Shown here in pieces: positions 1 to 64,000 of a DNA stretch of 64,000 nucleotides; within the stretch, counting starts at the first letter, position 1; each line of letters starts with the position of its first letter. The notes beneath the pieces are model-generated. The model searched no databases. It was not told the DNA's origin and saw only the letters and a list, made by a program, of their open reading frames with translations. The translations under genes were made by a program, and so were the position numbers. Source of the DNA: Ilex aquifolium (lineage: Eukaryota; Streptophyta; Magnoliopsida; Aquifoliales; Aquifoliaceae); NCBI GenBank assembly GCA_951799425.1, contig OX637393.1, positions 20,997,744-21,061,743 on the forward strand, read 5' to 3'.

Positions 1-1156
1 TATAGTACAACCCCGTGCCTATACAATATAATGTACAATTGTAATTTTATTTCATCACAATGTTAACTAGATCATATAAGCATGCGACATCTCATAAGCA
101 TCAAAAGATTAATTATATCATGAGGCATATAATATCTCATAACCATCACCAAGCATGTTATAGTATTATCAACCCCAATAGCATACTTGAACATCCATAG
201 ACATTTTACCAAACACTTTAAAGGCAAAATGTAAACACATACCATGCGCAATCGTTTCACACATAACCCACATGTTCAACACCTAAATTTAAATAGAAAT
301 AGGCATAATATGCTAATCAATTCACCCAAACATCCCACTAATCATAGTAGTTACATGGTAGCTATATAAATTATCTACATAACCCTACTCATAGCATATA
401 CAACTTGAAATTGCAAGTAATCCTAAATATGAGGAAACCCTCACCTCTTGACGCGTAAACAAGAAGAAAATCCCTCTAGAATACCCAAAGCAAAGCACCC
501 AAGGCAAGCTCTTCAAAGCCCTAGCCCCAACACCCTTGATTTTTGAAATTGATGAAAAATAGTCGTTTTTGGTGTTGAGGAGTTGTCCTTGTTGAATAGA
601 ACAACTTTAATTCTTAGTTGATCGGATTCTAATAGTCAGATAAAAAATTATGAAGGGGTGAAGGTTGGAAAAGATTAAGAACTTTCTTTTCTCAATCTCT
701 CTCTCTATCTCTATCCAACGAAAATGCAAGCAAATGGAAGAAAATTTGATTTTTTTCCCCTTTATATACTCTTTCATACTTGGCTCACAATGTGCCACAT
801 GTCACCCTTTGGTTGGTTAAAAATCCTAGAGAGCCAATCACAATACGACACTTATCTAATTGGATAATGTTCTTTAAAATATCTAGATCATTTATATTAT
901 GAGTCCGCAACTAAAACCAAACTGCTAGAATTTAATCGCACGTCCCCCGATCGCACGTTTCACCTCGTTTTATGTAAAAATTTCGACTATCTTAGAATTT
1001 AATGAAATTTGATTGTCTAAATCGATTTTACAAGACGAATCCAACGATGAGGTCCATTTCATCATCCGAGTTATTTAAAATTTTTAACCCGCACTTAAAC
1101 GGCTTAATTATCATATTACCACTTTAATTAAGATATTAATTTTCTCGAATTTTACA
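1..1156 (-). mobile_element. 3' LTR (partial) of a chromovirus-type Ty3/gypsy element
   Basis: Read on the minus strand, this LTR begins TGTAAAAT at 1156, directly after a purine-rich tract (minus strand, 1177-1157) that serves as polypurine tract. It runs off the window start. It belongs to the same family as the solo LTR at 19981-23289: both begin TGTAAAA, carry a TGGCACA/TGCCACA-like stretch before the promoter, and place a TATA box about 390 bp inside. The family call (Tekay/Del-like) rests on the adjacent pol fragments. The left end and TSD are outside the window. Confidence 0.7.
761..768 (-). promoter_or_regulatory. TATA box of the chromovirus LTR
   Basis: Minus strand reads TATATAAA followed by a GGGG-A-rich stretch, about 390 bp inside the LTR. 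The solo LTR of the same family has TATAAATA at the equivalent offset (20375). Assignment is by position and sequence only. Confidence 0.5.
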
Positions 1157-1381
1157 TTATTTTCCCCTTAAAGGAATTTCGTCCACAAATTTGCACATGC
1201 AACACAATATGAATGCACATGTAATCATGGAGTATGCCATTAACATTAAATTGTACCTCCATCTTCGAATAAAAACGGATAGGTAACTCGTATAATGTCC
1301 TCGCGTTCCCATGTAGCCTCCTCAATACCCCCGATACTGCAACAGCACCTTCACCAGCATCACAATATTGTCACGCAAAAC

Positions 1382-2674
1382 TTAATCTCGACTATCCAAA
1401 ATACGAATTGGTCCCTCCTCAAAGGTCTCATCCGCGTCAACCACCAGTTCACCCAATCCACCACGTGTAAGGTTTGAAGTGTACTTCCGAAGCATATAAA
1501 CATGGAAAACGCCGTGAACACTAAACAGATTTAGCGGTAACGCCAACTGATAAGCAACTGCCCCGATCCTCTCAAGTACCTCAAAAGGCCCAATATACCT
1601 CGACGACAACTTACCTCTCTTTTCAAACCGGATCATTCCCCTCTTAGGCAAAACTTTCAAGAAGACATGATCACCCACCTCAAACTCTAGAGGCCTCCGT
1701 CGCTGACCAGCATAACTTTTCTGTCGAATTTTAACCATGAGAAGATGCTCCCTTATACTGACCACCTTCTCATTGGTGTCCCTAATCAAGTTCGGACCCG
1801 TGGAAGGTCCATCTCCCACCTCCGTCCAATAAATCGGAGAACACAGTCTCCCGTACAAGGCCTCGTAAGGCACCATTTATATGCTTACCTGATAACTGTT
1901 GTTATAGGCAAACTCCACTAAGGGCAAGTGATTCTCCTAACTGTCCTTAAAATCAAGGACGCATGCCCGAAATATGTCCTCCAAAATCCGTATCGTCCTC
2001 TCCGACTGGCCGTCCATCTGTGTATGAAAAGCTATGCTCAACATCAACTACATGCCCATGGCTCGCTGAAAGCTTCCCCAAAATCAAGCTGTAAACCGAG
2101 AATCCCAATCCGACACTATAGAAACCGGTACCCCATACAACTGGACAATCTCTCGAATGTTTAGCCAATAGATTTCCTTCAGTGTAAAGGTCATCCGTAT
2201 AGCCAAAAAATGGGCCGACTTGGTAAGCCGATCCGCTATAACCCAAACCACTTCATGTCCCCGTGTAGATCGTGGCAAATGGGTAACAAAATTTATCGTG
2301 ATATGCTCCTCTTTTCACTCGGCTACCTCTAAAGGCTGGAGCAATCCTGCAAGTCTTTAGTGCTCAGCCTTGACTTGTTGACATGTCAAGCATCGACTCA
2401 CAAAATCTCCGACGTGCTTTTTCATTCCACTCTAATAGTACTGGCGGTGAAGATCATGGTACATCTTTATGCCTCCAGGATGCACTGTAAAACGAGAACA
2501 ATGAAACACTAGAAGTATTTGCTCCCTCAAATCAATGAAATGAGGAACAAAAATTCTCCCTCTATATTGTAGACTACCATTAGAATGGATAGCCCAATCC
2601 TCATCACCCGATCTCGACTGGACCTTGTCCCTGATGGACACTACCTCAGAATCCTGTCGCTGAGCCTCGATCAT
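1382..2674 (-). pseudogene. Integrase region of decayed Ty3/gypsy polyprotein
   Basis: Three minus-strand reading segments in different frames together cover a gypsy integrase. The first (2674-2432) ends in the HPGG...MYHDL...YY stretch of the H2C2 zinc-binding region. The second (2278-2084) has core-like HEVVWVIADRLTKSAHF and SIVSDWDSRF. The third (1876-1382) carries PYEALYGRLC and the C-terminal GDHVFLKVLP...LSSRYIGPFEV module typical of Tekay/Del chromoviruses. Frameshifts and stops separate them, so it cannot encode an active enzyme. Confidence 0.85.
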
Positions 2675-3235
2675 GGAGTGGCAATCAAACTGCCCGTAAT
2701 ACCCTGATCCTGATCCTAATAGTACAGTCCAAACTGTCCCACAGTCTCAAGCATATGCCACTCTCGGGAAGCTATGCTAGCTAGAAACCTCGTGACTTCT
2801 AACTGAGAACATCAGCCACCACATTTATTTTATCGGGATAGTAGTACAAACTGAAGTCGTATCCATCCATCGACGCTCTCATGTTGAGATCCCGCTAAGT
2901 GAAAATGTACTTCAGACTTTTGTGATCCGAATACACCTCAAATTGCTCTCCATATAAATAGTGGCGTCATGCCTTCAATGCAAAGATAATAGCCGCCAAC
3001 TTCATGTCGTGCGTCAAATAGTTCTTCTCATGGTTCTTAAACTGACGGAAACCATAGGCAACTACACTATCGGGCTACATCCAAGTCCCTCATTTAAGGC
3101 ATCACAGTAGACGGTGTACTTCTGTCCCCTCTCCGGAACAATCAAGATAAGAGCTGAAATCAATCTCCTCAACTCCTGCAATGCCCTCTTACAAGAGTCA
3201 TCCCATTGAAATCTGATATCCTTTCTAGTCAGCCG

Positions 3236-3857
3236 TTAGGCAGGAGAAGTCCTCGATGAATCTCCAATAATACTCTCTGTCAATCCCAAAAAACTACGTA
3301 TTTCATAGACTAACTTCGGTCTCTCCAAATTCATTACTACCTCAACCTTTTTCGGGTCAACTGATACACCCATAGTCGACACAACATAATCCAAAAATTT
3401 GACTTCCTTTAGCCAAAACTCACACTTACTGAATTTTGCATACAATTGGTGATCTCTCAAAGCTTGTAAAACAATCCTCAAGTGATGTTCGTGCTCTTCC
3501 TCCTTGGAGTATACAAGAATGTCGTCTACAAATACCATGATAAATTGATCAAGATAGGGTTTAAATACCCTAGGCATGAGATCCATGAATGCGGCTAGAG
3601 CATTCGTCAACCCGAATGGCATAACCGTGAACTCAAAGTGGCTATATCGAGTCCTAAATGCCGTCTTAAGAATGTCAACTTCCCGACAACTGATGGTACC
3701 TCATGCACAAGTCTATCCTAGAGTAGACCCGAGCCCTTCTCAATTGGTTGAAAATGTCATCTATCCGTGGCAACGGGTACTTGTTCTTGATGGTGACCAG
3801 ATTCAACTGCCAATAATCTATACGAAGTCTAAGGGCCCCATCCTTATTCTTGGTCAA
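3236..3857 (-). pseudogene. Reverse transcriptase region of decayed Ty3/gypsy polyprotein
   Basis: The minus strand encodes RIDYWQLN...[13 protein letters not shown]...YSRIDL (3857-3675), then after a frameshift MPFGLTNA and the catalytic box [10 protein letters not shown] (3622-3236). The linker [21 protein letters not shown] follows. This is the order and motif set of gypsy RT. RNase H remnants are expected between 3230 and 2680 but only scattered matches remain. Multiple disablements mark it as old. Confidence 0.88.
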
Positions 3858-4205
3858 TAGTACAAGAACGCCCCAAAGGTAAGGTACTCAGTCTAATAAA
3901 ACTCTTGTCCAACAACTCTTATAATTGGACTTTGAGTTCTTGCAACTCTGACGGTGTTATCCTATGCGATACCATAGAGATGGGGGATACACCGGGTTAC
4001 AACTCAATGGAGAAATCAACATCCCAATATGGAGGTAATCCTGGTAACTCGTCTGGGAAGACATCCGCATACTCACAAACTACCCAAGGTAAGCTCAACT
4101 CCTGTCTCGCCTCGTCTTTAAGTATAAAGCTCACAAGTCAACTCATCAACTGTTCGTGTCACGGGAGTCATATACGGCTTGGGGTAAATTATTGTGTTTT
4201 TCTCC

Positions 4206-4580
4206 CTAAAACTTGATACAAATCCCCTCCGAAGTGTAGGCGGTGACTCGCTTCTGATCACAATCAATAACCACCCGATGTGCCATTAACCAATCCATCC
4301 CAAGGATGATGTCGAACTCCGACATGTCCATGACTCTAAGGTCTACCGTGAGTTGAATTCCCGAGATCTCTAACTCACAACCTCGACACATCTTATCAAT
4401 GCAAACCCTACCTCCTATGGGAGAATTCACATACAACGGCTCCTCTAAGATTTCAACCTCTAAACCCAAATATGTAACACAAGATGCAGAGATGAAGGAA
4501 TGAGATGCACCCGAATCAAATAACACTCGTGCCCATAAACGAGAGAATAAAAATATACCCTGAATCACCAACTGATCCAC
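4206..4580 (-). pseudogene. Retropepsin-like aspartic protease of the gypsy element
   Basis: A 124-codon minus-strand frame holds the active-site box VLFDSGASHSFIS and the second loop FDIILGMDWL, as in plant gypsy proteases. It lies between gag and RT in the expected order. The frame itself is open but isolated by frameshifts on both sides. Confidence 0.85.
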
Positions 4581-5011
4581 CGGCTCAATCTGAGAAGTGA
4601 CGACGAAGACTCACCCCCGGGCCCTGATGTTCCCGCCTGAAATTCGTGTCCTTGGCCTCGGCCTACAACCTGACCCATCTGTCCTGACTGTTGAGTCCCT
4701 GCACGTGAAGTAGTTGGTACTTGTCCGGTGCCCTAAGGTTGATACTAATTCCCCTAGCCCAAAATAGGGTAGGGAGGAGTGAAATATGCCTATGGAATCC
4801 CTACTGATGATTGGGATTGAGAAACCCCATAACTCCGGGATCCCTACCCGAGGGGGCAATCCTTCTTCAGGTGATCAAGCTAATCATACAATGTCTTTTG
4901 GCCTCTTTGGTATGTCCCCCCAAAGTTCTTCCCTCCTTGGAAAAACTGACTCTAGCCTTGGCTTTGATAACTCCGACCTTGCCCCTAAGGCCTTTGTGGT
5001 GTAGAAGTCTT

Positions 5012-5767
5012 CTATTTCTTTCCCGAACTTGTGTTGGATGATTGACCCTCCTTTTTCTTGTCGTTTGATCTGGCCTCCCGGATGCTCTTAGCATCATCCA
5101 CATCCCTTTTGATAGTTATGGCCGTCTCGACCATTGAGTCTAGGCCTTGTAGACGGTGGCCCACAATCTTGCACCGGATGGACAACTTTAAGCCATCCTC
5201 AAACCTCGTCACTTTGCCCAAGTCTATGGCCACGTAATCATCGGCAAAACGGGCTAACTCTGTGAATTCCTCCACGTATTGCATCACCGTCATAGTCTCT
5301 TACTTCAAGATTAGGAATTCCCAGGCTTTCACTAGCCGAAGAGCCGTGAAAAAATACTTGTTCATGAAGAGTTCTTGGAACTCTTCCCATGTCATCATCT
5401 CAATGTCTCTCGATGTCTTGGCCCAAATCCACCACTAATGGGCCTCTCCCCCAAATTGGAATGTTGTCAACCTTATCTCGGTGGCATTAGAGGTGATCTC
5501 CATTGCCTCCACTGTCTTCTCTACTTGTTGGAACCAATGACTAGCTACCATCGGGTCCGCTTCCCCCACAAAAGTAGTCGGTTGATGTGCCTTAAACTTC
5601 TGGAGATGACTTGAGCCTCATTGGCCCATGTTGGCGCTAGCTTGTACGAAAGTAGCCACCATAGCAATCATGGCATTCATAAATGTCTCTAGCTCATAGA
5701 TAGGTGGTGGTTGATTGTTCCGACCGCCCCCTCAACCATTTCGATGTCCTCATTCTCTAGTTGCCAT
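5012..5767 (-). pseudogene. Gag of the decayed chromovirus-type element
   Basis: A plausible start codon lies at 5767 on the minus strand. The frame is broken but recognisable: a WFQQVEKTVEAMEI-like segment, WEEFQELFMNKYF, then TVMQYVEEFTELARFADDYV, which is the retrotransposon gag core. The lysine/serine-rich stretch DKKKEGQSSNTSSGKK ends the open part. A CCHC knuckle was not identified with confidence in 4600-5010. Confidence 0.8.
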
Positions 5768-5933
5768 CTAAAATACACAAGATATCAATGGCCCTAACTT
5801 AGCGTTGTGAATCCTTAACAATATCAAAGTACCATAAAATATATCACAACCCTGCAATGAAGCCGTAAAGAGAACCTGAGAGTTGATTTCAAAACTTCAA
5901 TTAACAATCTTTAAACAACAGATTGTCACGTCA

Positions 5934-5977
5934 CGTTCGAACGGACATACGTTCGAATGGTAATTTGCGTTCGAACG
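5934..5977. repeat. CGTTCGAACG palindrome cluster in chromovirus leader
   Basis: Perfect palindromes CGTTCGAACG occur at 5934-5943 and 5968-5977, with a one-base variant CGTTCGAATG at 5950-5959. They lie about 170 bp upstream of the gag start on the minus strand, in the leader or LTR end. No clear primer binding site is visible between cluster and gag, so the LTR boundary here is lost or rearranged. The same palindrome recurs at 22 kb, 48 kb, 57 kb and 60 kb. Confidence 0.9.
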
Positions 5978-6043
5978 TATACAGGTCCCAGTATCTCAAT
6001 CTCTGAGATTTTCTGAGATTTCTATCAGAGGTGTCACAATTTA

Positions 6044-7518
6044 TGTCCGTATATTAGTGAACCTTGGCCAAATTCAAAAACTAAGGACAACTTGAAAATG
6101 TTCATGTACAAAATAGTTGACTACAATGCATAACGGTGAGTTAATCTTGATAACCATAAAATTTGAAGCTCCATTGGATGATAATCTAGGTCAGGCCAAG
6201 AAAGCAAGCAGCAGCAGAAAAATGCACCCCGAGTACATTGAACTAAAACTGTCTGGGATCTCTAGGTGCATTGGTTTCAACAATACAAGCAGTCAAAGAA
6301 ATAATGCTTTGAAAGTTGCATGATCTGGCACATTTAGCATATGTAAATCACCAAGAAACTGTTAAAGTCTCCATTTGTTATCTTTTTTGTTTTCTTTTGT
6401 TTCAATTTTCTACATTATATATGTTGACATGGTTTGTTCACCTAGCCAACAAGCATCGAGCATAGGTAAATCTACGTATCTTAATTGAGTTTATGGTGGT
6501 TTAGGACCTTCATAGCAAACATATATCAACATCCAGAATTGCATGTACATTCACAAAACAAGGTAATGACGTGTGCGCTGATATCGAAAATTACTCAGGC
6601 CAAACGACCAGATATTGTGGATGGTCTCCCACAATCAGTAAGATAGAGATAACTGCATGAATCCTTTTTCATCATTCTGCTCTGGCAAGGGCTACATATT
6701 CAATTAAAATATAATCAATCATATCCTTCTTCACTATCTCATTCAGCAGCAATTTCAGCCTTCAACTTCCCCTAGCATGTCCACTAACAGTGATCATGGC
6801 ACTCTTCTCAGTGGTGTCCCTAATGCTTTCATTTGATGTGTCCAAACCATCTTAATTGGCTCTTAGTTTATCTTCCATTGGTGCTAGCCTTGTGGAATCA
6901 TAAATGTCTAATTTTTAGTTTTGTCCTTGTTTTACCACACAATCACTCAACTTACTCATTTTGGCTACACTCGTCTTACAAACATGTTTCTTATTTGTCT
7001 AATATTCTATCAAGTAAAACATAACCAGTTTAATAACTGTTTGATGAAATTTTCTTTCCAGTTTCACTAGTTGTTGATCACATTATATGCTACAAGCCCT
7101 TCTCCACTTGAGTTACATTTTATTTTAGCCTAACCTCGATTAACTGGAACCAAACTTGGTAATGACCCTTTAATTTAGGAGTAACAAAAAAATAGTTTTT
7201 GCAAAAAGAGGTAATGCTTCTGGTAAGAAATTAATACTCTAAGATTTATAGATTTCAAAAAACATAAAAATAAAACAAAACCTCAATAACCAGTACGGTG
7301 TAGGACTAAAATTTCCAATCATGCTATGGAAAATTTCACTCCCAAGAAAAAACTGTTCTGAATTGGCTTAATGCTAAATACAAAATATTTTTGATCTCAC
7401 AAACCATAAAACTGTAAGTCATTGCATTATCAAGACAGAAGAATCATGAGCAACATAGAAGAAAGTGAATAATAATAACTGATATAGAAAACAAGAAGCT
7501 AGAGTTGGTGAAGGAATC
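6044..7518. other. Unassigned sequence 3' of the S2P gene
   Basis: About 1.5 kb between the chromovirus leader and the S2P stop codon. It should contain the S2P 3' UTR on its right side (minus strand, below 7519). I see only short uninformative frames and no recognisable domain, RNA gene or repeat. Confidence 0.5.
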
Positions 7519-10500
7519 TTACAAAATGATAAGGAAAATCTTCAAGATGACTAAAATGCAAACGAGGGTCCCTCCAAATAGACATGATTGAAGAACTGTT
7601 CTTCTATTCCTTGAGCTCAATAGACTGAGGTAGCAAAGGGTCACCTCTAAGATGGATTCACCATCGAGAAAATACACCTGATAAATATTACCACAATCAG
7701 AGAAAACTTTACATTGATAAAGGTCATCAATCACATAGAAGCATTCCATCAAAATAACTCGGGAGGGGAGGGAGCACAAGTTTGTTATGAAGATTATTAG
7801 CTGCAATGTTAGGAGGTTAAAATCTTGGGAGAAGAGGAGTGTGATTAAGGACTTTTTGGTTAAAGTTGGGCTGATACTGTTATTCTGATTGACAGTCATT
7901 GATAAGAGTATAATACAGAGTATATGGGGATCTAGGTTTAGGAATTGAGTTTTCTCGTCATCATTAGGGAGGTCGGGTGGGATAGTCATTATTTGGGATG
8001 TGGTAGTGGGAGAATCAATTAAGGGTGAATAAAATCTAAGTTAGGATTAGAAATAGGGATAGTCTTGAATGGTGGCTTACCAGAGGGTACGAACCAATTA
8101 GAGCATTGTTGTGGGAAGAGCTAGAGAACCTGTTTGGGGTGTGTAATCCTAAATGGTGTATTGGGGGAGGCTTTAATGTTATTAGCTAGAGCTTGATGAT
8201 GGATCGATAATTGATGATGAGGATTCAATTGAAAGGGAGTTTGTTAGATTCTTTGCAAATATTTTATTCTGCCAATGAGGGTCTTAGGCCTTCTTTATTG
8301 GGTATTGAGTGGTGTCCTATTGATGAAATGGTTACTAGGTGGACAGAGAGGCCTTTTGAAGGTTGTTTTTGAATGTAGCAAGGATAAAGCCCCGAGTCCA
8401 ATTGGGTTCACTTTGGCAATTTTTCAAGTCTTTTGGGATGAGGTGAAGGATGATTTAATGAAGGTTTTTCATGAGTCTTTCATAAAGGTGTGGTGAATGC
8501 AAATACGAATGCCACTTTTATTTGCTTAATTGTCCAAAAAGTTAACTCCATGAAATTGAAGGACTTCAAACTTAATAGTTAGTTACAAGTCTATATAAGA
8601 TCATTACCAAAATCCTTTTAGTTAAGCTTAGGGAGTGCTTAAGTGATATTATTTCAAAGTTTCAGAGGACTTTTGTGTAAAGAGGGAGACAAATTTTGGA
8701 TGCGGGTCTGATAACTAATTAGCCTATTGATGATTATAAAGTAAGAGGTGAGGAGGGTATTGTGTTGAAAATTGGTTTTAAGAAAGCTTATAACCATGTG
8801 GATTGAAATTTTTTGGATTTTGTTCTAGAAGTTGGTTCGGAGAAAGGTGGAGAAAGTAAATGAGGGGATGCTTGGAGTCGATGAATCTCTCTATCATGTT
8901 GAATGGTAATACTAGGGATAAATTTAAGGCTTCTAGAGGGTTGAGGCCGGGGGAACTTTTGTTGCTTTTCTTTTTCAATTTAGTGGTTAATGGATTGAGT
9001 AAGCTAATGGATAATGCGCAGACGTATAATCTCGTTGATGGTTTTGTGATTAAGAGTGAAAAAGCAAGAGTCTTTCACGTACAATTTGCAGATGATAATA
9101 TAATTTTATTTTTTCGGGGTGATGAAAAATATAGAAATTTGAGAATGATAGTAATAGTTTTTTGGGGAATCTCTAGTCTTAAGGTTAATACGAAAAAGAT
9201 CATAATTGTGGGTACCAATTCTAGAGTTGGGATGCTTAGTGGGGAGTTGCCCTTTAAAGTATTTAGGTGTTCCTTTAGGAAGCAATCCTTTGTCTAGGTC
9301 TTTTTGGGATCCTATAACAAAGATAATAGGGCAAAGATTAAATGGACGGAAAAAAAAAAAAAAAAAACCTTTACTTCAAGGTGAGGTAGATTTATCTTGG
9401 TTTAGTCTGTCTTGGTTGGTATACCAATTTATTTCATGTCTCTTTTCAAAATGCCTTGTATGGTTGCTAGGAAGATTAAAAGGTTGATGAGAGATTTCTT
9501 CTGGGAAGGGGTAGGGGAGGGTAGGAAGGATCACTTCATTTGTTGGAGGTTATGACTAGGACTAAAGCTAAGAGTGGTCTTTCAGTTGGAAATTTGCTGG
9601 AAAAGAACATAACTTTGGTTGGGAATTGGCTTTGGAGATTCCCATTGGAACGAGATTCATTGTGGCACTCGACTATTAGGAGCAAGTATGGGTTACAAGT
9701 TAATGGTTAGGATGCTAATGGGGTTAAAAGGAAAACTTTCGAAGTCCATGAAAATTTATTTCTCACGGACCATCTTCTTTTTCTCGGATGATTAAGCTTA
9801 CCATAGGAGAAGTCAAGATGGGACGATTGTACATTTTTGGGATGTTAGTTAGGTTGGGGATGTTGGCCCAAAAGCAACCTAAGAAGAGGAGGTGAATTAG
9901 GTTGTTACTTTCTAATTTACTTTTTAGAAACAATTTTACTATTTGCAAAATTGTTTTTTAAAATGAAAAATGATGCTTCGAAATAATGCACAATCTAAGA
10001 AGGTAAGTTATGACAATATAATAAAGAGAATACAAACGAGAGATGCAAACAAGATTTATAGAGTTTGGCTCAAACCACTATAGCCTGCGTCCTCTCTTCA
10101 ATCTCCTCCTTGGAGTCTTTTTCCATATATTGATCCTCGTCAATGAGTGAAAGTCAAAACCCTAACAAGCTTCACCTTCTTGATACAAACGATATCTCCC
10201 ACTTTAGCTCACTTCAAATTCCTAGCTAATTCCTCTTCCTATTGATCTTGATTAACCCCAGCTTATTTTTGTTAAGAATTCTCTTTCTGGACCAGACCCA
10301 TTTGTAGACCATCTCTTGAAACATCTATTTATCCTTCATGTGCTTTCAAGGACCCTCAATCATAAAAGAATACTACAATGTTCTATTTTTCAAAAGATTC
10401 TCTCAATACAATAATTTCACGAAGTACAATAAAGAGAGAAAGAGAGAAAAGAATGTTCAATGAAATCTCTTTTCAAATTCAAGACAAGAGGTATAACTAT

Positions 10501-13500
10501 TCTCTTTTTGTTTTTGCTCAATAGTCAAAATGCCAAAAAGTATGTCAAAGGATCTTCTTGGTTCTATTTATACTTTGCCTTCTTAAATGAGGTCTTTTGG
10601 AAGATTTAGTTTGAAAATCCGAACAAGTTTGGATTAGGTTTGGTCGACCGATAGTCTTCCTAAGGTAGCCATTTCATGCCCAGCGTAAATGTCCGGTCAA
10701 TTGGTGTCAGGTACCGGTCGACTAGTGAAACCTTCTATCCAAAGGAGTAAATGCTCCAAAGACCATGATCGGTTGAATGTTGAGAGGGACCAATCAACCG
10801 ATGAAACCTACTTCCCAAATTGCTCCTCACAAGAAAACATTTCATATAGTTTGTCCAATCGGCCAATAAAGGCCACCAATCGACAGGTTGCCTTGCAACG
10901 ATCGACCAGGGACTAGTGAAACTTGTTGTCCAAAGGAGTAAATACTCTAGAGACCATGACCAATTGAACGGCGAGAGGGACCGGTCGACCGATGAAACCT
11001 TCTACCCAAGACAAGAGGTATAACTATTCTCTTTTTGTTTTTGCTCAATAGTCAAAGTGCCAAAAAGTATGTCAAAGGATCTTCTTGGTTCTGTTTATAC
11101 TTTGCCTTCTTAAATGAGATCTTTGGAAGATTTAGATTGAAAATCCGAACAAGTCTGGATTAGGTCTGGTCGACCGGTAGTCTTCCGAAGGTAGCCATTT
11201 CATGCCCAACGTAAATGTCCGATTAATCGGTGTCAGGTACCAGTCGACTGGTGAAACCTTCTATCCAAAGGAGTAAATGCTCCAAAGACCATGATCAGTT
11301 GAATGTTGAGAGGGACCAATCGACCGATGAAACCTACTTCTCAAATTGCTCCTCACAAGAAAACATTTCATATAGTTTGTCCAGTCAACTAATAAAGGCC
11401 ACCGATCGACAGGTTGTCTTGCACCAATCGACCAGGGACCGGTGAAACTTGTTGTCCAAAGGAGTAAATACTCTAGAGACCATGACCGGTTGAACGGTGA
11501 GAGGGACCGACCGACCGACCGATGAAACCTTCAACCCAAATTGCTCCTCACAAGAAACATTTGAGAGAGTTATTCCAATCAATCAATTGCCTTGTAGCAG
11601 TTGACCCGTCCTCCACGCCAATTAACTGGTGTTCTTCTATTTTATTTTCTTTTGCTTTTCTTGCTATCTACTCTTCTCGACTTTGTTCCACATATGGATC
11701 ATCATATTCTAGGATAGTATCTATATTTATCCAAAGACTAAGGTGGTATTTGATAAAACTGAAAGCTGAACTCTAAAAACTGAAAGCTGAACTCTAAAAA
11801 CTGAAAGCTGAAGTCTAAAAACTGAAAGCTGAAGTCTGAAAGCTGAATTCCTACACTGTTTGGTACTCACTGAAATTTAAGTACTAAATTGAACCAAACT
11901 GTTTGATTACTATACAGAGCTGACGTCTGAAAATAAATTAATTTTCACTTTTATCCTTCCATTCTTTAATTTGAAAATATTTATAAAATATGCTTTTATC
12001 TAATAAAAAACTACAATATATGAAATCAGTTTAATTCATAAAATAAATCATAATCATTATTATCATATTAGAGTCTACATTTAACAAACATGAAAATAAA
12101 ATTAATGTAAGTTAAATTGATCACTTAAAGCTGTCAATTGTCATAAATATTAAAAATTACAATTATGATACATATCAAGAGTTTGTTAACGCAAATTGAG
12201 CATAAAAATTTGATCACAATAACTAAACAATAACAAATTGAATAACACAATATGTGAACAATAACATCTAATTAAAAAAAATTAAGAACAATAACTAATA
12301 AATAATCAAAAAATATTGAGAAAAAAAGAACAAAAAAAGGCGCGCGTGTGTGTGCACAGTGTGTGAGCAGTGCAGTGCATGTGTGTGAGACTGTTAAACT
12401 ATGTGTGTGTGTAACTGTGTACAGTGCGTGTGTGTGCATGTGTGCGCGTGTGTGTGCATGCGTCTGTCTGTGTCTGTGTGTGCGCGCGCCCGCAGGGCGT
12501 GCGTCTGTGTGTTTAATTATGTATATATATTTTTGTTGGAAAAGACAAGGGAAGGAAAAAAAAAAAAGAAGAAAAGGAAGAAACTTACCTGTTACCCATT
12601 AAAGAAGACAATCAACTAGGAGGATAGATAAATTAGGGATTTTGGAGAAAAAACTAATTAGAATTTTAATAGGATTGTAAAATATTTCGGGACATAATTG
12701 TCATATTATAAATATTATTAAAAAGGTTTTGCTGAGAGCTTTCAGCTTTCAGAATTAAGTAAGGGGTCTCCTACTTAATATTGTAGCCTATTTTTAAGGA
12801 GCACTTAATATATTAAGAGAGTTTAAATTTTGGTTATCAAATAGGCTTAACTAATAAGTGCCGAATACATTCATTTTAAGTGCTGAATTTGAGTTAAAAA
12901 ATACACCCTAATACAAGAGATCATAGTTAGATTGCATTATAATGTTTGTTATCATCAAAATCATGAATAATAAAGCATAATGTTAATAGGGGAGTCTTCA
13001 TTCCCTAGTTTTTTTTTCACGTCTCTAGAGACTTTCCTAATATGATGGTCATTGTATTGCTTCTCTTGTTCATTCTTACTCTTACCCTATTTCTTGGGAG
13101 TTCGCATTCCGTAAGAGTCTTAATCATAGAGAACGTTCCCAGTTATTAGTGCTTCTCTATGTGCTTAGTAGTGTTTCTTTGACCCAAAATTTGCTTGACA
13201 AAAGAAGTAGGGTTATTGATCCAAAAGGTGTGTTTTCATGTAAATCTTTCTTTGTATTTTTAATTGATGATTCCACTCTTCCATCATTTATGATTTGGAA
13301 AGTCAACGTGCCTTTAAAGGTGTAACTTTGTGCATGGTTGATCACCCAAGATAAGATTAACACTAATGATTGCTTCAAAGAAGGAGACCTAAGACTTGTT
13401 TTCTCCCGCTGTGGTGGGTAATGTGCAGAAATGATGGTAAGAGTGTGAATCATTTATTTTTACATTGTCTCACGACGTTCTCACTTTGGAACATGTTTAA

Positions 13501-16500
13501 TTTTGTGGGACTTTGTTGGGTGGCGGTTAGATCCATGGTCTTCAATCCTTGGCTTAGATGCTACGGGTTAGGGAGGAAATTGGAAGCTAAAGACCCTTTG
13601 ACGGTGTGCTTTTTTTGCTACTATTTGGGTCATTTGGTTGGAGAGAAACACAAGAATCTTTGAGGTTAAAACTAAGTGGAAGGATTATGGGACAAAATGT
13701 TTTTCTTGACTTCATTTTGGACATTGGCGTGAAAGGAATTTGCGAATATTCCTCTTTTTTGTATTACTGTTAGTTGGACAACCTCGTGTGGAAGGTAACA
13801 TGATCATCTTCCATTGTTTTTGCTTTTATGATGTTTGTCTTCACCTATCTTTGGGTTGGATGTCTTAACCGGTGGCTAGATTTGTAACTTTTCTTTCTGA
13901 TTATTTGTTAATAAAATTTACTTTTTCCTATCGGAGAAAAAAAACTGATAACATTATTTGGGCAATAAAAACGAAGAGTTTGAATAAATGTCACTCTGTA
14001 TAATGATTGTTTAAATAATAAATATGCACAATCAATCAATTGTTACGCTTACCTACATAAATAACAAGATTTTGATTTATTTGTACACACATTTCCAATT
14101 TTTTTTCTATTTTCATTCTATATCCAAAATGTTTCTGTTTCACAGCTGACTGAAACTATACACCGAAATAAAATTTCGATCCTTGGTCTAAAGATCATTC
14201 CCTCTTTTTATTCCAGCTTTCTCTTTTCTCTTATTCTTCTTCTTCTTTCTTGATTTTCTATTTGCACTCAAGGATTAAATTTTAGTTTCACTTCCATGGT
14301 GGAAACAGAAATGGACCAGCAATGGAAAATTGGAATTCCCGTTTCAAAATGTTTCGACCAATATGCGAATGTATGGAATCTAAATTCCAAATTTTTCCTG
14401 ATGCTGAAATGTTCTATTTCGGAGCTAAACAATATTATGCATCGAAAAGAAATTTTAATTCTTGTTTGCACTATAATTCAACAATGCAGACTTGATCTTC
14501 CCCAAGTAAAGGTTTTTTAAGCTAAATTGCACACAAAGAATCAGCAACTGGTCAGATCTCATCAGTTAATCAGCCTTTCAGAGATTGAAATGAAGTCCAT
14601 CAAGGCTTCAAATATATTCCTAGTTCTTCCACAGAGTTCCCCACTCGGAAGTTGACAGTAAATTTTTCCCTTGGCTCCTGTTCCTCCCTCTGTGAAAGAA
14701 ATTAGTGTTCCCATGACTGTTGAATCTACATTGTATATCATTTTTGTCTACAACCGATTCCATCCACTTGAACCTCTATCAAAATGACTTTGGGTCTTAT
14801 CCTCACTCTAAATTGAGGCTTTCCCAGATACTTAAATTATAAATGAGATTACTATATGCTCAGCAAGGAATGCCTTGCGATTATATGAAGGCCAAAATCT
14901 TCGTTATTCCAGACAATCAATTATCACAATTGTCAAAGCTTTCTCTCAACTCGCCCTCAAACTCATGACCTCTCGGCTTGTAACACATGGTAACTTACCA
15001 TAACTTAATTGCAATCCTCTAATAGGTTGGAAATTGACTGCTCGTGACAAGCTACAGCCCCTTATCATGAATCAAGCTCGAAAGCCTCAATAAAAAAAGG
15101 CCCCGATGAAGAAAAGGGCTTCACATAAGGTAGAAACTAAAGAGCCTAAGCAGGCATTTACATAACAGTTGTCACTTCCATGGGAGAAACACACCGTACC
15201 AAACAAAGCATGCATAAAAAATCACAAAATAAAAGCAGCTATGGTAAAAGATCCAAGACCTCAAACACTCGAACCAAAATCTCAAGCAACTAGTATGACA
15301 CAGTATAAATTCAAATTGGTAATATGGACAGCAAAAACAATTTTAACCATAGTGATCATTGTAAAGGTTGATACAATGTGCGCCTAAGTTCTCTTACAGC
15401 ACTATTTGTATAGGTTCTCTATGCATGTTCTACAAGCATGACCCACATGTAGGTTGAGACATATATATGAAAGTAATTATGTTTTTAAATATATGGAAAC
15501 AGACAATGACATGAAGACATACCGGAAGGCTATTGAGAAGAGCAAGCATAAGAGAGGCATGAAAGATGCACATCAAAAGCTTTTCCAGTACATTTGGAAT
15601 ATATGCACCAAAATCTAACGACCAACGAGGTTGATATGAAGTTAACCGAATTGAGTGTGCCATGGAGATCATATTCCCAATAAAAACAAAAGTTCCACCA
15701 CAGCTAATTTCTCCAAAGTCAGAACTCTTATGACCTGGAAATGAATTTCTTTCAGGTTGCCGACATTCTGGGGAATAAGGGCTTGAATATGTGATCTCAC
15801 CCCATGTTTGACCCAGCATCTGGACCGGGGTTAAGCAAGACTCATCCTGTGTCAACCACCATAAGAGCAATAAGTTACATCTTAAATTTGAGTTCCATAA
15901 TGTTTGCGAGCAGAGAAAAAAATTTCTTATTATTTGTGGTTGCAGAAAGTAGATTTAACATTTCTGAACTTCAATGAATTTTTTCCATTACTGTTAATGG
16001 TGAGGCAAGGGATTTAAGACAACGTGATCCATTATCTCCTTATTCGGTCACTTCAGTAGTTGATTCTTTAAGTAGATTGGTGGAGAGGGCTAAGGAGGTT
16101 GATTTCGCTAAAGGGTTTGTGGTGGGAAGAGACAAAGTTTCTGTTTCTCATCTTCAGTTTTATGACGACAATTTTTTTTAATCATGAGAAGAGCAGAAGG
16201 TCCTTAATTTGTATTCTATAGTGCAAATATTTGATATCATTCCGGGATAGAAGGTTAATTTGAGTAAGAGTTCCTCACTGGGCGTTAATGTATTGCAAGA
16301 TAAGCCTGATAAACTCAGTGGTGCTTTGGGGTGTGCTATTCACAAGTGGCACCTGAAATATCTTGGTTTGCTATTAAGTAGGAATCCAAGCTCCGAGTTT
16401 TTTGGGATCCAGTAGTTGGAAAAAGTGGTAAGACGTTGGATAGATGGAAAAAGGCTTTGACTTCTGTGCATTCAGTGCCTTTAAATATTCCTATCTACTA

Positions 16501-19500
16501 TGGTAAATTGGGGGAATGCTCCCAATTCATGGAAATAGATTTCGATGGGATTGTCTTGTTTTTACCAGGTAATCAATTTCATTGTTGGAAATGGAAAAAT
16601 CATCCATTTTTTTCCATTCATTGTTGGAATTTTCTCCATTATTGTTAACAGTGAGACACATGTTTGGGAAGATGTGTAGAGGGGTGTTAGTCCCTTTTCT
16701 TCATTGTTCCCTTCTTCATATCGTCTATCCCGAAACCACAATGTCTCAATTGCTTCAACGGTGTCCTATACTTCTTTTCCCATCAGTTGGAATTTTAACT
16801 TCATTAGAAATCTCAATAACAGGGAAGTGCATTGAGCTTTGTTCTCTTATGTCCTTGTTGAATGGAGCCATGCTTAGGCAAAATATTCCAAATACACAGG
16901 GGTGGGCTATCTTTCGTCTGGAGAGTTTTCTTGCAAATTATTTATTGTACAAGACAAAATGATCCATCTATACAACAGTTTAAACCTTCCCAGATGATTG
17001 GAAAAGCGAAGTTGCCTATTAAAGTCCATTTTTTCTGCTGGACTATTACTCAAAAGAAAATTACTACTCATAATTTGATTCAAAGGAGGCAACCTTATCA
17101 TTTTTTATTTCCTCACTTGTGCATCATGTGTAGAAGGATTGAGGAGAATACTGGCTATCTGTTTCTTCATTGTCCAATTACTTTCTCTTTAAGGAGTAGA
17201 TTGTTTGGTCTAGTGGAGATGTGTTGGATTTCTCGAGCTTCTTGCATTGCAATGTTTGAGATTCTTGGAAGGAGTAAAAAGGCTAGATCACTTTGGAGAT
17301 GTGTGGTGTTGGTTTTTTTTTCTTTTTTTCTTGTGGTTATATGGCTTGAGAGCAATACAACAAATTTTGATTATATGGCTTGAGAGCAATACAACAAATT
17401 TTGAAGGCAAGTGTGAGGTGTCAGATAATCTATGGGAAAGAATCTGGCTTTTGGCTTCTTTTTGAGTTTCAATGTGTCCTCATTTTGCGGGTTCCTTTGT
17501 TTTTTACGAGCGCAGTTTGGAAATCCATTTGTGAGTTGCAATTTGTTTTTTATTTAAGTTTAATTTTATGTGCTTTTCATTGACAGGCTTCTCCTCCCTC
17601 AATCAGTACTTTTTCATGATTAATGAAAAGTAATTGTTGACACAAGCATGTTATATTATGCATGTATATGAAAACAAGACATGCCAATAGTAGAATTCCT
17701 ACCCCTGAACACAGGCAGCTGCTTCTATTGCTTATAGTCATTACCCAACCATCACCGCATTTTTTAAGCTTAACTATATCCTTAGCATTCAAGCAGTGGA
17801 TATTTTTTCTATCTCTGCTGCTAACACCACCCAATGTACTTGAATCGAAGCAGGAAATAGATGCAAATGCAGTCAGCTCATTCGGACAAGTAGTTACATT
17901 GTCTTTCAAATCGATATGCATGCTCTCTTCAAAAAAAGACTTCGGAACACAGTACCCCTTTCTTTCATTTACTGCCGCGAAGTTTTCAGAATCACTGTAA
18001 TGGTTTGAGTTTTGAAGTGTCTGCTCATCTAACAGAGTGACAATGTCCATCCACTCCTGTGCATGATGGATGTGGATGCCATCTAATGAGACAATTAGAT
18101 CACCAGGAGACAAATAACCAGACAAAGGCGAAGTAGAAGATACATCCAAAACCTATTGCAATGCAATGACAAAAGATTACTACATGAGTTCTAAAGATGC
18201 CTTGATTGAGAGCATAAACAACTAATAAACAATCTTAAGTGTACAAAGAGTTCATGCTTATGTACCATGGGGCTTTCACCATGTATGTAAAATGGATACA
18301 AGATCAACGGCAGGAGTAACAATGCCAATGCACAAACTGCACAAAACTGTAGAGGAAGTTGAAGGCAATCAGCTCTAAGATTGAGCAACACATGTGATAG
18401 CACAAAAATTGATGTCATAAATTAAAGAGCATAACAAATATTGAATTATTATGTGCACTCACTGCTGCATTATGCCAAATGCCAGCACAGTATATACGAA
18501 GGGTAGAAAGACGTGGTAATGCCTGCAGGAACTCGTCCTTGAAAGCCACAAGAGCTCCAGGAAACAACACTGCTAAAAACACTGCAATGTATTCGATTTG
18601 TATGCCCTCGCTGCATGCCGTAAAAGTGGCACCTACAGTACCAATCATGAGATTTATTGCTTCCATGTATTCCAATCTATAAACTTACCAATTTGTTCCT
18701 GATTGATTCATCATAGATTACATAAGCAAATAACTAGTGAACAAATTTTAAAGACATATCCATCTTATGTACACTAACAAACTGACAACGTGTAATCTCA
18801 CTGGATCACCATATTGTGAATCCATAAAATCAAGTGTAAGGCATCTCACTAAGCCTGCAACTAGCTCCAGTCCTTTGACTCAAAATGTAGCAACCACCCC
18901 TCCACCAAAAAATTACGAAACTTCTTTACTAAAACAAATCAGGCCTCTACTCTCCGGCTCTCCCATTTTCTATCTATTTCAATTGAAGTGTTGGAATCTT
19001 GAAATGTCATGCATCATATATGATATGACATATTGAATGTTCAGATAACAAAACTTATTCCTTGCCTAGTATTATTTTCTAACAAAGAAGAAAAATGAAC
19101 ACTCACACAGAGAATGCTTCACCCCCAAATTGTTAGTCAAAATTACATCATTTGTATAACATCTATGAAGAAATGTTTTCAATTGAAGTTACCTAGAGCA
19201 AAGCTTATTTCTTAGCTTGAGCACTGATTTTCTAAGCCATGGAAAGAAGAAATGCACACACACAAATGGGAGAGAGAGATAACGCCACCCCCCCCCCCCC
19301 CCCCCCCCCCGCAAAAAAAAAAAATGCCAAAATTAGGTTATCTATTTAACATTTACAATGATTTCAATTGAAGCTAGTGTTACCCATTACAATTCTTGAG
19401 CAGTTTAATACTTAAAAAAAATGAAAAATTAAGATTTTTCACTCATTTTCATGGGTCGATTTGGCACGCGGTACTGGTACGAATACGGGGTACGCTCTTT

Positions 19501-22500
19501 CTCAGGTACGTTGTGCGGTGAGGCCACCAAGAGCTAAAGCCAATTGCTAAACAAGGAAAGAGGATCGCATTGATTTCTGGTAAAGAAGAAAGGTGAGTTG
19601 CATGGGGGAGCGTCACACTCTTGATCTTCGAAAGCTTTTTTTTTATTTTTTGAGATTTTCGTGGTTAGCTTTGGATTCTTATCCGGATCGTTTTCACTAC
19701 TATAAAAAATTATATATACTGACACATACGTAAACTCAATGAGTTACTAGTTATTTTGTACCCATAATAGTTTTTACTATTTGTTTAATTATATATGCAT
19801 ACACATATAGTCAATATTTATTTGGTATTTTAGTATGTCTCTGGGCAAATCAGGACTCACAACAACATAACTGCTAATAATTATTAACAAGAAAAGTAAT
19901 GGTTACATATTTGAATTACAAAAAAACAAAAAGTCATAATAAAAATTCTAAGGCAATTAAAATTAAAATTAGGGTACTAGTGTAAAACCCGGGTAAATTT
20001 GAATTTTTGTGAAAAAGGTAAAACGGTAATTTGTCACTACGGTACGGGTTGAAAAACCCAAATTTTTCTAGAACTCGGATGACGAAACAAGCCTCACCGT
20101 TGGATTCGTCGTCGCGAAATCTAGTTACCCCCGTCAATTTTCGTCGAATTCCGAAACAGTCGAATTTTTTCACATTTTACGAGGCCGACCGGGTGTCAGA
20201 TGACCTCAAAAACGAACTCGGGACTTAAATTTCGAAAAGTGGATAATAATTTAAAGGTAGTTCATATAAAAATATTTTGAACTTAAATCAGGACGAAATT
20301 TAATCGTTTCGGAACGAAATCGGATTTGGGAATTGGGAATGTGTGGCACAATGTGGACCAAGCATTCCAAAGGGTATAAATAGGAAAAAAAAATCAGATT
20401 TTCTCTCCATTCTATCTGCTCGGTTACGTTGGAGAGAGGAAGAGAGGGAAAAGAGAGAGTTCAAGACTTCTCTCTACGATCTACGAAGTTTCGTCGGTCG
20501 GAATCCTTCGGGCCAACTATTAAAGTTGATCTACGCGACGAGGACTACGCCTACGTACCAAAAAGAACAGATTTCACCGAAATTTCCAAGATGAGATTTT
20601 GGGAAATCAAGGGTTTTGACTTGGGTTGTATTCTTGAAGGTTCTACCGTTGATTTTACGCTTCAAGAGATAGGGTTTTCATCCTAACTATGTTTATTCTC
20701 AACCTAGGTTTGTGATATGGAATGGGTAGGTTGTTAAAGGTATATGACACTTGCCTATTGTTGTAAAATTGATGAAATGGGTATTAGAAATGGGTAGAAT
20801 AAATTCTATCTTGAATTGAGTATGTAGAAATTACTGAATGTAATTTCTTAAGTTATATGATGAAATTGGACATTTTATGTGACTACATGATTTAGTGTCT
20901 TGAAGGTATTTGATTAAACACCTATGTGAAATTAAGTGTATTATTGCATAGATCATTTATAACATACGTGAAAAAATTGTTGTTGAATGTAAATATTGAT
21001 ATATATTTATGATATATTGGCATTGTGATGATTTATGGACAATTATATGATTTGGATATAATTAGTCATGGAATGTATGGAATGTGTTGAAATGTGGTTG
21101 AAATAGTTCATATGGCATTCATTACATATAGATATGATATTGATATTGCAATTATTCATTACATTGCATATGCACGGAGACATCACATTCATGGGCATTA
21201 GGCATGAGTGGGGGTGTGTGTGCATGTCTTTGAATCAAACATCACTCTTGGTGGTTGATAAGTGGACTCAGTATAGTTGGAACAAGGTTCAATAGAGTCG
21301 CACAGTTGCATGAAAAAGAAAAACTTGTGTCGGGTATAGAGAGAAGGGCTAGACACTCCCTCAGGTGCAAGACCCGGTTACTGGTTTATACACTTTCGTC
21401 AATGCAAGTCCAAAAAAGTATAACGGTGTACGGAACCGGCAGTGAGATTCCAAAATCTGAATACCCAACAACTGACACATGTTTTTTTTTTTAAAAGGCC
21501 ATTGGATGTGCAACATCAATGGCAAAGGCTTGGAATGCCCGGTTTTATACTCATGGCATTGCATGGGTGATGGGAGCCGGTGAAGGCTCAGATTAAAGTG
21601 CATGAATGAATCTCATCTCATTTCATGGCATGACATGGTGATTTCCAACATTAGATTGCATATTCTTGATTGGAATGGTTGTTGTTTGCTGAATGTTGCA
21701 TGTGAACATTTCATATGCACTTAGGTTGGGAATAGCCTCTTTAGGAGATACCTTATTGAGCGTGACTCACCCTTTATGGGAAAACGTTTCATTCCGGGCC
21801 TCAAGGAGGAAAAAAAGCTGACTTGTGACTTTTAAATCACGTTTTGTAAAACAATTGTAGAAACTTAGTTTTTGGCATGTAATTATATGAAAATGACTAC
21901 AATGGACTTGTATGAACCATGTTGTATGTAACACTATGTTATGGGAGTTTGGGTTGATGTTGTACATGTTTGGGATGGATTGGAAATCGAAAACGGATAA
22001 AAAAGGGGAAAACTCTAGACACCTATTGTTGGCGTTCGGACGTCATTCCACGTTCAAACGTAAGAAGCTTACAGTACTCGAGGCTCTACAGAGAATCAAA
22101 GTACTGTGAGTAACCTTAGTTCGAACGCCATTCCACGTTCGAACTCCATTTTCACGTTCGAACGCCATTCCACGTGCGAATATAAGGAGCTTACAGTACT
22201 TTTGCATCTCTGCAGAGAACCAAAGCACTGAGAGCAACCTCCGTTCGAACGCCAGTCCACTATGGAAATTGAGGTTTTGTTAAAATCTCAATTTTTTTGA
22301 AATTGGATTTTGGGTTCTGTTGTTCAAATGATATAAATGGACATTAAATGAGAATAAATTATTATATATTGGACCTCGGATGGGTCATGGGCATAGTTGT
22401 TAGTATCGTACGATACGCGATACGTATCGTACGATACGTTCCGATACGGAGCCAAAACGATACGGATCGTAGGTCTGTATCGTTTTTGCGTCGTATCGTC

Positions 22501-25500
22501 CGATACACGATACGCTTTTACGATACGATACGTATCGGTACGATACGAACGATACGCGCAAAAGCTATTTTATTTTTTTATTTTTTTTCTGGAACGACGT
22601 CGTTTTGTATTAATAAGAGGCTGATTTTTTTTATCCTTGCCACTGAAACGACGTCATTTAGTGGCTAGGGTTTACAAAAAAAAATAAAATCCCTCTTTTC
22701 CTCTCCTCTGCGATGTTTGCTGCCTAATTTATTTACAAAGCCAAATAATTTTTTTTTTTTTTAATTATTACAAAACTGCAGCTGCCTTTTTGGTCCCTAA
22801 TTTATTTACAAAGCTATTTATTTGATAATTTATTTGGTCCCTAATATATTTACAAAGCTATAGTTGTGAACTTTGCATTATAATATAAGTGAACTATGTT
22901 GATGACTTGAATAGTTGGTGGAGTATTAATGAAATTCTATATTTTTATGAGTGTAATCTTTTTTTTTCAAAGGTATATATATTTTATTACTATTTATTTA
23001 AAATTATACCGTATCTTACGATACACGATACGATACGCTATTTTTAAAAAACGATACGTCTTCCGATACACGATTTGATAACTATGGTCATGGGGTTGAA
23101 TGGCATACAGGTTGTCCGTTTGAGAGAGCCCGATACAAGGGAGACTCTGCCTAAACTCTGTGTTGTTGTGATCCCGGTAAAGGGGATGTTGTGCCGTGGT
23201 GTCGGGTTATGCGACATTCACGGGTGTTTTCAAGGGTTGACGGTTAGTCAACGGGTTGACAAAGGACTCCCGATTTTAGGAACGTCACAACTAGGGAATG
23301 ACTAAATACTTGAATAGAAAATAAAAATAAAAAACATAACTAACTAACAAATCTCAAAATAAAAATAACTCAATTGTAAATCAAATTAAAGCACAATGCT
23401 TAATTGTCAACTATTTTCTCCTTATCTTTTGGAGTACTCAATTTTCTTGCGAAGTTAAAAATTTGAGTTTGATGTAGCCGGAACAACGAAGTGGTGGCCT
23501 GCTAAAATAATATAGAAGCATGCAAGGATGGCGCTTCATGATCTTCCTCGGTAGCAATGGTACTATGGTAGAACTATCCATATAATCAACCTTTAAGGAT
23601 TTCCACTACAAATCCTCCAATCACACAATGGATTCATCTATATATGTGCGGTCTGGATTGATGTCTTATTTCTTTAAAGGCCCATCTCTATAACTTCCAG
23701 TGAAACGTGATTGAAAATGAATATTTGAATAAATGAAAATCAGTTTGTCAGCTCTTGTAGAATTCAATCTATTTCTATAGATATTGTGAAAGAATGACTA
23801 TGTACTCCAATTTCTTTAAGCTGATGAACTTGTAATTGGCTGGGATAATATATTATTATGAAAAAAAATAATAAAACAAAGATAATAATGATAGATGACA
23901 ATACAATAAACAACAATAAATTTAAATTAATACATTTTCACCACATCTGTTAATTCTGGAGTGTCTGATGTGGACCACTAAGCAAGAGCATATTCACAAC
24001 ATCTGTTTGAGAAGCCACCATAGCATGGAGACCCTTTCGTGAATGAAAATTTGCATATTGTTCTCATAAAAGTTTTGCTTATTGTACATTTTATGCTATC
24101 TTTCTAAATGCTTGCATAATACCTATGATCACTTCCTTGTCTTGATTTGGGGTTTTCTTAACTATACCTCATGGTGCTAACTTAGAAAGATATTAAGTAT
24201 CATAAAACCGTGGTGTTAGTACAAACCCAAGACAATGTAAACGAACATTCATCTTCTCCAACCTATGAACCACAATTTTTCAATCTGGCAAAATTTATTA
24301 GTGTGCTCTCGTAATATATTTTATGTCACCAAACATATTGTCCATGTTTTCATATATCTCACCCATTTTTTTACCATACCCATCACATAATCTAATAAGA
24401 AAAAATATTGGGTTTATGATACTTATGACACTCTCCACATCATCCCAAAATTTCTCCCCGTTCACGGGTTTTGTAACCAAAGCACCTAACTTCCTTGTGT
24501 GTTTCATCCCTAATTTTTAACAATTTTTTCCAGGTCTTAAGAACAACAGTAGTTGAAAGAGACTCTCTACAGTCAACAAGTTGCATCAACAAAATATAAT
24601 GTGATACAAACATAATTTTTCCCACTTTTAATAACTCCAATTTTGACTTGAGTCTTAAATATAGTCAAAGCATGAGTATGGTTCAAGAAATATTTTACAA
24701 TCAACTTTCCCCTTGTATAAGTATTTCTAAACCATTCAAATTCCTTTACAAAGTCTTTAAAAATGAGATTCAAAGTAGGGTAAATTATACTTTGACCCCC
24801 TCAACTATGACTCTTTTTCACTTTGCCTCCTCAACTATCATATTTTTCACATTGCACCTCAACTACGTGATTAGTTTCACATTACCTCAATTATTAACGT
24901 CCATTACATATTTAATGTAAAGTTATTTCATTTTGCCCCCTAAACTATGTATTTTTTTTTCACTTTGCCCCGACACATCAACAATTTCCATCCAAAAATA
25001 TAACGGATATTTGGGATTAGGGCAATATAAAATAATCAAAGTAGTTGTGAGGGCAATGTGAAAAATTCAATAGTTGAAGAGGCAAAGTGAAAAAATTGTC
25101 ATAGTTGAGAGGATCAAAGTTTAATTTACCCTTCAAAGTATGAACAACACAAGGAGATAAATTTATGTTTGTGTACTTTTTCTACCTTCTTTTCTGCAAG
25201 TTTGCAATTTGTTGCGTTGTCAGTCACTACTTGAATGACAATTAACGGGCCTATTTGTTCAATCACTTTCGACAAAAAATAAGTTATTGCTTGACTTATT
25301 TTCTCTATCCCCGAAAAATCTTCGGCATATAAAAACATAGCTATACGGTTATTTGCGACAATGATATTAATTAATGGTTGATGCTTGACATTGGTCCACC
25401 CATCTAATACAATTGATACCCCATGAGAATACCATGTATCTTTAACCAGAATCAAATTATTTTAAACGCTTCTTTTATACTCATCCAATAATATAGTTCT

Positions 25501-28500
25501 TACTTTTTCATAGGTAGGAGCCTTACAACTTTTAGATCCTTTATTTATAGCTGCAATCATCTCATTGAATTTAGGATTTCCCAACATATTCAATGGAATT
25601 CCATTAACACACAATCCCTTCACTACATTCATGTCAACCATATCTTGATACATCGCTTGAATGCATCTTCAATTGATCCAGTCATTGAAAAAGGTTGTCC
25701 CTTCATCAATGTAAAAATTTTCAAGAATGAATAAACTCCTATTTATTCTGCCTTATGTACTATTTCTAACAATTTTCAATATTCAGTCCGATTATTCATC
25801 ACTATTGAACACTGTTTAATTTCTATTTTTCTTCTGCGTGGGACACCAAAAAAATGGTAATGCCTTCGGGTATATGAACTTGTAAATCTATGACCACAAT
25901 GTTTACATATCAACTCTTTGATCCCCTAGATTTTTTCCTTGAACTGCACCAATCAGATTGACTTCATTAGCGGTTTCAACTTCACATCAACTTGTAATTG
26001 ATCTGGTTGTGTGTGTTATTTTTTGGTGGTTGGCTAGTGTTATCTTCTTCTAATTCTTCAATATGTTCATGTCTGTCAGCAAAATTATCCAAATTTTGAA
26101 TATTACAATCATTTTGTTTTTGGGAAAAATCTTGTTCTTCCGTCCTCCTTTTCCCAAAAACAATTTTTTCAAATTATAATAGCCCAATACTACGTACGGA
26201 GATGCTGAATAAAGACTGTAATTCAATAGGGTAATTGAGATGATAATTTATGGGGCAATAATTCTTGTGAAAAAAAATCAAAAAAACATTTATAGGGCTA
26301 CATGCAACACTGTAGATGTGCAAAGGAAGCCCACGCTTAATTAACCCTAAAGGATGTTTTGACTTTTTTACCCCAAATAGGTTTTCATGTCACATAAAAG
26401 AGGGCTTTTTTAGACTTTTCACCCAAACATACCATTAGGTCATTTAAGGCTACCAATTGCCTGTTCAATAAAGAAAATGCTACCAAATTAACCAACTACG
26501 GGGGGAGGGAGAGCCTCAGACGAGACGAGACGAACACGAATAATATCAGATAAGACGAACACAAAGAGTCTCAAACAAATCCTTCTAACAGCGGCAACCG
26601 ACCCAGATACAACTTTTGATTGATGAATAGAGAGTGCAAACTTTTATTCGAAGTACAAATTCGAAGGCTATGCGTACAGATTGACCAGCTGCGAGTGAGA
26701 ATGCAATCAATCTAGTATGTAACTCAATCGTCACTAAATTTTGCCTCTATCTCTTGGCTTTTTCCTTCCCACTTGTGTAACCTGCACTGTGAGATTTGGT
26801 GTTTGATTGGAGTTAGGGTTTTCATTAGGGGTTTGGTTTTTGATTTAGGGATAAATTAAAATTGGGGGTCATTGAGATAGGCAATCCTAGTCGCGAACGA
26901 CCCCAGTTAGGTTCATGTGACCCAGATCGCGGGTCATAGGACCATGTGCGTTTTTGTTAACCGTGTGCCAAATGCCAATGTACTATATACGAAGGAAGGG
27001 TAGATGCCAGTAGCAACTCATCCTTGAAAGCCACAAGAGCTCCAAGAAACAACACTCCTACAAATACTGCAATGTATTCTATTTGTATGCCCACGCTGCT
27101 TCCCGTAAAAGTGGCACCTATAGTACCAATCATGAGCAAGGATCAAAATTTCGTTTCGGTATATTGTTTCGGTTACCACGGAAACGGAAACGTTTCAACG
27201 TATTTCGAAACATAATAAAAAAAATAAAAATAAAATACGAATTATTTTTCTAAAACATTGGTCGAAATATATCAAAATATCTTGAAATTCCTTGAAACAT
27301 TCCGAAACAATTGTACAAATGTATTGAAATATTATAAAACATCTCGAAATATTATGGAATACCTCAAAATATTAGAATTTCAATTCCATCACTATTCGTT
27401 TCGGTCTCCTTGGAAACGAAAACGTTTCGGATGTTTCGACCATTTCAAAACGATATTTTGATCCTTGATCACGAGATTTATTGTCTACATATATAAACTT
27501 ACCAATTTGTCCGTGATTGATTCATCATAGATTACATAAGCAAATAACTAGTAAGCAAATTTTAAAAGTAAAACAGTACTAGTCATGAGATTGATCACCT
27601 AAACATAATAGAACATGCATGCCATTCATGAAAAGCAACGAGTTTCAAAAACAATAAAGACATCCATCTTATGTACACTAATGAATACAACTGTGACATG
27701 TAATCTCACTGGATCACCATATTGTGAATCCACAAAATCAAGTTTAAGGCATCTCACTAAGCCTGCAAATAGCTCCAGTCCTTTCCCTCAAAATGAAGCA
27801 ACCACACCTCCACCAAAAAGAACTTACAAAACGTCTTCACCAAGACAAATCAGGTCTTTACTCTCCGACTCTCCCATTTTCACTTTTTAACTATTTCAAT
27901 TGAAGTGCCGGAATCTTGAAATGTCATATGCATCATATACCAAATGCTCAGAGAATAAAGTTTATTCCTTGCCTTGTATTATTTTCCGAACACGAAAAAA
28001 AAACAGACACTCACACAGAGAATGCGCCACCCCAAAATTGTTAGTCAAAATTACATCATTTGTATGACATCTACGAAATGTTTTCAATTGAAGCTAATTA
28101 CCAAGAGCAAAGCTTATTCCTTAGCTTGAGCATTGGTTTTCTAAGCCATGGAAAGGTGAAATGCACACACACTTGCCTACATAGAGGAGGAGGGGGATCC
28201 CCCCCCCCCCCCCCCAAAAAAAAAAAAAACACAAATTGTCTGCCAAAATTAGGTTATTTATTTAACATTTACAATGATTTCAATTGAAGCTAATGTTACC
28301 CATTACAACTCTTGAGTAGTTTAATTGTTAAAAAAAAAAAGTTAAAGCATACAATTACTTAATTTTATAGTTTCATTTTACTTAAAAATAATTTGGTTTC
28401 TAGAGATATATGATATATACATAATACACATATGAAGTTTACGAGTTATAATTAAAATGTCTAAGCTCCACCATGCATGGGATTGTCCAATCAGGTGCTC

Positions 28501-30820
28501 TAGTTGATAAATCCGTAAAAAAAAAAAAACAAGATTAAAATTCTTAACCTTGCAGCAGCAAGAGCATGCCCAAATTCATGTGCAGATACAGATACAATGG
28601 TAGATATACATATGTAACCAACATCAGCAAGTGAGATACTCAATCCAAAAACCTGCAAAGATACAGGAGCAAAAGAACTAATCAACGTTGGGGGAGTGAC
28701 AAATAGAATTACATCCTCAATGAAAAGGTATAATTAGTTCTCATGTAGGCCAATAAAAACTAATCACCGTCAATAAGCCCCAACATCATATAAATTACTA
28801 AAATCTTGAGAAGCTGCTTTTTGCCTGGGATATGGTTCAAGCTACTATGCTCATGCCAAACAATTCTATACCAACTGATATATATGGGATTTATTGGATT
28901 TGATCTATGGTTTCCTACTATCTATAGCAGTTAGGCCTCCATGCTTCAAAGTAGTAAGACTTGACGTTAATCCTAAAGGTCAATTTAGCAGGAGTCTACT
29001 TCTGCAGGCAATTGCAACTTTTAAAATCCTTCATTTAGTAATGCACAGCTGGGACAAAAAGCAGTCCAACTATAACGAAAGACTCAACATGACAAAAACC
29101 TCTCCCGTGGATCAGATCCATTGAAACCTGAGCATGAAACGTAGGGGTTCAACAAGATCTGCAATCACGCCAATCTTTGTTGTTTAAGAAATATTGGAAA
29201 GTCAAGATGGAGCTAGAGAGGATGAGGAAGTTAAAATCATAGAGTAAATTTCAGCATGAGTCGTCGCTCAATCAATTCATTGCCGCAAAACTTAAATATG
29301 ACATGCTCATGGATTTTGTGGAAAGAAGTAGATTCCATTTCAACGAAGTCAAGATATAACAATCAACATTAACTGGTTGGACGAGTAAAAGAGCTTGGAA
29401 CATAAAGCTAAGAGAGACTAGTACCATAATTACTAAGCAGCCATATGGGCGGTCATGAGTAACTGTAACATGTTACACAAACCACTTCTCCACTTCTACC
29501 TATTTAGAGGCTGATTCCAACATAGGTCGTACATGTACATCAATTAAAATGCAGATTGAATGCTCACCGAAGGGGAAAACCCAAGCAAAGATCCACTCAA
29601 AAGACTGCTGAGCTGGCCCTTCCCACTGTACAAATGCAGAGCCCTGGCTAATTCCCATATAAGAACCTGGTCAACCACCCATGAAAAAGAAGGAAAAATG
29701 ATCTTGAACAGAATAACAGGAGATAGCTGTTTATAAGGAACTTGAAATTATCAAAAAGTTTTAGTTTCTGACCATAGTAACTCCAAGCAGTGCCGTAAGA
29801 CTAAAACCTATCCCAACAGAAAACCAGACTCTCAAACACCTGTATGACAGTGCCAGTACGTAACCAGCTGAGCTCCAATTCCACAAGTTTCAAAAATATT
29901 AAAGCATTCATAACAACAAAATATGCAAAGCATATCATGTGTATTTCAAAGCCCTAATACATATATCTCACAGCGGAAAGATGCTGAAGCAATTGCCCTT
30001 AGTCATCCTACATCAGAAAGTTTGTAAAACTGTTACTCATGAAACCAACTTCAGAAAATCAGGAAAAGCTTAAGACTACTTCACCTACAAACGCTCGACA
30101 CCCCCATATTGAAACTATATGAAAACCCAGGCCATCCAGAAGCTACAAAAGGCCTTAGGGTCCCTTAGGAAATATTTCATATATTTTACTTCTGTATCTA
30201 TCTCTCTCGTTCTTTTCTTAGAATTCTAGGTGTGTTTGTTCTCTCTGCCTAGTTCTGTCAAGAAAATTATCTTCATCCGAGTTCAAGAGGGGAACGTAAC
30301 AAGGTTTTTTCTGTGCCCTCCACATCCAATGAGTTCACGTCGGTGGGAACTAGACTATCAGTGACCTGTTACACCGACATATATCTCCGAGGACCGAGAA
30401 CTACTTTTCATTGCGGTTCAGCCAAATCCGATGAGAGTCCTCCTTCGGCTACCTTTTGTTACATATCACATTCACCAAAAATATATTAATTTTACTTTAC
30501 AGAAAGGAAAAGGGTAGAGACTACAATTGACAATTAGAGGGATACGACACTAGAGCAAGGCGAAGTGGGAAATAAACCTTGCATGTCTTCGTCCGAAACG
30601 GAATAGTGGTTCATTCAAGGCCGATGTCTTGAAGTCACAGTACCTGTAGGAGTTATTGAGAGAAATTGCATGATCTCCTGCTCAGAATTTATGATGAGGG
30701 AAAGACAGAGAACATGTATGCGTACCAACAAGAAACAGTGTTGGACAGGTGCCTGACGCGGAGGGGCAGGAGGGTCTGATTTTGTCCTCTCCTAGCCCTC
30801 CTCACTCGCCTTCCATCCAT
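7519..30820 (-). CDS. S2P: Site-2 protease (intramembrane zinc metalloprotease), 10 exons
   Basis: Exons in coding order: 30820-30726, 30643-30578, 29839-29773, 29666-29568, 28652-28549, 18610-18463, 18346-18266, 18152-17703, 15846-15523, 7677-7519. All introns follow GT/AG, phases join, and the 1593-nt sum gives 530 residues plus TAA, the usual length for plant S2P. The protein has an Arg-rich N-terminus, membrane segments, the catalytic HEFGH at residues 134-138 (exon 5), a PDZ-like segment SPGDLIVSLDG (exon 8), a Cys-rich lumenal part, and the third zinc ligand in NSLPVYFLDG with Asp483 (exons 9-10). Family knowledge: S2P cleaves membrane-tethered transcription factors such as bZIP17/bZIP28 after site-1 protease, in the Golgi/ER. 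All catalytic residues and splice sites look intact. Introns 5, 8 and 9 are swollen by transposons. An in-frame upstream ATG at 30928 would add 36 residues; I prefer 30820 because the family N-terminus begins with a similar basic stretch. Confidence 0.95.
8275..9487 (+). pseudogene. LINE reverse transcriptase fragment
   Basis: Segments in shifting frames carry L1-type RT motifs. DKAPSPIGFTLAIFQVFW matches the usual DKAPGPDGF box with changes. GLRPGELL matches the RGLRQGDPLSP box in altered form. VQFADDNIILF near 9080 is the FADD catalytic box, and FKYLGVPLGSNPLSRSFWDP follows. Stops and frameshifts disable it. Confidence 0.88.
10481..11537. repeat. Tandem duplication, 527-bp period, rich in GTCGAC-type palindromes
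   Basis: The segment starting AAGACAAGAGGTATAACT at 10481 restarts at 11008, a 527-bp period, with high similarity throughout. Each unit contains several imperfect palindromes built on GGTCGACC / CCGGTCGACCGAT (for example near 10642, 10724, 10981, 11169, 11507). The unit boundary falls within one of these palindromic stretches (GATGAAACC follows it). Confidence 0.85.
11757..11840. repeat. 21-bp tandem repeat, four units
   Basis: Four consecutive copies of a 21-mer beginning AACTGAAAGCTGAA; units 3 and 4 differ by AAGTCT for AACTCT. They are subterminal repeats of the hAT-like element, the kind of array a hAT transposase would bind. Confidence 0.92.
12341..12512. repeat. GT-rich low-complexity tract
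   Basis: An impure (GT)n/(GC)n stretch inside the hAT-like element, with GCGCGC runs at both ends. It generates artefactual Cys/Val-rich frames and is not coding. Confidence 0.85.
13200..13560 (+). pseudogene. LINE 1 3' end: zinc-binding RT-associated domain
   Basis: The reading FSCKSFFVFLIDD...FMIWKVNVPLKV, then NDGKSVNHLFLHCLTTFSLWNM, is the RT-associated zinc-binding domain of plant L1 elements. It continues the LINE broken at 9860, confirming that 9861-12988 is an insertion. Confidence 0.82.
13944..15522. other. Intron 9 sequence, mostly unassigned; possible hAT MITE remnant at 14065-14186
   Basis: No gene here. The stretch ending AAATTTCGATCCTTG at 14186 is nearly the reverse complement of the terminal repeat of the hAT MITE at 27137-27467, so one end of a related MITE probably lies there. 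The other end is unclear. The donor of intron 9 is at 15522. Confidence 0.4.
15985..17480 (+). mobile_element. LINE 2, L1-type remnant in S2P intron 8
   Basis: Plus-strand RT motifs: an altered RGLRQRDPLSPYSVT near 16000, then SVSHLQFYDDNFF near 16150 (FADD changed to YDDN). The RT-associated zinc domain LPIKVHFFCWTITQKKITTHNL...CIMCRRIEE...YLFLHCPITFSLRS follows at 17010-17200. Both ends are ragged with no TSD visible. Frames are broken. Confidence 0.85.
17337..17404. repeat. Perfect 34-bp tandem duplication
   Basis: The 34-mer TTATATGGCTTGAGAGC... occurs twice without a mismatch (17337-17370, 17371-17404), near the end of LINE 2. A recent slippage product. Confidence 0.93.
18463..19430. 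repeat. Copy A of an exon-6 segmental duplication
   Basis: Exon 6 of S2P and about 800 bp of upstream intron (to the right) recur at 26966-28345. Shared landmarks in order include the exon, the ATTTATTGCTTCC region, CCATCTTATGTACACTAA, CTCACTGGATCACCAT, CTCTCC..CTCTCCCATTTTC, and a poly-C/poly-A tract. Copy A keeps intact coding sequence and splice sites and is the working copy. Confidence 0.9.
19288..19310. repeat. Poly-C tract
   Basis: A run of 23 C followed by GC and a run of A, on the plus strand. A homologous C17/A tract lies at 28199-28215 in copy B of the duplication. The length may be unreliable in assembly. Confidence 0.95.
19440..19980. other. Unassigned intron 5 sequence
   Basis: About 540 bp between the duplicated segment and the solo LTR. 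It includes a GGTACTGGTACGAATACGG-like patch. I recognise no element or gene. Confidence 0.4.
20375..20382 (+). promoter_or_regulatory. TATA box of the solo chromovirus LTR
   Basis: TATAAATA 394 bp from the LTR start, preceded by a TGTGGCACAATGTGG-like block that recurs in the LTR at 1-1156. Transcription would run away from the palindrome cluster's position (cluster lies 1.6 kb downstream). Confidence 0.5.
22033..22251. repeat. Eroded CGTTCGAACG palindrome cluster in solo LTR
   Basis: Seven sites: CGTTCGGACG 22033, CGTTCAAACG 22051, AGTTCGAACG 22118, CGTTCGAACT 22136, CGTTCGAACG 22154, CGTGCGAATA 22173, CGTTCGAACG 22242. Start-to-start spacing is 18 for the pairs 22033/22051, 22118/22136 and 22136/22154. 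Between groups lies a GCTTACAGTACT ... CAAAG.ACTG module (22067 and 22189), also found at 56873. Confidence 0.92.
22392..23086. mobile_element. hAT MITE with CGATACG subterminal repeats
   Basis: Terminal inverted repeats CATAGTTGTTAGTATCGT and the reverse complement of ACGATTTGATAACTATG. A perfect 8-bp target duplication GTCATGGG flanks it (22384-22391 and 23087-23094). Both ends are packed with CGATACG/CGTATCG words; the middle is AT rich. It inserted into the solo LTR. No coding capacity. Confidence 0.93.
23295..24297. other. Intron 5 sequence, probably 3' part of the decayed hAT element
   Basis: AT-rich DNA between the solo LTR and the recognisable hAT transposase. No domain can be read. 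The downstream end of the hAT element probably lies here but its terminal repeat was not found. Confidence 0.35.
24298..25925 (-). pseudogene. Decayed hAT transposase (BED finger, DUF659 type)
   Basis: In coding order on the minus strand: a BED-type finger remnant ELICKHCGHRFTSS..RRHYH (about 25925-25830), an N-terminal segment VKGLCVNGIPLNMLGNPKFNEMI (25653-25462), then SIVLDGWTNVKHQPLINIIV and LIVIQVVTDNATNCK (25455-25126), the DUF659 core. After a nested MITE it continues with LIFKDFVKEFEW..IVKYFLNHTHAL (24773-24573), HYILLMQLVDCRESLSTTVV (24640-24440) and FWDDVESVISIINPI. Multiple frameshifts. The C-terminal dimerisation region was not recognised. Confidence 0.85.
24778..25131. mobile_element. 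MULE-type MITE inside the hAT transposase
   Basis: 354 bp with inverted ends GGGTAAATTATACTTTGA.. and ..TCAAAGTTTAATTTACCC. A perfect 9-bp target duplication TTCAAAGTA flanks it (24769-24777 and 25132-25140), the length expected for Mutator-like elements. Its interior has further inverted blocks (CACTTTGCC/GGCAAAGTG), so it can fold on itself. It splits the hAT frame. Confidence 0.92.
25926..26965. other. Unassigned intron 5 sequence
   Basis: About 1 kb, likely including the upstream end of the hAT element. No terminal repeat, domain or RNA gene could be recognised. Confidence 0.4.
26966..27095 (-). pseudogene. Decayed duplicate of S2P exon 6
   Basis: The minus strand reads a copy of exon 6, ..VGIQIEYIAVFVGVLFLGALVAFKDE.., then loses about a dozen bases relative to exon 6 and shifts frame (ALPRLSTL is garbled). 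The acceptor AG is kept (GCAG before 27095) but the donor GT is gone and TTAAC follows. It sits in intron 5 upstream of the real exon 6, so inclusion would wreck the protein. Confidence 0.9.
27096..28345. repeat. Copy B of the exon-6 segmental duplication (intronic part)
   Basis: Intronic sequence homologous to 18611-19430, carrying a MITE at 27137-27467 that copy A lacks. Landmarks: CCATCTTATGTACACTAA near 27662, CTCACTGGATCACCAT near 27703, and a poly-C tract at 28199. Some 8 kb of transposon DNA now lies between the two copies. Confidence 0.88.
27137..27467. mobile_element. 331-bp hAT MITE with confirmed empty site
   Basis: Inverted ends CAAGGATCAAAATTTCGTTT and the reverse complement of AAACGATATTTTGATCCTTG. 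Flanked by ATCATGAG (27129-27136) and ATCACGAG (27468-27475), an 8-bp duplication with one change. The paralogous site in copy A has a single ATCATGAG followed by ATTTATTG, the empty site. The interior repeats TTTCG/CGAAA words. Confidence 0.93.
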
Positions 30821-31308
30821 CTTCACTTCTCTACTCTTCTCTCTGCAATTTACGCTCTCGGGATTCAGCAGGGACCGTATCTTTGTTTTGGTTTTGGCTC
30901 CACTTTGATTCGCTGTAAGTCTGAGCAAAGGAACCTTCCGGTTGCAAGCGTTCTGGAACTAGGGTGTCCATATTTTATTTTATTTCCAATCCGGAGAAAA
31001 AATTTGTTTGACTTATCTATCCTATACTATTTCTATCCAAATTCCATCCAAAATAATTGAATAAGAAGTCGGATTAACACATTTTTTCGTTATTAATTTT
31101 TGAATTATTTTAAAATTTTAATTAAGTAACTTACATCAATTAACTAACATAATAAACCAATAACACTAAAAAACACAATAAATTCGATAATACATAAACA
31201 ATTATAATAAAATACAACAAGAAAGCCACAAAACATCAATACATCATATATAAGAAAGTCATACACATCAATAAAACATTAGGGCTTCTGGATTTTTGAA
31301 TTTTAGGG

Positions 31309-31310
<2 letters not shown>
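30821..31310. promoter_or_regulatory. S2P upstream region and probable 5' UTR
   Basis: About 110 bp directly upstream of the ATG (minus strand) is pyrimidine- and GC-moderate and contains the in-frame ATG at 30928. Beyond about 30960 the DNA becomes AT rich. No confident TATA box or known motif was identified. Confidence 0.4.
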
Positions 31311-31312
<2 letters not shown>

Positions 31313-31360
<48 letters not shown>

Positions 31361-31384
31361 GTGTGTGTGTGTGTGTGTGTGTGT
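31313..31384. repeat. (TA)n(TG)n microsatellite
   Basis: About 23 TA units then about 12 TG units in the S2P upstream region, about 0.5 kb from the start codon. Likely length-polymorphic. Confidence 0.95.
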
Positions 31385-31639
31385 GGATGTGTGTATGTGT
31401 GGAGTAGGGTAGGAATACGAAAATTTTGTAGTATTCCGCATTCTTACCAAAAAGTCTTCCATTGGCCTACTTTCATGTAGCCAATCAATAAAGTCCGGTA
31501 GGATAGAGTAGGGTTGAAATTTATGGGTAATCGGAACTTTAAACAACCTTATCTTGAACTGAGACTTCCAGTGCAACGAGGCATCTAAAAATCACCTATT
31601 TTTATGTATGCCATCGGAGATTTAATTTACACACGTGCT

Positions 31640-32587
31640 CAGAATTTAATTCAATGTAGTTGTTGAATTATGAAAAATACTATGGATAATTCTTTATCCA
31701 TGAATTTGTACACCAAAATTTAGCATTGCTCAAATACTAATTGAATCTAATTTGAGGATCTAATTCAATGCTCATTAAAATAAAAGTGAATTATATCTAA
31801 TATTGAAATTTATAATTAATCTAAAGATCAAAATGATTACATATGATTAGATCATTTAATGAGTACATGTGGAATAGGTCACATGACGAAAAAGACACGT
31901 GTCAATCATCATGAAGAAAAGAGTGAATAGGCAGTGCCTCTGTCTTAGAAATGTTCGGTCAGTCGAGTTGTATCACAACTAGCCGAACTGGCTCAGGACC
32001 TAGCTGAGCAAATGACAAAGTTGCTCGGTCAATGAAGGAATTGAGCAATTGATAAAACCGATCAAGATAAAAGAGTTGGTACTTATTTGACACACAACCT
32101 TCACTAGGGATAAGATTGAACCAAGAGATAACTAGGCCCTCACGAGTAATTAGGGGCGGTGTAAAACCAAAAAAAAAAGAGTCTATCTAAATGATAGGTG
32201 GACATTATAAAAGGTGACCTAAATCATAGGTAAATCGGAAAGGAAGCCTAAAAAGGTTTCAATACAAATTATGGAAGATTTGGCTAAAGAATAGTTGTGC
32301 CATCTTATTCAGCCAATAGCAAAACCCTAGAGAGGGTACAAACTACTATAAATATCAGGTAAAGCTTAAGTTTAAAGTACATACTTCTTTTCCTGTAATC
32401 TTGCTTGCTAATTCTCAGAGTCTTTACTAATTTAAGCATTAGAGTGCCTTCGTCTGATTCACCCTCGGTCCTTTGTAGTTTTTTTGTCTTGTAGGAAGAA
32501 GAAGTTTTCTTGCTCGTTTCTCCCAAAATTGTATTTCAGAATTCATATCATCGTCAATCAAAGGTATAAGATTTTTTCATCGTATAA
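31640..32587 (+). mobile_element. Probable 5' LTR of a decayed Tat-like gypsy element
   Basis: The right end is set by a primer-site-like block at 32589. TATA-like sequences occur near 32203 (TTATAAAAGG) and 32348. The left edge is only approximate; I could not find the TG start or a target duplication. The lineage is inferred from the primer site and the downstream gag remnant. Confidence 0.45.
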
Positions 32588-32606
32588 TTGACGCCATCTA
32601 TGGGAA
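32588..32606 (+). promoter_or_regulatory. Degenerate primer binding site of the Tat-like element
   Basis: TTGACGCCATCTATGGGAA resembles the TTGGCGCCGTCTGTGGGAA block that follows the 5' LTR in plant Tat elements, with changes that are all C-to-T/G-to-A type. Confidence 0.6.
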
Positions 32607-32700
32607 ACGAGCAAAGTCAACCATGTCAAACCTACGGAGCATACTTGGGTTACCTCCTAACCACCAAGAGTTTAACGAGTATGATCTTGCACGCCATTAC

Positions 32701-34408
32701 TGATTAGCACAAAATATTGCATATCATGTATCTCTTTGCACCTTTTTATACTTGTTTTTGAGGTGAAAATGTGAGAAAATGCATTTAATCTAACAATTAA
32801 TGGAGTTTTGTGTGATTGCAGGTAATGGCATGTGTTAAGCTTCCATCATAGTGCTTAAAGACAATGGAGAAGAAGGGGAGGCTTAACGGGCGGCTCGGAA
32901 GGTCAAGAAACAAAGAAAATGGCAAATCAAGTGAAAACCTACCGGTAGGTTTGGTCATAAACCTACCGAAAGGTTTTGTACACTGGAAATCTTCTACTGC
33001 TGCCTCTGCCAAAACCTACCGGAAGGTTTTGCACACTGGAATTGTTCTGCTGATGTCTTGATAAAACCTACCGGTAAGTTTTGTCATTGATCTATCGTTA
33101 GGTTTTACCCAGAAACGCCAGAAAACTGCAATCTCTTCTTCAATTGCTCCGTGGGCCCACCTCTGCTTCTCCCACACACACCCTGACACACTCTACATAC
33201 AAACATGCTTCCCCACACCTAAAACTTGACTTTGGAAGAAAGAGCATGGAAAAGGAAAAGAGTAAAAGGGGGAGGCATGGTGGGTTGCAGGCATGGCATG
33301 CCCTTACTTGTGCAAGTGTCAAATCATTTCCCATGGATGGGAAGTCTGCTCTCACATACCATAGAGGGGCTGATGGACGAAAATGACTAATCCTTACACC
33401 ATTATTCAGCTTTACATAGTTTTAGAGAGAGAAACTCCCAAGGAAGAAAACATAGTTTTAGAGAGAGAGTTTGATTTTTGCATTTTTCTCACTCATTTCA
33501 CTTGTAACAAGTTGTATTTCACTTGTAATCTTTATTTCTTGCACTTTAATCTCATTTATTTCAAGTGTAATCAAGTTTAGTTTCATGTTCTTGAATTTCT
33601 ATGTTTACATTTGGGTTTTCTTTCCAAATCTTTGTTGTTGGGTATGAAATGAATTCTCTTTTGTAGTTTAACTTTTTATTGCATCAATACAAGTTCAAGG
33701 CTTTGCTTCATCTCTATTTCATCTCTAGTTCATCTCCATGTTTCTTTACAATATGTATGCTTTTGCTTTGAATATGGGTAGTTAAGCTTTTTGTTGGCTA
33801 ATCCAAGGAAAACTTCATCTTGGGTATGCTAAATCAACTCTCCCCCATTCTTCCTTGTAGTGTAAAGTGTTTGTTTTGACTAGGTTGAGTGCGGACGTGG
33901 TTGTGAGCTCTTAATACACCGTAGGCTTGTCACGGGGTATGCTTGAGCTTACATCTCACATCAGTCCCTCACTTCCTACGAATCAATCAAACACCTAGGC
34001 ACTATTGGTTAAATGAATTGAGTTAATTTGGCATTCCCATTGGAATGACCTCTTCGGATTAGCCAACCTTATTTTTCTTGCATTTTATCAAAAATCCTCA
34101 CTCCCCAAAACACAAACTTACAAGATTTTACATTTTTCTATTTTTACAAAATCACCTTCATCATAATTCAACCTTCCTTCCCTGAAGAGACAACCTTGGA
34201 ATACCCATTCCAAGTAAAACACGACAATTGAAAGTCTCTCTTGGCTTGGGGAGCACTTTTGCACACACACACACACATTTTCATCCACACACATGTTTTT
34301 CCCATTTCTAACATCGAACCCAAGAGAGAGTGACACTCCCCTACTCATATAAGCCATATACACACAACCGCGATCATGTGTGGAGATTAGGGTGAATGCA
34401 ACCAAGCA
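32701..34408 (+). mobile_element. Solo LTR, TGATTAG/TGATGAG family, copy 1
   Basis: 1708 bp, begins TGATTAGCACAAAATATTGC and ends ..ACCAAGCA. A perfect 5-bp target duplication ATTAC flanks it (32696-32700 and 34409-34413). It is homologous to 37455-39287 (opposite strand) and to 62390-64000. Strand is inferred from the TGATGAG-type start and from the palindrome cluster lying 230-400 bp inside, the U3 position seen in other LTRs here. It inserted into the leader of the Tat-like element. Confidence 0.88.
32935..33105. repeat. CCTACCGGTAGG palindrome cluster in solo LTR copy 1
   Basis: AAACCTACCGGTAGGTTT (32935), AAACCTACCGAAAGGTTT (32959), AAACCTACCGGAAGGTTT (33012), AAACCTACCGGTAAGTTT (33064), and a decayed fifth site near 33088. 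The first two and last two are pairs spaced 24 bp start to start. Homologous LTR copies have different palindromes here. Confidence 0.9.
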
Positions 34409-34439
34409 ATTACCAAGTGTTCTTACCCTAGGATATTGA

Positions 34440-35460
34440 TATCAGTGAAGATGCTGCTAGAATTCAAATGAGGAACGATCAAACCCTGACAATATATCAT
34501 CTGGTCGATACCACCAGTAGGATGAGGCCCGCCAAGATGATGCCCCGAGTACCGACGGGGAGATCTCGACTTTCATGAAATTAGTTCAGTCCTTCTAGGA
34601 CCAACTTGATTCTTGTGATGCAATGATCAAAAGGTCCCAAGAGGAGGAACAGAAACTCAAATAGGAGAACGAGATGTTGAGAGAGGCCTTAAGGAGATCA
34701 CAAGATCGAGAAGTCTAACCACATGCAACAAGGATTAGGGGAGAATTTCCCCGACTTGAGCACAGCCCTAGATCCGACCAGTATCGGGAGAGACGCAAAG
34801 ACAACACACAATATAGGCATGGGAGAAGGAAATCTTCTCAGGTTGAAAATCATGAGCAAAGCCGGAGGTGCATTTTAACTAAGGAGCCTAATAGCCGGTT
34901 AAAGCACCCCAAGCAAAAACCAACTAGGGAATTGGCCAAGAGGGCCACTAGTGAGTACTCTGGGGGAATGAAGGTGACCCGATGACACACATCTGCCACT
35001 ATAGACAACTTATGGCTATCCACGGGAAGAACGAGGCACTGATATGCACGATATTCCATAGTAGTTTGGGATAATCAATAATGAAGTGGTATGACAACTT
35101 ACTAAGAAACTCAATTGACAGTTGGGCACAATTGGCCGAACAATTCAATGCTCGATTTATCACTAGTAGTAGGCATCCAAAGGACATTGAGGCTTTACTC
35201 TCCCTAAAAAAGAAACAAAGAGAGATGCTACGAGAATATGCTAATCGTTTCTAAGAAACAATGAATGAGATAGAAAGTTGTAACCTAAAAATTATAGTCG
35301 CATTGTTCAAGATTGGAAAGACAACCAGTTGTACCAGTCCTTGACTCAGTGCCCAACCATTGACATGGAAGAGTTGATGGCTAGGGTAGAGAAATATGTG
35401 AAGGTCGATGATAAGATCGATAAGGAGGTTAACTCTGACCAGTGGAGCAGAAAACAAAAT
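34440..35460 (+). pseudogene. Gag remnant of the Tat-like element
   Basis: The plus strand gives SWAQLAEQFNARFITS..HPKDIEALLSLKKKQ, REMLREYANRF, then an ETMNEIESCNLK-like part near 35050-35300. This is the retrotransposon gag core in Tat/Ogre style. Stops interrupt it. No pol follows because an Athila LTR remnant abuts at about 35475. Confidence 0.7.
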
Positions 35461-35474
35461 GTAAGAGATAGGAT

Positions 35475-36576
35475 GCTTATGCTTTCAATTACATGCATAG
35501 AATGAGATATCTTACCTTTGGTTGTGGATCACCCTCCAAAAATGACTACCTTTCTTCTACTTTTAATTTGTGTTTCATTCACTTCCATTGCTTTAGCTTC
35601 TTTCTTCCCTTAGAGGAGTGAAACTCTTCCACTTTTCTAGAGTTTCGCCAAAGCCGTGAATGGTGGAACGTGATTCACTCATTCTTTGTCGAAGATCGAC
35701 TCCTTGTTTATTGTGCTTTGTTTTGTGAACCCTCTACTTGGAGGAATGAGCATCACTCACTTTTCTAGCTTTACCAAAGCCATGAAGAGTGAATAGTTTC
35801 TCATTCACTCTTTAGAAAGAGAAGAAGGACATGTACAAATTATCCGAAAATTATATTTGTGCAATTTCGATTATGCTTAATGCTTTATATTCTCCATACT
35901 TATTGAATAATTGATTGCATCTAGCAAAGCTAAGGTACTTTATATAACCAGGAGTTCTTTCTATGACATAGATAACTCTTGCATAGAAAGACTCGTTTGT
36001 TCAAGGCAAGTACCCCCGCTTGATCTTCATGACTACCCTTCAATCTTCACCATTATTGTGCTTCAATTAAAGAATGGAAATGGAACATTAATGTCATGAT
36101 TGGATGTCTTGTATAAACACTTGCTTGTTTGTAGAAGGGTTAAGTCTCGGCACAGATAATTCTTGTAAACTTCTAGAAAGACATCGGAATCATGTTCTTA
36201 ATTCTCATAATCCACTTTTATCTTCCGATTAATCTGTTGTTGACACAGGGGTTAATTGAGTTATCAAGCACAAGTATAACAAACCAGATAATTGACTACA
36301 TGTCTAGATCCTTGAACTAAAGAGTGACTTTTTTACATTAAAGCTTATCTCATATTTTGTTTATAAAATTCTCTTGGAAAGAATCTTATATTCTGTCTAG
36401 GAAATCTCACACCTCACACAACTTCAAATCTCAAGGGTTCCAATTAATAGGTCTCCACCACTGCTTATCTCAAAACACCAACAAGAGTTCTCTGTGGATT
36501 CGACTCCAGACTCAAACCGGATTATTACTACAACTTGACCGCTTGCACTTGGGTGTACACATTTCGGATCAAGTTA
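35475..36576 (+). mobile_element. 5' LTR remnant of Athila element 2
   Basis: Homologous to the right-hand 55 percent of the intact 1969-bp Athila LTR (from about 48800 to 49926), sharing blocks such as GTGAAACTCTTCCACTTTTC and TCTGTGGATTCGACTCC. The U3 part with palindromes and TATA is missing. It ends just before a primer binding site. Confidence 0.85.
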
Positions 36577-36582
36577 AGTTTT

Positions 36583-36600
36583 TGGCGCTGTTGCCGGGGA
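36583..36600 (+). promoter_or_regulatory. Primer binding site of Athila element 2
   Basis: TGGCGCTGTTGCCGGGGA, one base from the tRNA-Asp-type site of the intact element (49933-49950), seven bases after the LTR end. Confidence 0.88.
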
Positions 36601-37454
36601 ACCATAAAAGTGTTTTAAGGTAAAAGGTAAAAAGACCATCAATTTTTGTATATATTCTTTGGTTTACTGTGAATAACTTTATTTTGTTTTATTTTCTTTA
36701 TGTCTAAGGGCACCCCTCACTATCAAAATTTGCCGGCAGAATCTTATGAGTCTGTGAATCAGCCTGAACCAAATTCACCTAGATCAGTAGCAGACTCTTG
36801 TGAGAGTAATATGGCAAATAATGAGAGAAACGGAGAAGTCCCTATAAGAGAGGGGGAAGTGCCTAACATTCGAACTTTGCGGGATTACTTAAATCCCACA
36901 AGAAATAGTGTCCCCTCTTGTTTTGTATTTCCTGAAAATGCTCCTCTCTTTACTGTAAAGTCGGGGATAGTGCAGTTATTACCTGTTTTTCATGGATTGG
37001 ATGCAGAAAATTCATATCTGCATATAAAAGATTTTGAGGAAGTGTGTAGAACATTTCAAGACAATTCTAAACTAGCCAAGATAAAACTTTTCCCTTTCTC
37101 TTTAAGTGACAGCTAAACAATGGCTAAATTCTTTAAAAGCTCTTTCAATACCTAACTGACAGACATTGCAGAATGAATTTTTTAGAAATTTTTTTCCTCT
37201 ACACCGCACGAATGCACTAAAAAGGCAAATCATGAATTTTGCAGTTAAAGAAGGAGAAACTTTTTACCAAAGTTGGGAGAGATTCAAAGATCTGCTCCAA
37301 TCTTGCCCATATCATGCTTTTGAGAATTGGACTTTGGTAGGATTTTTCTATGACTCCTTACCCTCTAGACTACGTCAGTTTGTCGAAATGATGGCTCAAG
37401 GAGAATTTATGGGAAAAAGTCCGGAGGAGGCATTCATTTGTTTTGACACCATAT

Positions 37455-39287
37455 TGCTTGATGAAAAACGTTGTTGTTTCCTAACCTCTAAAAACCATCA
37501 CTTAGAATGTATAGTGTATGGATAAAGGGAGTGTCACTCTCCCTTGGGATGATGTCAAAAGGAAGGCAACGAAATGGTGGTGGAAATGAAATATATGAAA
37601 TGCGAAATGAACAAAAGTGCTCCCCAAGCGCAAGGAGTCTTTTGCTTGTTGTGTTTTACTTGGAAAAATATTCCAAGGTCATCCCCTCAGGGAAGGAAAG
37701 TTCAAGTGTGTGAAGGTGATTTTGTCAAAAAGAGAAAGTGTAAAATCTTTTGAGTTTTGGTTTGGGGAGTGAAGTTTGTGAATGAAAATGAAATGAAAAC
37801 AAGTGTTGGCTAATCCGAAGGGTTCATTCCAATAGGAATTCCAAATCAACTCGAAGCCTTCCTCGAATAGAGCTTAGATGAACAATTGATTCGTGGGAAG
37901 TTAGGGACGAAATGGAGGTGAGGATCCAAGCATAACCCGTCACCAGGCCTACGGGATATCAAAGATTCACAACCGCATCCACTCTCAACCCAGTCAAATC
38001 GAACCATCATACTCTGAGAGGAGGAAAGAAAATGAGTTGAAATGGCACACCCAAGAGGAGGTCTCCCTTGGATTAGCCAACTTAAAAATCTAGCTATTCA
38101 TGAAAGCAAGAAAGAAATAAATAATGTAAAGAGACATAATTGAAATGGAGCATGAAACTTAAATGAATGCAAGAAATCTTAAACTAAGAAGAAAAATATT
38201 CAATACCCATTTTAAAGCAAGAAATAAAGAAAACTTGGAAGCAACAATGGTGGATTGAAGAACATGTAACTAAACTTGCAAAATACTTGTAATAAATGAC
38301 ATTAAGGACATTAAATGAAGATTACAAGAGTCTTACAATAAATTACAAGTGAAAGGATTGAAGAAAATACAAAAACATAAGCTTTCTATCTACTATTCAT
38401 CATCTTCTTCCTTGGACTTTCTAAGCTTAGATAGCCACACTCTCAAAGCTTGTGTGAATGCTGAATATATGGAGTGTAGAGACTTCAAATTTCGTCCATG
38501 AGGCTCCCCTAGCCTGTGTGTGCAGGCTTCCCATCAATGGGAAGATATTTGATGGCTTGGATAGGCTAGGACCAGCCTACCCAGCAACTCCCCAGGTAGC
38601 CCCTTCTCTCTCATCCTCATTAATGCTCTTGCCTCCAAAGTCTTGAAATTGTGTAAGGATGGCATGGTTATGTGTAGAATATGTCAGGGTAGGCGTGGGA
38701 GAAGTATAGGTGGGCCCCCCAAGAAGTTGGAGAAGACTTGCAGGAGTTCTGGGCATTTTGGGCTGTTTCAGAAGAGCGTACCGGTACGTCGAACTCCAGT
38801 GGCTTCAGCGTACCGGTACGCATACCGGTGCCCTTCTGCTCCAGACCAGTTTTTGTAAAATTGTCATAACTTTTGATCCAACCGTCCAATTGAGCTGAAA
38901 TTTTGACACAATACATAAGACATCCAGATATACAACTTTCATGTTTTTCACTTTTTCATATTTGAAGTGGATCATGGTCGAAAATGAGACAAACAGCAGT
39001 ACTATGTCAAAACTTTGGGAAATCAGTGGGCTAAACCTTCCAAATTTCATTTTTCTTGGTTTCTTCACCTTTAAGCCTCCAAATCCTCATTTAATGTGTC
39101 CATCTATTCACCACTCATTCATCCTTAGTTGCAAGGTTATAAAATCCATCATTTACGCTATAATTACCTGCAACAGCGAAAATTCAACATTATTCATAAT
39201 TTCGGCTAACTCTAAGTACTTAAATACAAAGTTGAGTTAAAATGCATGTAATGAGGCCGTGAAATATGCAATATTTTGTGCTCATCA
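37455..39287 (-). mobile_element. Solo LTR, TGATGAG family, copy 2, nested in Athila 2 gag
   Basis: 1833 bp with a perfect 5-bp target duplication CATAT (37450-37454 and 39288-39292). Removing the insert and one CATAT rejoins the gag frame as in the intact Athila (GACACCATATCTGACAG at 50790). On the minus strand it begins TGATGAGCACAAAATATTGC and ends ..TCAAGCA. No internal region remains, so it is a recombined solo LTR. Confidence 0.95.
38777..38831. repeat. CGTACCGGTACG palindromes in solo LTR copy 2
   Basis: Perfect 12-mers at 38777-38788 and 38809-38820 and a degenerate GCATACCGGTGC at 38820-38831. The flanks (CAAAACTGGTC.. on one side, CAGCCCAAAATGC.. on the other, minus strand) align with the flanks of the ACCTTCCGGAAGGT pair at 62902 in copy 3. 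Confidence 0.92.
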
Positions 39288-42200
39288 CATATCTGACAGT
39301 TCTCAGATGTGGGACTCAGCTTCTCCTACCACTGTAGAAGCCAAACTATCTACTTCCCAAGGAGGTAAGTATGTCTTGAGAGATGATGATGACCTAAGAG
39401 CAAAAATGTCTACTTTGTCTCGAAAGCTTAAAGCTTTAGAGATGAAGAAGATTCATCAAGTTGATGTTAGCTCTTCCATAGAACAAGTGTGTGGAATCTG
39501 TGCGCTAACAGGACACCCTACTGGGGAGTGCCCTACCATCCCAGCGTTTAAGGAGGTCTTGTTGGAACAAACAAATGTAGTTTCCAACTTCAACAAGCCT
39601 TAATCCAACTCATACTCTGAAACATACAATCCAGAGTGGCGGAACCACCCGAACTTTAGTTGGAGGAACACACAACCGACGCCCATGAACCAACAACAAG
39701 GTTCATACCCACCACCTCAAGGACCTCCTGCATATCAACCATACCAACCACCACAAAAGAGGAGCCTTGAGGACACACTGATTCAGTTCATGCAAAGCCA
39801 AATGAACTATAACAATAATTCTACACATGCTTTCATTGATTTCAAAACCCAAACCACTCAATCTTTCGAGGATCTTAAAAGCCACATCCAAAAGTTGACC
39901 CAATCCATGGCCACACATGAGAAGGGCAAGTTCCCTGCCCAACCAAAGCAACCACAAGGCCAATTCCATGTGGGGAACCCTTCAACCACAAGAAACCCAC
40001 ATGACCAAGCCCAAGTTGTCACTACACTAAGAAGTGGCAAGATGATTGACAAGACCATCAGAGACATGCTCATTCCAAAGCCAAAACCTGAGTCAATCCA
40101 GTCAACTCATCATTCGAGCCTGAACCAATTGAGACTGAACTTGAAGCAAAACCTGAGCCTATGATTGAACAAGAGCCAGAACCTTTTGAGGAAAGAGAGC
40201 CTTCATGTTCCATTCCTGCCCCTTTTCTTCATAGACTCAAAACCAAACAGAAGTTGAAAAATCAGCCTGAAATTTACGAGCTTTTTAAGCAAGTAAACAT
40301 CAGCATCCCACTTCTGGATGCAATCAAACAAGTTCCGTCTTATGCCAAGTTTCTAAAAGACTTGTGCACAGTCAAGAGAAGCCAAAATGTCCAAAAAAGA
40401 GCTTTCCTAACATTACAAGCCAGTGCCCTTCTTCAACACAAAACCCTTCCAAAATACAAAGACCCAGGGTGTCCGACTGTGTCGTGTGTCATTGGAAACT
40501 TCAGAATTGAACAAACACTGTTAGACCTTGGAGCCAGTGTTAATTTGCTACCATACTCTGTTTACTAGCAGTTGGGTCTGGGTGAACTCAAACCCACTTG
40601 TGTCACGCTCCAGTTGGCCGACAGATCTGTCAAAACCCCTAGAGGCATTGTTGAAGATGTACTTGTCCAAGTGGACAATTTTGTCTTCTCTGTTGACTTC
40701 ATTGCTCTAGATACCCAGCCAGCAATACATTCGGAGAACCAAATTCCCGTCATTCTTGATCGACCTTTCCTAACAACTTCCAATGCACTAATCAATTGCA
40801 GGAATGGAGTCATGAAATTAACTTTTGGGAATATGACTCTCGAACTGAACATTTTTAATATTGCTAAGCACCCAGAAGAAGACAAGGAAAAAGGGGAAAT
40901 AAACTCCATTGAATCTTTGATACAGAAACACCTGAATGACACACTCTGTGAGAACCCTACTGAATCTTCTCTGCTAGAGTTCATCTCATTTGAAACAACA
41001 AATGATGGCCTAAATCCACAAAGTTGCCCTACTCATGCTGTTGAGACATGGGCCCCCAAATTCGAAGAGATTTCACTGAGTGGCACAAAGCCACTCTCAT
41101 CCAGTATCAGGCCACCAAAGCCTGAATTGAAACCTCTCCTATTTGACCTCAAATATGCATTCTTAGGAGAGGACGAGTCATACCCAGTGGTAATTTCATC
41201 TAAGCTCACAGACTTGCAAGAGTCTAAACTGATTGAAGTTCTTAAAAGCCATAAAAGCACCATTGGGTAGACCATCGTTGACCTGAAATGTATAAGCACG
41301 TTAATCTGCAATCATGCTATATACCTTGAAGATGATTCAAAACCCTCTTGTCAAATGCAGCGACGACTGAACCCTCACATGAAGGAAGTTGTGAGAACAG
41401 AGGTACTCAAGCTCTTAGATGCAGGGATAATCTTCCCCATCTATGATAGCATGTGGGTTAGTCCAATCCAAGTTGTGCCCAAAAAGTCTGGGGTCACAGT
41501 GGTAAAAAATGATGCAAATGAACTAGTACTAACTCTAGTTGTCACAGGATGGCGAATGTGTATTGACTATCGAAAACTCAATTTGGTAACTAGAAAGGAT
41601 CATTTTTCTCTTCCATTTCTTGACCAAGTCCTAGAAAGAATTGCAGGCCATGCATTCTACTGTTTCCTAGATGGATATTCTGGGTACAATCAAATTGAGA
41701 TAACACTAGATGATCAGGAGAAAACAACCTTCATATGCCCCTTTGGCACCTTTGCATTTAAAAGGATGTCATTTGGACTTTGTAACGCTCCTGCAACATT
41801 CCAAAGATGCATGCTAAGCTTGTTCAGTGACATGGTTGAAAATTTTTTGGAAGTATTTATGGATGATTTCTCTGTATATGGTGATTCCTTTGATTTGTGT
41901 CTGACCAATCTAGAGAAAGTGCTAATAAGATGTAAGGAAGTCAATCTAGTACTCAATTGGGAAAAATGTCATTTCATGGTAACACAAGGCATTGTCCTTG
42001 GTCACATTGTGTCGTCTGAGGGCATGAAAGTTGACAAAGAAAAAATAGATCTGATTGAAAATTTGCCCGCCCCTAAGACTGTAAAGGATGTTCGATCATT
42101 CCTAGGACATGCAGGTTTTTACAGAAGATTCATAAAAGATTTCAGTACCATAGCCAAACCCATGTGTCATCTTCTAAGTCAGGATGTAATCTTTTTGTGG

Positions 42201-44436
42201 AATGAAGCATGTCAGAAAGCTTTTGAAAAGCTTAAGAGTATGTTAATTTCTGCTCCAATAATGCAACCCCCTGACTGGACTTTACCCTTTGAACTAATGT
42301 GTGATGCAAGTGATTATGCTGTAGGTGCTGTGTTGGGACAAAGAAAGGATAAGACCATGTGATTTACTATGCAAGCAAAACTTTGAATGATGCTTAAATG
42401 AATTATTCAACAACTGAAAAAGAATTACTTGCTGTAGTTTTTGCTCTGAAAAAATTATGTTCTTATCTTGTTGGTTCGTCTGTTACTGTATTCACTGACC
42501 ATGCAACCCTGAAATTCTTGCTCACAAAGAAGGACGCCAAGCCAAGACTCTTGAGATGGATACTCTTGCTCCAAGAGTTTGATCTTGTCATCAAAGACAA
42601 GAAAGGTGTCGAGAATGTGGTGGCAGATCAACTGTCTAGATTAACGTATGAATTTCATGAAGATGGATTGCCAATCAATGAGAAATTCCCCGATGAACAA
42701 CTATTCACGGTTGATGAGACACCATGATACGCTGATATTGCTAACTTCCTTGCTACTGATACGTTCCCCCCGTCCTTTACCATAATGGACAAAAAGAAAT
42801 TTATGAGGGAGGTTCGTAACTTCTTTTGGGAGGATCCCTACGTATTTAAGTACTATAAGGATCAAATCATAAAGCGTTGCATCCCCGCTCATGAAAGCAG
42901 CCAAGTAATGACATTTTGTCATTCTGAAGCATGCGGTGGCCATTTTTCATCAAGAAAAATCGCTGCAAAAATATTGCAGTGTGGATTTTATTGGCCCACA
43001 CTTTTCAAGATATTCATGCTTTTTGTTTAACTTGCGATAGATGCCAAAGGTTGGGAAGCATTTCTAAAAGAAACATGATTTTATGGGACCGTTTTCCCCC
43101 TTCCTTTGGCTATCTATACATTTTAGTGGCCGTAGACTATGTATCCAAATGGGTTGAGGCAATTCCATGCCGAAACAATGATCACCGAACAGTGATCAAG
43201 TTTTTAAAAGAAAATATTTTGTTCCGATTTGAAATTCCGAAATCAATCATAAGTGATGGGGGTGCTCATTTTTGCAATCGTCCCTTATGGAATTTGATGA
43301 AAAAATATTTGATCTTTCACAAAATTGCAACTCCTTATCACCCACAGACCAGTGGACATGCTGAATTAGCTAATCGGGATATCAAATTAATTTTAGAAAA
43401 AATGGTGAATCCAGACCACAAAAATTGGTCGTTAAGACTAACTGATGCACTCTAGGCATACCGCACTGCTTTTAAAACAATTTTGGGCATGTCTCCTTAT
43501 CGATTAGTCTATAGATAGCCGTGTCACCTACCTGTGGAATTGGATCATAGGGCATACTGGGCCATTAAAGCAATGAACTTTAACCTAGACAAAGCTGGAT
43601 TAGTAAGGAAACTTCAGATAAATGAATTGGAGGAATTGGGAAATGAAGCATATGAGAATGTGAAGATTGCTAAAACCAAGATGAAAATTTTTAATGACAA
43701 GAACATTTTGCGGAAATCTTTTGAGCCTTCTCAAAAAGTCCTGTTATTTAATTCAAGACTTCGCCTCTTTCCTGGTAAGTTGAAGTCAAGATGGACTGTG
43801 CCTTACATTGTCAAAAAGGTGTTTGGACATGGAGCAGTTGAAGTGGAAAACCCATCGAACGGTAATATCTTCACTGTTAATGGTCAGCGGTTGAAACCAT
43901 TTTTGGAAGACTTTGTTAAAAATGTGGAAACCATTCTTTTAATGGAACCAGAATACTCCTCTGAGATTTGGGCCTGCCGACACTCAATTGGATCGGGTCA
44001 GGAAAAATCTAACCCAACCCGACCCGACCCGCTGGGGCGCCTTGATAAGGCTCCCAATCTTTTTCCTCTTTTTTCTAGCCGCCGCTATTGGCCCCCCCTC
44101 TTCTTCTTCTTCTTCTTCCTTTTCTTCTTCATTTTTCTCTATTGACTGATAAACGACCCATCCCCTGCAAACCAATGACTACACACTCTACAAACACAAT
44201 CTTTTACTTCATGCTTTGCATTTTAATCTTATATTTGCTCATGGGTGTTCTTCTCTTATTCGCACTCACACACAAAGATTTTCAGCCTACCCGAAACCTA
44301 GATCTGCGCAAAGATGAGTAATTTGTGTATTTTTTTTATTTGTAGGTTTTGGCAGATGAACAGATCTCTACCTTTCAACCTCATCTCCAAGATTCGTAAA
44401 CTGGTAAATTCGAAACATTGGGGACAATGTTCTGTT

Positions 44437-44449
44437 TAGGTTGGGGGGT
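44437..44449 (+). promoter_or_regulatory. Internal polypurine-like tract of Athila element 2
   Basis: TAGGTTGGGGGGT about 300 bp after the pol frame. The intact Athila has the same tract at 55968, and a near-identical TAGGTTGGGGAGTG forms its true PPT before the 3' LTR. May act as a second plus-strand primer site. Confidence 0.5.
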
Positions 44450-44645
44450 GAGAACTACAATTCATATTTGCCACCATGTGCCCGTAAATTTTTAAAATGT
44501 TTGTTGTTGTTTTTGCTGTTGTTCTTATCATATTATGTACCTTGTCTTGTATAAATTGATGATTATGTCTGTGAATCAGCTTCAATCGTCTTTGTGACTG
44601 ACAGACGTTAAAGAACCAGATAGTGAGTCTTAAAGTTTAGAAAGC

Positions 44646-44807
44646 ATGCATGTTAAACTTTTTTGGTTTAGTTTGGGAGTTCTACGCACTTTTCCATCTG
44701 ATGTGCATACTATGATCATGAGAAAAGCAAGACTGGTAAGGAAGGCCGAAATCCGAGAAAAACAAGCGAAACCCCTTTATGGGAGAAGCACTTTTGCCGT
44801 GAATTAT
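44646..44807 (+). pseudogene. Truncated copy of the Athila Cys-rich small ORF
   Basis: Aligned with the first 50 or so codons of the ORF at 56160: FSLGVL/FGLGVL-like start, TFPSDVHTMIMRKARLVRKAEI and EKQAKPLYGRS. Homology stops at about 44807, where a different element's 3' end begins. The CxxC part is missing. Confidence 0.8.
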
Positions 44808-44949
44808 TATTTGTAGTAACTTTTGGGGCCATTATTCAAATTCATATTGATCCATTATTTGAGTAGTTGGTTGTTATGATTAGTTTTTAAAAGTTTTTGT
44901 TCTTAGTATTTTGCTTGAGGACAAGCAAAGATTTAAGTTTGGGGGTATT
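44808..44949 (+). mobile_element. 3' internal end and PPT of Athila-like element 4
   Basis: Contains TTGCTTGAGGACAAGCAA and AAGTTTGGGGGTATT just before a TGATAAG LTR start, the standard 3' end of many plant Athila/Tat elements. It is joined abruptly to Athila element 2 at about 44807. Confidence 0.65.
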
Positions 44950-45183
44950 TGATAAGTGGGTTTTATACCTACGAATTGAGTACTTTCGGCTAGATGAAAT
45001 TGCAAGTTTTTAATTATTTTATGTTCCTTTTTATTTGTTTTGTGTGTTTTGATGTTATTTTGTAGGGATGATCATTTGGAAGCAAACAAGATCATTTGGA
45101 AGGAAACAAGGTCAATTTAGAGCTTAAATGTTGGATTTTTGAAGGCTAAGTAACAAGGGAACTTTAGGCTTGAAAGGGGACCC

Positions 45184-45267
45184 GCGCCCCTGCGCCAAAA
45201 CCAGCACCCCTGCACTGGAAAGGGAAGTAACTCAGCGCCCCTGTGCTGATTTTTGGCGCAGCTGCGC
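45184..45267. repeat. GCGC-arm palindromes upstream of the element 4 TATA box
   Basis: GCGCCCCTGCGC (45184), CAGCACCCCTGCACTG (about 45201), CAGCGCCCCTGTGCTG (45233) and the perfect GCGCAGCTGCGC (45256-45267). Most are arms around a CCCT centre. They end 89 bp before the TATA box, matching the layout in the intact Athila LTR. Confidence 0.85.
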
Positions 45268-45355
45268 TTGTGTTGGCTCTGGACGCGAATTCCAACTTGT
45301 TTTTGACCCGAATTTGGACTCTAATGCCTCATATATGCTACAGTTTGAGTGGGGA

Positions 45356-45363
45356 TATAAATA
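45356..45363 (+). promoter_or_regulatory. TATA box of the element 4 LTR
   Basis: TATAAATA followed by GACTG, about 400 bp into the LTR and shortly downstream of the palindromes. Predicted core promoter of the element. Confidence 0.6.
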
Positions 45364-46304
45364 GACTGATTTTGGGGGCTGAAAACATAGAGAAGAAGAC
45401 CAAGGATTGATAGAAAATTGAAGGCAATAATCGAAGGAACCGACACGAAGAAGATCGGGATTGAAGGCTAGATAGAGATTGAAGATTGCAATTAAGTTTT
45501 CATTCTTTTCTCTTACTTTTACTTCTTGATTTTCTAAGATGTTGTTTAATTTGAGAAGGATGTTTTTCAATTACATTATGAACTAAATTTTTAGTAAGAT
45601 TGCAATGGAACCTAATGTCTAATTAAATTGATCTACTCTGGTTTCTAGTTTTTGTTGATCTTATATGAGTTGTTTGTCATATTTTGTGTTTAATATATGA
45701 TTGTTTGGCCAACAATTAATTTGATAACCTAGATGAAATTGGGAGATGAATTCTAGGTGTAGATCTCAATATGATGACATGCATCTAGTTGATTCTTCTT
45801 CGGATTGAATAGCTGGGTTTGTGTATAGGATAGAAATATACCTATATGCCGTGTGTAGCTTTTATGAGAGTTGGAACTTAATGAATCTATTCCAACTTAT
45901 TTTGCATAGGAATATAGCAATTTAATTGGGAGAGATATGCTTATCTAACTATCGGAAGAGGTTTGATAAATAATTTTGAAGTCTCAGTTAACAACTTATT
46001 TTGATCAATTAATTGGAAAGAGAGTGAAAAGATTTATACGAAGCATTATGGGAAGTTGTAATCTTAACTTCTTTTATCCGGTAAATTCAACCCTAGATTA
46101 TTAAATTTAGGTTTAGTCTTAAATTAGTAAATTCATAGTTTAATTCCCATTGTTTAAATAAAATCGAATTGATATAAAGTTAGTACTTGAAAGTTATTAG
46201 CAATAATTCTCTGTGGGAACGATACTCTACTTATCACTTTGTTACTTGTTGATCGTGTATACTTGCACGTAAATTGTCAATACCAAATTCGGACAACAAG
46301 TTTT

Positions 46305-46322
46305 TGGTGCCGTTGTCGGGGA
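46305..46322 (+). promoter_or_regulatory. Primer binding site of element 4 (degenerate tRNA-Asp type)
   Basis: TGGTGCCGTTGTCGGGGA, two C-to-T changes from TGGCGCCGTTGCCGGGGA, six bases after the LTR end. Confidence 0.8.
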
Positions 46323-46429
46323 CTTATTTTAGTAATTATTTCAATATTAATTTAAATCAATTTGATCTTAGTTTAAATTTATTTAATTTTCTGTTTTTAA
46401 TTGTTTTCGCAAGCACTCTTGAATTTTGT

Positions 46430-47423
46430 ATGCAAACACGATCTACAGGTCAGGAGCTACTACCGTACGAAGACGAAATCGAAAGAAGGCTCCGAAACTT
46501 GTGAAAACAGTGTCAAGAAGAAAACAACCAAGAAGCTATGGCTGAAGATGAACAAAAATCGTTAAGGGATTATGCTATGCCGCTTGTGACGGAAATACAA
46601 TCGAGCATTCGAAGGCCCGCTATTCAAGCAAACAATTTCGAGATCAAGCCGGGTACTATTCAAATGATTCAGAATTCAGTTCAGTTTGGGGGTTTGCCTA
46701 ACGATGACCCAAACGATCATTTGATGAGTTTTCTGGAGATATGCGACACATTCAAATACAATGGGATTTCTGAAGATGCAATTAGACTCTGACTTTTCCC
46801 TTTCTCACTTCGTGATAAGGCAAAGTGTTGGTTGCATTCTTTGTCGTCGGATTCTATTACTACGTGGTCAGATTTAGCTTAGAAATTCTTAGCTAAATTC
46901 TTTTCACCAGCTAAAACTGCAAGGATGAGGAACGATATCATTTCATTCGCACAGCATGATTCTGAGACTCTCTATGAAGCTTGGGAGCAATTCAAAGACT
47001 TACTTCGAAAATGCCCTCACCATGGTATTCCTAATTGGTTGCAAGTTCAAACGTTCTACAATGGGTTGTTTAGTGCTACCCGAACCAGTATCGATGCAGC
47101 TGCAGGTGGTGCAATAATGGGAAAAAATTTCGATGAAGCATACGAGTTATTAGAGACGATGGCTGCAAACAATTATCAGTGGCCTTCTACAAGGATCAAT
47201 CAGCTAAAGGTAGCAGAGATTTATGAAGTTGATGCGGTTACTGCATTAGCTGCACAGGTTGCTACGTTAACAAAGAAGATTGATGCTCTAGGAGTGCAAC
47301 CTATTCAGAGTGTGGCAGTTGTCTGTGAATTGTGTGCAGGGAACCATCCGAGTGATCAATGTGCAATTAATCTAGAGTCGGTACAATACATTGGTAACCA
47401 CAACAGGCAGCAATATAGTAACT
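46430..47423 (+). pseudogene. Gag of Athila-like element 4, disabled
   Basis: Starts MQTRSTGQELLP at 46430. Athila gag core: FEIKPGTIQMIQNSVQFGG, DPNDHLMSFLEICDTFKYNG, LFPFSLRDKAKCWLHSL, and a knuckle CELCAGNHPSDQC near 47320. Stops at 46502, 46790 and 46880, at least two explained by C-to-T changes (CGA to TGA, CAG to TAG). It ends where an inverted Athila LTR was inserted. Confidence 0.9.
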
Positions 47424-47952
47424 GACTTGATCCAAAATGTGTACACCCAAGTGCAGGCGGTCAAGCTGTAGTAATAATCCGGTTTAAGTCCGGAGTCGAA
47501 TCCACAGAGAACTTTTGTTGGTATTTTTGAGATAAGCAATGGTGGAGACCTATTGTTTGTAACCTTTGAGATTTGTTGAGAGATGTAAGATTTCCTGGAC
47601 AGAATATAAGATTCTTTCCAAGAGAATTTTCTTAACAAAACAGGAGATAAATACTAATGAAAAAGGGTCACTCTTTAGTTCAAGGATCTGGACATGTAGT
47701 TAATCATCCGGTTTATTATACTTGTGCTTGATAACTCAATTAACTCCCGTGTCAACAGCAAGTTAATCGGAAGATAAAGATGGACTGTGAGAATTAAGAA
47801 CATGATTCCGATGTCTTTCTAGAAGTTTACAAGAATTGTTTGTGCCGAGACTTAACCCGTCTACAAACAAGCAAGTGTTTCTACAAGACATCAAATCATG
47901 ACATTAATATTTTATTCTTTAAATGAAGCACAATAAGGGGGAGGATTGAAGG
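47423..47952 (-). mobile_element. Inverted Athila LTR fragment, part 1
   Basis: The minus strand is the right-hand end of an Athila LTR, finishing ..GGATCAAGTCA at 47423. It continues as 62174-62336 on the other side of the intact Athila element, so that element landed inside it. Diverged from the intact LTR, hence older. GTAAC (47418-47422) precedes it but the far end needed to confirm a TSD is not clear. Confidence 0.9.
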
Positions 47953-48142
47953 GTAGTTGATTAGTACTTAAACTTGACATATTATTATGACATTTTAAGA
48001 CTAATTGTACTTTAATGGAGTTTAAGTGATGTCATTTCAGGCCCTAAACTGAACAAGGACCCAAAAACAACAAGTACCACACTTGGATGCAGTGCCAGTA
48101 CATTATAGCCCAAAATTGGAGAAGCTTGGAACACTGTCACCA

Positions 48143-48508
48143 CGTTCGAACGGCAGCTCACGTTCGAACGTCAACCAAAACACTGTAGCAGACTCAGATG
48201 CTGAAGAGATGGCGTGTGGCAGTTAGGAAAGAAGACTGGAGCTCTGAAGTACTTGAGTGTCACGTTCGAACGCCAACTCACGTTCGAACGTGCACTTGAG
48301 TTGATGGAAGACCAGACCACTGCAGAGAGTTGGTACTGCACTTCACAGGGACCAACAGATCACTCGAGTGAAAAGGGGTCAGAGCAAGATCTGGCGTTCG
48401 AACGCCTTCAGTGCAAAAACAGAAGAAACGTTCGAACGGCAGTCAACGTTCGAACGCCCTCAGTGCAAAAACAGAAAGAACGTTCGAACGCCAACTCACG
48501 TTCGAACG
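48143..48508. repeat. Nine-copy CGTTCGAACG palindrome array in Athila U3 (5' LTR)
   Basis: Perfect copies start at 48143, 48161, 48263, 48281, 48395, 48429, 48447, 48481, 48499. Successive spacings are 18, 102, 18, 114, 34, 18, 34, 18. Each 18-bp pair leaves an 8-nt gap, so two copies can pair as a 10-bp stem with an 8-nt loop. Palindromes also often sit in a C(A)CGTTCGAACG(CC/T) context. All nine are intact in both LTRs. Confidence 0.98.
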
Positions 48509-48601
48509 TAAACCACAGACTGGCAGCAGAGTTGTTGACTGTTCACTTGGACTTGGGCGGCAAACACTATTCTTTCACCCCCCCTGCCTCCTCCTCTTGC
48601 C

Positions 48602-48609
48602 TATAAATA
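48602..48609 (+). promoter_or_regulatory. TATA box of the Athila LTR
   Basis: TATAAATA in the context GCCTATAAATACTCC, 93 bp after the last palindrome. Transcription is expected about 30 bp downstream, near the GGAGAGTGAAAG region. The identical site in the 3' LTR is at 60844. Confidence 0.75.
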
Positions 48610-49932
48610 CTCCCCTTGTTGGAGAGTGAAAGAAGGGAGGAGGAGAAAGCATTGTAGGTAGTAGCATAGTGATGGAGGCTTAGACTCCCACTTTCATTGT
48701 AGTTAGTTCATTTTCCTTATGAAGTCTTTATTTTAGAGATTAGTTTGGCTTTAGTCCAACATCTCTTGCTTGTTATAACAGTAGTTTTATGCTTATGTTT
48801 ATGTTTATGCTTTCATTTCTCATGCATAGAAGAGAGATAGCTCCCATCTTGGTTGAGGAAGCAACCCTCCAATCTTTGGTTGAGGAAGCCACCCTCCAAA
48901 TGTGACTAGCTTTCTTCTACTTTAATTGTTCATGCATTTCACTTCCATTGCTTGAGCTTCCTTCTTTCTTAGAAGAGTGAAACTCTTCCACTTTTCTAGA
49001 GCTTGATTAAGGCCGTGAAGGGTGGAACGTGATTCACCCATTCTTTGGGGAAGATTCGCTCCGCGTTTGTTGTTACTTTATCTTTTAAAGTTCTCCACTT
49101 GGAGGGATGAGCATCACTCACTTTTCTAGCTTTAACCAGGCCATGAAGAGTGAGTAGTTTCTCATTCACTCTTTAGTGAGAGGAGAAGGGCATGTAATAG
49201 CTATCCGGAAATCATATTTGTGCAAAGTTCTTCTATGCTTAACGTTTATATCCTCTTGTTATCGGATAATTGATTGCATCTAGCAAAGTTAAGGTACTTT
49301 GTATAATTGAGAGCTCTTTCTATGACATGGATGACTCCTGCATAGAAAGACTCATCAGTTCAAGGCAAGTACCCCGGCTAGATCCTCATGACTACCCTTC
49401 AATCTCCCCCCTTACTGTACTTCACTAAAAAGAATGGACTATTAATATCATGATTGGATGTCTTGTAGAACCACTTGCTTGTTTGTAGACGGGTTAAGTC
49501 TCGGCACAGGCAATTCTTGTACATTTCTAGAAAGACATCGGAATCATGGTCTTAATCCTCAAATCCATCTTTATCTTCCGATTAACTTGATGTTGACACG
49601 GGAGTTAATTGAGTTATCAAGCACAAATATGACAAACTGGATAACTAACTACATGTCCAGATCCTTGCACTAAAGGGTGACTCTTTTTATTTAGCATTCA
49701 TCTCCTATTTTGTTCAGAAAATCCCTCCGGAAAGAATCTTATATTCTATCCAGCAAAACCCATATCTCACAGCAAATCAAAAAGGTTACCATCAAAAGGT
49801 CTCTACCACTGCTTACCTTAGAAATATTAACAAAAGTTCCCTGTGGATTCGACTCCGGACTCAAACCGGATTATTACTACAGCTTGACCGCCTGCACTTG
49901 GGTGTACATTGGATCAATCGCTGTCAAGTTTT

Positions 49933-49950
49933 TGGCGCCGTTGCCGGGGA
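49933..49950 (+). promoter_or_regulatory. Primer binding site (tRNA-Asp) of the Athila element
   Basis: TGGCGCCGTTGCCGGGGA, complementary to the 3' end of plant tRNA-Asp including CCA, six bases after the LTR. This primer type is typical of Athila. Confidence 0.9.
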
Positions 49951-50043
49951 ACCTTTGAAAGGTGCTTTAAGGTAAAAGGTAAAAAGACCTTCAACATTGT
50001 GTATATTTTGTTTTACTGTAAATAACTTTGTTTTATTTTCTTT

Positions 50044-53000
50044 ATGACTGAGGGCACTCCTCACTTCCAAAATTTGCCAGCAGAATCGTGTGAGTCCGTG
50101 AATCAGCCTGAACCTAATTCACCTAGATCAGTAGCAGACTCTTGTGAGGGTAGTATGGCAAATAATGAAAGAAATGGAGAAGTCCCTATGAGAGAGGAGG
50201 AAGTCCCTAACATCCGAACTTTGCGGGATTACTTGAATCCCACAAGAAATAGTGTCCCCTCTTGTTTTATTTTTCTTGAAAATGCTCCCCTCTTTACTGT
50301 AAAGCCGGGGACAGTGCAGTTATTGCCCGTGTTTCATGGATTGGATGCAGAAAATCCATATCTGCATATAAAAGATTTCGAAGAAGTGTGTGGAACATTT
50401 CAAGACAATTCTGAATTGACCAAAATGAGACTATTTTCTTTCTCTTTGAGGGATAGAGCCAAACAATGGCTAAATTCTTTAAAGGCTCTTTCAGTACCCA
50501 ATTGGCAAGCATTGCAAAATGAATTTTTTAGAAAGTTTTTTCCTTTGCACCGCACAAATGCATTAAAAAGGCAAATCATGAATTTTGAAGTCAAAGAAGG
50601 AGAAACTTTTTATCAAAGTTGGGAGATATTCAAAGATCTACTCCAATCTTGCCCACATCATGCTTTTGAAAATTGGACATTGGTAGGATTTTTCTATGAC
50701 TCCTTACCCTCTAGACTACGTCAGTTTGTCGAAATGATGGCCCAAGGAGAATTCATGGGAAAAAGTCCGGAGGAGGCATTCAATTTCTTCGACACCATAT
50801 CTGACAGTTCTCAGATATGGGACTCAGCCTCCCCTACCACTGTAGAAGCCCGACCATCTAATTCCCAAGGAAGAAAATATGTCTTGAGAGAGGATGATGA
50901 CTTGAGAGCAAAAATGTCCACATTATCTCGAAAGCTCGAAGCTTTAGAGATGAAGAAAGTCCATCAAGTTGATGTTAGCTCCTCCACTGAGCAAGTGTGT
51001 GGAATCTGTGCGCTAACAGGACACCCTACTGGGGAGTGTCCCACCATCCCAACATTCAAAGAAGTCTTGTTAGAACAAACACATGCAGTTTCCAACTTCA
51101 ACAAGCCTTACTCCAACCCATATTCTGAAACATACAATCCAGGATGGCGAAATCACCCTAACTTCAGTTGGAAGAACACACAACCAATACCCATGAACCA
51201 ACAACAAGGACCATACCCACCACCTCAAGGACCTCCTGCATATCAACCATACCAACCACCACAAAAGAGGAACCTTGAGGACACATTAAATCAGTTCATG
51301 CAAAGCCAAATGAATTATAACAATAATTCTGCACAGGCTTTCACTGATTTCAAAACCCAGACCACTCAATCTTTTGAGGATCTTAAAAGCCACATCCAAA
51401 AGTTGACTCAATCCATGGTCACACATGAAAAGGGAAAATTTCCTGCCCAATCAAAGCAACCACAAGGCCAATTCCATGTAGGGAACCCTTCAACAACAGG
51501 AAACACCCAAGACCAAGCCCAAGCTGTCACGACACTAAGAAGTGGCAAAGTGATTGACAAAACAATCAGGGACGTACTCATTCCCAAGCCAAGACCTGAG
51601 TCACGCCCAGCCAATCCATCATCTGAACCTAAACCAATTGAGAAAGACCCTGAGCCTGTGATTGAACAAGAGTCAGAACCTTCTGAGAAAAAGGAACCTT
51701 CGTATCCCGTTCCGGCTCCATTTCCTCATCGACTCAGAGCCAAACAAAAAGTGAAAAATCAGCCTGAAATTTACGAGCTTTTTAAGCAACTAAATATCAA
51801 CATCCCACTTCTGGATGCAATCAAACAAGTTCCACCCTATGCCAAGTTTCTAAAAGACTTGTGCACAGTCAAGAGAAGCCAGAAAGTCCAAAAAAGAGCG
51901 TTCCTAACAGAACAAGCTAGTGCTCTTCTCCAACAGAAAACCCTTCCAAAATACAAAGACCCAGGATGTCCGATTGTCTCATGTATCATTGGAAACTTCA
52001 GAATTGAACAAGCCTTGTTAGACCTTGGAGCCAGTGTTAATCTGCTACCCTACTCTGTCTATCAGCAGTTGGGTTTGGGTGAACTTAAACCCACTTGTGT
52101 CACACTCCAATTGGTTGACAGATCTGTCAAAACCCCCAGAGGGATTGTTGAAGATGTGCTTGTCCAAGTAGATAGTTTTGTCTTCCCTGTTGACTTCATT
52201 GTTCTGGATACTGAACCAGCAATAAATTCGGAGAACCAAATTCCCGTCATTCTTGGTCGACCATTCCTAGCAACTTCCAATGCTTTAATCAATTGCAGGA
52301 ATGGAGTCATGAAATTAACTTTTGGGAATATGACTCTCGAAATGAACATTTTCAATATTGCCAAATATCCAGAAGAGGAAAAGGAAGAAAGGGAAGTAAA
52401 CTTCATAGAATCTCTGATACAGGAACATCTGGATGATACATTTTGTGGGGATCCTGCTAAATCATCTCTGTTTGAAATCATCTCATCAGAAATAACAGAT
52501 GATGACCTAAATCCACCAGTTGACCCTAATCATACTGTTGAGACCTGGGCACTCAAATTTGAAGAAATTTCACCAAGTGGCACAAAACCAGTCTCATCAA
52601 GTGATAGCCCACCAAAGCCTGAATTGAAACCTCTCCCATCTGACCTCAAGTATGCATTCTTAGGAGGGAATGAGTCATACCCAGTGGTAATCTCATCTAA
52701 GCTCACAGACTTGCAAGAGTCTAAATTGCTTGAAGTTCTTCGGAGTCATAAAAGTACCATTGGATGGACCATCGCTGACTTGAAAGGTATAAGCCCGTTA
52801 ATCTGCAATCATGCCATATACCTTGAAGAGGACTCAAAACCCTCTCGTCAAATGCAGCGACGACTGAACCCTCACATGAAGGAAGTTGTGAGAATTGAGG
52901 TACTCAAACTCTTAGATGCAGGGATAATCTTCCCTATCTCAGATAGTAAATGGGTCAGTCCAACCCAAGTTGTGCCAAAAAAATCTGGGGTCACAGTGGT

Positions 53001-55596
53001 AAAAAATGATGCAAATGAACTAGTGCCAACTCGAGTCGTCACAGGATGGCGAATGTGCATTGACTATCGAAAACTCAATTTGGTCACTAGAAAAGATCAT
53101 TTTCCTCTCCCATTTCTTGACCAAGTCCTGGAGAGAATTGCAGGCCATGCATTTTATTGTTTCTTGGATGGATATTCAGGGTATAACCAAATTGAGATAG
53201 CCCTAGATGATCAGGAGAAAACAACATTCACATGCCCCTTTGACACCTTTGCATTCAAAAGGATGCCATTTGGACTTTGTAACGCTCCTGCAACATTCCA
53301 AAGATGTATGCTAAGCTTGTTCAGTGATATGGTTGAAAAATTTTTGGAAGTGTTTATGGATGATTTCTCTGTCTATGGTGATTCTTTCGATTTGTGTCTA
53401 ACCAATCTGGAGAAAGTACTGATCAGGTGTAAGGAAGCCAACCTAGTGCTCAATTGGGAAAAATGTCATTTTATGGTAACACAGGGCATTTTTCTTGGTC
53501 ACATCGTGTCGTCTGAAGGCATGAAAGTTGACAAGGCAAAAATTGATTTGATAGGAAATTTGCCTGCTCCTAAGACTGTAAAGGATGTTCGATCATTCCT
53601 AGGACATGCAGGGTTCTACAGGAGATTCATAAAAGATTTCAGTACCATAGCAAAACCAATGTGTCACCTCCTAAGTCAGGATGTAATATTTGATTGGAAT
53701 GAAGCATGCCAAAATGCCTTTGACAAGCTAAAAGACATGCTAATTTCTGCACCAATAATGCAATCTCCTGACTGGAATCTTCCTTTTGAACTAATGTGTG
53801 ATGCAAGTGATTTTGCTGTAGGTGCTGTATTGGGACAAAGAAAATATAAGAAACCCCATGTGATTTACTATGCTAGCAAAACTTTGAATGATGCCCAAAT
53901 GAATTATTCAACAACTGAGAAAGAATTGCTTGCTATAATTTTTGCACTGGAAAAATTCCGTTCTTATCTTGTTGGTTCTTCTGTTATTGTATTCACTGAC
54001 CATGCAGCTCTGAAATTTTTGCTCACAAAGAAGGACGCCAAACCAATACTCTTGAGATGGATACTTTTGCTCCAAGAGTTTGATCTTGTCATTAAAGACA
54101 AGAAAGGCGTCGAGAACGTGGTGGCAGATCATCTATCCAGACTAACCTATGAATTTCATGAGGATGGACTGCCAATCAATGAGAAATTCCCCGATGAACA
54201 AATGTTCATGATTTATAATACACCTTGGTATGAAGACATTGCTAACTTTCTTGCTACTGGTACACTCCCTCCATCTTTTACCATGGTGGACAAAAAGAAA
54301 TTTCTGAGGGAGGTACGTAACTTCTTTTGGGAGGATCCTTACGTATTCAAGTACTGTAAAGATCAAATCATAAGACGTTGCATTCCTGCTCATGAAAGTA
54401 GCCAGGTAATAACTTTTTGTCATTCTGAAGCATGTGGTGGCCACTTTTCATCAAGAAAAACCGCTGCAAAAATCTTGCAGTGTGGATTTTACTGGCCCAC
54501 ACTTTTTCAAGATGTCCATGCCTTTTGTTTAACATGTGATAGGTGTCAAAGGTTGGGAAGCATTTCTAAAAGAAATATGATGCCCTTAAACCCCATTTTG
54601 GTAATTGAAATTTTTGACTGTTGGGGCATCGATTTTATGAGACCATTTCCCCCCTCCTTTGGCTATCTATACGTTTTAGTGGCTGTAGACTATGTATCCA
54701 AATGGGTTGAAGCAATTCTATGCCGAAACAATGATCACAAAACAGTGATCAAATTTTTAAAAGAAAATATTTTGTCCCGGTTAGGAATTCCGAAATCAAT
54801 CATAAGCGATGGGGGTGCTTATTTTTGCAATTGTCCCTTCTGGAATTTAATGAAAAAATACTTGATTTTTCACAAAATTGCAACCCCTTATCACCCACAG
54901 ACTAGTGGACAAGCTGAGTTAGCTAATCGGGAGATCAAATTAATTTTGGAAAAAACGGTGAATCCAGATCGCAAAGATTGGTCAGTAAGACTGACTGATG
55001 CGCTATGGGCATACCGAACTGCTTTTAAAACAATTTTGGGCATGTCTCCCTATCGATTAGTCTATGGAAAGCCATGTCACTTGCCTGTAGAATTGGAACA
55101 TAGGGCATACTGGGCCATTAAAGCAATGAATTTTGACTTAGACAAGGCTGGACTAAAAAGGAAACTTCAGATAAATGAATTGGAGGAATTGAGAAATGAG
55201 GCATATGAAAATGCTAAGATTGCTAAAACCAGGATGAAAATCTTTCATGACAAACACATTGTGCGGAAGTCTTTTGAGCCATCTCAAAAAGTCTTGCTAT
55301 TCAATTCAAGACTCCGCCTCTTTCCTGGTAAGTTGAAATCAAGATGGGCTGGGCCTTACATTGTGAAAAAGGTGTTTGATCACGGAGCAGTTGAAGTGGA
55401 AAACCCAGCAAACGGTAATAATTTTACTGTTAATGGTCAGAGGTTAAAACCATTTTTGGAGGATTTTGTCAGAAATGTGGAAACCATTCTTTTAATGGAA
55501 CCAGAGTACTCCTCCGAAATTCGCGCCTGCCGACACTCCAGTGGATCGGGTCCGGAAATATCTACTCCAACCCGACCCACTGGGGCGCCTTTATAA
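50044..55596 (+). CDS. Athila gag-pol polyprotein, intact 1850 residues
   Basis: One uninterrupted frame from ATG 50044 to TAA. Gag core with [12 protein letters not shown] around residue 135 and a zinc knuckle C319-x2-C-x4-H-x4-C332. A Pro/Gln-rich linker (about 370-430). Aspartic protease with [10 protein letters not shown] at about 660 (DLGA replaces DTGA, as usual in Athila). RT with [18 protein letters not shown] and FMDDFSVYG near 1104. RNase H starting [13 protein letters not shown] at 1252. Integrase with H2C2 finger from H1460 (CLTCDRC), catalytic D1530, D1589, E1625 (35 residues between the last two) and a C-terminal [13 protein letters not shown] module. All catalytic residues are present. 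No frameshift separates gag and pol, so processing would rely on the protease alone. Confidence 0.97.
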
Positions 55597-56159
55597 GGCG
55601 CCCACGTGTTCCCAGCCGCCGCACCTGGCCCCCCCTCTTTTGTTTTTCTTTTCTTCTTCTTCCATTTTTTTCTTCTTCTGTTAGTCGTCTAGTCACCGAG
55701 AAACACCCATGACCACACACTCCACAAACACGATATTTTGCTTCATGTTTAGCATTTTAATCTTATATTTACTCACGGGTGTTCTTCTCTTGTTCGCACT
55801 CACACACAAGGATTTTCAGCCTACCCGAAATTCGGATCTGCGCACAGATTAGTAATTTTTGGTGTTTTTATTTGTAGGTCTCAGTGGTGAACAGATCTCT
55901 ACCAGTCAACCTCGTCTCCACACTCCATAAACCGGTAAATTCGAAACATTGGGGACAATGTTCAGTTTAGGTTGGGGGGTATGATCAGTTCATCAGTTCA
56001 TTTTCGTTCATAGTTCATAATTTTCGCAATTTTTTAATTTTTATTGTCGTTGTTGATCATGTTTTGTATAAATTGATTGTGCTTATGAATCAGCCTCAAT
56101 CGTCTTTGTGACTGGCAGACGTTAAAGAACCAGATAGTGAGTCTTAACATTTAGCAATC
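55597..56159 (+). other. Athila post-pol noncoding region with internal polypurine-like tract
   Basis: Pyrimidine-rich stretch after the stop (55620-55680), then the block CATTGGGGACAATGTTC and TAGGTTGGGGGGT at 55968-55980. That tract nearly equals the PPT before the 3' LTR (60186-60199). The block is also conserved in Athila 2 (44437). Confidence 0.6.
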
Positions 56160-56570
56160 ATGGATGTAAATCTTTTTTGGTTTAGCCTAGGAGTCCTACG
56201 TACTTTTCCATCTGATGTACATACCATGATCATGAGAAAAGCAAGATTAGTAAGGAAGGCTGAAATCAAAGAAAAACAAGCGAAACCCCTCTGTGGCAGA
56301 AGTAGCTTTGCCAAACGCCGTCGTGCAAAAAGGCTTGGTGCCTGTAAACAGTGTGGCAGATACTTTCACGAAAAAAGGTACAACCGGTGTTCTGAACCAG
56401 TTTCCGGTCGCGCACTTGATCGATTAGACTGGATAGTGAATGGGCTGAGTGAGGATTACCCTGATACGCCATGCTATTCCGGTACTGTGCTTAACCGATT
56501 TGTAAGAGAGGAAGTTGGGAGAGTTACTGGTTGTCCCTTTTACACAGACACAGAGGGAGACTCAGATTAG
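56160..56570 (+). CDS. Small basic Cys-rich protein of the Athila element, 136 residues
   Basis: I do not recognise a named family. The N-terminal part is basic (MRKARLVRKAEIKEKQAK) and a cluster KRRRAKR (residues 52-58) looks like a nuclear signal. C62-K-Q-C65 and C77, with H70 between (CKQCGRYFHEKRYNRC), suggest a small metal-binding knuckle; further Cys at 45, 105 and 125. The C-terminal third is acidic (TDTEGDSD). It lies between pol and the internal promoter. The first 50 codons are conserved in Athila 2 (44646-44807), which argues that it is a real element gene. Possible role: nucleic-acid binding; not demonstrated. Confidence 0.6.
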   Translation: MDVNLFWFSLGVLRTFPSDVHTMIMRKARLVRKAEIKEKQAKPLCGRSSFAKRRRAKRLGACKQCGRYFHEKRYNRCSEPVSGRALDRLDWIVNGLSEDYPDTPCYSGTVLNRFVREEVGRVTGCPFYTDTEGDSD

Positions 56571-56838
56571 AAAATTTATGTAGGAAATGTGTATTTTTGT
56601 TGGGGGAGTGAAGGCCAAAGGTCCGAATTTGTTGTAAAAATTGTAAAAATCTTTTTGTATAAATTTCTTTTTGACTGAAATGAAAATATGGGCCGAGTAA
56701 GGAATGCCCCAAAATACCAACCTGAAGCGTGGGTAGGGGTTCATCCTGAGACGCCTTAGTTTTTGAATTAAATTTGTGTGTTTTATCTTCTTTGATTGTA
56801 TATAGTGCAATAGGAAAAAATTTGAATTTTTGGTTCAA
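56571..56838. other. Spacer before the internal palindrome cluster
   Basis: About 270 bp of AT-rich DNA after the small ORF, with GTTGGGGGAGTG near 56600 resembling yet another polypurine tract. No coding signal. Confidence 0.4.
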
Positions 56839-57003
56839 CGTTCGAACGCCAGGTAACGTTCGAACGTTGAATGCTTACAGTACTTTGGCCTCTGACAGAA
56901 CACAAAAGTACTGAGAGCTCACAACGTTCGAACGCCAGACCACGTTCGAACGATCTTTTTAAATTGCTTCTACCCACGTTCGAACGTCACCAACGTTCGA
57001 ACG
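56839..57003. repeat. Second CGTTCGAACG palindrome cluster, internal to Athila
   Basis: Perfect copies start at 56839, 56857, 56925, 56943, 56977 and 56994, in three pairs spaced 18, 18 and 17 bp. A GCTTACAGTACT..CAAAAGTACTG module sits between the first two pairs, as in the solo LTR at 22 kb. A seventh copy at 57229 ends two bases before the ATG of the next ORF. Confidence 0.97.
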
Positions 57004-57016
57004 TCACAACTCAGGC

Positions 57017-57024
57017 TATAAAAG
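57017..57024 (+). promoter_or_regulatory. Internal TATA box upstream of the Athila extra ORF
   Basis: TATAAAAG in GGCTATAAAAGCC, 13 bp after the last palindrome of the cluster and about 220 bp before the ORF start. The following 200 bp is C/A rich and looks like a plant 5' UTR (CTTCAAAACCCTAG). This predicts a separate subgenomic transcript. Confidence 0.65.
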
Positions 57025-57228
57025 CCTGGTTCGTCGTTTTCAGCCAAAATCCCCAAATTCTTCAAAACCCTAGAAGCCATTCTCACTCCACAGACCTCAG
57101 CTTGCCCTCATTCCCCAAGAATATCCAAATTCGACCTTCCCTAACCCCTCCCCACATCAAAATCATCAATCCCAAACCCAGAACCCTGAGTTCTAGGACC
57201 TTTCAGAACCCTCCCAGTTCAAAACCCA

Positions 57229-57238
57229 CGTTCGAACG
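57229..57238. promoter_or_regulatory. CGTTCGAACG palindrome abutting the extra ORF start codon
   Basis: A perfect palindrome followed by CC then ATG. If a protein or pairing reads this motif, it could act on this 5' UTR as an operator-like site. Function is inferred from position only. Confidence 0.6.
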
Positions 57239-57240
57239 CC

Positions 57241-58359
57241 ATGCCAAGGATGAAACTCCCTGCCTGGCGTGCTCCTCTAGTGAACCAAGACCAAAACATT
57301 GTAGAAGAGGTGATAGAAGAAAGAGGAGGAAGGCAAAGGACTAAGAAATTCGACAAAACCAGATTTCCTAATGCCTTAAAGGCTGAGAGGTATGAAAATT
57401 TCTACCATAAACATGCTGTTGTTTGTGAAAGGGACGTTGTGGTGGATGATTTTGCTGAGATTGGGATAAAGCAGGAAATGGAGAGAAGGGAATGGGTATG
57501 GTATTTGAGAAATGGTGGAGACGCCGTTGTGGAATTGGTGCGGGAGTTTTACTCCAACGCCGAGATCATCAACGGCGCAATACGAACATACGTTAGGGGT
57601 ACCCACATTGACGTGGACGAAGCTTCCATTATGGAAATAAGGGAAGAAATACCCCGAGTTCAAAAACCTACCTACCCACCAAAGAAGGATGTAGCAATGA
57701 CTGTGGTAGGAAAGGAGTTGACAGGGAGAGATGACTTTTCATGGGTAGGGAGGAAATTTCTTAAGCAAGGGGAGCTCACCGACAAGTACAAGATGTTGAA
57801 TTTGATTGCGGTGTCCAACTTTGCTCCCTTAGGAAGAAAGAATGAGATTCTACCTGATATGGCCCGACTCTTGTATGCCATTGGCAAAGGACACAGCATT
57901 GACCTCCCATCCCTCATTTTGAGTGAAATGAAAAAAGGATGTGACGTGAAGCGGAATTCACTTCCCTTCGGCACTCTAGTGACTGAGATATGCACGGAGA
58001 ATGGGGTGAGGATAAAACCTGAAATGGAGATCCAGAAGCCAATGGGGCCACTGAACAAGGCTTCCTTCCGGAGGAGCCAAAGTCATAGTGGTATCCCGGC
58101 GTCAAGGCAAGAAGGACGCCCAGCCCAAGGAGTGGATGAAGTGCAAGAAGAGTTGGATGAGATGGAGAGAGAGATGGAGAGAGAGATGGGAAGAGAAGGA
58201 GATCAGCCAGGAGAGGCTGGACCTAGCACCAGCACCAGCACCCGACGTTCTTTGATGGACGTCATGCTTAGCATCGAAGCTAAGCAGGACGAGATCCTTA
58301 GGTATATGAGGGGTGGACATGGTGGACATGGTGGTGCTAGTGAGCAGGGAGGCGAGTGA
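57241..58359 (+). CDS. Athila extra ORF, plant-transposon-protein type, 372 residues
   Basis: Starts MPRMKLPAWRAPL. Residues about 40-230 resemble the 'putative plant transposon protein' domain found in additional ORFs of plant gypsy elements: WVWYLRNGGDAVVELVREFY, a VRGTHIDVDEASI stretch and LLYAIGKGHSIDLPSLILSEM. The C-terminal third is low complexity: a charged coil with EMEREMEREMGREG, a PSTSTSTRRS linker, SIEAKQDEILRYM and a Gly/His tail. It sits where Athila env-like genes usually lie, but I see no signal peptide or membrane segment, so it is not an envelope. It has its own TATA box and palindromes upstream. Function unknown; DNA binding or silencing control are possibilities only. Confidence 0.8.
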   Translation: MPRMKLPAWRAPLVNQDQNIVEEVIEERGGRQRTKKFDKTRFPNALKAERYENFYHKHAVVCERDVVVDDFAEIGIKQEMERREWVWYLRNGGDAVVELVREFYSNAEIINGAIRTYVRGTHIDVDEASIMEIREEIPRVQKPTYPPKKDVAMTVVGKELTGRDDFSWVGRKFLKQGELTDKYKMLNLIAVSNFAPLGRKNEILPDMARLLYAIGKGHSIDLPSLILSEMKKGCDVKRNSLPFGTLVTEICTENGVRIKPEMEIQKPMGPLNKASFRRSQSHSGIPASRQEGRPAQGVDEVQEELDEMEREMEREMGREGDQPGEAGPSTSTSTRRSLMDVMLSIEAKQDEILRYMRGGHGGHGGASEQGGE

Positions 58360-60185
58360 GAGTGAGAGACTTCTATTTTTGTTCTTGTCCCCATGTTGTT
58401 TTTATGTTTGTTTAAAGTGCTTCTTTGTATGAATTTCTTCTTTTATAGTTGTAAGTTTTTGTGTGGTTGTGAAAGAATGGAACTGTTGATGTAGAAGATA
58501 AAATTGTGAAATGAATGGTTCCATTTATCACTTTTATTTGGTTTTATGCATTTGTAGATTTAGCATAGAAATTAAAAAGGTAATGGAACAAATGTGGATA
58601 TTAAGAATGCTTGCTGGAGTAAATATGCACATGATCGGTTTGACACCTCCATTTATCAACCGAGACTTAAAACCACATTTCTTGAAAACATGGATGTTCT
58701 CTCTATACTTAAATTGTCATTTGTACATCGATATTTGTTATTTTAAAAGTACAGGAGGATCTGACTCGCAAATGGAATTGGTATATAACCGATACTCCCT
58801 GAAAAACCTGACATACACAGTGGAGATAACAAAGAACACCAGGGTGAGTTTCGAACCTAACGATGCTTTCGAGAGACAATCAATGTTTACTCAAGTGAAT
58901 TCTTTTCAAATCTCCATTTTTGAATGATCTCATTAACCTTGCTTTGATTGACGCATTTAAAAGTGATCTATTGACATATCCCACACGGAACCATCACATA
59001 CGACACATACATGTGCATATGCTTGAGAAATGATCTTAGGCCATCTTTGATATAATATTGAGCCTTAGACCTTTCTTTGAATTTTTTTTTTTTATCCCTC
59101 GTTAGCCATGTTTGAGCCATCAATGTTTAAAGTTTTCTTTGATAAACCTACATGATTACCAATCCACAGGAAAACATCCTTGACATACCTTGGCTATCTA
59201 ATTTTCTTACATCCTCTTTGTAAGATGATACAGAAAAAGGAAAAGAAAAAGGAGCATTCGAGATTATCATCCAAGAAGAGTTGATTGGAACAATTGAAAC
59301 AAAACAGAAGCAAAAAGGCAAGAACTTGCCAAGAAAGTGAAAAATGAGAAAAATGAAAGAAAGAAATGTCATCTTTCGGCAAAATATCAAGAAGTTAGAA
59401 AGAGGTGTGCTACAAAAACGCAAACAACAGATAGCTTTTGAAAATCCCTGACGTCGTTTCGTTAGCCACTGACCTTTGGCCACGCTACAACCCATGCAAA
59501 GCCCTAATTGATCTCAAGTATGTTGCATGCATGAGTTGTTAATCACAATTGGGATATGGTAAATAGCATTCCTTTTAATTGCGTTGATATTCTTTCATGA
59601 GATTATGCCAAACATAAGTAGTTGCTTATTTAAAATTTCACTCCTTTCTTAAAAGGTGCATGTGATTTTTTGACTGGCCATCTTCTGATCACATGATCTG
59701 TGAGAAACAAGTCACTATAATCAGAGTGAATCTTTGCTGAGAGTATACTACGTGAGGTTTGTGAAATCGAAACTATCCATGGAAGGTGAAAAAAAGGAAG
59801 TATTTGTTACATAACAATTCTTGTTGCTTGAATGATCATTCCTATTGCATTGAGAATTTCAAATACCAATGTAACAAATGATAATTTTTGCATAGATTGA
59901 ATACCTGTGGAATAAGGACGTGTGAGACATAAGTCAAGGTTGAGAATCTGGTGTCTCAACGACCATGATGCTAATTTACTTTAGACAGCATTATTCTATG
60001 CACATTTGTTCGACTGAAGTTTGTGGGTAGCTTCTCTGGAAACCCTCACGAGACAACACTCATCCGCTAGGGTAAACCTAGTGGTTCAACGGCTTGTTGC
60101 ATAAGCTAAATGCAACCGGATGACCTACGAAAATGGCATTAGGAGTAGAATTTTCTTTTTTGTATTACTAGAGACTAGCAATATT
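58360..60185. other. Athila 3' noncoding region
   Basis: About 1.8 kb between the extra ORF and the PPT. A 138-codon frame at 58511-58927 has no recognisable domain and I do not call it a gene. The rest is A/T rich without repeats I can identify. Confidence 0.5.
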
Positions 60186-60199
60186 TAGGTTGGGGAGTG
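60186..60199 (+). promoter_or_regulatory. Polypurine tract of the Athila element
   Basis: TAGGTTGGGGAGTG immediately before the 3' LTR (TG at 60200). Primer for plus-strand DNA. Confidence 0.85.
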
Positions 60200-62168
60200 T
60201 GATTAGTACTTAAACTTGACATATTATTATGACATTTTAAGACTAATTGTACTTTAATGGAGTTTAAGTGATGTCATTTCAGGCCCTAAACTGAACAAGG
60301 ACCCAAAAACAACAAGTACCACACTTGGATGCAGTGCCAGTACATTATAGCCCAAAATTGGAGAAGCTTGGAACACTGTCACCACGTTCGAACGGCAGCT
60401 CACGTTCGAACGTCAACCAAAACACTGTAGCAGACTCAGATGCTGAAGAGATGGCGTGTGGCAGTTAGGAAAGAAGACTGGAGCTCTGAAGTACTTGAGT
60501 GTCACGTTCGAACGCCAACTCACGTTCGAACGTGCACTTGAGTTGATGGAAGACCAGACCACTGCAGAGAGTTGGTACTGCACTTCACAGGGACCAACAG
60601 ATCACTCGAGTGAAAAGGGGTCAGAGCAAGATCTGGCGTTCGAACGCCTTCAGTGCAAAAACAGAAGAAACGTTCGAACGGCAGTCAACGTTCGAACGCC
60701 CTCAGTGCAAAAACAGAAAGAACGTTCGAACGCCAACTCACGTTCGAACGTAAACCACAGACTGGCAGCAGAGTTGTTGACTGTTCACTTGGACTTGGGC
60801 GGCAAACACTATTCTTTCACCCCCCCTGCCTCCTCCTCTTGCCTATAAATACTCCCCTTGTTGGAGAGTGAAAGAAGGGAGGAGGAGAAAGCATTGTAGG
60901 TAGTAGCATATTGATGGAGGCTTAGACTCCCACTTTCATTGTAGTTAGTTCATTTTCCTTATGAAGTCTTTATTTTAGAGATTAGTTTGGCTTTAGTCCA
61001 ACATTTCTTGCTTGTTATAACAGTAGTTTTATGCTTATGTTTATGTTTATGCTTTCATTTCTCATGCATAGAAGAGAGATAGCTCCCATCTTGGTTGAGG
61101 AAGCAACCCTCCAATCTTTGGTTGAGGAAGCCACCCTCCAAATGTGACTAGCTTTCTTCTACTTTAATTGTTCATGCATTTCACTTCCATTGCTTGAGCT
61201 TCCTTCTTTCTTAGAAGAGTGAAACTCTTCCACTTTTCTAGAGCTTGATTAAGGCCGTGAAGGGTGGAACGTGATTCACCCATTCTTTGGGGAAGATTCG
61301 CTCCGCGTTTGTTGTTACTTTATCTTTTAAAGTTCTCCACTTGGAGGGATGAGCATCACTCACTTTTCTAGCTTTAACCAGGCCATGAAGAGTGAGTAGT
61401 TTCTTATTCACTCTTTAGTGAGAGGAGAAGGGCATGTAATAGCTATCCGGAAATCATATTTGTGCAAAGTTCTTCTATGCTTAACGTTTATATCCTCTTG
61501 TTATCGGATGATTGATTGCATCTAGCAAAGCTAAGGTACTTTGTATAATTGAGAGCTCTTTCTATGACATGGATGACTCCTGCATAGAAAGACTCATCAG
61601 TTCAAGGCAAGTACCCCGGCTAGATCCTCATGACTACCCTTCAATCTCCCCCCTTACTGTACTTCACTAAAAAGAATGGACTATTAATATCATGATTGGA
61701 TGTCTTGTAGAACCACTTGCTTGTTTGTAGACGGGTTAAGTCTCGGCACAGGCAATTCTTGTACATTTCTAGAAAGACATCGGAATCATGGTCTTAATCC
61801 TCAAATCCATCTTTATCTTCCGATTAACTTGCTGTTGACACGGGAGTTAATTGAGTTATCAAGCACAAATATGACAAACTGGATAACTAACTACATGTCC
61901 AGATCCTTGCACTAAAGGGTGACTCTTTTTATTTAGCATTCATCTCCTATTTTGTTCAGAAAATCCCTCTGGAAAGAATCTTATATTCTATCCAGCAAAA
62001 CCCATATCTCACAGCAAATCAAAAAGGTTACCATCAAAAGGTCTCTACCACTGCTTACCTTAGAAATATCAACAAAAGTTCCCTGTGGATTCGACTCCGG
62101 ACTCAAACCGGATTATTACTACAGCTTGACCGCCTGCACTTGGGTGTACATTGGATCAATCGCTGTCA
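60200..62168 (+). repeat. 3' LTR of the complete Athila element
   Basis: 1969 bp, the same length as the 5' LTR, offset by 12242. Differences noticed: near 60911 (G to T), 61006, 61404, 61510, 61532, 61832, 61970 and 62070. All nine palindromes (60385-60750) and the TATA box (60844) are unchanged. As the transcript's 3' end, this copy of U3 would be present in the genomic RNA. Confidence 0.97.
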
Positions 62169-62173
62169 GTAGT

Positions 62174-62389
62174 CCTGAGGATCCAGTTGGGGTACTTGCC
62201 TTGAACCGATGAGTCTTTCTATGCAAGAGTCATCCGTGTCATAGAAAGACCCCACGGTTATACAAAGTACCTTAGCTTTGCTAGATGCAATCAATCATCC
62301 AATAAGCAAAAAGAGATAAACATTGCATATTTGATTCAAGCATACCCCGTGACGATGCCTACGGTGTATCAAGAACTCACAACCATGTC
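62174..62389 (-). mobile_element. Inverted Athila LTR fragment, part 2, and mosaic end
   Basis: 62174-62336 on the minus strand continues the LTR fragment at 47423-47952 (blocks matching CATCGGTTCAAGGCAAGTACCCC and CTAGCAAAGCTAAGG). From about 62337 the sequence changes to a block resembling 37931-37985 (CATACCCCGTGACG.TGCCTACGG), which belongs to the TGATGAG LTR family. The switch point looks recombinational. Confidence 0.7.
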
Positions 62390-64000
62390 TGATGAGAGCA
62401 AAATATTGCATATTTGATGGCCTCATTATATGCATTTTAACTCAACTTTTGCATTTAAGTACTTAGTGTTAGCCAAAGTTGTGAATAATATTGATATTTT
62501 GATGTTGCATGTTTTGATAGCTTAAATGATGGATTTTAGGACTTTGCAACTATGTTGGATGTGAGGTGAAGTGGTGAACTCATGAAATGAGGATTGAGAG
62601 GCTTGGAAGGTAAAGAAATCAAGAAAAATGCATTTTGGATGAAGACCTTCCGGAAGGTTTATGAAGACCTTCCGGAAGGTTTAGCCCACTGGAATTTCGT
62701 AATTTTGACACTGTACCACTGTTTTTCTAACTTTTGACCATGATCTACTTCGAATTTGAAAAAGTGAAAAACATGAAAGTTGTAGATATGGATGTCCTTT
62801 TTATTGTGTCAAAATTTCAGCTCAATCCAACGGTTGGATCAAAATTTATTATTTTTCTACCAAAACTGGTCCAGAGCTGTCACCAGATTCCAGTAGGTTA
62901 AACCTTCCGGAAGGTTGTCATCGTTCTTCCGGAAGGTCTTGCCCAGAATGCGAAAAACAGCCTGCAACTCAACTTTGCGTCTTGGGGGTCCCACCTAATC
63001 TTCTCCCACTTGCTCCCCAACATTATCTTACACAAGCACATGCTTCCCTTACACATTTGGAGGACTTTGGAGGCTTTGCATTGAAGAAGGCATGGGAGGG
63101 AAGTGGGCTACCATGGGGGTGTTGTTCTAGCTTGTCCAAGGCAATCAACTCAGCCCCTCTTTGGTGTAAGACCTGCACACACCTAGGGGGACCCTCCATG
63201 GACGAAATTCAAGGCTTTCACTCTCCATTATACATTCAACATTCAACACACAAGAAGAGGGGTTGGCTACCTAAGCTTAGGATTAGATATAGAAAGCTCC
63301 AAGGGGGAAGATGATGAATAGTGCTCAAAGTGACGTTTTTGCATTTTTCTTCCACTCTTTCACTTGTAGTTTAATGTAAGAACCTTGTAAACTTCATTTA
63401 TTGTCTTTAATGTCATTCCTTTCAAGTTTATTGCAAGTTTACTTTCATGTTCTTCATTTCACCATTGTTATTTAAGTTTTCTTCATTTCAAGCTTTTATA
63501 TTGGGTATTGCATATTTTTCCTTCATAGTTTTAGATTTCTTGTTGTAAGTTAAGTTCCATGCTCCATTTCCCTTCCATGTTCATTTCCTTTATGCTTGTC
63601 TTGCATTGTTAATATGAGTAGCTAGGATTTAAGTTGGTTAATCCAAGGGAAAATTCCTCTTGGGAATACCATTTTCAACTCTTCTTCATTCCTCCCTTTA
63701 GAGTCAAATGGTTCGGTTTGACGGGGTTGAGAGTGGATGAGTTGGTGAGCCTTTGATATTTCGTAGGCCTAGTCACGGTTTATGCTTAAATACTCACCAA
63801 TCTCGTCCCTAGCTTCCCCCGAATCAATCGTTCATTCATGCTCAATCGGAGGAAGGCTTTGAGTTGATTTGATATTCCCATTGGAATGAACCCTTTGGAT
63901 TAGCCAACACTTGCTTTATTTGCATTTTCATTTACAAACCAAACACAAAACTCAAACAAAAGATTTTACATTTTCTTTTCATTTTTGCAAAATCACTTTC
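62390..64000 (+). mobile_element. LTR of the TGATGAG family, copy 3 (runs off the window)
   Basis: Begins TGATGAGAGCAAAATATTGC at 62390. Homologous across its length to the solo LTRs at 32701 and 37455; by comparison about 300-350 bp are missing beyond the window. The expected duplication ATGTC (62385-62389) cannot be checked. Whether it is solo or part of a full element is unknown. Confidence 0.85.
62645..62937. repeat. ACCTTCCGGAAGGT palindrome pairs in LTR copy 3
   Basis: Perfect 14-mers at 62645, 62667 and 62902, and a one-arm variant TTCTTCCGGAAGGT at 62924. Two pairs, each spaced 22 bp start to start (8-nt gap). They lie 255 and 512 bp into the LTR, at the positions where copies 1 and 2 have other palindromes. 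Confidence 0.93.

Follow-up and report, generated by a model that had tools for sequence, protein, structure and literature searches.

Repeated palindromic motifs in LTR retrotransposons have been described for the Sireviruses, Ty1/Copia elements in which element-specific palindromes occur in 8–32 copies per element (Bousios et al. 2010, PMC2829016). In the LTR the motifs precede the TATA box, and elements with an env gene carry them before env as well. One consensus per element covers the LTR and pre-env copies, with a CGG-CCG core in all but one, and agreement of LTR and pre-ORF words is already implied by the available text of that account (PMC2829016). As far as that text goes, the study compares divergent elements, with neither an in-register swap inside a single family nor a connection to protein variants, and calls the motif Sirevirus-specific and absent from classic non-Sirevirus elements. 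Motif turnover is known from VANDAL elements, with the motifs YAGTATTAY and AGTTGTCC/AGTTGTAC, to which binding of VANC proteins has been shown (PMC5735166, PMC10398659). The copies of the VANC21 motif share one orientation, and the string "palindrom" is absent from the main text of the VANC21 paper. Plant LTR retrotransposons also contain many families of accessory ORFs, mostly without known function in the available accounts (PMC7264820, PMC11728184). One of these, a 3′ sense ORF of sunflower Athila elements, combines PF20167 with a predicted nuclear signal (PMC11728184). Among the papers listed from the open literature, titles and abstract beginnings contained no report of palindromic word turnover in Athila LTRs, and for palindromic LTR motif clusters they yielded PMC2829016 alone.

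The window analyzed here, a stretch of 64,000 nucleotides of Ilex aquifolium DNA, contains three LTRs of one Athila-type family, whose LTRs begin with TGATNAGnnnAAAATATTGCAT. Copy 1 (32701–34408, forward strand) and copy 2 (37455–39287, reverse strand) are solo LTRs with the target duplications ATTAC and ATATG, respectively, and copy 3 (62390–64000, forward strand) belongs to a non-autonomous Athila-type element with two LTRs, of which it is the 5′ one; this element continues past the window end. The family uses three CCGG-centered words, ACCTACC-GGTAGGT (T), GCGTACC-GGTACGC (G) and ACCTTCC-GGAAGGT (A), which vary minimally on a single frame: each half-site changes at one symmetric position between T and A and at two between T and G. 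The original prediction, that the three related LTRs carry different palindromes within alignable flanks, was borne out on both counts. Copy 1 contains T-type words at approximately 32935–33105 (one intact, several decayed, and one mixed, ACCTACCGGAAGGT), including the 18-bp AAACCTACCGGTAGGTTT at 32935, whose 16-mer starts at 32936. Copy 2 contains the G-type words CGTACCGGTACG at 38777 (38777–38788) and GCGTACCGGTACGC at 38808 (38808–38821). The A-type clusters of copy 3 (62645–62937, forward strand) contain ACCTTCCGGAAGGT at 62645, 62667 and 62902, and a shorter copy at 62924–62937. Around the 3′ cluster, copies 2 and 3 agree at 148 of 183 positions on its 5′ side and at 53 of 80 on its other side.

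It had also been proposed that all copies of the word in one LTR change together. This is nearly so, the exceptions being the mixed word of copy 1, a half A word (GGAAGGTTTAGCCCACTG, 39024–39041, reverse strand) at the 5′ site of G-type copy 2, which aligns with an A word of copy 3, and four of 42 clusters in the genome-wide set described below, each of which contains one half-site of another type. Perfect CG-centered palindromes of at least 12 bp number 23 in the whole window, a count that takes in other elements and includes both LTRs of element E (see below), as compared with 0–6 in 20 dinucleotide shuffles.

The copy 3 element (locus L031) has its 5′ LTR at 334–2244 and a second LTR from 5687, with 98.6% identity over the 1729 bp matched. 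This non-autonomous A element keeps both word clusters, the internal A words lying at approximately L031:3563–3740. Its interior holds a 333-aa ORF (L031:2361–3362) with three CCHC zinc knuckles and no further retrotransposon domain in Pfam; besides this, the interior contains no ORF of at least 150 aa, and thus no intact pol or accessory ORF. The size of the internal A-word array differs among copies of the element, being enlarged in L032 (3314–3651) and L033 (4678–5015), with 20 and 18 typed half-sites, respectively, as compared with eight in L031.

The window further contains an autonomous Ty3/Gypsy element, element E (47958–62168, forward strand; target duplication GTAGT), with LTRs at 47958–49926 and 60200–62168 that are 99.5% identical, and with a word of its own, ACGTTCGAACGT. 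Its single gag-pol ORF (50026–55596, forward strand, 1856 aa) contains gag, protease, RT, RNase H and integrase, and the order of RT and RNase H before integrase is that of Athila (Ty3/Gypsy) elements. For the family of copies 1–3, sampling covered the LTRs and the 3′ half of the elements. The PBS TGGCGCCGTTGCCGGGGA, which we take to be of the Athila/Tat type, is present near 2248 in L031 and at 49933 in the window, together with a PPT and LTRs of 1.7–2.0 kb. The ACGTTCGAACGT words of element E are clustered in the 5′ LTR (48142–48509, forward strand; with a counterpart in the 3′ LTR), upstream of a TATA box (TATAAATA) at 48602, and again in the interior (56838–57004, forward strand), upstream of a TATA box (TATAAAAG) at 57017. 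This internal cluster lies just before an accessory ORF (57190–58359, forward strand, 389 aa) that contains Pfam PF20167, Transposase_32 (E = 5e-26). A TATA box was dropped as a general feature of the family of copies 1–3, because no TATA[AT]A was found in copies 1 and 2 or in the windowed part of copy 3.

Words of this kind also occur in another type of LTR. Decayed TTCGAA words at 22033–22260 (strand not assigned), in a Tekay-like-looking LTR, are homologous to the internal cluster of element E, spacers included (73% over 113 bp), and a Tekay-like LTR nested in L088 carries GCGTACCGGTACGC. The LTR start TGTGACG, presumably that of Tekay, is the sole ground for this name. Three further features of the window were recorded. 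An inverted copy (approximately 88%) of a piece of the element E LTR (61476–61637 and 62169–62329) lies directly behind the 3′ end of E and before copy 3. The segment 22400–23080 has CATAGTT-like inverted ends and dense CGATACG/CGTATCG repeats at both ends, and is possibly a non-autonomous DNA transposon with subterminal repeats. A 0.53-kb tandem duplication (93%) at 10480–11582 contains several GGTCGACC and CCGGTCGAC words (GGTCGACC at 10640–11430), and may be a Sirevirus LTR, since the GGTCGACC core equals the Vitis Sirevirus motif CGGTCGACCG in the available text of PMC2829016.

Among the described systems, the Sireviruses likewise have clusters of a palindromic word particular to the element, both in the LTR and in front of an extra ORF, but they are Ty1/Copia elements, whereas element E is Ty3/Gypsy by its domain order. 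On the available text, the Sirevirus motif is a closer published match than VANC, and is the precedent for the double position. VANDAL elements, as described in the sources available, resemble the present family in having a short word repeated in the non-coding regions of one lineage, in its synchronous turnover, and in the difference of words between related families. However, VANDALs are DNA transposons, and the family described here has LTRs, a PBS and, in element E, gag-pol. The comparison with VANC made in the original prediction is an analogy, since the VANC21 motifs, in one orientation, are not called palindromes. Sunflower Athila elements share with E the Ty3/Gypsy affiliation and a 3′ accessory ORF holding PF20167, but word clusters are not among the features described in the available text (PMC11728184). 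Such words in Athila-type elements, and their in-register turnover within one family, are new here, as is the presence of the words in what are probably Tekay-type elements.

The observation of word types is right genome-wide, and is larger than first stated. In the 800 Mb of genome searched, the 3′ junction pattern of the family (up to two mismatches) was found at 792 + 777 places, and its reversed control at none. Twenty further LTRs, picked for varied first bases among 100 listed junction matches, comprised nine T, eight G and two A LTRs and one wordless LTR (L069), so that 19 of 20 carried one of the three words. The sampled LTRs, the three of the window and the internal clusters gave 44 clusters, 42 of them with typed half-sites; several of the 42 come from the same element, and L031–L033 are near-identical copies. 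Within these 42 clusters, 262 of 266 typed half-sites agree with the majority of their cluster (shuffles: 140), with 56 half-sites of no type excluded. When half-sites were dealt at random, approximately 126 fell in the minority, and the lowest of 2000 trials gave 108. Neither site-by-site variation nor a drift continuum, the two patterns named as contradicting the original prediction, was found in the family of copies 1–3. Words of the related B/C clade are less discrete.

The symmetry of the words is nearly complete. Among 161 CCGG-centered sites, 119 (intact CCGG centers only) could be typed on both arms, and the arms match in 116 of these (32 T, 41 A and 43 G). AACCTNCCGGNAGGTT occurs at 8950 places genome-wide, versus one in the reversed control; among the matches listed, the first 50 distinct places, which all fall on contig C1 and often near one another, read A in 47 cases, T in two and mixed in one, with no G or C at that position.

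Concerted replacement of the repeated word, as proposed, was found to be symmetric and in register, both in the clusters and in aligned LTRs. Of 15 LTRs aligned, L076 (G) and L068 (T, with one A half-site besides) show this most clearly: 37 of 42 bases are equal, and three of the five differences fall on a half-site-defining base. The sequence [CT][AT]CTGG follows within 28 nt of 10 of 32 T, 11 of 41 A and 16 of 43 G symmetric words, as compared with 252 of 3192 background windows. Part of the spacer frame is thus common to all three word types, and the words inside it were exchanged. GGAAGGTTTAGC(C/T)CACTG is kept in six of nine aligned G-type LTRs and in the wordless L069, at a site that a complete A word occupies in A-type LTRs, and is read as a putative remnant of an A to G word swap in one lineage. 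Among 49 T-word centers, 23 of 25 variants are of the deamination type (CCAG 8, CCGA 7, CTGG 5, CTAG 2, TCGG 1). The clear decay pattern is confined to T; G and A words offer few decayed centers or short flanks. The type changes themselves are transversions on both arms (A/T at position 3 and C/G at position 5 from the center). Because these changes are symmetric transversions and decay of the center is of the deamination type, drift or methylation decay does not explain the word types.

The internal position of the words is associated with an accessory ORF in the family of copies 1–3 too. Locus L086 contains a T cluster followed by an ORF with PF20167 (E = 2.6e-18) approximately 0.8 kb before the 3′ LTR, and this ORF has at least 136 homologs. 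PF20167 also matched in L101 (1.7e-14, above the cut-off) and in L102 (41.7 bits, under the cut-off of 45), and was the only Pfam family above the cut-off in the accessory ORFs examined. The LTR word equals the internal, pre-ORF word in 13 of 13 elements typed at both sites, among which L031, L032 and L033 are copies of one burst and the LTR words of L093, with a decayed center, were typed by eye. The others are L074, L082, L083, L089, L091, L095, L097, L099 and the element at C1:15491555 (internal T, LTR L065 T). LTR and internal clusters of one element are alike by eye, spacers included. L083 (G/G, with L087) has no long ORF behind its internal cluster, and nesting is possible. Two apparent mismatches were re-read by eye after they had been seen. 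In L088/L074, the G words (2992–3063, reverse strand) lie in the nested Tekay-like LTR, and the element's own cluster (115–180) has the T type of its LTR. In L085/L066, the two internal G clusters belong to nested G-type LTRs in reversed orientation, and this element was excluded from the 13. An A-word version of the ORF-upstream region gave no matches to one narrow exact pattern, which leaves the trans partner of the A elements missing.

The N-terminus of the accessory ORF product is basic by eye, and heptad periodicity was seen in hand-picked C-terminal segments of four of five proteins, being absent in that of element E. These features would suit a nuclear dimer. The predicted fold had a mean pLDDT of 37.6 (very low confidence), and a profile search against solved structures returned nothing up to E = 1. 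In L089, L091, L093, L095, L097 and L099, the open frame runs upstream of MARTKR through a hydrophobic DPIEGFILTLFTLLTFGALLLC-like stretch. A longer form with a membrane segment, and thus an env-like membrane protein, is possible from this hydrophobic segment.

To relate word class to protein, 86 distinct word places from 100 matches listed, all on contigs C1–C10, were compared with the ORF matches on the same contigs (78 of 136 and 87 of 150 of the L086 and L099 matches listed, respectively). A word lies 100–520 bp upstream of an ORF among the matches listed at 32 of the 86 places, and the word class fits the ORF similarity at all 32; a correlation of words with variants of a co-encoded protein was what the original prediction had set out to be checked. 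The ORFs next to the 11 T places are all in the L086 (T) list (70–86% identical), and those next to the 21 G-class places are all in the L099 (G) list (70–88%). Three T places are also in the L099 list (69–71%), each under its own L086 value, and one G-class place is also in the L086 list (67%, versus 86% to L099), so that the word agrees with the higher identity at each of the four places found in both lists. The other 54 places, including most GTACCG (G2) places, had no ORF among the matches listed. Three S-type places were 70–71% identical to the G reference, no nearer than the T places (69–71%). At 13 protein positions, among them 67, 151, 171, 193 and 197 of L086 (numbered from MARTKR), no residue is common to five T and four G-class proteins; any other 5/4 division of these nine gives at most 11 such positions. 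A tree of 16 proteins supported the G1 pair (96/95) and, weakly, the G2/S pair (83/93); in it, the T and the G proteins did not come out as clades.

A more distant ORF clade, B/C, with GCGCCTAGGCGC and CAGCGC words, was considered as a second word/protein case and rejected as not clean, since it required four label changes versus a minimum of two. Its words are still clustered on the protein tree, with none of 200 shuffles as low as four changes. Co-evolution would lead to such an association between word and ORF, but so would a single deep split followed by inheritance, and the T/G association may reflect such a split with co-inheritance. The co-evolution with a recognizer put forward in the original prediction is thus supported by the concerted swap, by the agreement of LTR and internal words and by the word–ORF association, the last of which may be one deep split; we regard it as plausible.

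Retention of two-fold symmetry while the half-site changes suggests a reader with two identical halves, and repetition of the word in two non-coding regions, in agreement, suggests that a single trans factor serves the two. For this role the accessory ORF is the natural candidate, because it lies behind one cluster, has a basic N-terminus and, in four of five proteins, heptads, and because its similarity group predicts the word. We hypothesize, tentatively and at somewhat less than even confidence, that a regulator with two-fold symmetry, probably a dimer, reads the words by contacting half-sites such as ACCTACC, GCGTACC and ACCTTCC around CCGG, and that this regulator would most economically be the accessory ORF product, serving as activator or anti-silencer of its own lineage rather than as a silencer. 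The internal region of the family of copies 1–3 would then have a promoter function. As the specificity of the regulator drifted, the operators of the element would follow, with recombination between the LTR and internal clusters as an aid, and a lineage that had acquired a new word would no longer answer to the old protein. Non-autonomous relatives that retain the words would be switchable in trans.

The main rival is that the words are sites of host transcription factors, among which the lineages shift. The T word consists of two inverted ACCTACC boxes, a sequence that we take to be the AC element (AC-I) of R2R3-MYB factors, but this element is broken in the A and G words. Words are also common to another LTR type, as in the nested LTR of L088 (GCGTACCGGTACGC) and at 22033–22260, which shares the words of E; however, the cluster common to E and the Tekay-like LTR has common spacers too, and so looks like module capture rather than convergence. 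Sirevirus motifs mainly retrieved stress-related factor sites in PLACE, according to the available text of PMC2829016. The words also track the similarity group of the accessory ORF, which counts against host factors, and we consider this explanation unlikely. Concerted evolution alone, in which repeat turnover and template switching between LTR and internal copies homogenize a neutral repeat that has no reader, would fit the likeness of the two clusters of one element down to the spacers, and the co-occurrence of A and T half-sites in L068. It leaves unexplained the near-perfect palindrome in each state, with matching arms in 116 of 119 words, and the persistence of CCGG and symmetry, and seems to us improbable.

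Two further readings concern silencing and RNA. The words might be read by the host silencing machinery, or act as seeds of CG/CHG methylation, with turnover as escape. The deamination-type decay of T centers (23 of 25) is as expected if these were methylated when silent, and in VANDAL elements RdDM and VANC hit the same non-coding regions in the accounts available; but methylation is expected in silent elements anyway, the clear decay pattern is confined to T, and escape should favor loss of words that are instead repeated and kept symmetric, which makes this reading quite improbable. Selection for self-complementarity rather than for the word itself, with the palindromes acting in RNA as, for example, dimerization or packaging signals, would account for its survival through word changes, and the internal clusters would be in genomic RNA. 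We hold such a role to be very improbable, as clusters that occupy the first third of the LTR and precede the accessory ORF suit DNA sites better.

Whole clusters that switch together, in step with protein variants, hint at a lock-and-key control, with the accessory ORF product as the favored reader. More broadly, Transposase_32 proteins of plant Athila elements could be dimeric regulators or anti-silencers reading private lineage palindromes, whose turnover would end cross-activation, while non-autonomous relatives would hitch-hike and Athila and Tekay-like elements would trade cassettes; this generalization is rather doubtful. Because this type of accessory ORF comes with a discrete, symmetric lineage word upstream of it and in the LTR, a specific biochemical test is possible. 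If the proposal is true, sequence-specific self-control with turnover of specificity would extend from VANDAL DNA transposons to a major clade of plant retrotransposons.
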